64,000 bases of DNA, from assembly GCF_037392515.1 (NCBI RefSeq), contig NC_090280.1, forward strand, positions 29,269,118 through 29,333,117, given 5' to 3'. Made by a program: the position numbers and the translations under genes. Shown here in pieces: positions 1 to 64,000 of the stretch; the first letter of the stretch is position 1; each line of letters begins with the position of its first letter. The DNA comes from Haliotis asinina. Its lineage: Eukaryota; Mollusca; Gastropoda; Lepetellida; Haliotidae. The notes below the pieces were generated by a model. It saw nothing but the letters and a program-made list of their open reading frames with translations, was not told the DNA's origin and did not search any database.

Positions 1-382
1 TAAAACTAATATCACTATTCGGACAATACAACATAAAATCCGGCTATAGATTGCCAACAACTGAAGGTAGATCACCATACTAGGGGCCATGGGGACTTAC
101 AGTACCTTTGCTACCTGCATGGACCCTAGTTGGATTTACATCATCCCCTCAGCTGTTAGCAATTTAGTCCCATCTAGCCAAATATTAAAAATACACATAT
201 GCTACGATTAAAAACACTGGAAGTTTAAACGTACAGGAAATGTGTAGGGACTTACGTACCCTCTCAGGAGGAAAATAATTTTACGGTACTTCAACCCCCT
301 TGGAGGGTACAGCCACTAACAATTCAAGTTACTAATCTAAACTACCATGAATTAAAATGCAGCTATGTACAGAATATAATCA
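1..382 (-). other. 3' UTR of LINE-1 copy A
   Basis: No coding potential. On the minus strand it matches the 3' UTRs of copies B (24,500-24,964) and D (53,285-53,823), including the block around the CCATGG at 88-93. The terminal stem-loop and (ACTC)n tail seen in those copies would lie left of the window. Confidence 0.8.
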
Positions 383-3300
383 TCAAAATTCAGTGATGAA
401 ATCAATTTCTTTTAAAAAGCCAAGAATTAAATGAGAACTTACGATGTTAAAAAGGTCCTTAATTGTTTTTACATTGAAATATTTGTCCCTTATGATGGAG
501 AATTCAACACAGTCAAGCAGGATATGCTTGACCGTGGCTCTCTCATCACAAGGGATGCAAAACGGAGGATCCTCACCTTTCAGTAGGTATGAATGAGTAT
601 ATCTAGTGTGGCCAATGCGACATCGTCGTAAAATAACCTCTTCAAATCTGGACTGACAACCCAAGTAAGTATAACCAATGTAAGGTTTTATCTCATGTAA
701 TTTATTTATTCCCAATTGGGTGTCCCACTTCTTCTGCATCAGATCATGGATATAAGATCTAATGTTAGCTTTATAATCAGTGTATGGAATAAGAAGTGGT
801 GTCACAGATTTGTTGAGTGCCGCCTTGGCAGCAAGATCGGCCATTGCGTTACCAGAAATGCCCACGTGGCTGGGTAACCAACAGAAGACGATGTCGTATT
901 GGCCAGTAGCAAGAGTATTATACAATTCAATAATTTCAATTAAAAGTGGATGTTTACAAGATGTTTACAAGTGGATGTTTAATCGCCTGAAGGCAAGAAA
1001 GAGAATCGGAATAGATTATATATTGTTTACGTTTATGGTGTCTTTGAATATATTTAAGAGCTGTTAATATGGCGTTAGCTTCAGCTGTAAAAATAGAACT
1101 ATTATCGGGTAATCTAGAAGATATTGTTCTGGATCCAATAACAGTGGCACAAGCCACTGCGCCACCGTCCTTGGATCCATCTGTAAATAAGGGTTTGTAA
1201 TTGCTATATTTATGTTTTAATTGGTGATATTCTTGTTTATATTGTAAGTCATTAGTTTCTGATATTTTAAATGTAGTTAATGTTAATGTAAAGAAGACGG
1301 AAAGGTGATATACCTTCCAGCTCAATACCGGCAGAAGAAATAAATGGTTTAATTCGGTGCCCAAGAGGTGGAACAAGAGAAGATTTTTTGTTATACAAAT
1401 CCTCATAAAGGGGATTGAACACACAGTTAAAGGCAGGGTTAGATTCATTAGAATATAATTTAGTAATATATTGTAAAGACAGTTTTATACGACGTTGAGT
1501 AAGAGATGGTTCATCGGCCTCAACGTAGAGACTATCAATAGGTGACGTTCTGAAAGACCCAAGACAACGTCTTAAGCCTTGATGGTGGACGGAGTCAAGA
1601 AGTTTAAGATTGGTTTTGCAGGCTCCACCATATACGATGGAGCCATAATCAAGTTTCGAACGCACGAGTGATCGATATAGATGTAAGAGGGTTGCTTGAT
1701 CCCCTCCCCACTTTGAGTTGGAAACAACTTTCAACAAGTCAAGAGCCTTCAGGCATTTAGTTTTAAGGGACTTAATATGAGGCAGAAATGTTAAGTGGGA
1801 GTCAAAGATTAGGCCCAAGAACTTGGCCTCCTTTACAACTTTGATGGGAGTGCCATCTAGAGATAGTTCAGGGTCTTTTTGTGGCTTATATTTTCTGCAA
1901 AAATGTATACAATTAGTTTTCGATTTAGAAAATTTAAAGCCGTTTTCAAGACACCATTTATTTATTTTGTTTAAACACAACTGCAGCTGCCGTTCAATAG
2001 TATGCATGTTTTTCCCACGACAAGAAATATTAAAATCATCCACAAATAACGATCCATCTATTGAATCGTTTAAAACTTTTGATAAACTATTTATCTTTAT
2101 GCTAAAAAGTGTGACAGACAGCATTCTGCCTTGTGGAACACCCTGATCCTGAGTGTAATGATCAGACAGGGTAGAACCCACTCGAACTTGAAACTGTCTA
2201 TCATTTAAAAAGTTGGCTATAAATTGAGGTAAACGACCTCGCAAGTCAAAGTCATGTAAATCTCTTAAAATACCATATTTCCAGGTTGTGTCATATGCTT
2301 TTTCGAGATAAAAAAAGATAGACACGGCATATTGTTTATTAATTGGTGCATTTTTAACAAATGATTCTAAACGCACTAGGTGACCAACAGTACTTCTGTT
2401 TTTGCGGAAACCACACTGTATATCTGTTATGAGATTATTTGTTTCCAAGTACCAAACAAGTCGATTATTTATCATGCGTTCCATGGTCTTGCAAACACAG
2501 CTAGTTAATGAAATCGGACGATAATTAGATGGATCCGTATGATCACGTCCAGGTTTAGGTATTGGTACTACTATGGCGTCACGCCATGAAGGAGGAAAGT
2601 TACCCGATGTCCAAATACCATCAAAAATATTTAGGAGAGTTTCCTGACAGGATTCTGGTAAATGTTTCAGGAGTTGATAATGTATGTTATCAGCTCCTGT
2701 AGCAGTATCATGAGCTTGATCAAATGTAGTATGGAGTTCATGAATAGAAAACGTTTCATTATAATCTTCCCCATTATCGGAATTGAAATTAATAGTTTTC
2801 TTTTCTTCTTGTTTTTGATATTGCTGGAATTTTGGTACATAATTTGAAGAGAAAGAATGTTTAGCAAGGGTTTCACCCAGTTTATTAGCAATATCTGATT
2901 TATCAGTAAGCAATTGATATCCATGTTTAAGATGATGGACAGTAGATTTAGTACCTTTACCTTTAATTTTCTGGACCATGTTCCACACCTTGGACATGGG
3001 TGTCCGAGAGTTTATTTTAGATTGTTCTGTTTGTTCTGTTTAAAAGTACGCCGTGCTTTAGCATTTACAATTTTAAATTTATTTAAATTATGCACCATAG
3101 GATGGCGACGGAAATAATGTTTTGCTTTTTTCCTTGCCTTCCTAGCTTGTTTGCACTCATCATTGAACCATGGTTTTCGAATATGGGGAACTGCAGAGGA
3201 ATTTGGTATACACTCATCAGCTATAGAGTTCAATTCATTCAAGAACGTCAATAAAACGTTCAGGTTTAAGTTTTGCAGCACACAGTGTTTCATATAAAGC

Positions 3301-3969
3301 CCAGTTAGCCTTTTTAAAATTCCGCCTTGATGATGGAGGAACATCAGTTGGAGTTACAGATTTTAGTACAGTAGGAAAATGGTCACTTCCACAGAGGTCA
3401 TCGTGGACTGACCATTCAAATTCATTTATTAGTTCTGAATTTGTGAGTGACAAGTCAAGAGCAGTATAAGTCCCTGTACCGGGGTGTAAATATGTGTTGG
3501 AACCATCATTATAAATACATAAATCATTGTCAGAACAAAAGTCCTCCAACAATTTACCTTTAGTGTTTGTAGTTACACTACCCCAGAGTGGGTTGTGCCC
3601 ATTTAAGTCTCCCATTATAATACAGGGCTTCGGGCGCTGATCATATAGAGCTTGAAGATCAGTTTTGGCAAACGTCGTCGACGGAGAAATATAAAGAGAG
3701 CATAGCGTAAACGCTACATGTAAAGTAATTCTCACTGCAACAGCCTGAATATTAGTATTAAGTGAAACAGGGCTTTGAATAACGTTTTGTTTGACTAGAA
3801 TGGATGATCCGCCAGTGGCCCGATCACCCGGAGGTGCAAAACAGTGATATGCATTAAAATCACGAAGGTTAAATGTATCTGTTTGTTTTAAATATATCTC
3901 TTGGAGACATATCGCTGAAGGCATAAAATCTTGGACTAATAGTTGTAATTCATGTAAATTAGTCCTCAA
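383..3969 (-). pseudogene. LINE-1 copy A ORF2: AP endonuclease, reverse transcriptase, RNase H (frameshifted)
   Basis: Read from 3969 down, an exonuclease-endonuclease-phosphatase domain comes first (MGDLNGHNPLWGS, then SDHFPT near its end). A linker (3012-3344) and the reverse transcriptase (2997-1267) follow; the RT carries NYRPISLTSCVCKTMER, QGVPQGRMLS and the catalytic FVDD. RNase H is split between 1448-954 (FTDGSKDGGAVACA, IIYSDSLSCL) and 925-383 (WLPSHVGISGNAMADLAAKAA), and a C-terminal CIPCDERATVKHILLDC zinc-type motif ends the protein. Intact homologues would be about 1190 residues. The frame breaks at least three times; one break near 950-985 is a small local duplication of a gatgtttacaag block. 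ORF2 has no obvious AUG before the endonuclease and overlaps ORF1 in the -1 frame. Confidence 0.9.
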
Positions 3970-4007
3970 TCCTCTGCAGTTCCACTGTACAATATTAGTG
4001 GAATAAA

Positions 4008-5345
4008 CTATCTTTTGGGGGGATTTATTGGGGATCTACCCCGCACTCTTTTGGAGGGCGACAAGCTATGTGCCCTAGAATGGACGTTTTCAGAAACGTC
4101 CATGTCTTCAAGAGACCCGTATTTATTGAACAATTGAATTTTGTTCTGTGACCCTTTAGGAGCTCTGCCACTTTGTTGTTTTGAAGCATCGGGCTTTGGC
4201 TTCGATTTATTTTTCACAGTTTGTTGACTATCAGCTGTGGATTGAGACTTTGAGTGTGACTGAGATGATGATTTGTGATCAGAAGACGACTTTGAGGTAC
4301 TAGGAAGTGATTCCTCAGTCTGAGATGACGTAGTAGGGGATAAAAGCTGTGGAGAATCGCAGTTGTCAAGTTGCCAAGTCAAGGTAGTTTGGCAGCCTGT
4401 AGATGATTTTGTTATTTTAGATCTGGACTCAGATGGTGGTTTTGCGACTGTAGCGTAACTTTCTGTAAGGTCAGATCTCTTCACCAGTTTTTTTGCTTCA
4501 GAAAAAGAGATGTTTTGGGTATATTTTATTCTGTTTATTTCCATTTGCTCTTTCCATATTGGGCACTGTTTTGACGAAGATGAATGGTCGCCTGAGCAGT
4601 TGGTGCATTTTCTAAAGTCACTGTCACAATCTTCTGTTGTGTGTGTCTTCTCACCACAGTGAGCACACACAACAGACAATGTGCAGGTAGATACACCGTG
4701 TCCATATTTCTGGCATTTAAAACACCTGAGCGGGTTTGGGATGTATGTATCGACCTGAATATTACAGTAGCCTGCCTTCACTGATTTGGGTGCATTTGGA
4801 GAGGAAAACGTAAACAGATACGTATTGGTTTTGATGGTTTCGTTGTTTCTTCGGGTTGAAAAGCGCTTGACGTGGAGTACACCTTGATCCTTCATTTCTG
4901 ATCCTATATCAAGTTCCGACATATCGTCAAACAATCGGTCTCGATCCCTAACGATACCTTTGCTTGTGTTCAGGGTTTTGTGAGCAGACACTGTGACGGG
5001 AATGCCCACGAAAGATTTGATGTTCATCAGGCTGGTGGATTGTTGTTTTTTACTACATTCAACTAATAGTGCACCCGAACGTAATCGTCTAATATTTTTC
5101 ACATCTCCAGCAATACCCTGAATACCTTTGGAGACAGCAAAGGGGTTAAGCTTTAAAGGTGTTTTGTCAGGAGTCTCAATCACAACGAAACGCGGCCAAT
5201 ACTCAATCAATGCAGACGGTCTATGGTCAGTATCATAAGGGTCAGTTTCAAGTAAACGTTTTGTTTTCTTGGGTGGAATTTCATAAGCCATGGTTAGTTT
5301 AATTTGGTTCATCATCCGAGCTCCCCACCCACCACGGAGTATCAC
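4008..5345 (-). CDS. LINE-1 copy A ORF1 nucleic-acid-binding protein with three CCHC knuckles
   Basis: Open reading frame of 445 codons; the better start is probably the ATG at 5291 (MAYEIPPKK), giving about 427 residues. The centre has three zinc knuckles: CFKCQKYGHGVSTC, CAHCGEKTHTTEDC and CTNCSGDHSSSSKQC. Before them is a region resembling an RRM-like ORF1 fold (FVGIPVTVSAHKTLNTSKG). The C-terminal third is Ser/Gln/Lys-rich and low complexity. ORF1 proteins of this type bind element RNA in the retrotransposition particle. The frame is intact although ORF2 is broken. Copies C and D keep damaged versions of the same protein. ORF1 ends in AAAAGATAG, about 40 nt inside the -1-frame start of ORF2. 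Confidence 0.88.
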   Translation of the reverse strand: MILRGGWGARMMNQIKLTMAYEIPPKKTKRLLETDPYDTDHRPSALIEYWPRFVVIETPDKTPLKLNPFAVSKGIQGIAGDVKNIRRLRSGALLVECSKKQQSTSLMNIKSFVGIPVTVSAHKTLNTSKGIVRDRDRLFDDMSELDIGSEMKDQGVLHVKRFSTRRNNETIKTNTYLFTFSSPNAPKSVKAGYCNIQVDTYIPNPLRCFKCQKYGHGVSTCTLSVVCAHCGEKTHTTEDCDSDFRKCTNCSGDHSSSSKQCPIWKEQMEINRIKYTQNISFSEAKKLVKRSDLTESYATVAKPPSESRSKITKSSTGCQTTLTWQLDNCDSPQLLSPTTSSQTEESLPSTSKSSSDHKSSSQSHSKSQSTADSQQTVKNKSKPKPDASKQQSGRAPKGSQNKIQLFNKYGSLEDMDVSENVHSRAHSLSPSKRVRGRSPINPPKR

Positions 5346-5854
5346 AAGGACAATGCTAAAGCAAGCTGGCCTCCAGCCTGCAGCACCAAGGATACCCGGA
5401 TGATATACTCTAGTAGAAGAATTATAAGAAATTAATCTACCAGATTGGCCCTTGAGCCATCGCCTTCTGGCACAAGACTCTAGGCAAAGTTCATATGATC
5501 ATAATGCACAATACTTAAATTTACAGATTAACAATAGTGCCAAGACCAAACTTCAAAATAATTCCAAATGAGATTTCTGCAATGACACACATGTAGTCTA
5601 TGCACAGGGCTTGGCATGACCAGCCGATTGGTTGAATCGGGCCCATTCAACCACCCGTCTAGGTGAAGTAAGGGCCGAAGTGGTGTGTTGGGCAAATGGA
5701 ACACAGTTAAAAGCCCAACTGCCCTCAACCACCAGGATCCCGTCCTCCACCGACACGGGACGCAACCCACGGCAAACAGGTTGCCCAATTTAGTCGCCTC
5801 TTACGACAAGCAATGGGGTGCTGTGGACACATTCTGTCCCGGGTCCACACGGGA
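5346..5854 (-). promoter_or_regulatory. 5' leader of LINE-1 copy A, with a module shared with the SINE
   Basis: Noncoding on both strands; the short frames here are not genes. The first ~90 nt after the ribozyme (minus strand, 5854 to about 5765) contain CCCGTG, ACCCGGGACAGAAT and CTTGTCGTAAGAGGCGACTA. A related arrangement heads the SINE copies at 7884-8175 and 36,928-37,210. LINE leaders of this kind usually hold internal promoters. Copy D shows the same leader at 34,042-34,257. No Pol III box could be assigned with confidence. Confidence 0.6.
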
Positions 5855-5912
5855 GAAGAGCACTTAGCGTTACCCAGCACCCACCACGAGGAGGTGGCTC
5901 TTCATGGGTGCC
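5855..5912 (-). ncRNA. HDV-like self-cleaving ribozyme at the LINE-1 5' end (copy A)
   Basis: Reading down from 5912, GGCACCC (5912-5906) pairs with GGGTGCT (5882-5876) as a 7-bp P1 whose first pair is the diagnostic G.U wobble at the cleavage site. A two-base AT joint follows. GAAGAGC (5903-5897) pairs with GCTCTTC (5861-5855) as P2. ACC/GGT (5895-5893 with 5885-5883) forms P3, closing a TCCTCGT loop very close to the HDV L3 loop. GG (5875-5874) can pair with CC in that loop as P1.1. J4/2 reads CTAA (5867-5864), fitting the CNRA catalytic-cytosine consensus. P4 is essentially absent. Cleavage would be between 5913 and 5912, exactly the element's 5' end. HDV-like ribozymes at LINE 5' ends are known from R2, RTE and Baggins; self-cleavage here is predicted, not shown. 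Confidence 0.75.
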
Positions 5913-6108
5913 CTATTGTATATGAAAACTCCTGAACGTTCAAGAGTGTCGTCGAAGGCATCTATTGAAGAATTCAACTGGAGTGTGAAAATTAAATTTA
6001 ATTCCTCGCCATTTGCACAAGTCAAAGTAAATTGCAATGCACAAAATGTAATAGGAATTGACGTAAATTGACTCGTAATTCCGCATGTTTTGAGGGGTGT
6101 TTTGTTGC

Positions 6109-6233
6109 ATTTCATACATCATATAAGCTTGTTAAAGTGATAACTCAAGAAAGTTACTTATTGGTACCAACTTTGAGGGAAATCCATCATTTCTTGATTT
6201 ATCCCCCTAACAAGCTTATATGATGCATGAAAT
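6109..6233. repeat. Inverted repeat, 26-bp arms
   Basis: Arms at 6109-6134 and 6208-6233 are reverse complements with one mismatch (core CATCATATAAGCTTGTTA), separated by 73 bp. No coding potential. It could be a MITE-like or foldback remnant; no target duplication was identified. Confidence 0.7.
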
Positions 6234-6934
6234 ACAAGGAAACAAAGACATACGTATTTATGAATGATTAAACTGTTTTCACAATTTACGTAAATTTTTA
6301 TTACAATTTACCTCAACTAAAATTGTTACAATGTTCGTCAGTGTACGTACAATTTACGTGTTTATTAATATTTACGTCAAGTGTATTACAGTTGCCTGCA
6401 AGTATTACAATTTGTTTGGGTTTTTTTAATTACAATTTACGTCATAACAGGCTGTGTTAAAACAACTAGTGTATAGTCTGCATTAGGCTAGTGGGCAGTG
6501 GAATATCTACTTAACCCATAAGTCATAAATTACTTAATTCATAAAGTACTATGTAACTTGCAAAGGGCATAAGTGTAATGAGTTTGAAATAATCAGTAGA
6601 CTTTATTATTCTTTCGGTTCGTAACCCTAAACTTTCAGTTGCAATAAATCAGATTGTGTCCACCCTGAACATTTGCACTGAACTGAACGTCAACTTGAAC
6701 ATTAGCCACGGTGCTGAATGACGAAGTGGGGTTTCTTTCTAACATATGTATAAATAACTGTGACATGTGTTCACCAATTCAGACGTGTGGTCACGCGTCA
6801 CCACACTTACCTTGAAACAGACTAACTAAGCTGCTCCTATTGCTCTAAGGGTCATTGCATTTTGTTGTTTTAAGAAACGTGGGCACAGTGGGGGTACACT
6901 ATGTTGAAGTGGGCCCAGTCTGCAATATGGTTGC

Positions 6935-6990
6935 TTTGCAGCACTCAGGAATATTCCAGCTAGATGGCCGCGGTCTGCAGTCTTATCATC
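6935..6990 (-). mobile_element. Degraded SINE fragment
   Basis: The stretch with gcactcaggaatattccagc and ggccgcggtctgcag resembles the reversed 3' half of the SINE that is complete at 36,928-37,210 (gccgcactcagcaatatta, ggcggcggtctgtaaa). It is short and diverged. Confidence 0.5.
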
Positions 6991-7113
6991 CGTTTTTTCT
7001 ACTTATCTCTAATAATGTGTCTATCTAAAACTGTCACGTGCTGTTCTCCCATGTGTCAAAAAACATTTAACAGTTTCTGCTGGTGAACAGAAGTATCATA
7101 CTTTCACTGCAAA

Positions 7114-7347
7114 ATGTTCCCCCTGGTCCTTTTCCCTTTGTTGTTGTGTAGAGCAGCGCTAGCTGACACAACTATCACAGTCTACAACGAATGGCTCTCT
7201 CAAGGTGGACGTGTCCACTATGAACCTGAAAGATGGAAAAAAATAAACGGCCTCACCCAACAGAACCTAATTCCAAAGTGTAAATCTATCGCGACGGAGA
7301 CCGGACGGTGGTTGAACAGAGACGTGAACGACGGCCTTTTTGCAAAT
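7114..7347 (+). CDS. GH gene 1 exon 1: signal peptide and N-terminus
   Basis: ATG at 7114 opens a hydrophobic leader (MFPLVLFPLLLCRAALA) ideal for secretion, followed by DTTITVYNEWLSQGGRVHY. The exon ends at 7347 before GTAAGT, a consensus donor, in phase 0 (78 codons). Read through, the frame stops 5 codons later, which supports the splice. It resembles the N-terminal strand of secreted glycosidases but is not diagnostic alone. The exon joins exon 2 in phase. Confidence 0.6.
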
Positions 7348-7462
7348 GTAAGTACTATGTAAAAGGCCTTGTGCATATATGATTGTATTTTCTATTGGGA
7401 AATATCTCCCATGCATGGTGTTATGTACTTGTAGATGATAATATCTGACAAACTCTTACAAC

Positions 7463-7590
7463 AATATTGGTTGGTTGGGTGGTTAACGCCGCATTCAACG
7501 ATATTATACCAGTATGGCGGTGGTCTGTAATTAATCGAGTCTGGACCTTACCATCCAGTGATCAACAACATGATCAGTTCCTTCCCGGAT
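7463..7590 (-). mobile_element. SINE fragment, reversed
   Basis: ggttaacgccgcattcaacgatattataccagtatggcggtggtctgtaattaatcgagtctggacc... is the reverse of the SINE 3' half (compare 36,958-37,035). It lacks the (ACTC)n tail and the head, and lies in intron 1 of GH gene 1. Confidence 0.65.
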
Positions 7591-7883
7591 CGTTACGAAC
7601 ATTTCCGGCCACACAGATAGGATATTGTCTAGTTCGGCGTTAAGCAACAAACACATAAACAAGTATTACCTAAGTGGGTTAAGCTGTCCTAAGCACAAAC
7701 TTAGAAGAAGATGTAACGCTAACAGTTCTTCCCTATTTGGATCTATTTTAGAATAGTCCTGCCCTAATTTATATTACATAAAGACAGTGGTATAGAAGTA
7801 CACGTATCTGAGCAGGTGAAATATCTCATTTAGTTTTTCGGATGTCGTCACTATTTCAAAGCGAACGGTTGTTTCACAATCCT

Positions 7884-8175
7884 GTCTTCAGCAACCCATG
7901 CTTGCCATAAAAGGCGACTATGCTTGTCGTAAGAGGCGACTAACGGGATCGGGTGGTCAGACTGGCTGACTTGGTTAACACATGTCATCGGTTCCCAAAT
8001 TGTATGGCTGAGATATTGCCGATGTGACGATAAATATTAACTCACTCACTCACTCACCCCAATTGCGCAGATCGATGCTCATGTTGTTGGTCACTGGATT
8101 GTCTGGTCCAGACTAGATTATTCACAGACCGCAGCCATATAGCTGGAATATTAAGTCATAACTCACTCACTCACT
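7884..8175 (+). mobile_element. SINE with (ACTC)n tail, carrying a nested LINE-1 tail
   Basis: Starts within the SINE head (cagcaacccatgcttgcc, then cttgtcgtaagaggcgacta), continues through gggatcgggtggtcag and ctgacttggtt, and ends in actcactcactcact. At about 8003-8057 the SINE body is interrupted by a LINE-1 3' terminus, after which it resumes at aattgcgcagatcgatg. It is the + orientation counterpart of the full copy at 36,928-37,210. Confidence 0.75.
8003..8057 (+). mobile_element. Extremely 5'-truncated LINE-1 insertion inside a SINE
   Basis: About 55 bp (atggctgagatattgccgat... actcactcactcac) equals just the 3' stem-loop and tail of LINE-1. It is flanked by near-duplicates cccaaattg (left) and ccccaattg (right), which in an intact SINE are one copy, so it looks like a target-primed insertion that aborted almost at once. 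Confidence 0.65.
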
Positions 8176-8243
8176 GTCTTGGGAAAATGTATCTGTATCT
8201 TGTCATCTCATGAAAGCACAGTTATTCATCGTTTTTCCTTCAG

Positions 8244-8396
8244 TGGCCACAAAGTCCTAGTCGGCCGGATTACCCAGATCCAGCTTACCTCCAGGACCAT
8301 GGACGTCAGCAAACGATATTTGCGACCTACATGAACCAACTGAATGGCTACGGGAATAACATCTCTAACATGGTCTGGACCTTACACGGCAAATGA
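8244..8396 (+). pseudogene. GH gene 1 probable exon 2
   Basis: After a pyrimidine-rich acceptor (gtttttccttcag, G at 8243) the phase-0 frame reads WPQSPSRPDYPDPAYLQDHG and continues open for 50 codons to TGA at 8394-8396. It fits exon 1 in phase and has coding-like composition. No convincing donor was seen before the stop, so the exon is either truncated or its donor is cryptic. It lies between a SINE copy (7884-8175) and a LINE-1 tail (8592-8866). Confidence 0.45.
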
Positions 8397-8591
8397 ATCA
8401 AACGTTTGAAGAGGGATATAATATAGGAACATATATGGATAGAAAGAAGACAGAGCAGTCAGTGTCCTAGACGGAATGAATGTTTAGTTTTTTCTTACTT
8501 TTCTAATACCTTCATCAATTTTCTAATACCTTCATCAATCATTTGTTTCAAGGACCGTTCTTGTATCCTAACGCATGGTGATATACCTTCA

Positions 8592-8866
8592 GTTCCAGGT
8601 GATCACATGACCTCTAGTATGGTGATCTACCTTTAGCTGTTGGTGATCTATAGTCTGTTTTTACGTTGTATTGTCTGAATAGTGATATCGGTTTTGACGT
8701 TTCATGCTAGTTTTATTTCTTATTGTGATATTCTAGTTGTTTTACTGTCCTTTGTCGACAGGTTTTTACCATATACATAAATACTTTTTTCAAGAATGTT
8801 CTCGTCACGATATGGCTGCAATACTGCCGATGTTAAATATTAACTCACTCACTCACTCACTCACTC
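8592..8866 (+). mobile_element. 5'-truncated LINE-1 3' end
   Basis: The sequence from catgacctctagtatggtgatctacc to ctcactcactcactcactc matches the LINE-1 3' UTR end of copies B and D, including the conserved terminal stem-loop (cgtcacgatatggctgcaatactgccgat) and ACTC tail. A typical short, dead-on-arrival insertion. Confidence 0.75.
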
Positions 8867-10410
8867 CAGGTGATCAATAGCCTGCTTTTATGTTACGTGT
8901 TGCCCCAATAATAGTTTTACTAGTTTTAACTGTACATGTTGGTTTTTATTCACATGGTGATGGTCCATGCTAGCCATTCTCGAAACGTCCGTAGCCCTAC
9001 GAACTTCTTAAGCCCATTCTTACCACATAGGCTATCATCAAAGTTAAGAATAGACCGATCCAGTCTGTCAATCAAAACTGGCGCATGCGTCGATTTCGGC
9101 CAATCAGCAGGCCGGGTGTGCATCGTGGATTTGTTAGACTAATTTCCGGGGTTAATCGAAGCCTCCGAAGCGATGTGCTTCGAATTATGCCATTCACACT
9201 CGTAGTATCTGTTATACATTACTGCAATTTAATGAGTGCCTTCAACAAAACCATTTTGGTGAAGACAAACAAAATTTAGGTGGATCAAGGAATGCGATAG
9301 GCCTCACGATCAGTTAATTGTCGGCACCATCGTTCTCGAAACCTACGTCTGCTCGAAGTTGAGAATTTGCATGAATTTCCACACTTTCGAACGTTTGCAA
9401 AACCATTACCATTTGTATGACAACAACTAGCAGCTTTAGGCTTCGCAAGTGTTATAAACACGGATAAATTTTGTAAGTACAAAATTGTTTTTGCATAACG
9501 TTGTAGTCAATACTGGGCATTGTTTTGGTAGACCATAAAGCTGAAACGAGACAGGCGAGAAGGCCGTGACACAATGTAAACAAATCTGACAGCGATCTGA
9601 TTTCGGTTAAGGAAGACCTAAATGGCACAATTTGTTACATTAAAGAACAATGTGATGTATATGGTTGCCTTCGATCTTACATATTCTTAAATTTGTCACA
9701 CATTTTATGATGTTGTCAAGTTTCAAGAGCACAATCTGAAGGGCTTCTCTGCAGTATACTATCCGTCAATAGCTCAAAATATTTGAGGAGTAATATTTTT
9801 AATTCAAAGGGACAGTGTAAGCAGATGCCTATCACGCAATATCCAAAATATGAAAAGCATTGAGTGTCTATAAGACCATGCCTTAAATATTTCGGAATTT
9901 CCAAAAGGAGATGTGGATCGAGACGAAAGCTATGCCAGAAGAATAGTGACTTTCTGGAATATTGGAGGGAATTAAATACAATTGTATTTCTTAACGAAGA
10001 GAATATTGTTTAATTTTTGTTACAACATAAATTTGTTCATGCAGGAGAGGTACATTGGTACACTTTAGGAATAATACAGTCATTAAAACTGATAGCAAGA
10101 TATCTTTTAAGGATCTTACATCCTTTAGTAAACGTACATAGAAAGGTAGTAAAATAAATAATAATATAACCGGTTATAAACAATAATTCCTAACTGACTG
10201 ACATATTAGATTCGTGTGGTTTGGAAGCAGAACCAGGCATAATTAGACAACACTATAGACATGTCATGGCAGAGCAATAGCTTGGCACTAACTTGGCAAA
10301 TGCTCCGTTTTGGCCACACCCTGGTCAGGCACATATGTGTGATTACACAAATGTCAGTTTGTGATCAAATCCATATGTAGTTCAGTATATGGGTATTTCA
10401 AATGCAATAT
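8867..10410. other. Unannotated intronic DNA
   Basis: Only short frames (all under 70 codons) without recognisable motifs. No repeat of the families seen elsewhere was recognised. It is treated as part of the large intron of GH gene 1. Confidence 0.5.
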
Positions 10411-10420
10411 TCCCATACTT

Positions 10421-10665
10421 TGATAAGAGGGTAGGATTCTTTATGGATAACAACTGCTTTATTACATATGACGCGACGTTTCGGTATGGATCCTTATACC
10501 GTTGTGAAGCAAGGGTGGAGTAATACATCACAGAACAGACTTAAAAACATGGACAGGGATAAAGCAATAACAAAATGTAGGTATGAATAAAAGGCGGGGG
10601 ATTAACAACAACAATTGGTGGTAGTAATGATGTGACTATGAGAAGAAGCCAATAGTAGCTGTAGC
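10421..10665. repeat. Left inverted repeat (pLTR) of the Penelope-like element
   Basis: Begins tgataagagggtaggattc and ends aatagtagctgtagc. It is the reverse complement of 11,763-12,005 with scattered mismatches. It contains a palindromic-looking gacgcgacgttt block near 10,470. Confidence 0.8.
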
Positions 10666-10683
10666 CAAATCCACGGCCTGCCC

Positions 10684-11421
10684 ATGGGCTCCCCTCTGTC
10701 CCCATTACTCACAGAAATCTATATGACCTCCTTTGAAAAGCAAGCCCTCAACACCTCGACCATCAAGCCTACTTGCTGGTACAGAAAGGTTGACGACACC
10801 TTTGTCATCCAACGTCAAGACCAAGACCCAGATACCCTCCTGCAACACCTCAACCAACAGCACCCCCGTGTCCAGTTCACCTTAGAAACAGAAACAAATG
10901 GTCAGCTTCCCTTTCTAGATGTCCTTGTAACCAGAGCCCCAGACAACAAGATAGAAACCAGTGTCTACAGGAAGCCACCCCACTCTGACCAATACATTCA
11001 TTTCGACTCCAACCATCCTCTGAAAACCCAAACTGGAATCATCTCTACCCTCACCAGACGGGCCATAAACCTCTCCCCCATAAGTCCCAGTGGAGAAATA
11101 GAACACCTCCGACGTGTTTTCACCAAGTTCAACCACTACCCACCAAAGCTAGTTGATAAAATGATCAGATCCACGCTCCACCCAACAAGAAAAGAGGCCA
11201 CCAACAAACCTGAACCAGCACCTATCCGCATCGCTTTGCCCTTCATTGGAAAAACCTCCAACCACATCAGCCGTCTCCTAAAGCAACAAGCCGGCATTGA
11301 AACCTACTTTACCAGCTCTACATCACTGAAAACCCTGCTCAAAGCGAATGGCAGGAACATCTCTAAACAACATCAGCTACCGACAGGTGTCGTCTACAAA
11401 ATCAACTGCGACTGTGGGTGA
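10684..11421 (+). pseudogene. Penelope-like reverse transcriptase, N-terminally truncated
   Basis: Open from the RT motif MGSPLSPLLTEIYM, followed by the catalytic KVDDTFVI, LPFLDVLVTR, SVYRKPPHSDQYIHFDSNHP and a thumb/linker ending GVVYKINCDCG. PLE reverse transcriptases are telomerase-related and normally have about 300 more residues upstream, including the first palm motifs; those are absent. Upstream codons still read Q-I-H-G-L-P before the ATG, so the frame simply enters from the repeat. A frame break at about 11,410-11,425 separates RT from the endonuclease, which in PLEs is fused to it. The copy is therefore inactive. Confidence 0.85.
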
Positions 11422-11686
11422 ATATGTAGGTGAAACCTCACGGCCCATAAACATCAGAATCAAAGAACACTTATCATCCACAACCAAATCAGATCGGAAA
11501 TCTGCTAAATCCGACCACATCATCAAATGTCCCAATCACTGCATAACTTGGGACAATGTAGAGATATTATCCAAAAAACCACAAGGATTTCACCCAAAGA
11601 AAACTGGCAGAAGCAGTTCAAATCAGCAGACACAAGCCCTCAATCAACAGAGATCAGGGATATCTCATCCCAACTGCATAACATGA
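11418..11686 (+). pseudogene. GIY-YIG endonuclease domain of the Penelope-like element
   Basis: The frame beginning near 11,418 reads YVGETSRPINIRIKEHL, the second half of a GIY-YIG nuclease, whose first half (GVVYKINCDCG) is in the preceding frame. It continues through HIIKCPNHCITWDNVEIL to a stop at 11,686. In Penelope elements this endonuclease nicks the target for reverse transcription. The domain is split by a frameshift in the Cys-rich CxCG segment. Confidence 0.75.
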
Positions 11687-11762
11687 ACTGATAAAAATAA
11701 CAGATTAGAGCTCACCAGCCATCATTACTAATTACCCTATCAGCCAAGTATACTTTGTTACA

Positions 11763-12005
11763 GCTACAGCTACTATTGGCTTCCTCTCATTGCCACATCA
11801 TTACTACCACCAATTGTTGTTGTTGTTAATCCCCCGCCTTTCATTCATACCTACATGTTGTTATTGCTTTATCCCTGTCCATGTATATAAGTCTGTTCTG
11901 TGATGTATTACTCCACCCTTGCTTGACCATACGGATCCATACCGCAACGTCGCGTCATATGTAATAAAGAAGTTGTTATCCATAAAGAATCATACCCTCT
12001 TATCA
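11763..12005. repeat. Right inverted repeat (pLTR) of the Penelope-like element
   Basis: Begins gctacagctactattggc and ends cataccctcttatca. Reverse complement of 10,421-10,665. It carries a TATA-like atgtatataagtctg at about 11,880 that could act as promoter. Confidence 0.75.
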
Positions 12006-12051
12006 CTCACCAGCTTCTAATAATGCCAATCAAACAAATCCCATACTTTGA

Positions 12052-12464
12052 CACGAATTTCTGTCGCCCTGGCACCTGTTCTTTGAGCAGTCCACCTAAA
12101 CCGCTCTCGCACACACATGTGGGCGTTGTAGGTCTTAGAGGTTATTATAGAATCCTTCAAATCCGGTCCTGGCACACAGCCTTTGAACCACCCAAGCCAG
12201 AATGTGTCTCCCTATAAGAGCTGTAGAGTACCAATTGATAGGCTTAGGATACTTGAGTGGAGGAAGGTAAAAATTATCAGAACCCACTGTCCTGCAATCA
12301 GGTTGTATATGCATTGCATGCAAACACTTTAGCCGCCGTTATGTGTAATTTAAAAAACCCTATTTTTTAAAACGATATTAATTTCTTTCTCTTATTTTAA
12401 GTTTTAAGTCAGAGAGTTAATATTTAGCGTCGCATCGTAGGATGTAGGACTCCAATGTTTTAGT
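12052..12464. other. Unannotated spacer
   Basis: No gene or known repeat recognised between the Penelope element and the LINE-2 copy; only short random frames. Confidence 0.5.
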
Positions 12465-14640
12465 TTTAATCAATCTTTATTCCGTACTAACGAGGCAAAA
12501 AGCCTATAGTACATTTGTATACACGACATTTACAACTGAGCAGCAGTAAAACACGTGTGGGATATTTAGAAATTACAAATTTAAATTAGATTTTCTTTGT
12601 ATGAATGCAATATAGATATACACTGACAGGTTCTGTAATTCAATAATGCTTTCACTTTTCATAACATTGTCATTTCTATTTCATTTGGATGCTAGATATT
12701 TCTTTCTAAGGTTTCCATAGGCGGAAAATATGAAAAGAAAATGGTATTCATCTTCTACAACATTATCGTTACAGAGGTTACAAAGTCTATGGTTACGAGG
12801 AATATTAATATAACGACCAGTTTCAACAAATAACTCGTGCGATGAGCAGCGAAAACGAGATAAAGGCACACGGAATTTCCTTACAGTGATGTTTGATGAA
12901 TACTATTCTTTGCATAGTTCAGATTTCCAATGTTTATAGTACAGACATTTCGAGGAAAGATAGATTGATTCAAGACATTTTTGTTGACAGATGTCTTTCA
13001 TTCTTTGGGTCAATGACGTAACGAAATAGTTTTCTGGCTGGGTGTTTTGATTATTCCAAACATAACCATTTCCCGTTTTGAATAAAAATTCCCTTACATT
13101 AGTCACCCAGTTTCTTTTCCCATTTTTGTCATATATCATCATCATATTATAACATTTCTTAGGAAATCTATGACTTGTTAACAAACGTAACCAGTACTTT
13201 ATAACTCTGATAGAAGAATATATGCATCACAGAAATCTGCCATACTCGCCGTACACCATGTGTTAGATTTCAAGCCGAGGTATTTTTTGCATGCATATAA
13301 ATGGATATTTTCTATAGATTCATAATTTTTCAGTCCCCATATTTCTGATCCATGTAACAGTATTGGGCTTACTTAAGTATCAAATAATTTGAAGAATGTT
13401 TTGTATGATAATTCCCCCAAAATGTTGAGATTTATAATTATGTTTATCCAAATCTTAAGGGCTTGTACAGATGCCTGTTTTGTGTGGTTAGTCCACGAAA
13501 GATGGTTGGAAAATAGACGCCAACATATTTATATAAGTTTTTAGTTTCTATTTTGTCGCCTTTTGTAAGTTTATTTCTCCCTTTTTGAAAGTTTTCCACC
13601 ATTGCCATTCTCCTATTAACTGCAAAATTCCATTCATCAGATTAGATTTCAAGTTGATCAATTTGTTTCTGTAGGTCACTTATGGTGCTAGAAAATAAGA
13701 CAATGTCATCAGCGAAGAGTAACAGGAATAATTGGATTAAGTCGGGATGTAACTGGATCCGATTGTACAGTTATCACATAATTGCACAGCTAAATCAATG
13801 ATAATAAATGTAAGCAGAAAGGTTCTTAAATTACAGCCTTGTCTGACACCTAAATGGCAAATAACAGTTTCTTAGACTTCGTTATTGTTTCTCGCACACA
13901 CTTTGACATTTTGATATATACTACTTAGAAGTTTATTAATTTTTTGGCTAAGTCCACGAGTTTGTAAAAGGCCCCATAACGTATTTCTCTTTCCAGAATC
14001 GAATGACTTAGGAAAATAAAAAAAAGGGCATAGCATTTTCCACCTCTTGGATTCAAATATTTTTGGACAATGGATTGAAGTATGAATATATTAGCAGTTG
14101 TGATGTAGCCCTGTCTATGATATATGTAAAAAGTTTTCCGAACATACTAAGGAGTGTAATTCCACAATAAGCATTTGGATTTACATCACCATGTTTATGT
14201 ATGGGAACAATAATACCAGTTGGCCCAGATGAAGGAAAACAACCAGTTTCTAGTATAACATAATATATCAGACGAATGTTTAAAAAAATCAGGGAGAACA
14301 TTGTCCATCCCTGATGGTTTTTAGCACTTGTGGTTCTGTCTATCTATGTGTGCATCTAAAATGTTACAGGCATAATCCAGGTTTGCGTCAGTATTTCCAA
14401 AGTGTGTTGGTGTCTTACTATTTGCAACAGTATCGTTTATTTCCGGCTTAAAAAAAGATTTTCAAAATATGTATACCAATTTTCAATTCCTATTGTATTG
14501 TTTGGGTTGTTTTTCGAGTTATGTTGTTTTAATTCCGAACAGAATATTTTCGAATCGTTTATATTTGTTTCTAAGTATACCCTTTTCTGATCAAAACATT
14601 CTTTCTCCTTCCGTTTACAGGTCTTAGTGTACTTAGTGTA
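12465..14640 (-). mobile_element. LINE-2 family copy E, 5'-truncated and decayed
   Basis: Minus-strand remnant of a second LINE family. From its 5' side: post-endonuclease linker (14,655-14,437), RT start (14,301-14,053: GIIVPIHKHGDVNPNAYCGITLLS), and C-terminal domain pieces (13,184-12,903 and 12,869-12,681, the latter with a HRLCNLCNDNVVEDEYHFLF zinc-type motif). The 3' end near 12,480 has a small AGGC/GCCT hairpin then AATAAAG. Many stops and frameshifts. Lies in the intron of GH gene 1, head-to-tail with copy F. Confidence 0.75.
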
Positions 14641-14641
14641 T

Positions 14642-14672
14642 TGACATACATACATACAGACAGACAGACATA
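14642..14672. repeat. Microsatellite tail of LINE-2 copy F
   Basis: acatacatacatacagacagacagacat; on the minus strand this follows the terminal hairpin and is the 3' tail of the element. Confidence 0.8.
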
Positions 14673-15756
14673 TAGTTTATTTGTATATGTGGCCTTAGGC
14701 CAATAGTACATCTGTGAAAAATCTTAACATTGCATATATGCGCTACCTGTAATTTCGTATGTTGCTGTCACATGATAAATCTATAGACCCTCATTTGTAA
14801 TTTACATTACTTTCTCTGACCCTAAGTATGTGGTACAACACAAGCGCTACCTTAAACAATAGGGCCGTATCTTCTGTGCGGATCAGCATACAGAATTTTT
14901 GTCTCGATGGTTGGTTATGAAAGAATTGAGGCTGATATTTTTCTCTTAATTTCTGAATATTGCGGGCATATAAGTAGTACATGGTGCTCGTCCTCTTGCA
15001 ATAGATTACAGAATGGACACTGTACTATTGTATTTACAGTTTTGGCTAATCGCACGGCTTGGACATTAAAATTGTGGGCATTACATCTACATTTAGTGCG
15101 CGCAAGCTTAAGTTGATTTAATCTTTGAAAAGTAATTTTCTGTATTAATACAATATTTATATGCTGTATAAAAGTTTACAGACGTAGATGAAGTTATTTC
15201 ATTGTACCAGTATTGTTGATAAATATCTTTGCAACTCGGCTTGAATAGTTCGATGAAATATTCTGCATTGCTTACATTTTGAGCAAGCCATACATTTCCA
15301 AAGCCATGACTGAAAAGAATAGTTCTGACGAAAGAAACCCAATTAGTATCTCCTGTATCATCTTTTGTTTTAAGCATTTCATAACTACGTCGTGAATATC
15401 GTGAAATTGGTTCTCTCATCAATCTAGGCAAAATGATGTAACCCGACAGCGGGCGTTAATAAATAGTTTAAAACGTCCACATTCAGCTAAAATAACTTTG
15501 TACGCGGTTCTGTAACCAACACGTAACAGGGAACTTACAGAACTTTGAATGTACTTTTTCAATATTCATATGTATCCTAGTGCCCCATATTTCAGAACCG
15601 TACAGCAAAATTGGTTGACTTTTCCCATCAAACAGTTTAAAACTTGCGTTTAAAACTTGCGGTAGTTCTGTGCATTTACATATGAATTTCTTTATGACAT
15701 GTAGGACTCGTTCGGCTTGCATAGATAATGTTTCACAGGCTCTGGAAAATATATTT

Positions 15757-16643
15757 CTATAAGAAAAATATGATACCTAAATATTTATCATATGATACCA
15801 TCTCCAATGTTTGGCCGTTGAGGTACCATTTTTCACTATTGGACATTTTACCTCCATTTTTGAAAACCATTACTTTAGTTTTACCCATATTTATGTCGAG
15901 GCCCAATTTCAGACAATATTCGTTTAGAGTATCTATCTTACATTGTAACTGGACAACAGAATCAGCAAGGATCACGACATCATCTGCAAATAGCAGCACT
16001 TCAAGATCTCTGATATGTTTGTTAATAAGTACACCTCTCGTATCATTTGATAACAGTTCCTTGACAAGTTCCCCGACATGTAACAAGAAAAGAACCGGTG
16101 ATAGAATGCAACCTTGCCTGACTCCCGCATATGTATCAAATACGTCACTCATTGGAAGTTTACTAATTCTGACAGATGCTCTTAAGTTGGTGTACATATT
16201 ACGTAGAAGACTTTGGAGTTTACCATGTATTCCTGACTGTAGTAGAACATATGACAGTTTCGTTCTCTTAACAGAATCAAACGCTCTCTTAAAGTCTACG
16301 AAAAGGTAATACATTTCCCCCCTTTCTTCTGTAGGTGTTTATGGATAATAGTATTAAGAGTCAATAAGTGGTTCATAGTTGAATATTCTTCTCGAAATCC
16401 TGCTTGGCACTCTAATAGACGTTCGCGTGTAGACACCCAAAACTTAATGCGATTATCTAATACAGTGGTAAATATCTTATTTAGTGTATTCAGTAGTGCA
16501 ATGCCTCTATAACTGTTTGGGTCACTACTTTCTCCCGATTTATGCAGAGGTACTATCAGTCCTACATTCCAGGCATCTGGGAAAACACTGGGATCTAGAA
16601 CTCGATTAAACAGCCTATTCATAAGAGGAAGCAGTAAAGACAT
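15757..16643 (-). pseudogene. LINE-2 copy F reverse transcriptase domain
   Basis: Two overlapping minus frames carry the finger and palm: FPDAWNVGLIVPLHKSGE, PNSYRGIALLNTLNKIFT and CQAGFREEYSTMNHL in the first; YYLFVDFKRAFDSV, GVRQGCILSP, LFADDVVILA and KTKVMVFKNGG in the second. The change of frame is at about 16,300-16,315 and destroys the ORF. LINE RTs of this kind prime on nicked target DNA. The family is APE-type by its sister copy G, whose ORF1 is also visible; exact clade not determined. Confidence 0.85.
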
Positions 16644-16878
16644 ACATTCTGTAAAGTCGACTGGAAAACCATTTCTAGATCTGTGATAGCTTTCGAGGGA
16701 TTCAGTTGTTTTCTGTTTTCAAAAAGCCTTTCATAATTTGCATCGTTTCTTTTTCATATAGTCACATTCACTATCAAACCATTTATTTCTATTACTATTG
16801 TTTAAATGTTTATATTGCTGTGTTCGCGTGCAAGAGTTACGAAACCAGGGCGTAAATATCTATGCTTTTATGTTTCAG

Positions 16879-16969
16879 CGATATAAACTCCTCAGACTCG
16901 CCAATATTTGCGCTGCTGCTTTGGTCCTCGGCCTAACGGCCATGGAATCAACCAGCCACGCGAATGTTG
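16879..16969 (+). CDS. GH gene 1 exon 3
   Basis: Bounded by TTTCAG (to 16,878) and GTGAGA (from 16,970), 91 nt, starting in phase 0 and ending in phase 1, which joins exon 4 at 17,152 in frame (ANVG then LSWPDW). It encodes a helical-looking segment ending TAMESTSHANVG. It sits about 80 bp downstream of a LINE-2 copy inserted in the intron. Confidence 0.55.
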
Positions 16970-17151
16970 GTGAGATTGAGCAGGTTATTAGTTACAAAGT
17001 GCAACGAATAGGCTTGGTTTGGACCCGGAATGGGACTCAACAAAGCGGTGCAGTAGTTTACTGAGAAAGTGAAATTTTAAATATGCCTTAGAGTACACAG
17101 AGGGTAGTTTGATGTTTGATCTGCGTCTCTTAATCTCATAATTATTTACAG

Positions 17152-18625
17152 GTTTAAGCTGGCCAGATTGGATGAATAAGTCAAAACATCATGACAAATT
17201 CCCCAACAATGTTGATGCAGCATCAGAGTTCGTGTCACTGATGGTCCAGGGTTGCAAGGACTTCACATTAGGACGAATTCCATATGTATTTGAAGTCATC
17301 AATGAACCTGATTGGGCGGAAAACATCATTGACCCACAAACGAATATAGAATTCAACAGGGCAGTTGCTGACAAACTCAGATCCAGATATGGAATGAAAG
17401 TTGCTGGACCCACATACACAAGTATGGCCTTACGTCAAGCAGACGAAGATAACTTCACATATTGGAAGAGAACTGCTGAGTTTCTGGATATGTCTCTTGA
17501 CCACTTGGACTTTTTTGGTTTCCATTCCTATAACTATCTCCGTATATCAACTGCTGGAAACTATTCTTACTTTGGCATAAATGAAGCTCGTCTAGTTGCA
17601 TCTCTGGACATGGTGGAAAATTACTCTTTCATCAAGAAAGGAAAAAAATGTTCAATTAGTTAACACTGAATTTGGATGCGGTAACATTTTCGGAGTCAGT
17701 CCTAATTTTGAAAATGGACTGATAGACTTTGAAACCATTTATCAACCAAACGGCTTCATGTTTACCTTCCTTAATATGAGAGAGTTTATAGACAGAGTTA
17801 CCGTCTTCCTGTCGTCAAATGGACAATACCCTGGTCATCCTTCCCTGAGGTATTCCTTATTTACTCTTGATGGCCATCCCCTTCAACCAACCAAATTCTT
17901 CAGGTTTTGGCAAAACTTTACTAATGACCAAAAATTTCTTCGAGTCTCAAGTCAGTATAATGAACAGGACAGAATGGTTGCACCTCTTGTCCTTGCAAAC
18001 CCTCTCACCAAGGAGATGGTAGTTCTTCTCCACAACTATGGTAGTAAATTTGAGAATGTTAAATTGGACTTTCCAAACAACTGGCTCATCCCTTCCACGG
18101 GTGAAGAAACATGCGTTCTGCTCGAAAATGGTCATCCAGCTTTTCATGACAATTATCATTTTAACATATCGAAGCTTCATGGCACTGTTGGTCTGCCCGG
18201 ATCTTCAACCTGCTTCTACAAGTTCAAAACCAACTACAACTTTGCTGAACTACGCAACGAACAACGAGACCACATACTACGGCAAGGACATGATCATACC
18301 AATCAATGACGGACATGCACAGACAACCATACACCTACCCAGCTCTGAATACCATACCGCTCACCTGAGAGTGGGAGTGAGCAGAGACCTCAATGCGGAT
18401 GCAAAACCGCATGCAGTGCAGTTCAATGGTCAGACTTTGTCTTTAGGTTACATGCTATTTGACTCTATGAAGAATGATGATAGCTTGCGTAAAACAACAT
18501 GGAACGTTTTGGAATTCATGGTTCCAGAATCACTGGTCAACACAACCAACACCGTCAGCATGACCTTTAATGGAGATGGTGGTCACGTGACATCTGTCGC
18601 CCTTGTTGTTGGAAAACTTCAGTAG
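17152..18625 (+). pseudogene. GH gene 1 last exon: catalytic and C-terminal domains, two frameshifts
   Basis: Starts after ATTTACAG at 17,151. Three consecutive frames (17,152 to about 17,645; about 17,645 to 18,250; about 18,260 to 18,625) together align to the single frame of GH gene 2 (55,731-56,836 plus 63,779-64,000). The first part has FEVINEPDW and FFGFHSYNYL; the second VNTEFGCGNIFG, QPNGFMFTFLNMREF and ANPLTKEMVVLLHNYG; the third the Gal-binding-like C-terminus. One frameshift lies in an A7 homopolymer and could be a consensus error; the second does not. If both are real, the protein stops before the nucleophile. A poly(A) signal follows at 18,717. Confidence 0.75.
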
Positions 18626-18716
18626 ATAGATTTCACTTTGAGAATATCTGACTTGTTTTAATTCTTATCACAAGTGATGTAAATGGTATTATTAAAATAG
18701 TTTGTGACTGAAGGAC

Positions 18717-18722
18717 AATAAA
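18717..18722 (+). promoter_or_regulatory. Poly(A) signal of GH gene 1
   Basis: AATAAA lies about 92 bp after the stop codon of the last exon. It is the first canonical signal downstream. Confidence 0.55.
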
Positions 18723-18739
18723 ACCAACTAGAATATAAG

Positions 18740-19650
18740 ACCAACAAGAATTAAAACTAGCATCTCTCTCTCAAATCGGATTTCAAATTAGGACAATACA
18801 GTATAAAGGTGGACTTTAGATCAGCAACATCTGATGGTAGATCACAATACTATGGACCATGGAACCTTACAGTGCCTTTGCCACATGAGAAAAGAGTAGA
18901 GTTGTGATTAATTTGATTCATAAACAATACGAATGCTGTATTAAGTGATGCCGAAAAGAGTCCGGGTCCTGAAACACAATGCACGCTTAATCATGCTTCC
19001 AGAACGGACTGTAGAACACCAAATGTATTCTATTTACTTTAAAAGATATGGTCTAACATACTTTCACTGGAAGGCAATAACATTTTCAATACTTCAAATA
19101 CTTTTGAACCAACTTCTAACAATCTTTGTTACTAATCTGAAAACAATAGTGTCGCAACTCTGAGTCAGTGAAATAATACTTAACGTCACAGCGGCAATAT
19201 TGCAACCATATCGTGACGAAAACAATTCATATAATAGAAATGAAAACATTCTGAAGTGTGAAACTAATCTGATCTAAAGAAACAAAACAACAGATATCCT
19301 TTTTACACATCAAAAACAACCAACAATTAACTGAAAACTAATTACCCATATTTTAAAGATCCTTCTGGAGAAAACTTTGAAATAAAACTTTGAAAGAGAT
19401 GATAAACAATGCATGACAAGGGATACAAAATGTAGGATGCTCTTATTCTTAAGCGTTCACATCTGGACAACCCAATGGAGGTAACCGATATTTGGTCTAA
19501 TTTTGTGTATTTAACACTTTCTTGGATCGTTTGCATAGGATTTTGGGTGTATGATCTAACCACGGTTTTAAAATGGAAGTATGTTATGACAACTGTCACA
19601 GATTTGTTCACTGCTGAACATAGTGCCGTAGAATAGGCATTGTATTACCA
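18740..19650 (-). pseudogene. Old LINE-1 remnant H (3' UTR and ORF2 C-terminus)
   Basis: On the minus strand, 19,611-19,342 reads NKSVTVVITYFHFKTVVRSY... RIRASYILYPLSCIVY, a strongly decayed version of the ORF2 C-terminus (NKSVTPLLIPYTDYKANIRSY). 18,740-18,890 matches the 3' UTR around the ccatgg block. Much more diverged than copies A, B or D, so an older insertion. Confidence 0.6.
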
Positions 19651-20574
19651 GAAATGCAATGGTTTTCTTTAAATTAAATTTCTTGCAAACAAACCACGGG
19701 TAGTTCATAACAGGGGTAGTTCATAAACTTGCAAAAGTAACCGTAAATCATCATTTTTTATGCCGCATCAGCCATATTTCAGCTCTGTGATGAGAGAACT
19801 CGTTAATGATAATTCTAACATAGTTAAAACAAACAAGTGGATAAAAGTCACTCATACCAGAAAAGGATAAAACTCAGAAATTATGATTAAAATCAATGCC
19901 ATGTCACAAAATGGTTTCTCTCAATTATTTTATTCTCCTACTAATGAAATTGTGTACAAACACTGCCATTGTAGAAACACTGCCATAATATTGAGGAATT
20001 ACCATTTTGTCCACACAGTCAAAAAGAATGGCTTTCACAGTTACCTGACGTCGACAAGGAAGGGACTCTAAAATGTTAGAAGGGCACCATGAGTATAGTG
20101 GGAATGACCTGTTTGGCACTGACGTAACACATTATCATCTCTTCAGCAGACAACACTGATATTGGTATGACTGATCATTGGCTGAATGTTATTCAGCTTG
20201 ATTGTCGTTTGTTTATTCCAATTTGAACACCAACATAATTCCTTAATTGCGGGACTTCAATTGGTATGAGGACGATTGCTTTTTGATCCTGATTTCTCCC
20301 GGGCATCGGCTTTACTATTACCTTTTTATTCCGATGTGGCTTAATGTCCAAGAAAAGAATTTCTCTGTGTTTACAACAGACAAATCTTTGCAGCAAATCA
20401 CAAATTGAGTGAGCAAGTTAAAATTAAAATTACACTGGCAGTATTTCGGTGAAAGTTTTCTGTATAAATGAAACTTAAGTCACTTACAGTCTTTCTACTG
20501 GCCTGTCTACAAAAGACAATAAATAACTTGTCTATCACAGAATTATACTCCAAACTAAAGTGAGAGCATAAACA
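19651..20574. other. Unannotated spacer
   Basis: No recognisable gene or repeat; short frames only. Possibly very old repeat DNA. Confidence 0.45.
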
Positions 20575-21169
20575 CTATTTTTTTATTTGTACAGTGTAAT
20601 GTTAATCTAGCTTTGCAATAATTTTTTGATAGACAAAAAGTACTCATTGCGTAGCAGAACATATCTATCACAGATAAAGAAAACGTGGTATTCATATCAC
20701 AGTGCAAGCAAATCGATTCTATGTCGGATTTATCACTGACTTTTTTATGTTCTTGGTTAACCCTGAAATCATGAAGAGATATACGAACGAAATTAACATA
20801 TCGATTTAGTTAAGTTTCTATTTTCAAGTTTATGTATATATGTTTCACATTGGGATAGGTTTTTATTACTAAAATAGTGTGATATATATGATGATGATTC
20901 AATATTCTGCTGTCAGGATTGGATGTACATATCGATCATAACGTGAAACATTCATTCTTAACAACTTAATTCAATATTTTATAACTTTTATCCGTGTTGT
21001 TATGAATAAACAGTATCGTTCGGTTTCTCCAAGAATAGCTTTGTTTGCTGCATATATTTACCCACTCCTGGAAATCATTTGAAGAAGTTTGTTTGTACTT
21101 TTTCTATAACTTCCTTTCACTTTGTGCTATCTTTACATTCCCCCAACATCGTTGCTTCAATTAACTGAT

Positions 21170-24100
21170 CTTCAAGCACTTTACGACCAACTTCCAAAGC
21201 CCTGCATCATTATGGGTGATCTGAATGGTCATAACCCACTATGGGGTAGTGTGCATACAAGCAATATAGGAGAGGTTACTTGAAGAGTTCATTTCAAATA
21301 ATGATTTATGCATCTATAACGATGGCTCTCACACTTATCTACATCCTGGGAATGGTACTTATTCTAGTCTTGATTTATATGTCACTGACTCAATCCTCCT
21401 GAATGAATTTGAATGGTCCGTCCATGACGACCTTTGTGGAAGTGATCACTTTCCTACATTTCTAACACCTGTAACCCCTTCTGACGTTCCTCCGTCATCC
21501 AGATGGAATTTTAAGAAGGCTAACAGGCCTTTATATGAAACTCTCTGTGCTGACAAACTTAAACCTGAACTTTTCACTGATGTTGCTGACGCTATAAAGT
21601 GTTTTACTGATGAGGTGAACAACATAGCCAATGGGTGTATCCCTAAGTCCTCCGCAACTCCACATATTAGAAAACCGTGGTTCAACGATGATTGCAAACA
21701 AGCTCGGAAGGCACGGAAAAAAGCTGAATATTATTTCCGCCGCCATCCTACGGTCCACAATTTGAACAAATATAAAATTCTTAATGCTAAAGCTCGGCGT
21801 ACCTTTAAGCAAAGAAAACGCCATTCTTGGCGAACGTATGTATCAAAGATCAGTGCACGTACGCCGATATCAAAAGTATGGAACATGATTCAGAAAATCA
21901 AGGGTAAGGGCACTAAATCCAGCATTCAACACCTTCAGGATGGTGATCAGCTACTGACTAACAAATCCGATATTGCAAATAAACTGGGTGAAACCCTCGC
22001 CAAACACTCTTCTACAAATTATGTGCCTGAATTTCAGAAATATAAAAATCAGCAAGAAAAGAAAGCTATAAATTTCAGTTCAAATAATGATGAAGATTAT
22101 AATGAAATATTTTCTATTCATGAGCTTCATACTGCTCTTGAACAAGCTCATGATACTGCTTAAGGACCTGATCATATACATTATCAACTCCTGAAACACT
22201 TACCAGAATCTTGTTTAGAAATCCTTTTAAATATATTTGATGACATCTGGACTTCGGGAAAATTTCAGTCTTCATGGCGAGATGCTATAGTAGTCCCAAT
22301 CCCTAAACCTGGACGTGATCATACTGATCCTTCAAATTATCGACCAATTTCTCTCAAAAGCTGTGTTTGCAAAACCATGGAACGAATGATAAACAATAGA
22401 CTAGTTTGGTACTTAGAGACCGATAACCTCATAACAGATATTCAGAGTGGTTTTCGTAAAAACAGAAGTACCATTGATCACTTAGTGCGTTTAGAATCAT
22501 TTGTCAAAAACGCTATAATTAATAAACAACATGCAGTCTCTATATTTTTTGATTTAGAAAAAGCCTATGACACTACATGGAAATATGGCATTTTGAAAGA
22601 TTTGCATGACTTTGGACTGCGAGGCCGTTTGCCTCAATATATTTCCAACTTTTTAAATGACAGACAATTTCAAGTCCGAGTGGGTTCTACCTTGTCTGAT
22701 CATTATAGTCAGGATCAGAGTGTCCCACAAGGCAGTATTTTATCTGTCACTTTATTTAGCATTAAAATCAACTGTTTATCTAAGGTTTTAAATGATTCAA
22801 TTGATGGATCACTTTTGAGGATGATTTAATATTTCTTGTCGCGGTAAAAATATGCATACTATTGAAAGACAACTGCAATTGTGTTTAAACAAAATTAACA
22901 AGTGGTGTCTTGAAAACGGTTTTAAATTTTCTAAATCGAAAACTAATTGTATACATTTTTGTAGAAGATATAAACTGCATAAGGACCCTGAACTATTTCT
23001 CAGTGGCACTCCCATCAAAGTGGTAAAGGAAGCTAAGTTCTTAGGTATAATTTTTGACTCCCATTTAACCTTTTTACCACATATTAAGTCCCTTGAAACT
23101 AAATGCCTGAAGGCCCTTGACTTGTTGAAAGTCATTTCTAATTGTAAGTGGGGAGGGGATCAAGCTACCTTCCTGCAACTTTATCGATCATTGATCAAAA
23201 CTTGATTACGGCTGCATCGTCTATGGTGGAGCCTGCAAAAGCAACCTGAAACTTTTAGATTCTGTCCATCACAATCAAGGTCTAAGACTTAGTCTTGGTT
23301 CATTTCGAACTTCACCCGTCGACACAATGTACGTTGAGGCTGATGAACCATCTCTTAAACAACGCCGTATAAAATTAGCTTTACAGTATATAACCAAATT
23401 ATATTCCAACGAGTCAAACCCTGCATTTAACTGTGTCTTTAAACCTCTGTATGAGGATTTGTATAACAAGAAGTTTTCCCTTGTTCCGCCTCTTGGACTA
23501 AGAGTGAAACCTTTCCTTTCTGCTGCTGGTATAGCGCTAGACAACATAGCTCCCTCCCGTCTGATTTACTCTCCTCCTTGGCAGTTGGTTAAGCCACAAG
23601 TAGACCTTACACTGACTACATTTAAAAAATCAGAAACTAATGAAATACAATATAAACAAGAATATAATCAACTAAAAATAAATATTGCAATTACAAATCC
23701 TTATTCACAGACGGATCCAAGGACGGTGGCGCAGTGGCTTGTGCTACTGTCATTGGATCTAAAACAATATCTTTTAGATTACCCGATAGCAGTTTAATTT
23801 TCACGGCTGAAGCAAACGTCATATTGACGGCTCTTAAATATATTCAAAGACACCCGAAACATCAACAATTTATAATCTATTCAGACTCTCTTTCTTGCCT
23901 TGAGGCGATTAAAAACGTATCATGTAAACATCCACTTTTAATAGAAATTATTGAATTATGTAATGATCTTGTTACTGGCCAGTGTGACATCGTCTTTTGT
24001 TGGTTACCCAGCCACGTTGGTATTACTGGGAACACAATAGCCGATCGTGCTGCGAAGGTAGCACTGAACAAATCTGTGACACCACTTCTTATCCCCTACT

Positions 24101-24498
24101 CTGATTATAAAGCTGTTATCAGATCTTATATCCGGGATATCATGCAGAAGAGATGGGACACTCAAGTAGGTATCAATACATTACATGCGGTAAAACCCTA
24201 TGTTGGTTACACCTACTTGGGTTGTCAGTCCAGATTTGAGGAGGTCATCATCCGACGATGCCGTATTGGCCACAACAAGTATAGACATCAATACCTATTG
24301 AAAGGTGAAGATCCTCCGTTTTGTATCCCTTGTGATGAACGAGTCACAGTCAAGCATCTCTTGCTTGACTGTGTTGAGTACTCCATCACAAGGGATAAAT
24401 ATTTTACATCACGAACTTTGCAGGATCTTTTTATTAATCATAGTTCTCATTTAATTATTGCTTTTTTAAAAGACTTAGATTTGTTGTCTGAGATCTAA
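21170..24498 (+). pseudogene. LINE-1 copy B ORF2 (endonuclease end, RT, RNase H)
   Basis: Consecutive frames: 21,615-22,163 (linker, FNDDCKQARKARKKAEYYFRR), 22,377-22,829 (RT with MERMINNRLVWYLETDN and DLEKAYDTTWKYG), 22,852-23,205, 23,327-23,797 and 23,734-24,498 (RNase H IIYSDSLSCLEAIKN, WLPSHVGITGNTIADRAAK, then CIPCDERVTVKHLLLDC). Breaks: TAA near 22,160; a deletion around the catalytic FVDD near 22,815-22,830; a frameshift near 23,200; one near 23,750. RNase H itself is intact. The copy cannot code for active ORF2 protein. Confidence 0.9.
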
Positions 24499-24964
24499 AT
24501 TGAGGGTTAAAGTACAGTAAAATTATTGTCCTCCCGAGAGGGTACGTAAGTCCCATAACATTCGAAGTAAATTAAAGCTCTCCACTGTTTTACTCGTAGC
24601 ATACGTGTAGTTTTAATATATGGCTAGATATGACGAAATTGCTAACGGCTGAAGGGATGATGTAAATCCAGCTAGGGTCCATGCAGGTAGCAAAAGTACT
24701 GTAAGTCCCCATGGTCCCTAGTATGGTGATCTACCTTCAGTTGTTGGCAATCTATAGCCCGTTTTTATATTGTAGTGTTCTCAGTAATTAAACTGTTTTA
24801 GATATCATTACTAGATTTAAATGAATGTCTGTGATATACTAGTGGTTTTGCTGTTCTTTGTCAACAGATTGTTTCAAGTATTATTGATATATATCATGTT
24901 TTTGTATTGTTCTCGTCACAATATGACTGTGATACTGCCGATAAATTTTAACTCACTCACTCAC
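24499..24964 (+). other. LINE-1 copy B 3' UTR with terminal stem-loop and (ACTC)n tail
   Basis: Contains the shared gagagggtacgtaagtccc and gtccccatggtccctagtat blocks, then a stem-loop region (cgtcacaatatgactgtgatactgccgata) and actcactcactcac. It ends precisely at the target duplication. Confidence 0.8.
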
Positions 24965-24966
24965 TA

Positions 24967-26002
24967 TAACTTCCTGGTATTTTACACCCCAGATTTGTAA
25001 CCCATATGTGAGAAGAGGAGATATTTTGGAATCAAATATTTTACACGCAGTTTGAAAATCAATATGTTTGTTGCAAGTAAACAATGATAAGACTGGTCCC
25101 ATTGCTTTCCGTCCCTGAATTGCCAAAGTTTCACATGCCTTTGTCCATATCAATCTTCAGGAAAACATAATACCCAGGTAATTGTAATAAGTCACAATTT
25201 CGAGATTTATATTATTATAAGACCATTTTTCAAGTCTGGAAAGTATACCTCCATTTCTGAAGACAATGATTTTTGATTTGTTTATGTTTACACTTAGTCC
25301 CCATTTCGAGCAATACTCAGGTAAGACATCCAATTGCCTTTGCAGACCAACAGTGAAGAAGGAAAACAACAACATCATCTGCAAATAACAACAACATTAA
25401 ATCGTCAATACTCTGGTTAACAAATATACCATAATTGCTGGCCTCACACATTTCGTGCACAAGTTCATTGATAAAGAATATAAATAATACAGGACTTAGA
25501 ATACAACCTTGTTTAACTCCAGCTGATGTACTGAACGCTGGTGTCTTATGATTATCGACTTTGACCGCTGCTTTAACGACATTATACATGTTTCTTAAGA
25601 CATTATAGCTTTTACCATTATAGCTTTTTACAAGCAGATATAACAATTTTCTTCTGTCAACGAGGTCAAAGACCTTTTAAAAATCTATAAATGCACCATA
25701 AAATCTACCTTTGTGCTTATTCAGATATTAGTACATAAGGCCTGTAAAGTAAATATTTGGTCTGCAGTGGAATACTCTGGGCGAAACCCAGCTTGAGATT
25801 CAGCAATGAGTTTATTAAAATGCAACCAGATTCTTATACTTTTTTCTATAATTAATGTAAAAGTCTTTTCACAACAGGTCAAGAGATATATGCCTCTGTA
25901 GTTGTTTGGATTATTTCTTGGCCATGATTTAAATAACGGGATTATCATACCAGTATTCCAGCTATCTGAAAATACACCACTATCCAAGACTTTATGGAGC
26001 AA
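24967..26002 (-). pseudogene. LINE-2 copy G reverse transcriptase fragments
   Basis: Minus frames 26,002-25,721 (NTGMIIPLFKSWPRNNPNNY), 25,646-25,317 (GVKQGCILSPVLFIFFINEL, LLLFADDVVVF) and 25,384-25,157 (NINKSKIIVFRNGGILS) form one RT interrupted by frameshifts; 25,153-24,976 has the following PLLTYGLQIWG motif. This is the same protein as in copy F. It stops at the LINE-1 copy B insertion. Confidence 0.85.
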
Positions 26003-26971
26003 TAAGAGTAGAAAAGGTAAGAGATATGAACTACTCAGCTTTAAAAAATCAGGTGGTATACCATCATCACCAGGGGGCTTTACCTGGTTTCAAGTCCCGA
26101 ACATTGTTAAGTAACTCTTTTTCTGAGATATTACACTAATCAGTATGTCATTAGTAAGGTCTATTGGGGAATTATCACAAAATTCACAAGTGTGGTTATC
26201 AACAAAACTATACACTTCATCATCGAACGAATTATTCTGTTGTTTTTTTCTTTGGGTTCATACGTCTGGTGTGATGTTACCCGTTCCTTTGTCTGATAAA
26301 AATCGACGTTTCACTGTTCTCCAGAAGAGTCTACAATCACCTTCCAGAGGCGACATTTGAGATCTCATCTGCAAGTACTTTATCGTATTGGTCTTTCCTC
26401 AGCTTGCAGTAACGTTTAAAGTTTGCTTTAGCTTGCAAATAATTTGTTAGGTCATTTTTGCAATGATACTTTCTAAGTTTAGTGAGATATTTATACTTCT
26501 CTGATTTCAGAAACTTGCACTCATTGGTTACTACTTTTTTCTTTAAAATTGTTTGTATTATAGCTCACAGCGACATTAACATAAGTGTCTAGGGATCAAA
26601 CAAATTCCTCCTTACATGTATCTATAATATCATCAGAAACCACCGCCTAAAATTGTTCATAGCTAGTATCATTCATTCTAAAGCGAGGTACTCGAACCAT
26701 CGGTATGTCATTATGGACATTTGTACATTGCTGTGTAGAGAAAATATTAGTAAAGGTGGTTGGTGGTGGTTGGTGATCTGATTCTGTCCTTGTGAGGACT
26801 GACATATCCTCCATATTAGGAAATAAACAAGTACTGAAGATAACATAGTCTACTATACTGGTTCCAGTGTTAGAAATATATGTCCAGTTAGCCCATTGGC
26901 GATATGCATGTGCATGGTTTTACAAAGAGTGAGCATCTCAAGACCATGTCGTTGATAAGTTTGTCATAACT

Positions 26972-27283
26972 CTAGAAGGCAGTACAACCCTCACTTTGTG
27001 CATTGTCCATGAAAGGGAAGAGTTGTGATCTAAGCCATCTCACCTTCTCCGTGAAATCTTCTGAGATGCGAAAGTTTATATCATCTTTCAGGAGAGATTT
27101 TCGAGCCTGTAGGATGTTACTTTCATCCTTGTAAGAGGTAAACTTTACAAGGGCAGGGTGAATGGCTGTTTTTGCTTTCAGTCGATGTGTCCGCTGCATC
27201 GGTACAGTATCGGCGTTTTCTAGTTTAAGGATATCGTAAAAGAAGTTTCTCACTTTGGCTTCACTATCCTCCCACGATTCCAA
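26972..27283 (-). pseudogene. LINE-2 ORF1, L1-ORF1-like RRM/C-terminal domain (unit 1)
   Basis: 103 codons: ESWEDSEAKVRNFFYDIL, RTHRLKAKTAIHPALVKFTS, YKDESNILQARKSLL and INFRISEDFTEKVRWLRSQL. This pattern (RAHR..., IIVKF, ILQARK, I.EDF...V...R) is that of L1-type ORF1 RNA-binding proteins. Just upstream (27,300-27,480, another frame) is a Lys/Glu-rich coiled-coil-like stretch, as expected for a trimeric ORF1p. The ORF1 is broken by an early stop and a frameshift. An identical copy lies in unit 2. Confidence 0.75.
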
Positions 27284-27433
27284 GAAATATCAGATTTGAT
27301 CTACGTGACTGTGCCTCGATGTTGTCAGTTTTAATTTCTAAATCAAACAATTTCTGTTTGCAATCCTACTTTTCTGCCTTTAGGTCAACTAATTTATCCC
27401 CAAAGTCTTCAGAAAGTCTATCAAACTTTGAGT

Positions 27434-27685
27434 TCATAGATGATTTCTCATCCTGAATTGTTTTCTTTGCAATGGCAGCCATATTAGTCCGGTCGGACTG
27501 TGCCTGTTCACTCCCACCCGATAAACATTCGCCCGCCACGTTTTTGTTGTCAATGTTGTTTGTAATCCGTTATTATTGGAGTCACTATTATAGTACCGAC
27601 CACCAGTTCTGGGTCCAGGGTTGCTTTCAAAGTCACCCGACACGACAACAAGCATACACAAGTCCACAAACAATGATGTACCCAT
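27434..27685 (-). CDS. LINE-2 ORF1 N-terminus with 2A-type ribosome-skipping motif (unit 1)
   Basis: The frame starts MGTSLFVDLCMLVVVSGD with a short hydrophobic run and continues to GDFESNPGP (27,637-27,611), matching the 2A consensus DxExNPGP. Skipping would occur between Gly24 and Pro25. N-terminal 2A-like sequences, some doubling as signal sequences, are known in APE-type LINEs of sea urchin, molluscs and other animals. The remaining codons (RTGGRYYNSDSNNNG...) lead into Ser/Thr-rich sequence and then a stop, so the full ORF1 is broken downstream. Confidence 0.7.
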   Translation of the reverse strand: MGTSLFVDLCMLVVVSGDFESNPGPRTGGRYYNSDSNNNGLQTTLTTKTWRANVYRVGVNRHSPTGLIWLPLQRKQFRMRNHL

Positions 27686-27819
27686 CTCGAGACACGGCGT
27701 TAGCGTAATAACGGGGATGTTCCAGCCACTTTGTTTTCAATCTTTGACAAAAAGGATCGAATGGTGGCCCTCCAAACATCAGACATGAAAGATCAAAGTG
27801 TGCTGTATGTACATCGACA

Positions 27820-28522
27820 AATGCTCCCAAATCGGTGAAGGCATGTTACTGTAACACCCAAGTTGAGACCCACATTATCAACCCGCTCAGGCATAAAAAC
27901 AATATGTTAATGGTAAATTTACTAACATATCAAAATCCCCTTCTGATACATTCAGTTGCAACTTTGTTAAAACATATATTTATTGCTAGATAATTATTTT
28001 AATTTGTGTTCACGTGACATTACAAACGCAGTATATCTCAACTGCAAATTGGTCCATAAGCCCGTATATTACCGAATAAAAATGTCTGTCTGTCAAAATG
28101 GACACAGTGTATCTACCTGCTCAATGTCTGTTATGTGTGTTCATTGTGGTGAGAAGACACACACAACAGAACATTGTGACAGTGATTTTAAAAAATGCAC
28201 GAACTGCTCAGGCGACCATTCATCTTCTCCGAAACAATGACCAATTAGGAAAGAGCAAATGGCGATAAACAAGCTAAAGTTTTCCCAAAATATTTCTTTT
28301 TCTGAGGCAAAAAAAATCTGGTGAAGAGATCTGACCTTCCAGAAAGTTATGTTACAGTAGCAAAATCATCACCTGAATCCAGCTCGAAAATAACAAAATC
28401 ATCCACAGGATGCCAAACTACCTTGACTTGGGTCAGTTCCGACTGTCCACAGCTTCTGTACCTTCCTATATCATCCCAGACTGAGGAATCACTTATTAGT
28501 TCCTCAAAGTATTTTTCTGGTC
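27820..28522 (+). pseudogene. LINE-1 copy C ORF1 fragment (unit 1)
   Basis: Homology to ORF1 begins near 27,826 (SVKA...-like, then NPLR), is interrupted by about 190 bp of unrelated AT-rich DNA (27,899-28,090), and resumes at the knuckles (CAHCGEKTHTTEHC-like, KCTNCSGDHSSSPKQ). It continues to SSSKYFSG and is cut at the duplication junction. Confidence 0.75.
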
Positions 28523-29474
28523 AGAGATATGAACTACTCAGCTTTAAAAAATCAGGTGGTATACCATCATCACCAGGGGGCTTTACCTGGTTTCAAGTCC
28601 CGAACATTGTTAAGTAACTCTTTTTCTGAGATATTACACTAATCAGTATGTCATTAGTAAGGTCTATTGGGGAATTATCACAAAATTCACAAGTGTGGTT
28701 ATCAACAAAACTATACACTTCATCATCGAACGAATTATTCTGTTGTTTTTTTCTTTGGGTTCATACGTCTGGTGTGATGTTACCCGTTCCTTTGTCTGAT
28801 AAAAATCGACGTTTCACTGTTCTCCAGAAGAGTCTACAATCACCTTCCAGAGGCGACATTTGAGATCTCATCTGCAAGTACTTTATCGTATTGGTCTTTC
28901 CTCAGCTTGCAGTAACGTTTAAAGTTTGCTTTAGCTTGCAAATAATTTGTTAGGTCATTTTTGCAATGATACTTTCTAAGTTTAGTGAGATATTTATACT
29001 TCTCTGATTTCAGAAACTTGCACTCATTGGTTACTACTTTTTTCTTTAAAATTGTTTGCATTATAGCTCACAGCGACATTAACATACGTGTCTAGGGATC
29101 AAACAAATTCCTCCTTACATGTATCTATAATATCATCAGAAACCACCGCCTAAAATTGTTCATAGCTAGTATCATTCATTCTAAAGCGAGGTACTCGAAC
29201 CATCGGTATGTCATTATGGACATTTGTACATTGCTGTGTAGAGAAAATATTAGTAAAGGTGGTTGGTGGTGGTTGGTGATCTGATTCTGTCCTTGTGAGG
29301 ACTGACATATCCTCCATATTAGGAAATAAACAAGTACTGAAGATAACATAGTCTACTATACTGGTTCCAGTGTTAGAAATATATGTCCAGTTAGCCCATT
29401 GGCGATATGCATGTGCATGGTTTTACAAAGAGTGAGCATCTCAAGACCATGTCGTTGATAAGTTTGTCATAACT

Positions 29475-29786
29475 CTAGAAGGCAGTACAACCCTCACTTT
29501 GTGCATTGTCCATGAAAGGGAAGAGTTGTGATCTAAGCCATCTCACCTTCTCCGTGAAATCTTCTGAGATGCGAAAGTTTATATCATCTTTCAGGAGAGA
29601 TTTTCGAGCCTGTAGGATGTTACTTTCATCCTTGTAAGAGGTAAACTTTACAAGGGCAGGGTGAATGGCTGTTTTTGCTTTCAGTCGATGTGTCCGCTGC
29701 ATCGGTACAGTATCGGCGTTTTCTAGTTTAAGGATATCGTAAAAGAAGTTTCTCACTTTGGCTTCACTATCCTCCCACGATTCCAA
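29475..29786 (-). pseudogene. LINE-2 ORF1 domain (unit 2 copy)
   Basis: Same 103 codons as 26,972-27,283, carried by the second unit of the tandem duplication. No residue difference seen. Confidence 0.75.
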
Positions 29787-29936
29787 GAAATATCAGATTT
29801 GATCTACGTGACTGTGCCTCGATGTTGTCAGTTTTAATTTCTAAATCAAACAATTTCTGTTTGCAATCCTACTTTTCTGCCTTTAGGTCAACTAATTTAT
29901 CCCCAAAGTCTTCAGAAAGTCTATCAAACTTTGAGT

Positions 29937-30188
29937 TCATAGATGATTTCTCATCCTGAATTGTTTTCTTTGCAATGGCAGCCATATTAGTCCGGTCGGA
30001 CTGTGCCTGTTCACTCCCACCCGATAAACATTCGCCCGCCACGTTTTTGTTGTCAATGTTGTTTGTAATCCGTTATTATTGGAGTCACTATTATAGTACC
30101 GACCACCAGTTCTGGGTCCAGGGTTGCTTTCAAAGTCACCCGACACGACAACAAGCATACACAAGTCCACAAACAATGATGTACCCAT
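29937..30188 (-). CDS. LINE-2 ORF1 N-terminus with 2A-type motif (unit 2 copy)
   Basis: Duplicate of 27,434-27,685, with the GDFESNPGP motif at 30,140-30,114. No residue difference seen. Confidence 0.7.
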   Translation of the reverse strand: MGTSLFVDLCMLVVVSGDFESNPGPRTGGRYYNSDSNNNGLQTTLTTKTWRANVYRVGVNRHSPTGLIWLPLQRKQFRMRNHL

Positions 30189-30322
30189 CTCGAGACACGG
30201 CGTTAGCGTAATAACGGGGGTGTTCCAGCCACTTTGTTTTCAATCTTTGACAAAAAGGATCGAATGGTGGCCCTCCAAACATCAGACATGAAAGATCAAA
30301 GTGTGCTGTATGTACATCGACA

Positions 30323-33300
30323 AATGCTCCCAAATCGGTGAAGGCATGTTACTGTAACACCCAAGTTGAGACCCACATTATCAACCCGCTCAGGCATAAA
30401 AACAATATGTTAATGGTAAATTTACTAACATATCAAAATCCCCTTCTGATACATTCAGTTGCAACTTTGTTAAAACATATATTTATTGCTAGATAATTAT
30501 TTTAATTTGTGTTCACGTGACATTACAAACGCAGTATATCTCAACTGCAAATTGGTCCATAAGCCCGTATATTACCGAATAAAAATGTCTGTCTGTCAAA
30601 ATGGACACAGTGTATCTACCTGCTCAATGTCTGTTATGTGTGTTCATTGTGGTGAGAAGACACACACAACAGAACATTGTGACAGTGATTTTAAAAAATG
30701 CACGAACTGCTCAGGCGACCATTCATCTTCTCCGAAACAATGACCAATTAGGAAAGAGCAAATGGCGATAAACAAGCTAAAGTTTTCCCAAAATATTTCT
30801 TTTTCTGAGGCAAAAAAAATCTGGTGAAGAGATCTGACCTTCCAGAAAGTTATGTTACAGTAGCAAAATCATCACCTGAATCCAGCTCGAAAATAACAAA
30901 ATCATCCACAGGATGCCAAACTACCTTGACTTGGGTCAGTTCCGACTGTCCACAGCTTCTGTACCTTCCTATATCATCCCAGACTGAGGAATCACTTATT
31001 AGTTCCTCAAAGTATTTTTCTGGTCATAAATCCCCTTCTTCTTCACAGTCACGCTCTGAGTCCCACTCAACAGCTGACAGACAACAAATTGCTAAAATAA
31101 GCCCAAAGCTAAGCCTGATGCTTCAAAACAACAAAGTGGCAGAGCACCAAAGGGTCACAAAATAGAATTCAATTGTTCAACAAATATGGATCTCTTGAAG
31201 ACAAGGACGTGTCTCAAATGGTCCATTCTAGGACACATAGCTTGTCGCCCTCCACAAGAGTGCGGGGTAGATCCCCAATAAATCCACCCAAAAGATAGTT
31301 TATTCCACTAATATTGTACAGTGGAACTGCAGAGGACTGAGGACTAACTTACATGATTTGCAGGTATTAGTCCAAATTTTTACACCTTCAGCGATCTGTT
31401 TGCAGGAGACGTATTTAAAACAGACATACACTTTTGACCTTCATCATTACAAAGCATGTCATTGCTTTTCACCTCCAGGTGATAAGGCCACAATAGGATC
31501 TTCCATTCTAGTCAATGAGAACATTATCCATAGCCCCGTTTCACTTAATACCAATTCCTTGCCGTACAACTAACTTTGCACGTTGCGTTTACATTATCTT
31601 CTCTCTATATCTCTCCGTCTTTGACGTTTTACAAAAGGTTAACTGGGCTTTATATGAAACACTGTGTGCTGCAAAACTTAAACCTGAACGTTTTATTGAC
31701 TTTCCTGATGCTATTAAATGCTTTCCTGATGAACTGAATTCCATTGCTGATGAGTGCATACCAAATTCCTCTGCAGTTCCACATATCCGGAAACCATGGT
31801 TCAGTGAAGATTGCAAACAAGCTAGGAAGGCAAGGAAAAAAGCAGAACATTATTTCCGTCGCCATCCTATGGTGTATAATTTAAATACATTTTAAATTTT
31901 AAATGCTAAAGCGCAGCGTACGTTTAAACAGAACAAACGCCAACCTTGGCAAAATTATGTATCCAAAATAAATTCTTGGACACTCATGTCCAAGGTATGG
32001 AACATGGTCAAGATAATTAAAGGTGAAGATACTAAATCTGGAGTCCATCATCTTAAACATGGAGATCAATTACAGATAAATCAGATATTGCAAAAAAACT
32101 GGGTGAAATTGTCTCTAAACACTCTTTCTTTTCTAATTATGTGTCTACATTCCAAAAGTACCAAAAACAACAAGAAAGGAAACCTATTAACTTCAGTTCT
32201 GATAATGGGGAATACTATAATGAACTATTTTCTGCTCACAAGCTCTATACGGCTCTTGAGCAAGCCCACGATACTGCTACAGAAGCTGATAACATACATC
32301 ATCAACTCCTGAAGCACTTACCAGAATCCTGTCTTCAAACTGTGTTGACTATTTTTGATTATATTTGGACATCGGTTAACTTTCCTCCCTCATGGCGTGA
32401 CGCTATAGTAGTACCAATACCTAAACCTGCACGTGATCATACGGATCCGTCAAATTATCGAACAATTTCACTAACTAGCTGTGTTTGCAAAACCATGGAA
32501 CGCATGATAAATAATCGACTTGTTTGATACTTCGAAACAAAAGACCTTGTAACAGATATACAGTGTGGTTTCCGTAAAAATAGAGGTACTGTCGATCATT
32601 TAGTGCGTTTAGAATCATTTGTTAAAAACACTTTAATCTATAAACAACACGATGTGTATATCTTTTTGGATCTTGAGAAGGCATATGATACAACCTGGAA
32701 ATATAGCATTTTAAGAGATTTACATGACTTCGGTTTGCCAGGTCGTTTGCCTGATTTGTGGCCAACTTTTTAAATGACAGATAATTCCAGGTCCGCGTGG
32801 GTTCTGCCCTTTTTGATCATTACAATCAGTATCAGGGTGTTCCACAAGGCAGTATTTTGTCTGTTTATGTCTTATTTTAGCATAAAGATCAACAGTTATT
32901 CTAAAGGCCTACGACTTCGTCTTGGTTCTTTTAGAACCTCAGAGTCTCCTATCGACAGTCTTTACGTCGAAGGTGATGACCCTTCTCTCAACCAACGCCG
33001 TATAAAACTATTTTTACAATACATTACAAACTTAGCTTCTAATGAGTCTAACCCCGCATTTAATTGTGTCTTTAATCCTCTTTATGAGGATTTGTATAAC
33101 AAAACGTTTTCCCTTGTTCCGCCTCTTGGGCTCAGAATCAAGCCATTTCTTGCTGCTTCTAGCATTGAGCTGGAAAATATAGTTCTTCTCCTCCTGAGCA
33201 ATTGGTTAGATCCCAAGTGGACCTAACATTAACTACATTTAAAAATGAGAGAAGAATATAATCAATTAAAACATAAATATAGCAATTAAAAATCATTATT

Positions 33301-33983
33301 TATCTGCCACTGTCATTGGATCGAAAACAATATCTTCTTGATTACCGGATAACAGCTCGAATTTTACAGCTGAAGCCATATCAACGGCTCTTAAATATAT
33401 TCAAAGGCACCCTAAACATTAACAGTATATAATCTTTTCAGACTCTCTTTCTTGCTTTCAGGCTATTAAAATATTTCTTGCCAACATTATTGATTTGTAT
33501 AGTAATCTTGCTACTGTTGGTTACCCAGCCACGTTGGCGTTTCTGGTAACACAATAGCCGATCTTGCTGCCAAGGCAGCACTCAACAAATCTGAGACACC
33601 ACTTCTTATTCCATACTCTGATTACAAAGCTAGCATTAGAACTTACATCCGTGATCTGATGCAGAAGACGTGATACACCCAAGTAGGTATGAATAAATTA
33701 CATGAAATAAAACCGCATGTTGGTTACACTTACTTGGCATTACATTTGGGCTGTCAGTCCAGATTTAAAGAGGTTATTTTACGACGATGTCGATATACCT
33801 ATGCATACCTATTGAAATGTGAGGATCCTCCATTTTGTATCCCTTTTGATGAGAGAGTAACGGTCAAGCATATCCCGCTTGACCGTGTTGAATTCTTCAT
33901 CATAAGGAATAAGTATTTTACAGGTAAAACAATTAAGGACCTTTTTAACACTTTTAGGTATAACGTTCACCCCAGATGTGTTT
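30323..33983 (+). mobile_element. LINE-1 copy C, 5'- and 3'-truncated, heavily decayed
   Basis: Continues past the duplication: ORF1 to about 31,300 (frames 30,486-30,743 and 30,824-31,165), then endonuclease (31,358-31,573), a large deletion, linker (31,515-31,895), RT pieces (31,986-32,527, 32,560-32,760), another deletion joining RT to the C-terminal thumb (32,774-33,226), and RNase H remnants to about 33,955. It lacks the 3' UTR, since LINE-1 copy D begins at 33,984. Many stops. Confidence 0.85.
31290..33955 (+). pseudogene. LINE-1 copy C ORF2 remnants
   Basis: Recognisable segments: PSAICLQETYLKQTYTF (endonuclease), LNSIADECIPNSSAVPHIRKPW (linker), DAIVVPIPKPARDHTDPSNY (RT finger), DLEKAYDTTWKY (palm A, about 32,670), RRIKLFLQYITNLASNESNP (post-RT), and CIPFDERVTVKHIPLDRVEF (C-terminal zinc motif with a lost Cys). 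The catalytic FVDD block and half of the endonuclease are deleted. Clearly dead. Confidence 0.85.
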
Positions 33984-34041
33984 GGCACCCATGAAGAGCC
34001 ACCTCCTCGTGGTGGGTGGTGGGTGACGCTAAGTGTTTTTC
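33984..34041 (+). ncRNA. HDV-like self-cleaving ribozyme at the LINE-1 5' end (copy D)
   Basis: Same 58-nt fold as copy A. P1 GGCACCC (33,984-33,990) with GGGTGGT (34,014-34,020): the G.U closing pair is kept but there is one G-G mismatch beside it. AT joint. P2 GAAGAGC (33,993-33,999) with GTTTTTC (34,035-34,041), all seven pairs kept through G.U wobbles. P3 ACC/GGT (34,001-34,003 with 34,011-34,013) around TCCTCGT. P1.1 GG at 34,021-34,022. Catalytic CTAA at 34,029-34,032. The P1 mismatch probably weakens cleavage. The element again begins at exactly the predicted cleavage site, after unrelated flanking DNA (tgtgttt). Confidence 0.7.
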
Positions 34042-34257
34042 TCCCGTGTGAACCCGGGACAGAATGTGTCCACAGCACCCCATTGATTGTCGTAAGAGGC
34101 GACTAGATTGGGCAACCTGTTTGCCGTGGGTTGCGTCCCGTGTCGGTGAAGGACGGGATTCTGGTGGTTGAGGGCAGTTGGGCTTTTAACTGTGTTCCAT
34201 TTGCCCAACACACCATCTTCGGCCCTTACTTCACCTAGACGGGTGGTTGAATGGGCT

Positions 34258-35320
34258 GTCTCCAAAGGTATTCAAGGTATGGCTGGAGATGTGAAAAACA
34301 TTAGACGATTACATTCGGGTGCACTGTTAGTTGAATGTAGTAAAAAACAACAATCCACCAACCTGATGAACATCAAATCTTTCGTGGGCATTCCCGTCAC
34401 AGCGTCTGCTCACAAAACCCTGAACACAAGCAAATGTATCGTTAGGGATCGAGACCGATTGTTTGACGAAAAGTCTGTTTACTTTTTCCTCTCCAAAGGC
34501 ACCCAAATCAGTGAAGGCAGGCTACTGTAATATTCAGGTTGATACATACATCCCCAACCCGCTCAGGTGTTTTAAATGCCAGAAATATGGACATGGTGTA
34601 TCTACCTGCACATTGTCTGTTGTGTGTGCTCACTGTGGTGAGAAGACACACACAACAGAAGATTGTGACAGTGACTTTAGAAAATGCACCAACTGCTCAG
34701 GCGACCATTCATCTTCGTCAAAACAGTGCCCAATATGGAAAGAGCAAATGGAAATAAACAGAATAAAGTATACCCAAAACATCTTTTTTTCTGAAGCAAA
34801 ACAACTGGTAAAGAGATCTGACCTTACAGAAAGTTATGCTACAGTCGCAAAACCACCATCTGAGTCCAGATCTAAAATAACAAAATCATCTACAGGCTGC
34901 CAAACTACCTTGACTTGGGTCAATTGCGATTCTCCACAGCTTTTATCCCCTACTATGTCATCTCAGACTGAGGAATCACTTCCTAGTACCTCAAAGTCTT
35001 CTTCTGCTAACAAATCATCATCTCAGTCGAACTCAAAATCTCAGTCGACAGCTGATAGTCAGCAAACGGTAAAAAGTAAACCAAAGCCTAAGGCTGATGC
35101 TTCAAAACAACAAAGTGGCAGAGCTCCTAAAGGGTCAGAGAACAAAATTCAATTGTTCAATAAATATGGGTCTCTTGAAGACATGGACGTTTCTGAAAAC
35201 GTCCATTCTGTGGCACATAGCTTGTCGCCCTCCAAAAGAGTGCGGGGTAGATCCCCAATAAATCCCCCCAAAAGACAGTTTATTCCAGTAATATTGTACA
35301 GTGGAACTGCAGAGGATTGA
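34258..35320 (+). pseudogene. LINE-1 copy D ORF1 (N-terminus deleted, frameshifted)
   Basis: 34,258-34,470 reads VSKGIQGMAGDVKNIRRLHSG to RDRLFDE; after an internal deletion of about 110 bp relative to copy A the frame changes to 34,463-35,320. That frame has the three knuckles (CFKCQKYGHGVSTC, CAHCGEKTHTTEDC, CTNCSGDHSSSSKQC) and the Ser-rich tail, ending SINPPKR-like then GTAED. Compared with copy A it reads through the ORF1 stop by 12 codons. Confidence 0.85.
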
Positions 35321-38300
35321 GGACTAATTTACATGAATTACAGCTATTAGTCCAAGATTTTACACCTTCAGCGATATGTCTCCAGGAGACATATTTAAAG
35401 CAAACAGATACATTTGACCTTCGTCATTTTAATGCATACCATTTTTATTCCCCTCCGGGTGATAGGGCCAGTGGCGGATCATCCATTCTAGTCAGACAAA
35501 ACGTTATTCAAAGCCCTGTTCCACTTACTACTAATATGCAGGCTGTTGCTGTGAGAATTACTTTACATGTAGCGTTTACGCTATGCTCTCTTTATATTTC
35601 ACCGTCTTCGGCGTTTGCCAAAACCGATCTTCAAGCTCTATACGATCAGCTCCCGAAGCCCTGTATTCTAATGGGAGATTTAAATGGGCACAACCCACTC
35701 TGGGGTAGTGTAACTACAAACGCTAAAGGTAAATTGTTGGAGGACTTTTGTTCTGATAATGATTAATGTATTTATAATGATGGTTCCAACACATATTTAC
35801 ACCTTGGTACAGGGACCTATTCTGCTCTCGACTTGTCACTCACAAATTCAGAACTACTAAATGAATTCGAATGGTCAGTCCACGATGACCTCTGTGGAAG
35901 TGACCATTTTCCTACAATATTAAAAGCTGTAATTCCCTCTGATGTTCCTCCATCATCAAGGCGGAATTTTAAAAAGGCTAACTAGGCTTTATATGAAACA
36001 CTGTGTGCTGAAAAGCTTAAACCTGAACGTTTTATTGACATTCCTGATGCTATTAAGTGTTTTTCTGATGAATTGAATTCCATAGCTGATGTGTGTATAC
36101 CAAATTCCTCTGTAGTTCCACATATTCGAAAACCATGGTTCAACGATGAGTGCAAACAAGCTAGGAAGGCAAGGAAAAAAGCAGAACATTATTTCCGTCG
36201 CCATCCTATGGTGCATAATTTAAATAAATTCAAACTTTTTAATGCTAAAGCACGGCGTACTTTTAAATAGAACAAACGCCAATCTTGGCAAAATTATGTA
36301 TCTAAAATAAATTCTCGGACACCCATGTCCAAGGTATGGAACATGGTCCAGAAAATTAAAGGTAAAGGTACTAAATCCACTATCCATCATCTTAAACATG
36401 GAGATCAATTGCTTACTGATAATTCAGATATTGCTAACAAACTGGGTGAAACACTTGCTTAACACTCTTCCTCTTCAAATTATGCACCTAAATTCCAGTA
36501 ATATCAAAAACAGGAAGAAAAGAAAAAAATATTAATTTCAATTCTGATAATGGGGAAGAAAATAATGAAACTTTTTCTATTCATGAACTCCATACTGCTC
36601 TTGATCAAGCTCATGACACTGCTACAGGAGCTGATAACATACATTATCAACTCCTGAAGCACTTACCAGAATCCTGTTTAGAGACGCTCTTATCGGTTTT
36701 TGATGATATTTGGACTGCCGGAAAATTTCCTTCTTCATGGCGTGATGCCATAGTAGTACCAATACCTAAACCTGGACGGGATCATACTGATGCATCCAAT
36801 TATCGTCCGATTTTATTAACTAGCTGTGTTTGCAAAACCATGGAACGCATGATAAATAATCGACTTGTTTGGTACTTGGAAACTAATAACCCCATAACAG
36901 ATATACAGTGTGGTTTCCGTCAAAACAGAGTGAGTGAGTGAGTGAGTGAGTGAGTTTAGTTTTATGCCGCACTCAGCAATATTACAGCTATATGGCGGCG
37001 GTCTGTAAATAATCGAGTCTGGACCAGACAATCCAGTGATGAACAACATGAGCATCGATCTGCGCTATTGGGAACCGATGACATGCGTCAACCAAGTCAG
37101 CGATCCTGACCACCCGATCCCGTTAGTCGCCTCTTACGACAAGCTGAGTCGCCTTTTATGGCAAGCATGGGTTGCTGAAGGCGTATTCTACCCCGGGACC
37201 TTCACGGGTGCGTCAAAACAAGTACAGTCGATCACTTAGTGCGTTTAGAATCATTTGTTAAAAACGCACTGATCAATAAACAACACGCTGTATCCATCTT
37301 TTTGGATCTTGAGAAGGCATATGATACAACCTGGAAATATGGCATTTTAAGGGATTTACATGACTTCGGTTTGCGAGGTCGTTTGCCTCAATTTATTGCC
37401 AACTTTTTAAATGACAGACAGTTCCAGGTCCGTGTAGGTTCTACCCTGTCTGATCATTACAATCAGGATCAGGGTGTTCCACAAGGCAGTATTTTGTCTG
37501 TCACTCTTTTTAGTATCAAGATCAACAATTTATCTAAAAGTTTAAAAGATTCAATTGATGGATCGTTATTTGTGGATGATTTTAATATTTCTTCTCGTGG
37601 AAAAAATATGCATACTATTGAACGACAAATGCAGCTTTGTTTAAACAAAATAGATAAATGGTGTCTTGAAAATGGCTTCAAATTTTCTAAATCAAAAACC
37701 AATTGTGTACACTTCTGCCGTAAATATATACCACATAAAGACCCAGAAATATTTCTAAGTGGCACCCCTATCAAAGTTGTCAAGGAGGCTAAGTTCTTGG
37801 AACTTATTTTTGATTCACATTTGACCTTTTTGCCGCATATTAAATCCCTAAAAGCCAAATGCTTGAAGGCTCTCGATTTATTAAAGGTTGATTCTAATTC
37901 AAAATGGGGCGGGGATCAGTCTACCCTCCTTCACTTATATAGATCACACGTGCGATCGAAACTTGATTACGGCTCCATCGTATATGGTGGAGCTTGTCAA
38001 AGCAACCTAAAACTACTTGATCCTGTGCACCACCAAGGCCTAAGACTTTGTCTCGGTTCTTTTACAACTTCTCCTATCGACAGTCTGTACGTCGAGGCTG
38101 ATGAGCTTTCTCTCAACCATCGCCGTATAAAACTATCTTTACAGTACATTACAAAATTAGCTTCTAATGAGTTTAATCCTGCAATTAATTTTGTCTTTAA
38201 TCCTCTTTATGAGGATTTGTATAACAAAACGTCTTCCCTTGTTCCGCCTCTTGGGCTCAGTATTAAGCCATTTCTTGCTGCTTCTAGTATTGAGCTGGAA

Positions 38301-39206
38301 AATATAGCTCCTTCCCGTCTTCTTTCTTCTCCTCCTTGGCAGTTGGTTAGGCCCCAAGTGGACCTAACATTAAGTACATTTAAAAAATCAGAAACGAATG
38401 AATTACAATACAAACAAGAATATAATCAACTAAAACATAAATATAGCAAATATAAATCCTTATTTACAGATGATCTCCAAGGACGGTGGTGCAGTTGCTT
38501 GTGCCACTGTCATTGGATCCAGAACAATATCTTCTAGATTACCAGACAACACCTCTATTTTTACAGCTGAAGTCAATGCCATACTAACGGCTCTTAAATA
38601 TATTCAAAGACATCCTAAACATAAACAATATATAATCTATTCCGACTCTTTTTCTTGTCTTCAGGCTATTAAAATATGTCTTGTAAACATCCACTTTTAA
38701 CTGATATTATTGAATTGTATAATGATCTTGCTACTGGCCAATACGACATCATCTTCTGTTGGTTACCCAGCCACGTAGGCATTTCTGGTAACACAATAGC
38801 CGATCTTGCTGCCAAGGCAGCACTCAACAAATCTGTGACACCACTTCTTATTCCATACACTGATTATAAAGCTAACATTAGATCTTATATCTGTGATCTG
38901 ATGCAGAAGATGTGGGACACCCAGGTAGGCATCAATAAATTACATGAAATAAAACCCTATATTGGTTATTCCTACTTGGGTTGTCAGTCCAGATTTGAAG
39001 AGGTAATCATGCGGCGATGTCGTATTGGCCATACTAGCTATAGATATTCTCATTCATGCCTATTGAAAGGTGAAGATCCTCCGTTTTGTATCCCTTGTGA
39101 TGAGAGAACCACGGTCAAGCATATCCTGCTTGACTGTGTTGAATTCTCCATCATAAGGGATAAATATTTCAATGTCAAAACAATGAAGGACCTTTTTAAC
39201 TCTTTA
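35267..39206 (+). pseudogene. LINE-1 copy D ORF2, interrupted by SINE and Polinton
   Basis: Endonuclease starts in the -1 frame over ORF1 with IVQWNCRGLRTNLHELQ. GDLNGHNPLWGS follows; the frame stops (TAA 35,764) inside the endonuclease. RT: 36,570-36,927, then after the SINE 37,211-38,537, with SVFLDLEKAYDTTW-like motif A, GVPQGSILSVTLFS and FVDDFNIS intact. RNase H: 38,470-38,700 (IIYSDSFSCLQAIK) and 38,676-39,206 (WLPSHVGISGNTIADLAAKAA, CIPCDERTTVKHILLDC). The Polinton cuts the last ~20 codons, which continue at 53,245. Confidence 0.9.
36928..37210 (-). mobile_element. Complete SINE with (ACTC)n tail and 10-bp TSD
   Basis: Target duplication CGTCAAAACA at 36,918-36,927 and 37,211-37,220. 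Read on the minus strand: head CACCCGTGAAGGTCCCGGGG, AGCAACCCATGCTTG, two copies of a GGCGACT-containing motif, GGGATCGGGTGGTCAG, a body through GCGCAGATCGATGCTCATG, and a 3' end resembling the LINE-1 stem-loop (ATATAGCTGTAATATTGCTGAGTGCGGC) followed by ACTCACTC repeats (36,928-36,953 on +). No coding potential. The tail similarity indicates mobilisation by LINE-1-type machinery. Confidence 0.88.
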
Positions 39207-39211
39207 ACATT
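39207..39211. repeat. Left target duplication of the Polinton (ACATT)
   Basis: ACATT precedes the left TIR and recurs at 53,240-53,244. Polintons normally duplicate 6 bp; only 5 match here. Confidence 0.6.
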
Positions 39212-39356
39212 AGTAGTATAAACAATGGGGGTTTTAAAACACTTTCAAGAAAAGTCTCTACAAAGCCTTATTTACTAAATAAGGCTTTGGTTGGGCCCTT
39301 AGCTCTTGCTACTATTACCCCTACTACTTAACGTGTGTTGGAGGTAACACTGTGCC
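39212..39356 (+). repeat. Polinton left terminal inverted repeat
   Basis: 145 bp, matching the reverse complement of 53,095-53,239 except at 39,222 (a/t) and at one C/T in the acccctact block. It contains a 29-bp palindrome at 39,261-39,289 (arms CAAAGCCTTATTTA). The integrase stop lies inside it. Confidence 0.95.
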
Positions 39357-40292
39357 GTACGGTACGATCAATAATTCTTCTCTTACAAACCCCCTACCCG
39401 GCCCATCCCTCAAGTAGTATAAGTTAGGTTCGTCGGCTTTCATATCCACTTTATCTATGTTGTAAGTTTTGACTGACCATATAGGATCGGTGGCCCGCTT
39501 ACGGCTATCACCCTCGTGTTCCCCCGGCTGGTATAGATACCTCACTAGGGCCCTATCTGGTATCTGTTTCTCCTTCCTACGCAATGGAGCGGCCGACTCT
39601 GCAACTATTGATTTTAGTTTGATAGCGTCTGCCGGTTTCTTACCGGTGAGACGGGTGACTTCATGGTTGATTGCCGACACCACCTTGGGTAACCTCGTGA
39701 CCCATTCAGTCGATCGTTTTCCAGGGGTGACCATCTCCCTAGCATACTGATGGCCGAACAAGCGCTCAGCCAAAGTCCTATTAAATCTCTCAACTATGGC
39801 TTGGCTGCGATGGGCTCCGGCCGTGCCACGCCTGACCTTTGTATCGTGTTTGGCTAGCAGTTGTGACACGGCACCCATGAACTCCCGTCCGGGGTCAACT
39901 TGCAGCTCTGTGGGCCACGTCAGCGGACTGCGTTTGTATATGCGTTCGAATCCTCTGGCTACCTGGGCCGAATCTTTCGTGGTCAAGGGTTCGGCTTCCT
40001 TGTAACGACTGGCTACGTCCACTACGGTTAAGGCATACTTGTACCTCTTGTCGTGGGGTAGGAACAGTAGGTCTGCCTGGTGAACGCTATTAGGTATGTT
40101 AATACCGAACCTCCTTCTAGGCACGTAGCGTGGTGCCGGCAAATAGATCTGCCACAGGGCTTGTTTTTCAAGCCACGCTTTGGCTTCCTCCGGGGGTACT
40201 CGCGCTATTTTAGCTAGCTTATCTACTGCGCTAGCTCCTTTCCAGTACCCACGCGGGCTGTAGTAAATAGCCTCAAATTTTTTCATGTCCAT
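39324..40292 (-). CDS. Polinton integrase (retroviral-type DDE)
   Basis: 322 residues, last gene toward the left TIR. The catalytic core has Asp74 (HQADLLFL), Asp133 (QVDPGREF) and Glu168 (SQAIVERFNRTLAERLF), with 34 residues between the last two, as in rve integrases. A helical N-terminal region (residues 20-50) precedes the core; the C-terminal part (230-320, LVRYLYQPGEHEGD, PIWSVKTYNIDKV) resembles the SH3-like tail of Polinton integrases. Integrase joins TIR ends to host DNA with 5-6 bp duplications, as seen at this site. The start at 40,292 overlaps the polymerase stop by 20 bp. Intact. Confidence 0.95.
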   Translation of the reverse strand: MDMKKFEAIYYSPRGYWKGASAVDKLAKIARVPPEEAKAWLEKQALWQIYLPAPRYVPRRRFGINIPNSVHQADLLFLPHDKRYKYALTVVDVASRYKEAEPLTTKDSAQVARGFERIYKRSPLTWPTELQVDPGREFMGAVSQLLAKHDTKVRRGTAGAHRSQAIVERFNRTLAERLFGHQYAREMVTPGKRSTEWVTRLPKVVSAINHEVTRLTGKKPADAIKLKSIVAESAAPLRRKEKQIPDRALVRYLYQPGEHEGDSRKRATDPIWSVKTYNIDKVDMKADEPNLYYLRDGPGRGFVREELLIVPYGTVLPPTHVK

Positions 40293-43200
40293 ACGCGTAT
40301 GTGTTTATCCCATCAATAGCTATCCAACGTTTCGTGTCCATAGGCGACAGGGACGTCTTGTTTATAGTCAGTCCGTATATCTTATGTCCATCACTTCTAA
40401 GTGTGTTCATTTTATGCCTAAAGGTACGGGTCTTGAACAGGGCTTCCTTGAATCTGGCGTGTTTGATGTGTTGTTTCACCACATACTTCTTAACCCCCTT
40501 AGCCTTCCGGATCTCACTATTGTCGGCTTTCAGTATGGAGTACATCTTAGGTCTCAAACCTATGTACTCGGCTATGGGCGTGCCAGCACACTCGTCCTTC
40601 ATCTTACCTAGGACCTTTTTATTTACCGTACTGTGTATGGCATGGGTCTTCGGGTAGTCGCTGGTGTCGTATAAATCGAGGTGTTTTTTCATGTCCTCGT
40701 ACACGTCCTCGGTTCGAATCTCCATCAGCAGGGAATCCGTGTCAGTGTACAGCACTTCACACCTGTCACCGTACTGTTTCTTGAGCTCGCTGTAGTAAAA
40801 GTCGTACATCAGGTGTTTGGATAAATCGAGGATGCTCATCCCCACGTAAACAGGCCGGTTGAATTTTATGTGGCTTTTCTTCATGTGTAGGGCAACCAGG
40901 TTGTCTGTGAATATCTTACTACGGTTGAATGCCGGACTTGCTATCAATCTCCTGAGCTTGTCTTCCTCACTCGACCGAACCAGCTTCACGGTCACGCGTT
41001 TCCTCAGGTTCTCCATAGTCTTACCAAACACCGAGTTGTTCTTGAGCTTGTAGAGATTTTTCTCAAAATCACTGGTGGCTTTTTTTCGTAGGTCTGTGTT
41101 CATTCTGATGTAGGGCTCCATCCATGGGCTCTGGTCGAACATGAGCACCCTGTGTATTTTGGTCAGCCTCATACCCAACGACAGGTACAGCTGTAGGTTG
41201 CGATAGTGAACAATGTACTTGGTCTTATTCATTAAGTTAGGCACGAGTTTTTCAACGTCTGTCACACGCCCACCTAACAAGTTATGTTGGTACTCAGACA
41301 TCCAGTCTGGGTTAACCCTCATACGTTCGGGGGCCAGGGGGTAGCTGTTGTGCGATGTGTGTAATTCCTTGGTATACTCTAAGTCAACCTCGAGGATATA
41401 CCCTTTGTTCGAATCTGGTGCAACCCCCATAACATCAACGTGGGGTACCCATTCGAATCCCCCTGTAGGTAGATACTGACTCATGGCCCAGCCGTACAGG
41501 TTGTTTGCGTCAAGGTAGAGAATGTGATTGGTTGGCTTGTTAGGATCGTAACCTTTCACGTATTGATTATTTGCTTTCGCGTATCGTTTGGATGCCATGG
41601 AAATCCCACCTCGCAAGCCTTTCTCAATGAATAGGTGCATGTCGTAATCTGTGAGCAATTCCAAATTAACTCCGGTCTTTTTAAGCAAGGCGTCCCACGA
41701 CAGACCTGGGCTGGTGTAATACCATGCGGGGTCGAGTTTATACTGCTTGAAACACGTCCGCCTAAACGTCTCAAACACGTCGGCTAACAGCAGTACAGCT
41801 GTCCTCAAGTACAGGTCGTGATAATCACCCAGGTTCTTACAACCCAGTTTATTCCATACGTTAGTCGCGTGCGAGTAATCATCTCGTGAGACGGACGCCT
41901 CATTCAGCTTGCTATAAAAGCAGTCAATTGGGGGTAGTCTGGTCTCGGTGAACTTGACCCAACTATCCATGTACTCATAGGGATACACACCCTTCCTCAT
42001 AAGCAGGGGTCTAGTCTCGGCGTCTGTGTATCGATCGGTGATAGGGAAGGTATTGTTGGCCTTGACCAGACTGTCGAGTGACGACAGGAGGAACTGAAAC
42101 GAGTCAATGAACCTAAGTCCGTTTAAGCTGAAGGAGATGTATCTCTCCATGTTGTTGGGGATGCACGTTATATTACCATCGATTTTCGCGATGGCCTGCA
42201 TGATCAAGTGTGAGTCGTACCCTCGCAAGTTGTGAAAGACAACGGGGATGTTTATTGTCTTAGGGTTGATTTTAAGCTTGAGGTTGCACGCGCTGTGAGC
42301 GGCGCCTCTATACTTACCAGTTATGTGGCAGTGATCTCTCACCGAATCACCGTTAAGTAGTGAGTCACACACGTGACAGTTAGTGCTACTAGCGTGAGCT
42401 AGCCTGTCGACTCGGGTCATACGCATGGGAGCGATTCTATACAATGCATTCCTAATAATTTTTTCTTCCTCCTGCAAACACTTTAGAAACCTTTCAGCCA
42501 CGTCAGGGCCCCTATACACTACCGGAGCTTTCGTTTCCCCGTCACAACGGACGACAATGTATCCAAACCCACAGGCTTTATGCTCTTGTTTAGGGGAATC
42601 CCCCACCACCAAGGCTTCGAAGTCGGCGTATATGATATAAGGCACAGACATTTGGTTCTTGTGGTTACCGAATTTTAGGATATTATCACCTTCCTTAGGC
42701 ATGTCGACTCGTATGGCCGTCTGCCCCACACCTTGGCAATCCTCCCGGTGGGATTCTAATAAATCAGCTCGTGTGAAGCCATGTAGGCATCGTTCACAGA
42801 AGTGGGTCTTTTCTCTGTGTGCCGATTGGTCATACAACAGCCTGCTAAAGTGTTTTATCCATGTGTAGTGATACTTGTCACCTCGCTGGATCATGAATAT
42901 ATTGATAACTTGGCGATCCTTCACCGGGCTGACCCTGTGTACTATTGTTGTGTTACCTTCGTGCCCAAAGACATTTATAGCCAGATTATTCTGTTTTTCT
43001 ACTTTAGTGATCTGGGATATGGGGGTGGGTTCATCTATACCATCCCAGTTGAGCCCATCATCCTGAGGATAATTAGAAGACCTGTTCGGATTAGTGCCAG
43101 CTGGAAATAAGGCTGACCTGATAGCTAACCTCAGGCAATCGTTTCCTCTATTCTTAACGTTTACTATGGCATGTTTGTTCCTATAGTAGGGGGGCAAGGC

Positions 43201-43953
43201 TAGGTATGACCCGCCTCTGAATGGCACGTAGTTAGCTATGTCTAGATAGACATTATCGATTTTATCTACAGCCCACCCGGACCCCAAGTGTGTGTAGCGT
43301 TCTAGGTATTCTCGTATCTGCTGAAAACTGGTATCGATTGATGCGTCAATGGTCTCTGTATGTGTGACGACCTCTTGTTTACCTCGGAAGTAAGGCTGAA
43401 CATATTCAGTGGTACTCCCAACCTGCTTATCGAGCGACATTTTCACTGTGATCTGAAACTTGATACTTCCTAGATTATTTAGTTCCTGGTTGACCTTATC
43501 AGCTATCAGAGGCTTGATATCTGTAATGTCTATGTTTCTATCAACGTGCATGCACCAACCTCTCAAATAGTTGCCTACAGCGCGCTCAGTGCGCACGAAC
43601 TGTAGGTCAATAGCTCTATTCTGTCGTAATAATTCTACAAGCTGTGGTTTCCTCATACGGGAATATCCGCCTAAACCCAAATCGTGTGCCTCGGCTTTCA
43701 GTTGTTTTACAGTGGGAACGGGGGCATGTGATAACAATGTGGTTAACCCGGCTCTCCCCAGGTTTGAATAACCCGTGTATCCAAGCTGTTTTGCTTGAGC
43801 TTTTAATTGTTTTACCGTAGGAGGGGCTTCTAAACCTAGTAATCTCAACAATGCTGACTTCCGCATTCGAGAATACCCGATCACACCTCTCTGTTTTGCG
43901 ACCCGCTTAAGCTCGCGTACAGTAGTCATAGTGTTTACACCTAACATAACCAA
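40273..43953 (-). CDS. Polinton protein-primed family B DNA polymerase
   Basis: 1226 codons from 43,953; MTTVRELK at 43,929 may be the true start. Residues 10-110 are three SAP/Rho-N-like repeats (TVRELKRVAK, TVKQLKAQAK, TVKQLKAEAH). Residues 265-410 hold a conserved module with NRGNDCLRLAIRSAL, then KYHYTWI, then a C2H2-like FCERCLHGF...H..DC. The exonuclease follows: ExoI YADFEAL (442-448), an HNH/EndoVII-like insert CHVC...DHCHITGKYRG...CN (526-557), ExoII FHNLRGYDSHL (573-583), ExoIII around 711-727. Polymerase motifs: A YLDANNLYGWAM (813-824), B LKNNSVFGKTMEN (970-982), C YTDTDS (1069-1074), KMY (1136-1138). It should replicate linear element DNA from a terminal protein. Intact. Confidence 0.95.
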   Translation of the reverse strand: MVMLGVNTMTTVRELKRVAKQRGVIGYSRMRKSALLRLLGLEAPPTVKQLKAQAKQLGYTGYSNLGRAGLTTLLSHAPVPTVKQLKAEAHDLGLGGYSRMRKPQLVELLRQNRAIDLQFVRTERAVGNYLRGWCMHVDRNIDITDIKPLIADKVNQELNNLGSIKFQITVKMSLDKQVGSTTEYVQPYFRGKQEVVTHTETIDASIDTSFQQIREYLERYTHLGSGWAVDKIDNVYLDIANYVPFRGGSYLALPPYYRNKHAIVNVKNRGNDCLRLAIRSALFPAGTNPNRSSNYPQDDGLNWDGIDEPTPISQITKVEKQNNLAINVFGHEGNTTIVHRVSPVKDRQVINIFMIQRGDKYHYTWIKHFSRLLYDQSAHREKTHFCERCLHGFTRADLLESHREDCQGVGQTAIRVDMPKEGDNILKFGNHKNQMSVPYIIYADFEALVVGDSPKQEHKACGFGYIVVRCDGETKAPVVYRGPDVAERFLKCLQEEEKIIRNALYRIAPMRMTRVDRLAHASSTNCHVCDSLLNGDSVRDHCHITGKYRGAAHSACNLKLKINPKTINIPVVFHNLRGYDSHLIMQAIAKIDGNITCIPNNMERYISFSLNGLRFIDSFQFLLSSLDSLVKANNTFPITDRYTDAETRPLLMRKGVYPYEYMDSWVKFTETRLPPIDCFYSKLNEASVSRDDYSHATNVWNKLGCKNLGDYHDLYLRTAVLLLADVFETFRRTCFKQYKLDPAWYYTSPGLSWDALLKKTGVNLELLTDYDMHLFIEKGLRGGISMASKRYAKANNQYVKGYDPNKPTNHILYLDANNLYGWAMSQYLPTGGFEWVPHVDVMGVAPDSNKGYILEVDLEYTKELHTSHNSYPLAPERMRVNPDWMSEYQHNLLGGRVTDVEKLVPNLMNKTKYIVHYRNLQLYLSLGMRLTKIHRVLMFDQSPWMEPYIRMNTDLRKKATSDFEKNLYKLKNNSVFGKTMENLRKRVTVKLVRSSEEDKLRRLIASPAFNRSKIFTDNLVALHMKKSHIKFNRPVYVGMSILDLSKHLMYDFYYSELKKQYGDRCEVLYTDTDSLLMEIRTEDVYEDMKKHLDLYDTSDYPKTHAIHSTVNKKVLGKMKDECAGTPIAEYIGLRPKMYSILKADNSEIRKAKGVKKYVVKQHIKHARFKEALFKTRTFRHKMNTLRSDGHKIYGLTINKTSLSPMDTKRWIAIDGINTYAYGHEKI

Positions 43954-44018
43954 TGTCTAATTGGGTCACAGTAAAGGGAGGTAACCCTTGATAAAAAATA
44001 TGTGGCTGAGTAAAACAT

Positions 44019-44282
44019 TTATTTGGAGTCAATCTTGAGCAGTCGCCTACGTTCTTTTATGTAGTCCTTTTTATTCTCGTAGATGAGTTGATGTCTGACT
44101 ACGTTCGCTCCGTGAGCTTTACATAGACAGTAGTGTCCTTTAACCCCGATACCACACACAGAACACGTGTAGTTAGGACTTCCCATATGGAAACAACAGA
44201 ACCCCTGATTCCTGCATTTCCTACCACAGGCCTCGGTCTTCCCCATAAGTATGTATTCGCATCGGTATGGAGCGGGTCTCAT
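44019..44282 (-). CDS. Polinton small Cys/His-rich protein
   Basis: 87 residues rich in Cys and His: YRCEYILM, ACGRKCRNQGFCCFH, YTCSVCGIGVKGHYCLCKAHG, enough for two or more zinc sites, with a basic C-terminus (KERRRLLK). No family recognised. Preceded on its strand by TATATAAG 9 nt before the ATG. Position between polymerase and membrane-protein genes suggests an accessory or regulatory role; this is a guess. Confidence 0.7.
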   Translation of the reverse strand: MRPAPYRCEYILMGKTEACGRKCRNQGFCCFHMGSPNYTCSVCGIGVKGHYCLCKAHGANVVRHQLIYENKKDYIKERRRLLKIDSK

Positions 44283-44300
44283 GTTTACTTATATAGGTAT

Positions 44301-44726
44301 TTAATTTAATTGCTTCGCAACCAACGCAGTAGCTGCTATACCCAACACTATGAAGCCCAGTTCACGATTCATTTGTCCCTTGGATGGTGTGTAGTACTGA
44401 GCGAGTGTGGGTTTATTGAGCGGTTCCAATCGTTTACCAGTTAGTAGGTAGTATTCTTTCATTGCTTCATCGACATCGTTGAATGTTTGAACGGCATGGT
44501 TTTCACGCTGGAGTTGTTCGTTAATAAAATCGATCCTCTGGAGGCGTTTTTTAGCGTACTCGGCCTGTGCTTTTTGTAAGTTCTCAGTAGCGAGATCGTG
44601 CCGCTTCCTTTCTTCCTGTATTTCAGCCTCGTGATCATCTCGTAGTTTCGAGAAGAGGAAATTACTCCCGGAAAATGCCAGGGCATTCACTAACGCCCCA
44701 CCGACCATCATAGCTATCGTGGCCAT
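44301..44726 (-). CDS. Polinton membrane / coiled-coil protein
   Basis: 141 residues. N-terminal hydrophobic segment (ATIAMMVGGALVNALAFSG, residues 2-20), a charged helical middle (25-75, DDHEAEIQEERKRHDLATEN) likely to form a coiled coil, and a C-terminal hydrophobic segment (LGFIVLGIAATALVAKQL, 123-140). No known function; probably an internal virion-membrane or capsid-associated protein. It overlaps no neighbour; a 7-bp gap separates it from the 75-residue gene. ATAAATATAGG abuts its ATG. Confidence 0.75.
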   Translation of the reverse strand: MATIAMMVGGALVNALAFSGSNFLFSKLRDDHEAEIQEERKRHDLATENLQKAQAEYAKKRLQRIDFINEQLQRENHAVQTFNDVDEAMKEYYLLTGKRLEPLNKPTLAQYYTPSKGQMNRELGFIVLGIAATALVAKQLN

Positions 44727-44733
44727 CCTATAT

Positions 44734-44961
44734 TTATTTCATTATATTATCAGGTATTATCCCTTGTTTTACTAGGATGTCTTTTGTGGCCATCGCCATA
44801 CCAAGGTTCATTATGAGCATACCCATATCCTGCAGGTTGAAATCTAGCTTGATAGTTGGTTGTTTAAGCACCATTTTAGTCAACCGAGCGTACCCTACTG
44901 CTAGACTGGCGACCACTGTGGCATGGTATGCGTCGTTGACGAACGTTTTCCCCTCAGACAT
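44734..44961 (-). CDS. Polinton small hydrophobic protein
   Basis: 75 residues with a weak hydrophobic segment at 14-30 (ATVVASLAVGYARLTKMVL) and another at 45-65 (MGMLIMNLGMAMATKDIL). No family recognised. A TATATATA-rich stretch lies immediately upstream (44,965-44,980). Same strand and spacing as its neighbours, so expressed with the small virion-gene block. Confidence 0.65.
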   Translation of the reverse strand: MSEGKTFVNDAYHATVVASLAVGYARLTKMVLKQPTIKLDFNLQDMGMLIMNLGMAMATKDILVKQGIIPDNIMK

Positions 44962-44986
44962 TATGTATATATAAAAATATTTTAAA

Positions 44987-45340
44987 TTATAACATGATAT
45001 GCGGGTCGACAGTGGGGGTTACCACCTCACTGTTGGGGGGTACCACCTCACGGTGAGGGTTTCCCTCACGTGTATATAACCACGAGATAGCCAAGGCAGC
45101 AGTTACGCCTACAACCAACAACAGTCGGGTTGGGTTGGTCACTGTAATAATTTTATGTTGGTTACACCACCGTTTTTTACCGGCAGCTACTCTCTTAGGA
45201 TTCTTCTGCCTGGTTACTGTTGGGGGTTCATGTGAAGGGGTCACTTCCCCCACTGGTTCCCTGGTCTCCACCGTCACCTCGGGAGGGGTTTCCCTCACTG
45301 TGGGGGGTACCCCCACCGTCACCTCGGGAGCAGCATCCAT
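44987..45340 (-). CDS. Polinton Pro/Val/Thr-repeat membrane protein
   Basis: 117 residues. The N-terminus repeats PPEVTV-type units (PEVTVGVPPT, PPEVTVETREPV); a basic patch (KNPKRVAAGKKRW, 47-59) follows, then one membrane segment (LLLVVGVTAALAISWLY, 73-89) and a short Pro-rich tail. The first 113 nt overlap the 3' end of the 188-residue gene in another frame. The DNA encoding the repeats carries the GTGGGGGGTACCCCCAC motif found elsewhere in the element. Function unknown. Confidence 0.65.
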   Translation of the reverse strand: MDAAPEVTVGVPPTVRETPPEVTVETREPVGEVTPSHEPPTVTRQKNPKRVAAGKKRWCNQHKIITVTNPTRLLLVVGVTAALAISWLYTREGNPHREVVPPNSEVVTPTVDPHIML

Positions 45341-45794
45341 CTATACTATTATTATTATTTTTTCTCTCAAATTGACAATGCTTTGCCGTGATAATCGCCG
45401 CCGTCACTGGAGCCAACAACATACCATATTTGTGGTACAGCCCGCAGCTGATAGAGCTCACGGCGTGTTCGATAAAAGGGTCTTTCTCGAGGTCCTCCCA
45501 CAGGTAAAGTCGGCGCTCTGGTGGAATGGGAAGGAAGTATGACACAATACCGGTGTATATCTGGGTCATAGCCGATCCTATTGTCTTTGTCATTTCTGCT
45601 CCGAGCCGGGACTCGTATCTACCGTACAGCTTATCGATTTCTTCGGCTGACATTTTGTGAATTTTATCCGGAGTGTAGTCTCCAAAGTAATGTTTGGCTT
45701 TGCCGCCAACAGCCAACGCCACCAGTTTCTCTCGCTTATCATCAGTGGGGGTACCCTCCACCAACAATTGTTCGAGCAATTCCTCACACTCCAT
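45228..45794 (-). CDS. Polinton conserved protein of unknown function (188 aa)
   Basis: Start chosen at 45,794 (MECEELLEQLLVEG) because TATATTATAAG abuts that ATG; a longer frame reaches 45,917 but would begin in a TTAGC repeat. Body: KLVALAVGGKAKHYFGDYTP, KMSAEEIDKLYGRYESRLG, MTKTIGSAMTQIYTGIVSYF, PPERRLYLWEDLEKDPFIEH, and a hydrophobic HKYGMLLAPVTAAIITA segment, then an Asn/Ser/Gly-rich tail. I believe relatives of this arrangement occur in other animal Polintons, but assign no function. The tail overlaps the next gene. Confidence 0.7.
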   Translation of the reverse strand: MECEELLEQLLVEGTPTDDKREKLVALAVGGKAKHYFGDYTPDKIHKMSAEEIDKLYGRYESRLGAEMTKTIGSAMTQIYTGIVSYFLPIPPERRLYLWEDLEKDPFIEHAVSSISCGLYHKYGMLLAPVTAAIITAKHCQFERKNNNNSIDGCCSRGDGGGTPHSEGNPSRGDGGDQGTSGGSDPFT

Positions 45795-45919
45795 CTTATA
45801 ATATAACAAGTAAGATTTAGTTTTAACTATATAATACCCGATGCAGAAAAAACACAGAGAAATGAAGGTTAAGTTGCACACGACAAACACTTCAAAAATC
45901 ATAGCTATAATTAGCATTT

Positions 45920-46021
45920 GCTTAGCTTTAGCTTAGCTTTGCTTAGCTTTAGCTTAGCTTTAGCTTAGCTTTGCTTAGCTTTGCTTAGCTTTAGCTTAGC
46001 TTTGCTTTGCTTAGCTTTAGC
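45920..46021. repeat. Short tandem repeat, TTAGCTTAGC type
   Basis: About 100 bp of alternating cttagctttag and cttagctttg units between the ATPase stop (46,017) and the upstream region of the 188-residue gene. It is the only simple repeat in the Polinton. Confidence 0.9.
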
Positions 46022-46634
46022 ACACCCTATATGCTACTGGTTGGTCGGTCTTGAGCACGAGCTTAGCGTGTTTAGTTTCAGCGAGCTGTTTCTTCACCCG
46101 TTCCCGTTCTATTTTGCTCATCACATCGTTCTCTCTCAAACACTCCTCGAACGAATCCCTGTCCTTGCAGTGAAATAAGGCCACCCATCGCGTCTGCTCC
46201 CTGAGGTCTTTCAACACCGAGTTGAACTTCTGCGTTAGCACCCAGACGCAGTGATTTGCATGCCGGCCGGAGAAGGCCAGGTACGATAGCATGTCTCTCT
46301 TTTTTGTTATCTCGCGATTAGCGCTGCAGTCGTCCAGTATAAACAGCGTCGGTTCCCCTTTAAATTTCTCGTGAAGAGCTTTCAACCAGTCCTGCAGGCG
46401 TGTTCCAGGGTCGATTTTGTGTACGTCCGGGTCCGTCATCACCCAAGGTCACGCGTACGTTTTATTCATGCTCAGAGTAGGGCACATGATAACGATGTTA
46501 TCGAACACATCCTTGTAGTAACCCTCCAACATATCCAACACGAAAACGGTCTTCCCACAGCCAGTCTGCCCGCACACTATGGCGCAGTGTGGGTCAGTGG
46601 GCAGGTCAATAGATGGCTTGCACGAATCTCCCAT
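46017..46634 (-). pseudogene. Polinton A32-like packaging ATPase, one in-frame stop
   Basis: 205 sense codons in one frame interrupted by TGA at 46,449-46,451. The N-terminal part has Walker A GQTGCGKT (residues 22-29); the C-terminal part has Walker B TLFILDDC and a GRHANHCVWVLTQKFN sensor-like region typical of FtsK/HerA-type genome-packaging ATPases. Apart from this TGA the sequence is undamaged. The 5' end overlaps the capsid gene by 29 bp. The stop is either a real inactivating mutation, a sequencing error, or (unlikely) read-through. I do not reconstruct the protein. Confidence 0.9.
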
Positions 46635-47862
46635 TGTCTATATTAAGTTGCGCATCCATAATAACGTACAGATATAATTTCAACTTACCAGCGGGTTGAG
46701 CCTTCTTAGTAATCTGGATGGTTATCCCTTCGCTGCCGTTTTCTATACGGCGCCCGCTACCGTGCAGTTTATCATCATCCGTGGATCGCATGTCCAACCA
46801 TAGGGCGTACTTGGTGGTCAGGTATTCACCGATCTGCACGGAGCCGAGGTCCAGGTCCTTTGTTATATAATCCCCCACTGGTAGCTTTTTTATCTCATCC
46901 CACTGCTGGTGTGGTCTCATACCATGACTGAACAGCTGGTTGGGCACGCCCTCTATGGTCACTTCCACCTTTTCAATCTCGGGGTTGAAAAACTTCTCGC
47001 TGTCCCTCCGGAATGGATCGTAATACTCCACGGGGACAACCAGGATACCTTTCATCGATCGCGCCGGCACGTTCAGGTTGATATTCCACACAGTGTCGCT
47101 CTTATCTCGCACGACTGATCTATGCCTCAGTACGCGATCGTACAGGATAGCCATCTTCCCAGAGTACTGGCTTCGAACCTGCCTGGCCAGCTCCGGGCTA
47201 GTGACCATGTCGAACTCCAGAGAGATGTTGTCTATGGCATAACTGGCCTCATCACCGTTCGGCGTACGCACTACTTTGCTATAGTCGTTAAACGTGAGCT
47301 CGTATTCGAGCCTATCACCCAGCGCGGCCTGGTAAAACGGCGCGTGTCCCGTGAGCAACTCGAAGTCGAGCGGCACGCAGAATCGATTCCCGTATGCTCG
47401 AGCGATGGCCTTTTCACCGTCCGATAGCTTGTCTAGCTGGTCTTGCGTGAAGGCACACCCTATGCGCGACCGGGTTGATTTGCTGATACCCTGGTACACA
47501 TCATTGACTCGTTCTCCCTCGCTTTTCCAGAGATCCCCGTAGCAGTGAAACACGTCGCTGTCGTCGATACTCAGCACCTCGTTACCGCTGATCTTGACGG
47601 TCGTTTTCTTGATGATAGCTCGACCCACGTTCCGCACTAGCTCGCGTTTGTCGTTGTCGGAGGTCAACGTGATATTGAACGCCAGTCGAACAGTGCCTGG
47701 TACAATGAGGTCATTCTCACCAAGGTTTGGAAATCTAACCAGCAGAGTTTGATTCTGGTCTATCTTGCTGGGATTGTTGGTGATGGTCACCGACTGGCAC
47801 ACGGCTCTGGCTCCTAATGGGTCTCTCAATCTTCTGAAAGGATCTAATTTTCTGCCGTACAT
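46606..47862 (-). CDS. Polinton major capsid protein (double jelly-roll)
   Basis: 418 residues. Motifs of Polinton capsids: VTITNNPSKIDQNQTLLVRF and PGTVRLAFNITLTS near the start, FCVPLDFELLTGHAPFYQAA in the middle, DRLEYELTFNDYSKVV, then a second barrel with YDPFRRDSEKFFNPEIEKVEV and ITKDLDLGSVQIGEYL. Length is slightly short for the family (about 430-600). It should form the hexon-like capsomers of an icosahedral particle. Divergently transcribed from the 376-residue gene across a 38-bp AT-rich gap. Frame intact. Confidence 0.85.
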   Translation of the reverse strand: MYGRKLDPFRRLRDPLGARAVCQSVTITNNPSKIDQNQTLLVRFPNLGENDLIVPGTVRLAFNITLTSDNDKRELVRNVGRAIIKKTTVKISGNEVLSIDDSDVFHCYGDLWKSEGERVNDVYQGISKSTRSRIGCAFTQDQLDKLSDGEKAIARAYGNRFCVPLDFELLTGHAPFYQAALGDRLEYELTFNDYSKVVRTPNGDEASYAIDNISLEFDMVTSPELARQVRSQYSGKMAILYDRVLRHRSVVRDKSDTVWNINLNVPARSMKGILVVPVEYYDPFRRDSEKFFNPEIEKVEVTIEGVPNQLFSHGMRPHQQWDEIKKLPVGDYITKDLDLGSVQIGEYLTTKYALWLDMRSTDDDKLHGSGRRIENGSEGITIQITKKAQPAGKLKLYLYVIMDAQLNIDNGRFVQAIY

Positions 47863-47900
47863 TGTTATATATAAATGAAATATATTTTTAATACTAAATA
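47863..47900. promoter_or_regulatory. Divergent promoter between capsid and coiled-coil genes
   Basis: 38 bp, nearly all A/T: tgttatatataaatgaaatatatttttaatactaaata. The minus-strand ATG at 47,862 is preceded by TTTATATATAACA and the plus-strand ATG at 47,901 by AATACTAAATA. Confidence 0.6.
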
Positions 47901-49031
47901 ATGGATGAAGACATACCTATGGATGATATGTGGGACGATAGTGCCCAGGCATTCAATGATGACCAGGAGACCTCATTCTCGCAAGGTGGCTCACTCATGG
48001 AGGGCGCCGTCGACGATTATTACAACGCAGTTGAAAATAAATCTAAACTCAAGACGTTGGGAAGGAACTGTTCCAGGTTTACCCTCGATAGCAATGGCAC
48101 GCTGTGTTTGAAGGCTCACCCGGAGATCGATCTCGTGCATAAACGCACGAGAGAACCGCTTGCTTTATCAACACTGAGCAGTCGACATGGGAGTAACTTT
48201 GTCCGCGAGGAACTAGGCTTCATAGATTACGGTGGCGCGCGACCTAAGCAGTATCCTCCGAAGTTAGTTCAAAGTCTGGAAGGCATCAGGGACGCCACAT
48301 CGGATCAAAACATGACTTATGATATTGAAAAGGTGTTATCCGACTACAAGAACAAGCCCTTCCCGGGTCTCGAAATTACCTTTCGGGAACTGAAGGGGTT
48401 GGACCTGTTGATGCAAACCATTCGTGGTCAGCTCTGGAAAAGCACGGCCAAAATGAGTGAGATAGACGGCCACATCGCCTATGAAAAGGAAAAACTCGGT
48501 GAAACTGAGGACGAGTCTATGAAAGCCACCATCGAGGAACGAATACGTAATTTGGAAGATGAAAGGCAGACCTGGTTGGAGACAGCGTCCGGCTACAAAG
48601 AAAAGCTTCGATCCCAGACCAACCGTGTGCGGGAAACCATCAATCAAGTCCTCCACCGAGACACCACGTTAGCAGACAGGATTCGGATATTGTTCCGGGA
48701 GCAAGGGATCACCATCGCCAGCATTCTGACTGCATTAGGTTTCATCATATCAACCCTGGTGGTGTCACTGACAGGGGGTACCCCTGTGGGAGTTCCTGCC
48801 GGTGGCGGTGGCGGTGGTGTTAAAGACTGGATAAAAAAACTCGGGGAAGGCCTAGCTAAACTGGCTGGTAAAGCCGCCGAAGCCCTCCCAGGCATCCTGG
48901 GTAGCATCGTCTCGTGGTTGTTGGGCGCTCTGGCTAAAACTGCCATGTGGTTCAGTCAAAACCTGTGGGCAGCCATCGTCGCCGTGGCGGGTCTGGTGTA
49001 CGTAGCGGCTAAGAAATTTTTAACCAAATAA
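47901..49031 (+). CDS. Polinton coiled-coil protein with membrane-active C-terminus
   Basis: 376 residues: acidic N-terminus (MDEDIPMDDMWDD), a middle with coiled-coil potential (165-255, LDLLMQTIRGQLWKSTAKMS, EERIRNLEDERQTWLETAS), a hydrophobic segment (271-290, TIASILTALGFIISTLVVSL), a Gly run (301-306), an amphipathic Lys/Leu/Ala/Gly helix (307-345, KDWIKKLGEGLAKLAGKAAE), and a final hydrophobic segment (355-370) with a basic end. Resembles membrane-lytic or minor capsid proteins of adenovirus-like viruses in plan only. It overlaps the convergent 386-residue gene by 23 bp. Function inferred, not established. Confidence 0.75.
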   Translation: MDEDIPMDDMWDDSAQAFNDDQETSFSQGGSLMEGAVDDYYNAVENKSKLKTLGRNCSRFTLDSNGTLCLKAHPEIDLVHKRTREPLALSTLSSRHGSNFVREELGFIDYGGARPKQYPPKLVQSLEGIRDATSDQNMTYDIEKVLSDYKNKPFPGLEITFRELKGLDLLMQTIRGQLWKSTAKMSEIDGHIAYEKEKLGETEDESMKATIEERIRNLEDERQTWLETASGYKEKLRSQTNRVRETINQVLHRDTTLADRIRILFREQGITIASILTALGFIISTLVVSLTGGTPVGVPAGGGGGGVKDWIKKLGEGLAKLAGKAAEALPGILGSIVSWLLGALAKTAMWFSQNLWAAIVAVAGLVYVAAKKFLTK

Positions 49032-50169
49032 GCCCCAAAGCTACCCCACCAACCACCAGGGCCGTTTTACTATCAATATGATTGGAGGCCTGAATATGGG
49101 GGTGTGTGGGGGGTACCCCCACATGAACTTTAGACTCCGGGGGTGGCGCCACTATACCCGTTTCACGTGGTGGAATGTGTGGGATATAGGGGGTGTTAAT
49201 ATCGGGGTTGATACCCAGCTTTTGATCCGCCGTGGCTATGACTATTTTGTTGTTATAACCCACCACTTTTTTTACTCTCAGTTGCATATCACTCGGAGCC
49301 ATGTACAGCCCCATGCCGAACACGTAATTGACTTTCGATCTGGCGTATTCTAACACGTTTTGGTAACGGTCGATGGCCCGCGGGAGATCAACTGGAGAAT
49401 TGATAGCATCCTCAACGTTGGCAACGAACTGTTTCTGAGCGTCGTAAGCAGTTGCCTTACCGAGGATGTTGGAACGCGTCATCGACTGCGCACCCAACAG
49501 CGCCCACACGTACGTTCGAATCGAGTCGTTCAAGCGTATTGTACCAGCACGAGTGAATTCTTTCGATGTTTTTGAGATCATTTTAGTCCAGGCTCTGGCT
49601 GCATCAGGATTGGTTTGCTTTATACAGCTGACATGGATCTTTTCATTCGTTGTGGGGCCTGTAAATGTATGACGGTTTGGGTTGTATGAACCATCTTTAG
49701 AACCGGCCTGATATGTTCCGGACCTGTAGAAGTACACGAGAACTATACCGAGACCATGGTTCACACCAGGAAGGCGAAAGTCTTTATTCGTTGGAATCTC
49801 AAACTCCCCACAAACACGTTCATAAGCGCGTTTATCATAGGGGTTATTCGTCATACTCCACGCTTTATCTTGGGGAAGAGGAGCACTTATTTCCTTCAAT
49901 ATTCGTCTCGTTTGATAATAAATATGAAACAAAATAACCGCCTTACTCAGTTCGTCTATACCGTAGTCTAGTGTCACACCCGACCCTGTCGTCGCACACC
50001 ACACAGCAAAGTTGAGTTGGTTCTGCCAAAACTGCATTGGGTTTTGATTCCAGTTTACCACCGCCTGCGCGTTATTAACGGTCACGATATAGTTTTCAAA
50101 GATATTAATAAAGGTTGTTTTAAACCCCGTACTACCTACCACCACGATTTTCAAGTGTGCTAAGTCCAT
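49009..50169 (-). CDS. Polinton conserved protein, C-terminal membrane anchor (386 aa)
   Basis: Opens MDLAHLKIVVVGSTGFKTTF and has a globular region with NPMQFWQNQLNFAVWCATTG, PGVNHGLGIVLVYFYRSGTY and DAARAWTKMISKTSKEF, a Pro-rich hinge (INTPYIPHIPPRETGIVAPP) and a C-terminal membrane segment (TALVVGGVALGLIWLKI). The gene ends inside the tail of the 376-residue gene and starts at one end of a 35-bp palindrome shared with the penton gene. Probably a virion protein, given its position and size; no family assigned. Confidence 0.7.
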   Translation of the reverse strand: MDLAHLKIVVVGSTGFKTTFINIFENYIVTVNNAQAVVNWNQNPMQFWQNQLNFAVWCATTGSGVTLDYGIDELSKAVILFHIYYQTRRILKEISAPLPQDKAWSMTNNPYDKRAYERVCGEFEIPTNKDFRLPGVNHGLGIVLVYFYRSGTYQAGSKDGSYNPNRHTFTGPTTNEKIHVSCIKQTNPDAARAWTKMISKTSKEFTRAGTIRLNDSIRTYVWALLGAQSMTRSNILGKATAYDAQKQFVANVEDAINSPVDLPRAIDRYQNVLEYARSKVNYVFGMGLYMAPSDMQLRVKKVVGYNNKIVIATADQKLGINPDINTPYIPHIPPRETGIVAPPPESKVHVGVPPTHPHIQASNHIDSKTALVVGGVALGLIWLKIS

Positions 50170-50201
50170 ATTATAATATATAAATTATATATTATAATAT
50201 G
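50167..50201. promoter_or_regulatory. 35-bp palindromic divergent promoter spanning two start codons
   Basis: From CAT (50,167-50,169, reverse ATG of the 386-residue gene) to ATG (50,199-50,201, penton gene) the sequence is a near-perfect palindrome of TATATTATAAT arms. Both genes therefore have the same 11-bp motif directly before their ATG. Confidence 0.8.
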
Positions 50202-50849
50202 TACATAACACTTCCAGGAATAACGAGCGGTGAGGCCGTTCAGCTGACGCACGCGATCGATAACACGTCAGGCCAACTCGAAGTCGCACTCTGCGATATC
50301 ACCTACCTACCGCAATGGACTAACATCAACGCCAGCAACAATAAGCTGTTCGTCAGTGGAACTCGCAGTCAGATAACTGACGGCTACTACAGCGTGTGCT
50401 CTCTAAACGACGAGGTCTTCAAACCCCTGGGAGCCGAACTCAAGATGAATGACTCAAACGGTACAGTGGTGTTAATCAACAACGGAAGAACCTCATTGAG
50501 GCTCGGCCGACCATTAGCGAGGATACTCGGTATGTCTCCTGACGAGATAAAACCAACAACAACCGTCACAGGCACGAAGTTACCCGACCTAGTACCGTAC
50601 CGAGAGCTGTACATTCATCTCGGTCAGGTGAGCACAACGTACAACATTCAAGGAGGTCACCCTTCCACTATACTGAGAGCAGTGCCGGTGAAAACTGAGA
50701 AATACAACGACGGTAGAACCGAGTCGTTTTCACCACGGCAGTATAAGAGATTAACCCAGGGCAACATACCTGAGCTGATAATATCGGTGTTAGATATAAA
50801 TCATAATCCTGTAAATATAGGATACCTCAGCTTAACGCTTCATGTATAA
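50199..50849 (+). CDS. Polinton probable penton (minor capsid) protein, single jelly-roll
   Basis: 216 residues, all predicted beta-rich: MYITLPGITSGEAVQLTH, LEVALCDITYLPQWTNI, YYSVCSLNDEVFKPLGAELK, VPYRELYIHLGQVSTTYNIQ, ILRAVPV, ending NIGYLSLTLHV. Size, beta content and the closing EL(I)ISVLDINHNPV...L.LTLH pattern fit Polinton/adintovirus pentons. It would sit at icosahedral vertices. The stop overlaps the next ATG (TATAATGACC), so the next gene is translationally close. Confidence 0.75.
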   Translation: MYITLPGITSGEAVQLTHAIDNTSGQLEVALCDITYLPQWTNINASNNKLFVSGTRSQITDGYYSVCSLNDEVFKPLGAELKMNDSNGTVVLINNGRTSLRLGRPLARILGMSPDEIKPTTTVTGTKLPDLVPYRELYIHLGQVSTTYNIQGGHPSTILRAVPVKTEKYNDGRTESFSPRQYKRLTQGNIPELIISVLDINHNPVNIGYLSLTLHV

Positions 50850-51757
50850 TGACCAGCGCACAAGGGCCTGGAGTGAAAAAATGCGTCAATATCGGGATCT
50901 CCGACCTCGGAGACACGCACGGTTTCGACGCTCCCGGAGTAGATGGTAAATCGTACGCCTTGCAACTGAAAAACAACATTTACAAACGCGTTGAAATCCC
51001 CTCCGGTGGAACCCTAAGTGATATAGTAGATACCACAAGAGCAAAAATCAACACTAAGTACGCCCTTGTCAACACCGGTAGTAACTGGATAATATACCCA
51101 TCGTTCGGGGGTAAACTGTTCGACTTAGACGATATTGAGAGCACTACCGTCGCCCGAAACAAGCCATATATGCTCGTCTTCACCGAAGATGACAAGTGGG
51201 TGTTGTTACCCGATAACGACTGGTTTCTGAATATTAGGCTCGGCTCCCCTTACGTGTTCACTGATAACAAAGACAACCACCTAAACAAAGTCGTGAACAA
51301 TGGAACCCTGCTCGTGGCTTACGTCCCAACTCAGAGACGTAGCGTAGTCGTCAGCCCACTCAACACTATGGCAGCCCACATGCTATCGAGTAAACCGACC
51401 ATACAAAGTGGGACATTACAGTTGGTGTCTGAATTCGAAGGCGTGGTCAGTATACTAGAGAGTCTACCGGCAAACTCAACACTGATCATCAAAGTCTACC
51501 TAGGGGAACCATCGGGGAATGATGTCGAGATCGTGAAGGGAATCAAACTCGGGTGGGTGAAACGACACCAGTATCAAGTTTGCAACGTTTACGTGCGGGT
51601 GGGTGTCGGCTCCAACACCAGTCTGCAGGGGGTCAACGTGATCGTGGAAAACAAGATATCACTAACCAAGATCTTCCTGCCTGACAACATACACTTCATG
51701 GGTATGAAGTTCACCCCTGAATTATTATCAGAAAACCAGTTGGAAATTATATCGTAA
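50849..51757 (+). CDS. Polinton protein of unknown function (302 aa), paralogue 1
   Basis: Begins MTSAQGPGVKKCVNIGIS then DLGDTHGFDAPGVDGKSYAL. Contains IRLGSPYVFTDNKDNHLNKV, TLIIKVYLGEPSGNDVEIV and ends LPDNIHFMGMKFTPELLSEN. Mostly beta-strand in character. The downstream frames at 51,768-52,447 are a shorter relative, so this pair arose by tandem duplication. Position after the penton gene suggests a spike or fibre-like surface protein, but no known fold was recognised. Confidence 0.65.
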   Translation: MTSAQGPGVKKCVNIGISDLGDTHGFDAPGVDGKSYALQLKNNIYKRVEIPSGGTLSDIVDTTRAKINTKYALVNTGSNWIIYPSFGGKLFDLDDIESTTVARNKPYMLVFTEDDKWVLLPDNDWFLNIRLGSPYVFTDNKDNHLNKVVNNGTLLVAYVPTQRRSVVVSPLNTMAAHMLSSKPTIQSGTLQLVSEFEGVVSILESLPANSTLIIKVYLGEPSGNDVEIVKGIKLGWVKRHQYQVCNVYVRVGVGSNTSLQGVNVIVENKISLTKIFLPDNIHFMGMKFTPELLSENQLEIIS

Positions 51758-51767
51758 TAGTATAATA

Positions 51768-52447
51768 ATGACCAGTCATCGTCCCAACACTACGCTTAAC
51801 GACCTAGGAGATACGGAGGGATTCGATCAGCCTGGTGAGGAAGACGCCTTATATATCCTGCACTTCAAAGACAACGTGTACAGACTGGTGTCGTTATCAG
51901 ATTTAAAAGAGCCCAAATGGCTGATCAACTTAACACTCGCCTCACCTTATATCACATTAGACGCAGATACGGGGTATACCACTAAGATTAGGAACAACGG
52001 TATCTGGCCCGGGGATTTCATTCCGGAGAGGGAATTACGCATGATAACTATTTGGGACAGGAAAAAAAAGGGTTAAGTGCTAGGTCAAACAATAAATTAA
52101 CATTTAGTAATCCTGAAAGAATATTCCCCCCTTTCACACTCATCATAGAAGTCTTCTTTGGTTTAGACAATGAAAACACCTCAAGAGTACACCAAATTTT
52201 ACCCGGGGTGTCAATACACTGGTCTAACGAACACATGCACCAATATTGTCGTATTGTTATACAACGGGATACCACGGGTCCTATAAACCGCTTAATAAAC
52301 CTCAGTGGGTTTTTTATTACAACAGGAAAGTCTATTAGCCTCTCACCTATTACCCTGACTACTAGTCTAGATCTTGTAGACTTCAAATACATTGAAAGAC
52401 TATTAACTGAAACCCAATTAAAATATCTTTCAAAATATATATTATAG
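51768..52447 (+). CDS. Polinton paralogue 2, split by a -1 frameshift at an A-run
   Basis: Two frames: 51,768-52,076 (MTSHRPNTTLNDLGDTEGFD... LTLASPYITLD) and one in the -1 frame open to 52,447 (IEVFFGLDNENTSRVHQI... LTETQLKYLS). They match, in order, the start, middle and end of the upstream 302-residue gene. The frames meet at codons AGG AAA AAA AAG GGT TAA; A AAA AAG (52,064-52,070) is a canonical -1 slippery heptamer in the right frame, 5 nt before the stop. Either programmed frameshifting, a degenerating gene or a homopolymer error. No clear downstream stem-loop was found. Confidence 0.6.
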
Positions 52448-52448
52448 G

Positions 52449-53066
52449 ATGGGTCTGTACCCAGTCGTAGAGGAAGTAGCGAAGACGCTGGAAACCGTAG
52501 ATGGGTTCCGCTTGAGGCAGTTATGTGATGTGAAACGTCAACTAGAACAAGACCGTGACACGTGGACAGCACTATGTAAGAAGTACAATAGAGCTTTCAA
52601 TATCGTGGACGGGGCTGACACTACCCTTATGGCAACCAGCATGGGACTAGGGGCGGCAGGTGTTGGGTTGTTAGCTACCATCGTGGCCGCACCTATAGTG
52701 CTAGGTATTGAAATAACGACTGGGATAGCAGGGGTGTTAGGGTTGGCGCTTAAGTTAGTATCACGCAGACTGCATCGTAAGGCATTGAAACACGACGAGA
52801 TCAGGGTTCTGGCCGAAGCAAAGCTGAACACAGTGAGTGAGCGTATTTCCACGGCACTCTCTGATAGTAAGATCTCAGAAGAGGAGTTTCGTTCAATCCT
52901 CTCTGAACTCACAAAATATAACGGAATGAAACAAGATATTCGGTCCAAGTCTCGTAAGTCTGCTATCAGCGAGGACGAGAAAAAAAAGTACATAGAACAG
53001 GGGATACAAAAAGCCCAGCAAGCCTTTATTACGAACACCAAAGTGATCGTAGGCGGTTCACGTTAA
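52449..53066 (+). CDS. Polinton membrane protein (205 aa), conserved type
   Basis: Helical N-terminus (MGLYPVVEEVAKTLETVDGF, then DVKRQLEQDRDTWTALCKKY), a Gly/Ala-rich membrane hairpin (62-103: SMGLGAAGVGLLATIVAAPI, TTGIAGVLGLALKLVSRRLH), then a charged helical C-terminus (KHDEIRVLAEAKLNTVSERI). I believe similar proteins occur in other animal Polintons; function unknown, possibly membrane remodelling or pore formation. TATATTATAGG abuts the start codon. The gene ends 29 bp before the right TIR. Confidence 0.75.
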   Translation: MGLYPVVEEVAKTLETVDGFRLRQLCDVKRQLEQDRDTWTALCKKYNRAFNIVDGADTTLMATSMGLGAAGVGLLATIVAAPIVLGIEITTGIAGVLGLALKLVSRRLHRKALKHDEIRVLAEAKLNTVSERISTALSDSKISEEEFRSILSELTKYNGMKQDIRSKSRKSAISEDEKKKYIEQGIQKAQQAFITNTKVIVGGSR

Positions 53067-53094
53067 ACTGTTTCATCGATATAAACGTGACATA

Positions 53095-53239
53095 GGCACA
53101 GTGTTACCTCCAACACACGTTAAGTAGTAAGGGTAATAGTAGCAAGAGCTAAGGGCCCAACCAAAGCCTTATTTAGTAAATAAGGCTTTGTAGAGACTTT
53201 TCTTGAAAGTGTTTTAAAACCCCCATTGTATATACTACT
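53095..53239 (-). repeat. Polinton right terminal inverted repeat
   Basis: 145 bp; mirror of 39,212-39,356 with 2 mismatches. Contains the 29-bp palindrome at 53,162-53,190. Followed by ACATT (53,240-53,244), the target duplication. Confidence 0.95.
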
Positions 53240-53823
53240 ACATTTAATTCTTGGATTTTTAAAAGAAATTGATTTCATTGTTGAATTTTGATTATTATGG
53301 TAATTCATGGTAGTTTAGATCAGTAACTTGAATTGTTAGTGGCTGTACCCTCAAAGGGGGTTGAAGTACCGTAAAATTATTGTCCTCCTGAGAGGGTACG
53401 TAAGTCCCAAAACATTTCCTGTACGTTTAGACTTCCACTGTTTTTAATCGTAGCATATGTCTATTTTTAAATTTTGGCTAGATGGGACTAAATTGCTAAC
53501 GGCTGAGGGGACGATGTAAATCCAACTGGGGTCCATGAAGGTAGCAAAGGTACTGTAAGTCCCCATGGTCCCTAGTATGGTAATCTACCTTCAGGTGTTG
53601 GCAATCTATAGCCTGATTTTATGTTGTATTGTCCGAATAGTGATATTAGTTTTAACTTTCTACGCTAGTTTTAATTCAAATTGTGATATCCTAGTTGTTT
53701 TACTGTCCTTCGCCGACAGATTTTATAACATACATATAGTCCTTTTCTTTGCTAAATGTTCTCGTCACAATATGGCTCAGATATTGCCGATGTGACGTTA
53801 AATATTAACTCACTCACTCACTC
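53240..53823 (+). mobile_element. Remaining 3' end of LINE-1 copy D
   Basis: Resumes the ORF2 tail (tttaattcttggatttttaaaagaaattgatttcattg) cut at 39,206, then the full 3' UTR, the terminal stem-loop (CGTCAC... ATATTGCCGAT GTGACG, 53,763-53,798) and actcactcactc at 53,810-53,823. Confidence 0.88.
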
Positions 53824-54111
53824 CAGGGATGTTTTGGTTTGATTTTCGAGTTTGAGGACTTATTGAAGTTAATAAAATGGGTGTTATGTCGTGGAAATCA
53901 GGCAGGATGTGTGGGGACATGTATAATTGAGAGGTACGTGTGCATAGTTTTGAATGTCACCGAATTCTTAGCGTACATTTCAGCTTGAAATCGGAGCGAG
54001 TCGATGTCGGCACGATAATCCAATATGGCAGCTGCTGCTCCTTTACTCTATTACTATATATGACGTGAGTGTATATCCATGGTCTATGTTTAACCTACAG
54101 TGCGATATCGG
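53824..54111. other. Unannotated spacer
   Basis: No gene or repeat recognised in this stretch between two LINE-1 tails. Confidence 0.5.
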
Positions 54112-54369
54112 GTTCATGTGTATGGTGATCTACCTTTAGTTGTTGGCAATCTGTAGCCTGTTTTTGTATTGTATTGTCCGAATCGTGATATTCGTTTTAA
54201 CTTTTCACGCTAGTTTTAATTCCATTTGTGATATTCTAGTTGTTTTACTGTCCTTAGTTGACAGTTTTTATGATATACATATATTCCATTTCAGTGGTAA
54301 ATATTCTTGTGACGATATGGCTGAAATATTGCCGAAGTGACGTTAAATATTAACTCACTCACTCACTCG
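54112..54369 (+). mobile_element. 5'-truncated LINE-1 3' end
   Basis: Matches the last ~255 bp of LINE-1 copies B and D, including gtgacgatatggctgaaatattgccgaagtgacg and actcactcactcact. A separate short insertion. Confidence 0.78.
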
Positions 54370-54583
54370 TCCACATTGCATTCAGACCACCCAGCTGTTT
54401 AACATGGGTACCTGAAAAGTGTTAATCTTTGTCTTAACGTAGGGGGCTGACACGTTAAAAGAACAGCACGTCAGTTAGCCCTGTGCGAGGATTCTCAATT
54501 TAGGTCACAGACACCGTCGTTTGTTTTCTGCCATAGATTAATCGAAATTAGGCTTAGAAGTTATTGAATATGGCATCTTAGAA

Positions 54584-54743
54584 AAGAAATACAGTTCGCT
54601 CTACCACCATGTATAGTGTAATAAAGTACACTTTCGCCCTGAACTATTATAACGTTAAAGCACTCGGACGCAAGTATAATAGTTCTGGGCGAAATAGTGC
54701 TTTATTACACTGTACATGGTGGTAGAACAAACTGTATTTCTTA
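54584..54743. repeat. Long hairpin, about 68-bp arms
   Basis: Arms 54,584-54,651 and 54,675-54,743 are reverse complements with a few mismatches (shared CTACCACCATGTA and GTAATAAAG), around a 23-bp spacer. No coding frame. MITE-like foldback. Confidence 0.8.
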
Positions 54744-54769
54744 ACTAGGGCCCGTGTAGATAACTTAAG

Positions 54770-55046
54770 TAATGGAAGTTCCTATGGTCCCTAGTATGGC
54801 GTTCTATCATTAGTTGTGGTGATCTATAGCCCATTTATATTTTTGTCTTGGTCTCATTTAACGATATTGTTTTATGATTACCTGGAAGTTTTTACCTTCT
54901 CTCTGATACTATATTTTCACTGTTCTTCGTCAACATTTGTTTGGTAAATATTAAGTTATTGTATTATAAATGATTGTGTTCATCACTGTATGGCTGAAAC
55001 ATTGCCGATGTGACAATACATACAAGTTCTCTTTCTCACTCATTAT
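54770..55046 (+). mobile_element. Diverged LINE-1 3' end
   Basis: gttcctatggtccctagtatggcgttc ... atggctgaaacattgccgatgtgac ... ctcactcatt follows the LINE-1 3' UTR order with many substitutions and a worn tail. Older than the neighbouring copies. Confidence 0.6.
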
Positions 55047-55649
55047 TTAAACTAGCACAATAATTGATTCTTAAGAATTATGTCAAGATTATGTAACACT
55101 ATCCGCCATGATATTGCTGGTATATTCTGAAAGCGGCGTAAAAGACTACTCATTCATTCACTGAGGTATCTGCAGAGTGTTCTGAAACAGAATCGCAATC
55201 ACTGTGCCAGTGCCACAGCCCATAACACCCACAATGTTGTCTTGCCCATAACACCCACTATGTTGTCTGGGTCAGTCGTTAAGATCCAAAGATTGTCGAC
55301 GGCTTCTTGACAAAGGCATGATCAATCCTAGATACTTGTTGCTATATTCTCGCATGATCGCTGCAGAGGACACCCCAACTGCGCTTCACACATAGTACCC
55401 TTTGTACCGAAACTTCTCCCACGCTCATCATTCGGCGACAATAAGTGAAGACCCAATCTGTTGATATAATGTATGTAGCTTTATAAGCACACTATTACTA
55501 GTTTTATATAACGTCAAAGATGAAATATTGCCCACGTTAGACTGTAACTATCTCACTCAACGTGAAAGCACATGTGTCTTTCTTCTTTGACTTCAATAAA
55601 TCTGGACAGAAACATACCAAATCACAACCCACATGGAGATTTAATAATC
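55047..55649. other. Downstream flank of GH gene 2
   Basis: No gene recognised. Contains a short local direct repeat of cataacacccac (about 55,220-55,255). Confidence 0.45.
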
Positions 55650-55655
55650 TTTATT
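55650..55655 (-). promoter_or_regulatory. Poly(A) signal of GH gene 2
   Basis: AATAAA on the minus strand about 75 bp beyond the stop codon. Confidence 0.6.
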
Positions 55656-55730
55656 CCATCAATGACAGGCAGCCATCTACGAGAATTTCAGTCCTAAGAT
55701 CAGCCATGTTCTGAGGATAAGTGTTTTCAC

Positions 55731-56836
55731 CTATATTTTACCGACAATGAGGCCAACAGATGATACATGACCACCGTCGCCTTGAAAGGTCATGTTGACG
55801 TTGTTTGTTGCACGGACTTGTGATTCGGGGACCATGAACACCCACACGTTCCATTTTGTTTTTCCGTCGGTCTTCATAGAATCAAAGAGCATGTAGCTTG
55901 ATGACAGCGTGTGGCCATTGAACACAACTGCCTTCGGTTTTGCGTCAGCATTCAAATTTCTGCTAACTCCCACCCTAAGATGCGCTGAACTGTAACCAGA
56001 GCTTGGAAGACGGATGGTTGTCTGAGCATGACCATGGCTGATAGGGATGACCATGTCTTTGCCATAGTATGTGCGTTGGTTGCACGTGGGCATTCTGCCA
56101 AAGTTGTAGTTGGTTTTGAATGTGTAGAAGCATGTTGATGATCCAGGCAGACCCACGGAGCCATGATCCTTAGATATGTTGAAATGGTAGTTGAGATGAA
56201 TTGCTGGATTACTGTTTTCGAAAAGAACGCATGTTCGTTCGCCTGTGGGAGGATTGATCCAGCTGTTAGAGAAGTCAAGTTGTACATTTTGCCAATTTCT
56301 ATCATAGTTGTGAAGAAGAACTACCACCTCTTTGGTGAGAGGGTTTGCCAGAGCCAGGGGTGCAATTACTCTTTCTTGTCCATTGTATTGACTTGAAACA
56401 CGGAGAAACTTGTGGTTATAAACGAAGTTTGTCCAAAACGTGAAATATTTCGTCATGGTAAGAGCATGACCGTCTTTGGTAAATAAGGAATTCCTTAGGG
56501 TGGGATGACCCGGATATTGAACATTTCCGTGAAGAAAAACTAGAACTATTTCGATAAACTCCCTCAAGTTCAGGAAAGTAAACATGAAACCGTTGGGTTG
56601 ATAAATGGTCTCAAAGTCAATGATTCCATTTTCGAAACCGTCGGGAAGTCCGAAAACATTTCCTCTACCAAATTCACTGACAACTAACGGAACATTTTTG
56701 CCTTTCTTGAGATGGGAGTAATTCTCCACCATGTCAATAGAGGCGACCAGACGAGCTTCGTTGATGCCAAAACGTGAATAGTTTCCACCTGACACCCGCA
56801 GATAACTGTAGGAATGGAAAGAGAAAAAGTCCAAAT
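55731..56836 (-). pseudogene. GH gene 2 last exon, 3' part: GH-A glycoside hydrolase, agarase/porphyranase-like
   Basis: Single open frame from the Gypsy insertion point to TAA at 55,731: LDFFSFHSYSYLRVSGGN, GINEARLVASIDMVENYS, the nucleophile motif VVSEFGRGNVFG, QPNGFMFTFLNLREF, ANPLTKEVVVLLHNYD, then the C-terminal sandwich domain beginning RTYYGKDMVIPISHG and ending GDGGHVSSVGLIVGKI. Closely similar to GH gene 1 but without its frameshifts. The exon continues on the far side of the Gypsy element at 63,779-64,000. Catalytic residues on both sides are intact, so the gene worked until the insertion, unless the uninserted allele still segregates. Confidence 0.8.
56832..56836. repeat. Left target duplication of the Gypsy element (CAAAT)
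   Basis: CAAAT here and at 63,774-63,778, flanking TGT...ACA LTR ends. In GH gene 1 the corresponding exon position is uninterrupted. Confidence 0.9.
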
Positions 56837-58045
56837 TGTCACATACCAAAGTAACCACAACAGAAGAATAGTTTGTTTTGCAAAACTTTATTCCTCCCCT
56901 TAAGATATAAGTAACCCCAATACCTATACTAAACTAATTCTACAGGTGCAAATACAACTAACTAATCTAATTACCTAACCTAGCTACATATACAGTTCTG
57001 TCTACCACTTAAATTGCTAAAGTTCTAATACTACTACTACTACTACTAACTACACTAAAATCCTAATACCCTCACTAATATAGATAATGATTACATATAA
57101 TCCCAATCAGAAACTAAACAATTGAACTAAATAACAATAAAGGAATTTGCCACTCAGAGAGAACACTTTCTCTTTACAATGTAATCAGAATGTCAGTGCA
57201 CTTTGGTTCCACTTGGTGACGTCATGGTATTTGTGTGGTATCCCTCACACCCAGGCGATGGTTTCCCTCACGGAGTTTAAGGGGCCTGTGTAATGGTTGA
57301 TGGCTGTGCCATCCACATCTCACATTACTAGGAGATACATGCTCCTTGTACAACAGGGAAGACTCTTGTCTGTCTCCTTACAGGCGGAGATAATACCCCT
57401 CTCCTTACTTTAAGGATAACCGGCCAGTTCCGGGACACTACAATACAATATAAGTAACTACAGTTACTCAGTAAGACATGTGTCAATGTCTTATACTTTA
57501 TGCATGTACTTTACTCCGATTTACATATTTGAAAGTGGAACAGGTTTTGTGGAACGATAACATTCAAATTTTGAATGGCTTTGTGGCTATATAGTGTTAC
57601 AATATGCACATATATCTAGAAATACTACATCAGTAAAACAATTTCTTGCTACATCTACTCAATCAATAAATACAAAAGTAATAATGATAATAAAAACTTA
57701 CGCCAGCCAGCGTGAGATGCAATCCCATACAAAAGTTGAACCCATACAGGTGAACACAGTGGTGATTCTGGCTGACTGTGCAGATTACTACCCTTCCTCA
57801 CTATTTATATTGACCTCCCATACCCAAGCTACTCAACACCTCTCTATTGTTTACAAATTAACACCCCAGCTCTCTGGCCATACCTGGTCACGCTTCCCTG
57901 AACATAACCCTGTTCCCATAGTATTACCGAACATAATCTAACAACAACTCCCAACAATATATAACACACTCTAACAATACCATACTACATCTATTTACAG
58001 TACCATAAACTAATTATATAAACGAAATCATCTGTGATCTTGACA
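56837..58045 (-). repeat. 3' LTR of the Gypsy element
   Basis: 1209 bp, TGTCACATACC... GATCTTGACA on the plus strand. The only difference noticed from the other LTR is A at 57,944 versus G at 63,672. Short frames within it are not genes. Confidence 0.95.
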
Positions 58046-58059
58046 TCACTCCCCTCTTC
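58046..58059 (-). promoter_or_regulatory. Polypurine tract
   Basis: Minus strand GAAGAGGGGAGTGA directly before the 3' LTR; primer site for plus-strand DNA synthesis. Confidence 0.8.
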
Positions 58060-58251
58060 AAGTAATTGTACACAAGTACAATTATATATTACACTCAAGA
58101 TCACATTTAAGTTTGTTTTAATGCATAAATATCATAAAACACAATTGTCTAAATGTACAATAGCACAGTAATACATAAGAAATAACTGCTGACAAATAAT
58201 CTGGATATGCAGAGAGTACATTATTTACACACTACCATACACATAGTATGA

Positions 58252-61200
58252 CTAGGGTGAACACCGGCTCAAGAGATCAGTTAGCGGAGCTGCTATGGCT
58301 GCATAGTTTGGGATAAATTTCCGGTAGTACCCGGTCAGTCCCAACAACGCTCTCACTTGTTTCTTGGTTTGAGGTCGCTCCACATTTAGGATCTTTTCTA
58401 CATTCTTACCTTCTGGTCGAATTAGACCACTACCCACCTTGTGCCCTAAAAAGTCCAGATGTTTATATCCCACTTTTACCTTTGAAGGTCGAGCTGTAAG
58501 ATGGAATTGTCTTAACCTCGTAAATATTGCTCTCAGACTTACCATGTGGTGTGACCAGTTCTCAGTTCCTTCTATGATGTCGTCTATGAAGTTGTCTGTA
58601 TTTGGTATGTTGTGCAATACTTGTCTCATCAGTCGGGAAAATACTGCAGGTGCATTAACTACTCCAAATGGCATCACCTTCCATTGGTATAATCCATCAG
58701 GAGTTATAAATGCTGTCAGTTCTTTGCTACTCTCTTCCATTGGAATCTGCCAATATGCTTTGCTTACATCAATTTTGGTAAGATATTTACAGTTCCGTAA
58801 CCGTGCAAAGATGGAATCAGCTAATGGAATTGGTTCGGCATCAAATACGGTCACCTGATTCAGTTTGCGAAAATCGGTACAAAATCTGTAAGTCGAGTCA
58901 GGCTTCTTCACAAGTACAATGGGGGATGCATATGGTGACTGAGAAGGTTCTATCACCCCCATGTCTAACATTAGCTGTATCTCCTTAGCTACAACATCTC
59001 TCATATGATGAGGAAGTGGATAGGGCTTGGATCGTATAGGCTCATTACATGTCAGCTTGATCTTATATTCCATACAATTTACCTTCCCTGGTAAATCACT
59101 CAGTACATCTTTGAATTCACTTATGAGCTCCTTCACCTCATTTTGTTGCTCCTCTGTCAAATCTTCAGAAATGTCTACATCCTGATACGTTTCCTTAGAA
59201 ACTAAAGAAGGTGAAGCTATGTCTAACATACTCACCTCTTCAGCCTTGACATCCACCAGACCAGCACTGACATGCACAAGTTGAGCTATGCTGACGTCAC
59301 ATACAGCTGTGTCCTTGACCTCCTCTCTCTCAATGTACCTTTTCAGTAGATTGGCATGATAGGTTTTAATCTTGTTACCAACCTGTATTCTGTAATTGCC
59401 AATGCCAAAGGTATCCAGTATTTCATATGGCCCTTTCCACTGCAGCAACAGTTTGTTTGAATCAGTGGGCAACAGAATTAATACTTTATCACCAACCTTC
59501 ATTTTTCTTGGCTTGGATTTCACATCAAAGAACTTTTTGTATTTACATGCTTTCTTTTGAAGTTCTTGCTGTGCTACGTGAATAGTCTCCTCAAGACGGT
59601 TTTGAAGATCTAGCACATACTCATATGTGGTTCTTACCTCTGGATTTGGTATATCTCTTGTCCAGATTTCCCTCAGAATCTGTACTGGTCCTCTCACAGT
59701 GCGTCCATATAAGAGTTCAAATGGGGCAAAACCCAAACTCTCTTGAGGTACCTCTCGGTAAGCAAATAACAAAGCAGGTACATACCTGTCCCAGTCATTT
59801 GGTCGTTCTGCACACATCCGTTTCAGCATCGTCTTCAAGGTTCCATTGAACTTCTCCACTAGGCCATTGCACATTGGATGATAAGGGGAAGTAGTAAGCT
59901 GATGTATGGACAATAGTCTACTTACCTCCTTCATCACGCCTGACGTGAACTGGGCTCCCATGTCTGTTAATATCTCCTTGGGGATACCAACCCTACTGAA
60001 TATCTCGAACAGAGCTTCGGCAACATATTCCGTCTCTACTCTGGGTAAAGCTACTGCTTCTGGGTATCGTGTTGCATAATCAACCACCGTCAGTATATAC
60101 CTATTACCCTTGTCTGTGACAGGATACAATGGACCAATCAAATCAACAGCTACCCTCTCAAATGGCACTTCAATTAATGGCATTTGTCCCAGTGGTATTT
60201 TCCTTACCTTTCCCTTCGGCATGGTACGTTGACAAATATCACAAGACTGAACATGTCTTCTGACATCACCAATTACTCCTGGCCAATAAAACTGTGAGAT
60301 TACCCTATCTAGAGTCTTCTTGATTCCAAGATGTCCACCCATCAGTGCTTCATGACATACCTTCATTACCTGTGTGCGCAATCCAACCGGTACTACTGCC
60401 TGTACAACTTGTTTACCATTGTCCATTTTATTGGAAGTATGCTTCCTATACAGCATATCATTCTCCACAAAGTAAGAGGAAGTACTATGTCGGGTCTCCC
60501 TAATCTTACCTTCTTCCACTAATTTTCTTATTTTGTTCAGACTTGAATCCTGATGTTGTAGGGATACGAACTCACCTCGACTCAGTGTCAACCCAACAGG
60601 TTCCAATGTCTTCAAGGGTTCCATGCCTACTTGGCGTACTCTTCTCTGGCTCCTTGTCTCTACAGCACCTACTGTTTTAATGTCCTGCTTATCCCACATC
60701 AAGTCTGGATCTCCTGGCTCTCTAACTCCGGGAATATTGCCTAATATTAAGTCACAGATTGGTGTGTCCATACATGCTGCTCTCACCATACCCGTGTAAA
60801 AGGGCGTATTTACAGTAATCCATGCTACCGGAAGTGTCAAGATCCTGCTATCTGCTAATTTACAAGATTGTGTTTCTGAAGTCAAACATGCATCTTTTAC
60901 CATTGACCTCCTCACTATTACACCGTTACATCCCGTGTCTCTAAGCACATCTACTGGAGTGTCGTTTACCTTTCCCTGATAAAATGGCATGCGGTGATCT
61001 TTGGTAAGCACACTCCCTGAGGCTACATCTGCTTTAGTAACCTCCTCTGAAGTTGCTGCATCACCATCTAGAACTTCATGTATGCAGGGCTCTACTTTTG
61101 TGTTATCTGGATGTATTAGAGACATGTTTGTGTTGTCTTCACTCACCTGGATACTTGCCACTTTAAACTTGGGTTTCTTGCACTGTGCTGCCAAATGCCC

Positions 61201-62205
61201 AGTTTGATTGCAGTTGTAACATGTCCTTTCCTTAATAGGAACAAATTGTTTGGAACAAGTACCATGTTTACCTGATGCGCTACCCTCGACTATTTTCCCT
61301 TTGGAAACCTGCTTGTCAGTTTGACCTGGAATAACTGGTCTATTGTATCTTCCATGACTCGTACCTCTAGCTTCTATAAATTGCTCTGCTAGTCTAGCCA
61401 TTTCCATCGCGTCTTTTGGCTTTCTCTCTCTCAAGAATATACCCAGATCCCTTCCAGTCACATTCAAAATCTGTTCACGCAGCAGCAAATCTCTCACACC
61501 TTCGAACGTCTTTTGTGTACCACTTAGTTCAATCCATCTGTTGAAATAGTTCTCAATTCTAACTACAAATTGTGTGAAAATCTCACCTGTTTCAGTTTTA
61601 GCAGTCCTAAATTTCTGATGGAATCCATCCTCAGTCATTACATAGCGTTTAAGTAATGCAGTTTTAACTGCATTGTAATTTTCAGCCTCAAAGGCATTTA
61701 ACCGGGAGTATACTTCTAAAGCCTTACCTTTCAGCAGAGTACACAGGTAAGCTGCCCAATGGGACGGGTCCCAGCCTTGCGCTGTAGCTACACGTTCAAA
61801 CCTTTGCAGATATGCATCAATATTGTCATTGTGGTCGTCAAATGGAGGCATTTTAGGCATCTTGGGAATGGCTGCCGATCTATTCTCTCCTACCTGCCCT
61901 TCTTGATTTCCTGCCGCACTCTTTTCTAACTTGGCTAGTTCTATTCTTTCATTTGACTGTATTTTACACTTTTCTTTCTCCAATTCTAATCGTTCTCTCT
62001 CTCGTTCCCATTCTAACCTTTCTTTCTCCTTTCTTTCCTCCAGTTCTAACTTTTTAATCTCCCGCTCCCTAGCTCTTTCCTCCCGTTCGAGCCTGTCCTT
62101 TTCTTTCTCATTCTCCAACTCCATTTGCTCTTTCACAAACACTCTCAAATCATCTTTCTCATACCCTAAACTCTGACCCAGTTTGATAAGTTTGTCAATG
62201 TCCAT
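58252..62205 (-). CDS. Gag-protease-integrase-reverse transcriptase polyprotein (no RNase H)
   Basis: 1317 residues from ATG 62,205 (MDIDKLIKLGQSLGYEKDD); the frame extends 41 codons upstream. Numbering from that ATG: Glu/Arg-rich coiled coil 25-95; Gag/SCAN-like region 120-280; knuckle CYNCNQTGHLAAQC 329-342; protease RDTGCNG (DTG 423-425); H2C2 finger with HEALMGGHLG and CDICQ (618-658); integrase core Asp688, Asp748, Glu784 (VAVDLIGP, LTDMGAQF, GLVEKFNGT); GPY/F motif KGPYEILD (924-931); then RT with FIDDII (1207-1212), ending LTGYYRKFIPNYAAIAAPLT. RNase H, expected next, is absent: the frame stops within about 10 codons, and only ~190 noncoding bp precede the polypurine tract. The frame is otherwise intact. 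Confidence 0.92.
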   Translation of the reverse strand: MDIDKLIKLGQSLGYEKDDLRVFVKEQMELENEKEKDRLEREERAREREIKKLELEERKEKERLEWERERERLELEKEKCKIQSNERIELAKLEKSAAGNQEGQVGENRSAAIPKMPKMPPFDDHNDNIDAYLQRFERVATAQGWDPSHWAAYLCTLLKGKALEVYSRLNAFEAENYNAVKTALLKRYVMTEDGFHQKFRTAKTETGEIFTQFVVRIENYFNRWIELSGTQKTFEGVRDLLLREQILNVTGRDLGIFLRERKPKDAMEMARLAEQFIEARGTSHGRYNRPVIPGQTDKQVSKGKIVEGSASGKHGTCSKQFVPIKERTCYNCNQTGHLAAQCKKPKFKVASIQVSEDNTNMSLIHPDNTKVEPCIHEVLDGDAATSEEVTKADVASGSVLTKDHRMPFYQGKVNDTPVDVLRDTGCNGVIVRRSMVKDACLTSETQSCKLADSRILTLPVAWITVNTPFYTGMVRAACMDTPICDLILGNIPGVREPGDPDLMWDKQDIKTVGAVETRSQRRVRQVGMEPLKTLEPVGLTLSRGEFVSLQHQDSSLNKIRKLVEEGKIRETRHSTSSYFVENDMLYRKHTSNKMDNGKQVVQAVVPVGLRTQVMKVCHEALMGGHLGIKKTLDRVISQFYWPGVIGDVRRHVQSCDICQRTMPKGKVRKIPLGQMPLIEVPFERVAVDLIGPLYPVTDKGNRYILTVVDYATRYPEAVALPRVETEYVAEALFEIFSRVGIPKEILTDMGAQFTSGVMKEVSRLLSIHQLTTSPYHPMCNGLVEKFNGTLKTMLKRMCAERPNDWDRYVPALLFAYREVPQESLGFAPFELLYGRTVRGPVQILREIWTRDIPNPEVRTTYEYVLDLQNRLEETIHVAQQELQKKACKYKKFFDVKSKPRKMKVGDKVLILLPTDSNKLLLQWKGPYEILDTFGIGNYRIQVGNKIKTYHANLLKRYIEREEVKDTAVCDVSIAQLVHVSAGLVDVKAEEVSMLDIASPSLVSKETYQDVDISEDLTEEQQNEVKELISEFKDVLSDLPGKVNCMEYKIKLTCNEPIRSKPYPLPHHMRDVVAKEIQLMLDMGVIEPSQSPYASPIVLVKKPDSTYRFCTDFRKLNQVTVFDAEPIPLADSIFARLRNCKYLTKIDVSKAYWQIPMEESSKELTAFITPDGLYQWKVMPFGVVNAPAVFSRLMRQVLHNIPNTDNFIDDIIEGTENWSHHMVSLRAIFTRLRQFHLTARPSKVKVGYKHLDFLGHKVGSGLIRPEGKNVEKILNVERPQTKKQVRALLGLTGYYRKFIPNYAAIAAPLTDLLSRCSP

Positions 62206-62543
62206 AATTGTCTGTATGAGGGCAAAGCAGGGTACACAAAAAGTCAAACTGTTTGGAATAAATAGGGATCCTACCAAGAATAAAACCGGAGGTGATTTCC
62301 CATATATCCCAATGTTCAAAATGTTCACGACGAACCAATGGCCTTAACTGACCAATAACCACAATACACCCTCCACCCTTGAATTCCAAATCATACACTC
62401 AAGGACGCAGAAGTGGTGCCGTATGTTCTAACCCTTCTTTATGGACACAAAGATTCTGCAGCGATATACAATCAACAACGCTACATCAAATGCGCTACAG
62501 AACACAACTAGGGTTCCCTTTGATAGTGACAAATAATCTAATT

Positions 62544-62561
62544 ATCCCACCGCTGCCACCA
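62544..62561 (-). promoter_or_regulatory. Primer-binding site, tRNA-Leu
   Basis: Minus strand TGGTGGCAGCGGTGGGAT, 3 nt after the 5' LTR. It is complementary to the 3' end of an animal tRNA-Leu (ATCCCACCGCTGCCA plus CCA), from remembered tRNA sequence. Confidence 0.85.
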
Positions 62562-62564
62562 AAA

Positions 62565-63773
62565 TGTCACATACCAAAGTAACCACAACAGAAGAATAGT
62601 TTGTTTTGCAAAACTTTATTCCTCCCCTTAAGATATAAGTAACCCCAATACCTATACTAAACTAATTCTACAGGTGCAAATACAACTAACTAATCTAATT
62701 ACCTAACCTAGCTACATATACAGTTCTGTCTACCACTTAAATTGCTAAAGTTCTAATACTACTACTACTACTACTAACTACACTAAAATCCTAATACCCT
62801 CACTAATATAGATAATGATTACATATAATCCCAATCAGAAACTAAACAATTGAACTAAATAACAATAAAGGAATTTGCCACTCAGAGAGAACACTTTCTC
62901 TTTACAATGTAATCAGAATGTCAGTGCACTTTGGTTCCACTTGGTGACGTCATGGTATTTGTGTGGTATCCCTCACACCCAGGCGATGGTTTCCCTCACG
63001 GAGTTTAAGGGGCCTGTGTAATGGTTGATGGCTGTGCCATCCACATCTCACATTACTAGGAGATACATGCTCCTTGTACAACAGGGAAGACTCTTGTCTG
63101 TCTCCTTACAGGCGGAGATAATACCCCTCTCCTTACTTTAAGGATAACCGGCCAGTTCCGGGACACTACAATACAATATAAGTAACTACAGTTACTCAGT
63201 AAGACATGTGTCAATGTCTTATACTTTATGCATGTACTTTACTCCGATTTACATATTTGAAAGTGGAACAGGTTTTGTGGAACGATAACATTCAAATTTT
63301 GAATGGCTTTGTGGCTATATAGTGTTACAATATGCACATATATCTAGAAATACTACATCAGTAAAACAATTTCTTGCTACATCTACTCAATCAATAAATA
63401 CAAAAGTAATAATGATAATAAAAACTTACGCCAGCCAGCGTGAGATGCAATCCCATACAAAAGTTGAACCCATACAGGTGAACACAGTGGTGATTCTGGC
63501 TGACTGTGCAGATTACTACCCTTCCTCACTATTTATATTGACCTCCCATACCCAAGCTACTCAACACCTCTCTATTGTTTACAAATTAACACCCCAGCTC
63601 TCTGGCCATACCTGGTCACGCTTCCCTGAACATAACCCTGTTCCCATAGTATTACCGAACATAATCTAACAGCAACTCCCAACAATATATAACACACTCT
63701 AACAATACCATACTACATCTATTTACAGTACCATAAACTAATTATATAAACGAAATCATCTGTGATCTTGACA
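62565..63773 (-). repeat. 5' LTR of the Gypsy element
   Basis: 1209 bp, same ends as the 3' LTR. Should carry the promoter; no TATA box was assigned with confidence. Confidence 0.95.
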
Positions 63774-63778
63774 CAAAT
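63774..63778. repeat. Right target duplication of the Gypsy element (CAAAT)
   Basis: Matches 56,832-56,836. Confidence 0.9.
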
Positions 63779-64000
63779 GATCAAGCGTCATGTCCATAAA
63801 CTTCGCAGTTCTTTTCCAATAGCTGAAGTTATTTTCATCTGCTTGTCGCATGGCCATACTGGTGTATGTTGGTCCGGCAACTTTCATTCCAAATCGTGAT
63901 TTCAGCTTCTTGGCAACAGAGTTGTGAAAATCTATATTTGTTTGTTGGTCAATAATCTTTTCGACCCAATCAGGTTCATTGATGACTTCAAATGTGTAAG
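63779..64000 (-). pseudogene. GH gene 2 exon, 5' part (continues beyond the window)
   Basis: Minus-strand frame carries the acid/base motif FEVINEPDWVEKIID, then FGMKVAGPTYTSMAMRQADE and YWKRTAKFMDMTLDH, corresponding to 17,288-17,505 of GH gene 1. It joins in frame with 56,836 across the Gypsy element. The upstream part of the exon lies outside the window. Confidence 0.8.

Follow-up and report, generated by a model that had tools for sequence, protein, structure and literature searches.

The 58 nucleotides at the 5' end of a LINE in Haliotis asinina, a vetigastropod mollusc, very probably form an HDV-like self-cleaving ribozyme without a P4 stem, which would release the LINE RNA at its 5' end. 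The motif lies in a 64-kb stretch of the genome (64,000 nucleotides, hereafter the window). All parts of the nested double pseudoknot other than P4 were located in the interval 5855..5912, as proposed in the sequence-only reading of this DNA; the coordinates given there were correct, the strand was left unstated, and we found the motif on the minus strand, which is also the strand of the LINE open reading frames (Table 1). In particular, the G1.U37 pair of P1 sits at the predicted cut, and an AT joint separates the 5' strands of P1 and P2. The P4 stem is absent; five nucleotides (TAACG) stand in its place, with C44 and G45 adjacent and 0 bp formed. By alignment, we take the putative catalytic cytosine at 5867 (C46 of the motif) to be the equivalent of C75 in HDV.

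Table 1. Positions in the window of the predicted ribozyme, of the LINE that carries it and of related copies.
Feature	Position	Strand	Basis or remark
Minimal HDV-like ribozyme motif, 58 nt	5855..5912	minus	G1 = 5912, P2 end = 5855
Predicted cleavage site	between 5913 and 5912	minus	coincides with the LINE 5' end
P1 5' strand GGCACCC	5906..5912	minus	7 bp with GGGTGCT at 5876-5882; sequence
P1 3' strand GGGTGCT	5876..5882	minus	sequence and 52-copy count
P2 5' strand GAAGAGC	5897..5903	minus	7 bp with GCTCTTC at 5855-5861; two-sided changes at 4/7 pairs
P2 3' strand GCTCTTC	5855..5861	minus	sequence and 52-copy count
P3 (ACC/GGT, 3 bp), closing L3 TCCTCGT	5883..5895	minus	sequence, Rfam alignment
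P1.1 CC/GG	CC 5890-5891, GG 5874-5875	minus	sequence, Rfam alignment
Putative catalytic cytosine, first J4/2 position (CTAAG)	5867	minus	Rfam alignment
5' UTR after the ribozyme	5346..5854	minus	parts from +71 on conserved in the Solemya-associated LINE
ORF1	4008..5345	minus	CCHC-type zinc knuckles by eye, without Pfam match
ORF2 part, APE-type endonuclease	3235..3969	minus	PF14529, PF03372
ORF2 part, reverse transcriptase	1267..2997	minus	PF00078
ORF2 part, RNase H, two frames	383..1484	minus	PF00075, 24.9 and 18.7 bits (cut-off 25.8)
Sibling RNase H copy	23734-24498	plus	27.4 bits, over the 25.8 cut-off
Second ribozyme copy, decayed	33984..34041	plus	G2-G36 mismatch in P1, A42G
Rearranged LINE copy headed by the second ribozyme	33984 to ~39200	plus	ribozyme at its 5' end
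5'-truncated copy with the family 3' end and an ACTC-repeat tail	53241..53823	plus	end approximate, by eye

The motif was compared across the genome at 95 loci, 30 of which were found by DNA similarity, 30 with RF02682, 5 with RF00094 and 30 with a core pattern that leaves free P2, the P1 5' strand and six of the seven bases of the P1 3' strand. Removal of 7 loci whose flank was common to another locus left 88 non-redundant copies, and the 51 distinct 58-mers from the 95 loci together with the second copy in the window gave a set of 52 distinct copies for the analysis of covariation. Across the 52 copies, 93.9% of the cells in P1, P2, P3 and P1.1 of the nested double pseudoknot were paired. 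P1 formed all seven pairs in 75 of the 88 non-redundant copies, C46 was present in 85 of them, and L3 was invariant save for C23T (8/88) and T24A (1/88). Since all the searches from which the copies came are biased towards a conserved core, this conservation partly reflects how the copies were selected.

The best Rfam match of the motif was to RF02682 (HDV-F-prausnitzii), with 30.7 bits and an E-value of 0.00087 in 601 nt; over the whole window, the E-value was 0.093, and this was the sole match at E<=1. Its score lies below the gathering score of 44, just as the 22.5 bits that RF00094 gave for the 58 nt lie below 50, and the Rfam scan returned no match at gathering score anywhere in the window. 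Genome-wide, the best scores were 37 bits for RF02682 and 33.1 bits for RF00094, whose search gave five weak matches, every one of the P4-less type. The RF02682 model and the abalone motif have the J4/2 sequence GCUAAG in common, whereas in the L4 region 15 positions of the model stand opposite one base here. Our claim of a ribozyme is based on structure and not on Rfam membership. The sub-threshold scores would also suit a chance resemblance to HDV, as would the ordinary folding energy of the nested-only structure (z of -1.57, with 17 of 200 shuffles equally good, from a program that cannot score the pseudoknot). We rejected chance as having next to no probability. A permissive descriptor that detected two sites in the window (the motif at 5855..5912 on the minus strand and the decayed copy at 33984 on the plus strand) found 0 sites on both strands of 40 dinucleotide-shuffled windows, and chance is further contradicted by the boundary exactly at G1 in 88 copies and the P2 covariation in 52 copies, as described below.

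The 5' end of the element was examined with a 276-nt DNA query that included 13 nt of upstream flank, such that query position 14 corresponds to G1. This query gave 40 scored matches of 2797 candidates, and the 39 besides the window started at query positions 4-14. All 30 DNA-similarity loci that were examined begin at G1 (including the window copy and five loci with one common flank), and none of these 30 extends upstream of GGCACCC; one match starting at query position 4 was outside the 30. Among the 88 non-redundant copies, the information content was 0.03 bits at -1 compared with 1.98 bits at +1, and it never rose above 0.40 bits at positions -20 to -1. The step from random to invariant sequence falls exactly at G1, which bears out the earlier proposal that the predicted scissile site is the 5' boundary of the element. 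We also observed a pyrimidine bias with few G at -13 and -12 (chi-square p of 8.6e-7 and 3.1e-5; 30 positions tested in 87 copies, with L074 left out of the 88 for its altered 5' strand). This bias is likely a target preference of the endonuclease and, as it lies at a fixed distance from G1, would imply target-site duplications of approximately 12-13 nt. Such duplications were sought where tails lay within the examined stretches, which are shorter than full-length elements, and one 6-nt candidate was found in a short copy. Additionally, two copies of different P2 classes, L071 and L082, have inserted 5 nt apart into the RNase H part of earlier copies of this LINE, and the window contains four non-identical, uninterrupted versions of this insertion site at up to 5 mismatches (1010 on the minus strand; 23880, 33437 and 38640 on the plus strand). 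The L082 junction is unambiguous, and at the L071 junction 3 nt (GGC) also match the target; both nested insertions agree with an element start at G1.

Most substitutions in P2 keep its pairing, an outcome on which the sequence-only reading had made its proposal depend. In the 52 distinct copies, 88.7% of the P2 cells were paired, and compensatory changes on both sides were present at four of the seven pairs. Cells with two-sided changes numbered 57 compared with 23.1 in shuffles; the covariation score was 0.169 compared with 0.088 for shuffled copies (0 of 500 as high) and was at most 0.052 when the partner strand was slid. Two of the five covariation measures were not above the shuffles, namely the pairs with double changes (4 compared with 4.6) and the further pair types (14 compared with 15.5). 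A smaller P2 count on 24 copies, comprising 23 of 31 distinct copies and the second window copy with 8 omitted (some of them badly paired), gave 92.9% paired cells and a score of 0.191, and the result holds on the 52. Copies found with RF02682 or with the pattern were not selected for P2 pairing, because the RF02682 structure lacks P2 and the pattern leaves it free. The main P2 classes among the 95 loci were GAAGAGC/GCTCTTC (39 loci), GGCGAGC/GCTCGCC (21), GAACGGC/GCCGTTC (4) and GAACAGC/GCTGTTC (2). Within the 88 copies, seven P2 pairs were formed in 64, six in 11, five in 11 and three or fewer in 2, with a mean of 6.52 pairs for the copy's own partner strand compared with 5.15 for a partner taken from a copy with another 5' strand. 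P1 and P3 hardly vary and therefore give no covariation support, neither for nor against.

The core pattern was found 1695 times on each strand of the H. asinina genome (equal counts, taken at face value), and a reversed-pattern control was found 0 times. The core with the cytosine changed was found at 43 and 41 places, or 84 of 3474, and any change at the seven neighbouring positions was seen by eye in 5 of 100 listed copies. Since the cytosine changes are not below the drift expectation, single copies appear to decay freely; constraint appears to be visible only in the common forms of the ribozyme, with no special protection of the cytosine in a single copy. The changes of P1, P2 or the cytosine in many copies could also point to a former ribozyme that now serves only as a structured 5' end (to bind the reverse transcriptase or to allow template jumping, for example) in lineages where cleavage has been lost. 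We find this highly improbable: the most frequent variants within the main P2 classes retain every core residue, and scattered defects are what would be expected of decay after insertion. ORF1 was present downstream of the ribozyme at 92 of the 95 loci with printed identities of 36-100%, which indicates that deeply diverged LINE subfamilies are served by one ribozyme.

P1 was nearly invariant even where the search did not constrain it. Within the core pattern, both tested P1' positions were changed at 1 place only genome-wide, and GGCACCC was retained in 29 of 30 pattern-sampled copies, although the pattern does not specify the P1 5' strand. This invariance suggests an added constraint, and it would be expected if an internal promoter started transcription at G1, with the 58 nt acting mainly as promoter DNA or as a leader for ORF1 translation and with weak or absent cleavage. 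The trypanosomatid element L1Tc lends this alternative some weight, as its 77-nt hallmark is described in PMC4035085 as both a promoter and an HDV-like ribozyme. A promoter alone leaves unexplained the compensatory P2 changes, the HDV-type core of L3, P1.1 and J4/2, and the occurrence of an identical core next to different P1 and P2 sequences in viral contigs, and we consider it improbable. Because the L1Tc hallmark does both, the promoter and ribozyme roles are compatible. The self-cleaving ribozyme that we favour could accordingly be a two-in-one module like Pr77, in which P1 is also a DNA-level promoter, initiator or second-site-joining sequence; we hold this addition to be rather unlikely. 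Such a DNA-level role would account for P1 being frozen across deeply diverged subfamilies (ORF1 identity down to approximately 36%) while P2 drifts by compensation.

Elements of the I superfamily have an APE endonuclease, a reverse transcriptase and an RNase H in ORF2 and CCHC motifs in ORF1. We matched the APE-type endonuclease, reverse transcriptase and RNase H in the present LINE, in which the ORF2 of the window copy is split into several frames, and recognized the CCHC-type ORF1 by eye; the placement of the ribozyme LINE in the I superfamily (Nimb or Ingi) is therefore well founded. The earlier description of an RNase H-bearing I-type element in a molluscan host was thereby upheld, as the LINE sits in an abalone genome. 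Among 120 of 660 ORF1 relatives listed were sequences from H. asinina, H. rufescens, H. rubra and H. cracherodii, as well as from Batillaria, Saccostrea, Gigantopelta and Patella and two from a spider. The names of the reverse transcriptase and ORF1 relatives give no clade that would separate Nimb from Ingi; according to PMC10294476, molluscs as a group contain no I-superfamily clades besides these two and one unknown clade. If the LINE belongs to the Ingi clade, the ribozyme in common with the trypanosomatid ingi/L1Tc elements could be ancestral to the clade. We also noted a possible 5' UTR hairpin, GTCGTAAGAGGCGAC, downstream of the ribozyme at 5793-5807 in the window subfamily; the copies L032 and L077 carry GGTCGCAAGGAGCGACC in its place, suggestive of a second structure with compensated pairing.

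A related LINE with an open ORF2 of 1238 aa was observed at 4947-10634 of L100, in the gill symbiont assembly of Solemya velum (NZ_JRAA01000003.1), and is probably host DNA within a bacterial record. Its reverse transcriptase is 56% identical to that of the abalone LINE, and parts of the 5' UTR from +71 on are common to both (81% over 121 columns). We found no such ribozyme in this single copy. A related 5' UTR without the ribozyme would suggest gain, loss or replacement of the ribozyme among related LINEs.

Several known systems resemble the abalone ribozyme. An HDV-like ribozyme from Haliotis discus (Webb & Luptak 2011) is described in a passage of PMC3774820 as having 'only 5 nucleotides instead of a P4 stem'. 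It comes from the same genus, and in the abalone motif 5 nt (TAACG) likewise separate GGG from the catalytic C; the likeness lies in the description given there. The abalone LINE is possibly the element behind that reported ribozyme. PMC3774820 also mentions five silkmoth R2 ribozymes without P4. For Drosophila and zebra finch, PMC5035012 gives the 11-mer CCUCCUCGUGG as the stretch of the R2 ribozymes with the highest conservation, and the abalone core contains all 11 letters unchanged. As described in these sources, R2 ribozymes are also HDV-like, stand at a LINE 5' end and free the element RNA from a co-transcript; however, R2 is specific to rDNA, and in many R2s the cut lies further upstream than the element itself, in contrast to the abalone cut predicted at the boundary. 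The L1Tc element, according to the account in PMC4035085, encodes an endonuclease, a reverse transcriptase and an RNase H, and the Pr77 ribozyme of L1Tc/ingi resembles the abalone motif in being HDV-like and in forming the 5' end of such a LINE, with AP endonuclease, reverse transcriptase and RNase H. Pr77 differs in its length of 77 nt, its trypanosomatid host and its second role as a promoter, and the likeness is one of features. The novelty claimed from the sequence stands in one part only: a P4-less abalone HDV-like ribozyme and a ribozyme in the RNase H-bearing L1Tc were already known, whereas the placement on an I-superfamily mollusc LINE was not found among the papers listed. Among the matches listed in a full-text literature search, whose range does not take in the older ribozyme papers, no paper placed an HDV-like ribozyme on an I-superfamily mollusc LINE, and the word ribozyme is absent from PMC11203168.

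To place the core among other organisms, we compared it with viral and bacterial contigs. In IMG/VR (2.9 million contigs), the core pattern occurred in two stretches, L096 80-136 and L097 4873-4930, and the core with the cytosine changed occurred in none; the pattern was also absent from the GTDB contigs. Both stretches are candidates for theta-like HDV ribozymes, with the exact abalone core and their own P1 and P2. A model of P1 and P3 only scored 54 bits for L097 and 42.4 bits for L096, and the L097 candidate is located among five clustered tRNA genes but does not directly abut the end of a tRNA. According to PMC10879173, the theta ribozymes found in gut phages lack P4, are Mg-dependent in vitro and are inactive with C changed to U; when bacterial and eukaryotic genomes (human, mouse, protist) were added to that search, only 12 hits were obtained, and these were bacterial. 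The abalone motif is P4-less like the theta ribozymes described there, and the L096 and L097 contigs hold its exact core. In contrast, theta ribozymes belong to phages and often lie at tRNA 3' ends, and the P1 and P2 of L096 and L097 are unlike those of abalone. The abalone motif belongs to a LINE, not to a phage with a tRNA neighbour; it may work in theta fashion but is not assigned to the theta ribozymes. Reverse transcriptase scans of the viral contigs revealed no relatives of the LINE, and the identical core in the viral contigs and the abalone LINE is presumably the result of convergence. Two further, near-identical IMG/VR contigs (L102 and L103) found through the 5' UTR pattern GTCGTAARAGGCGACTAAA have no ribozyme and were dismissed as a chance match. 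The abalone copies raise the question of what keeps P1 frozen as P2 drifts.

The sequences themselves show the motif, its position at the element boundary, compensation in P2, conservation among the subfamilies, abundance and association with the LINE open reading frames; the mechanism that we infer beyond this comprises catalysis, co-transcription and the use of the cleaved RNA as a template. Transcripts initiated upstream would read into the element, and the double pseudoknot would fold once P2 has been made. The J4/2 cytosine and a metal ion would then cut 5' of G1 to give an RNA that starts at G1, and the freed RNA would be translated and subsequently serve as the template for target-primed reverse transcription. 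By analogy with R2 and L1Tc, the ribozyme most likely trims the element RNA from longer transcripts of the host. Because reverse transcription would run to G1 of the cleaved template, new full-length copies would again start at G1. This suggests a likely job for a P4-less HDV-like ribozyme of the abalone type, which is present in thousands of copies, falls into several P2 classes with compensated pairing and has the element boundary exactly at the cut. The copies also amount to an extensive natural collection of mutants of an HDV-like core that is among the smallest.

Other features were observed elsewhere in the window. Open reading frames on the minus strand at 39324-43953 matched an integrase core (rve), Rho_N and, just over the cut-off, Endonuclease VII. 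Intron-free open reading frames on both strands continue from there to approximately 53 kb, and the region from 39324 to approximately 53 kb is probably another large mobile element. At 58252-62328, a single frame resembles an LTR retrotransposon, with SCAN, zinc knuckle, integrase and reverse transcriptase domains; the reverse transcriptase follows the integrase, an order known from Gmr1-like elements. Additionally, an open reading frame on the minus strand at 55731-56858 matched the C-terminal domain of beta-porphyranase A (PF18040, 32.9 bits), a domain of an algal-polysaccharide enzyme.
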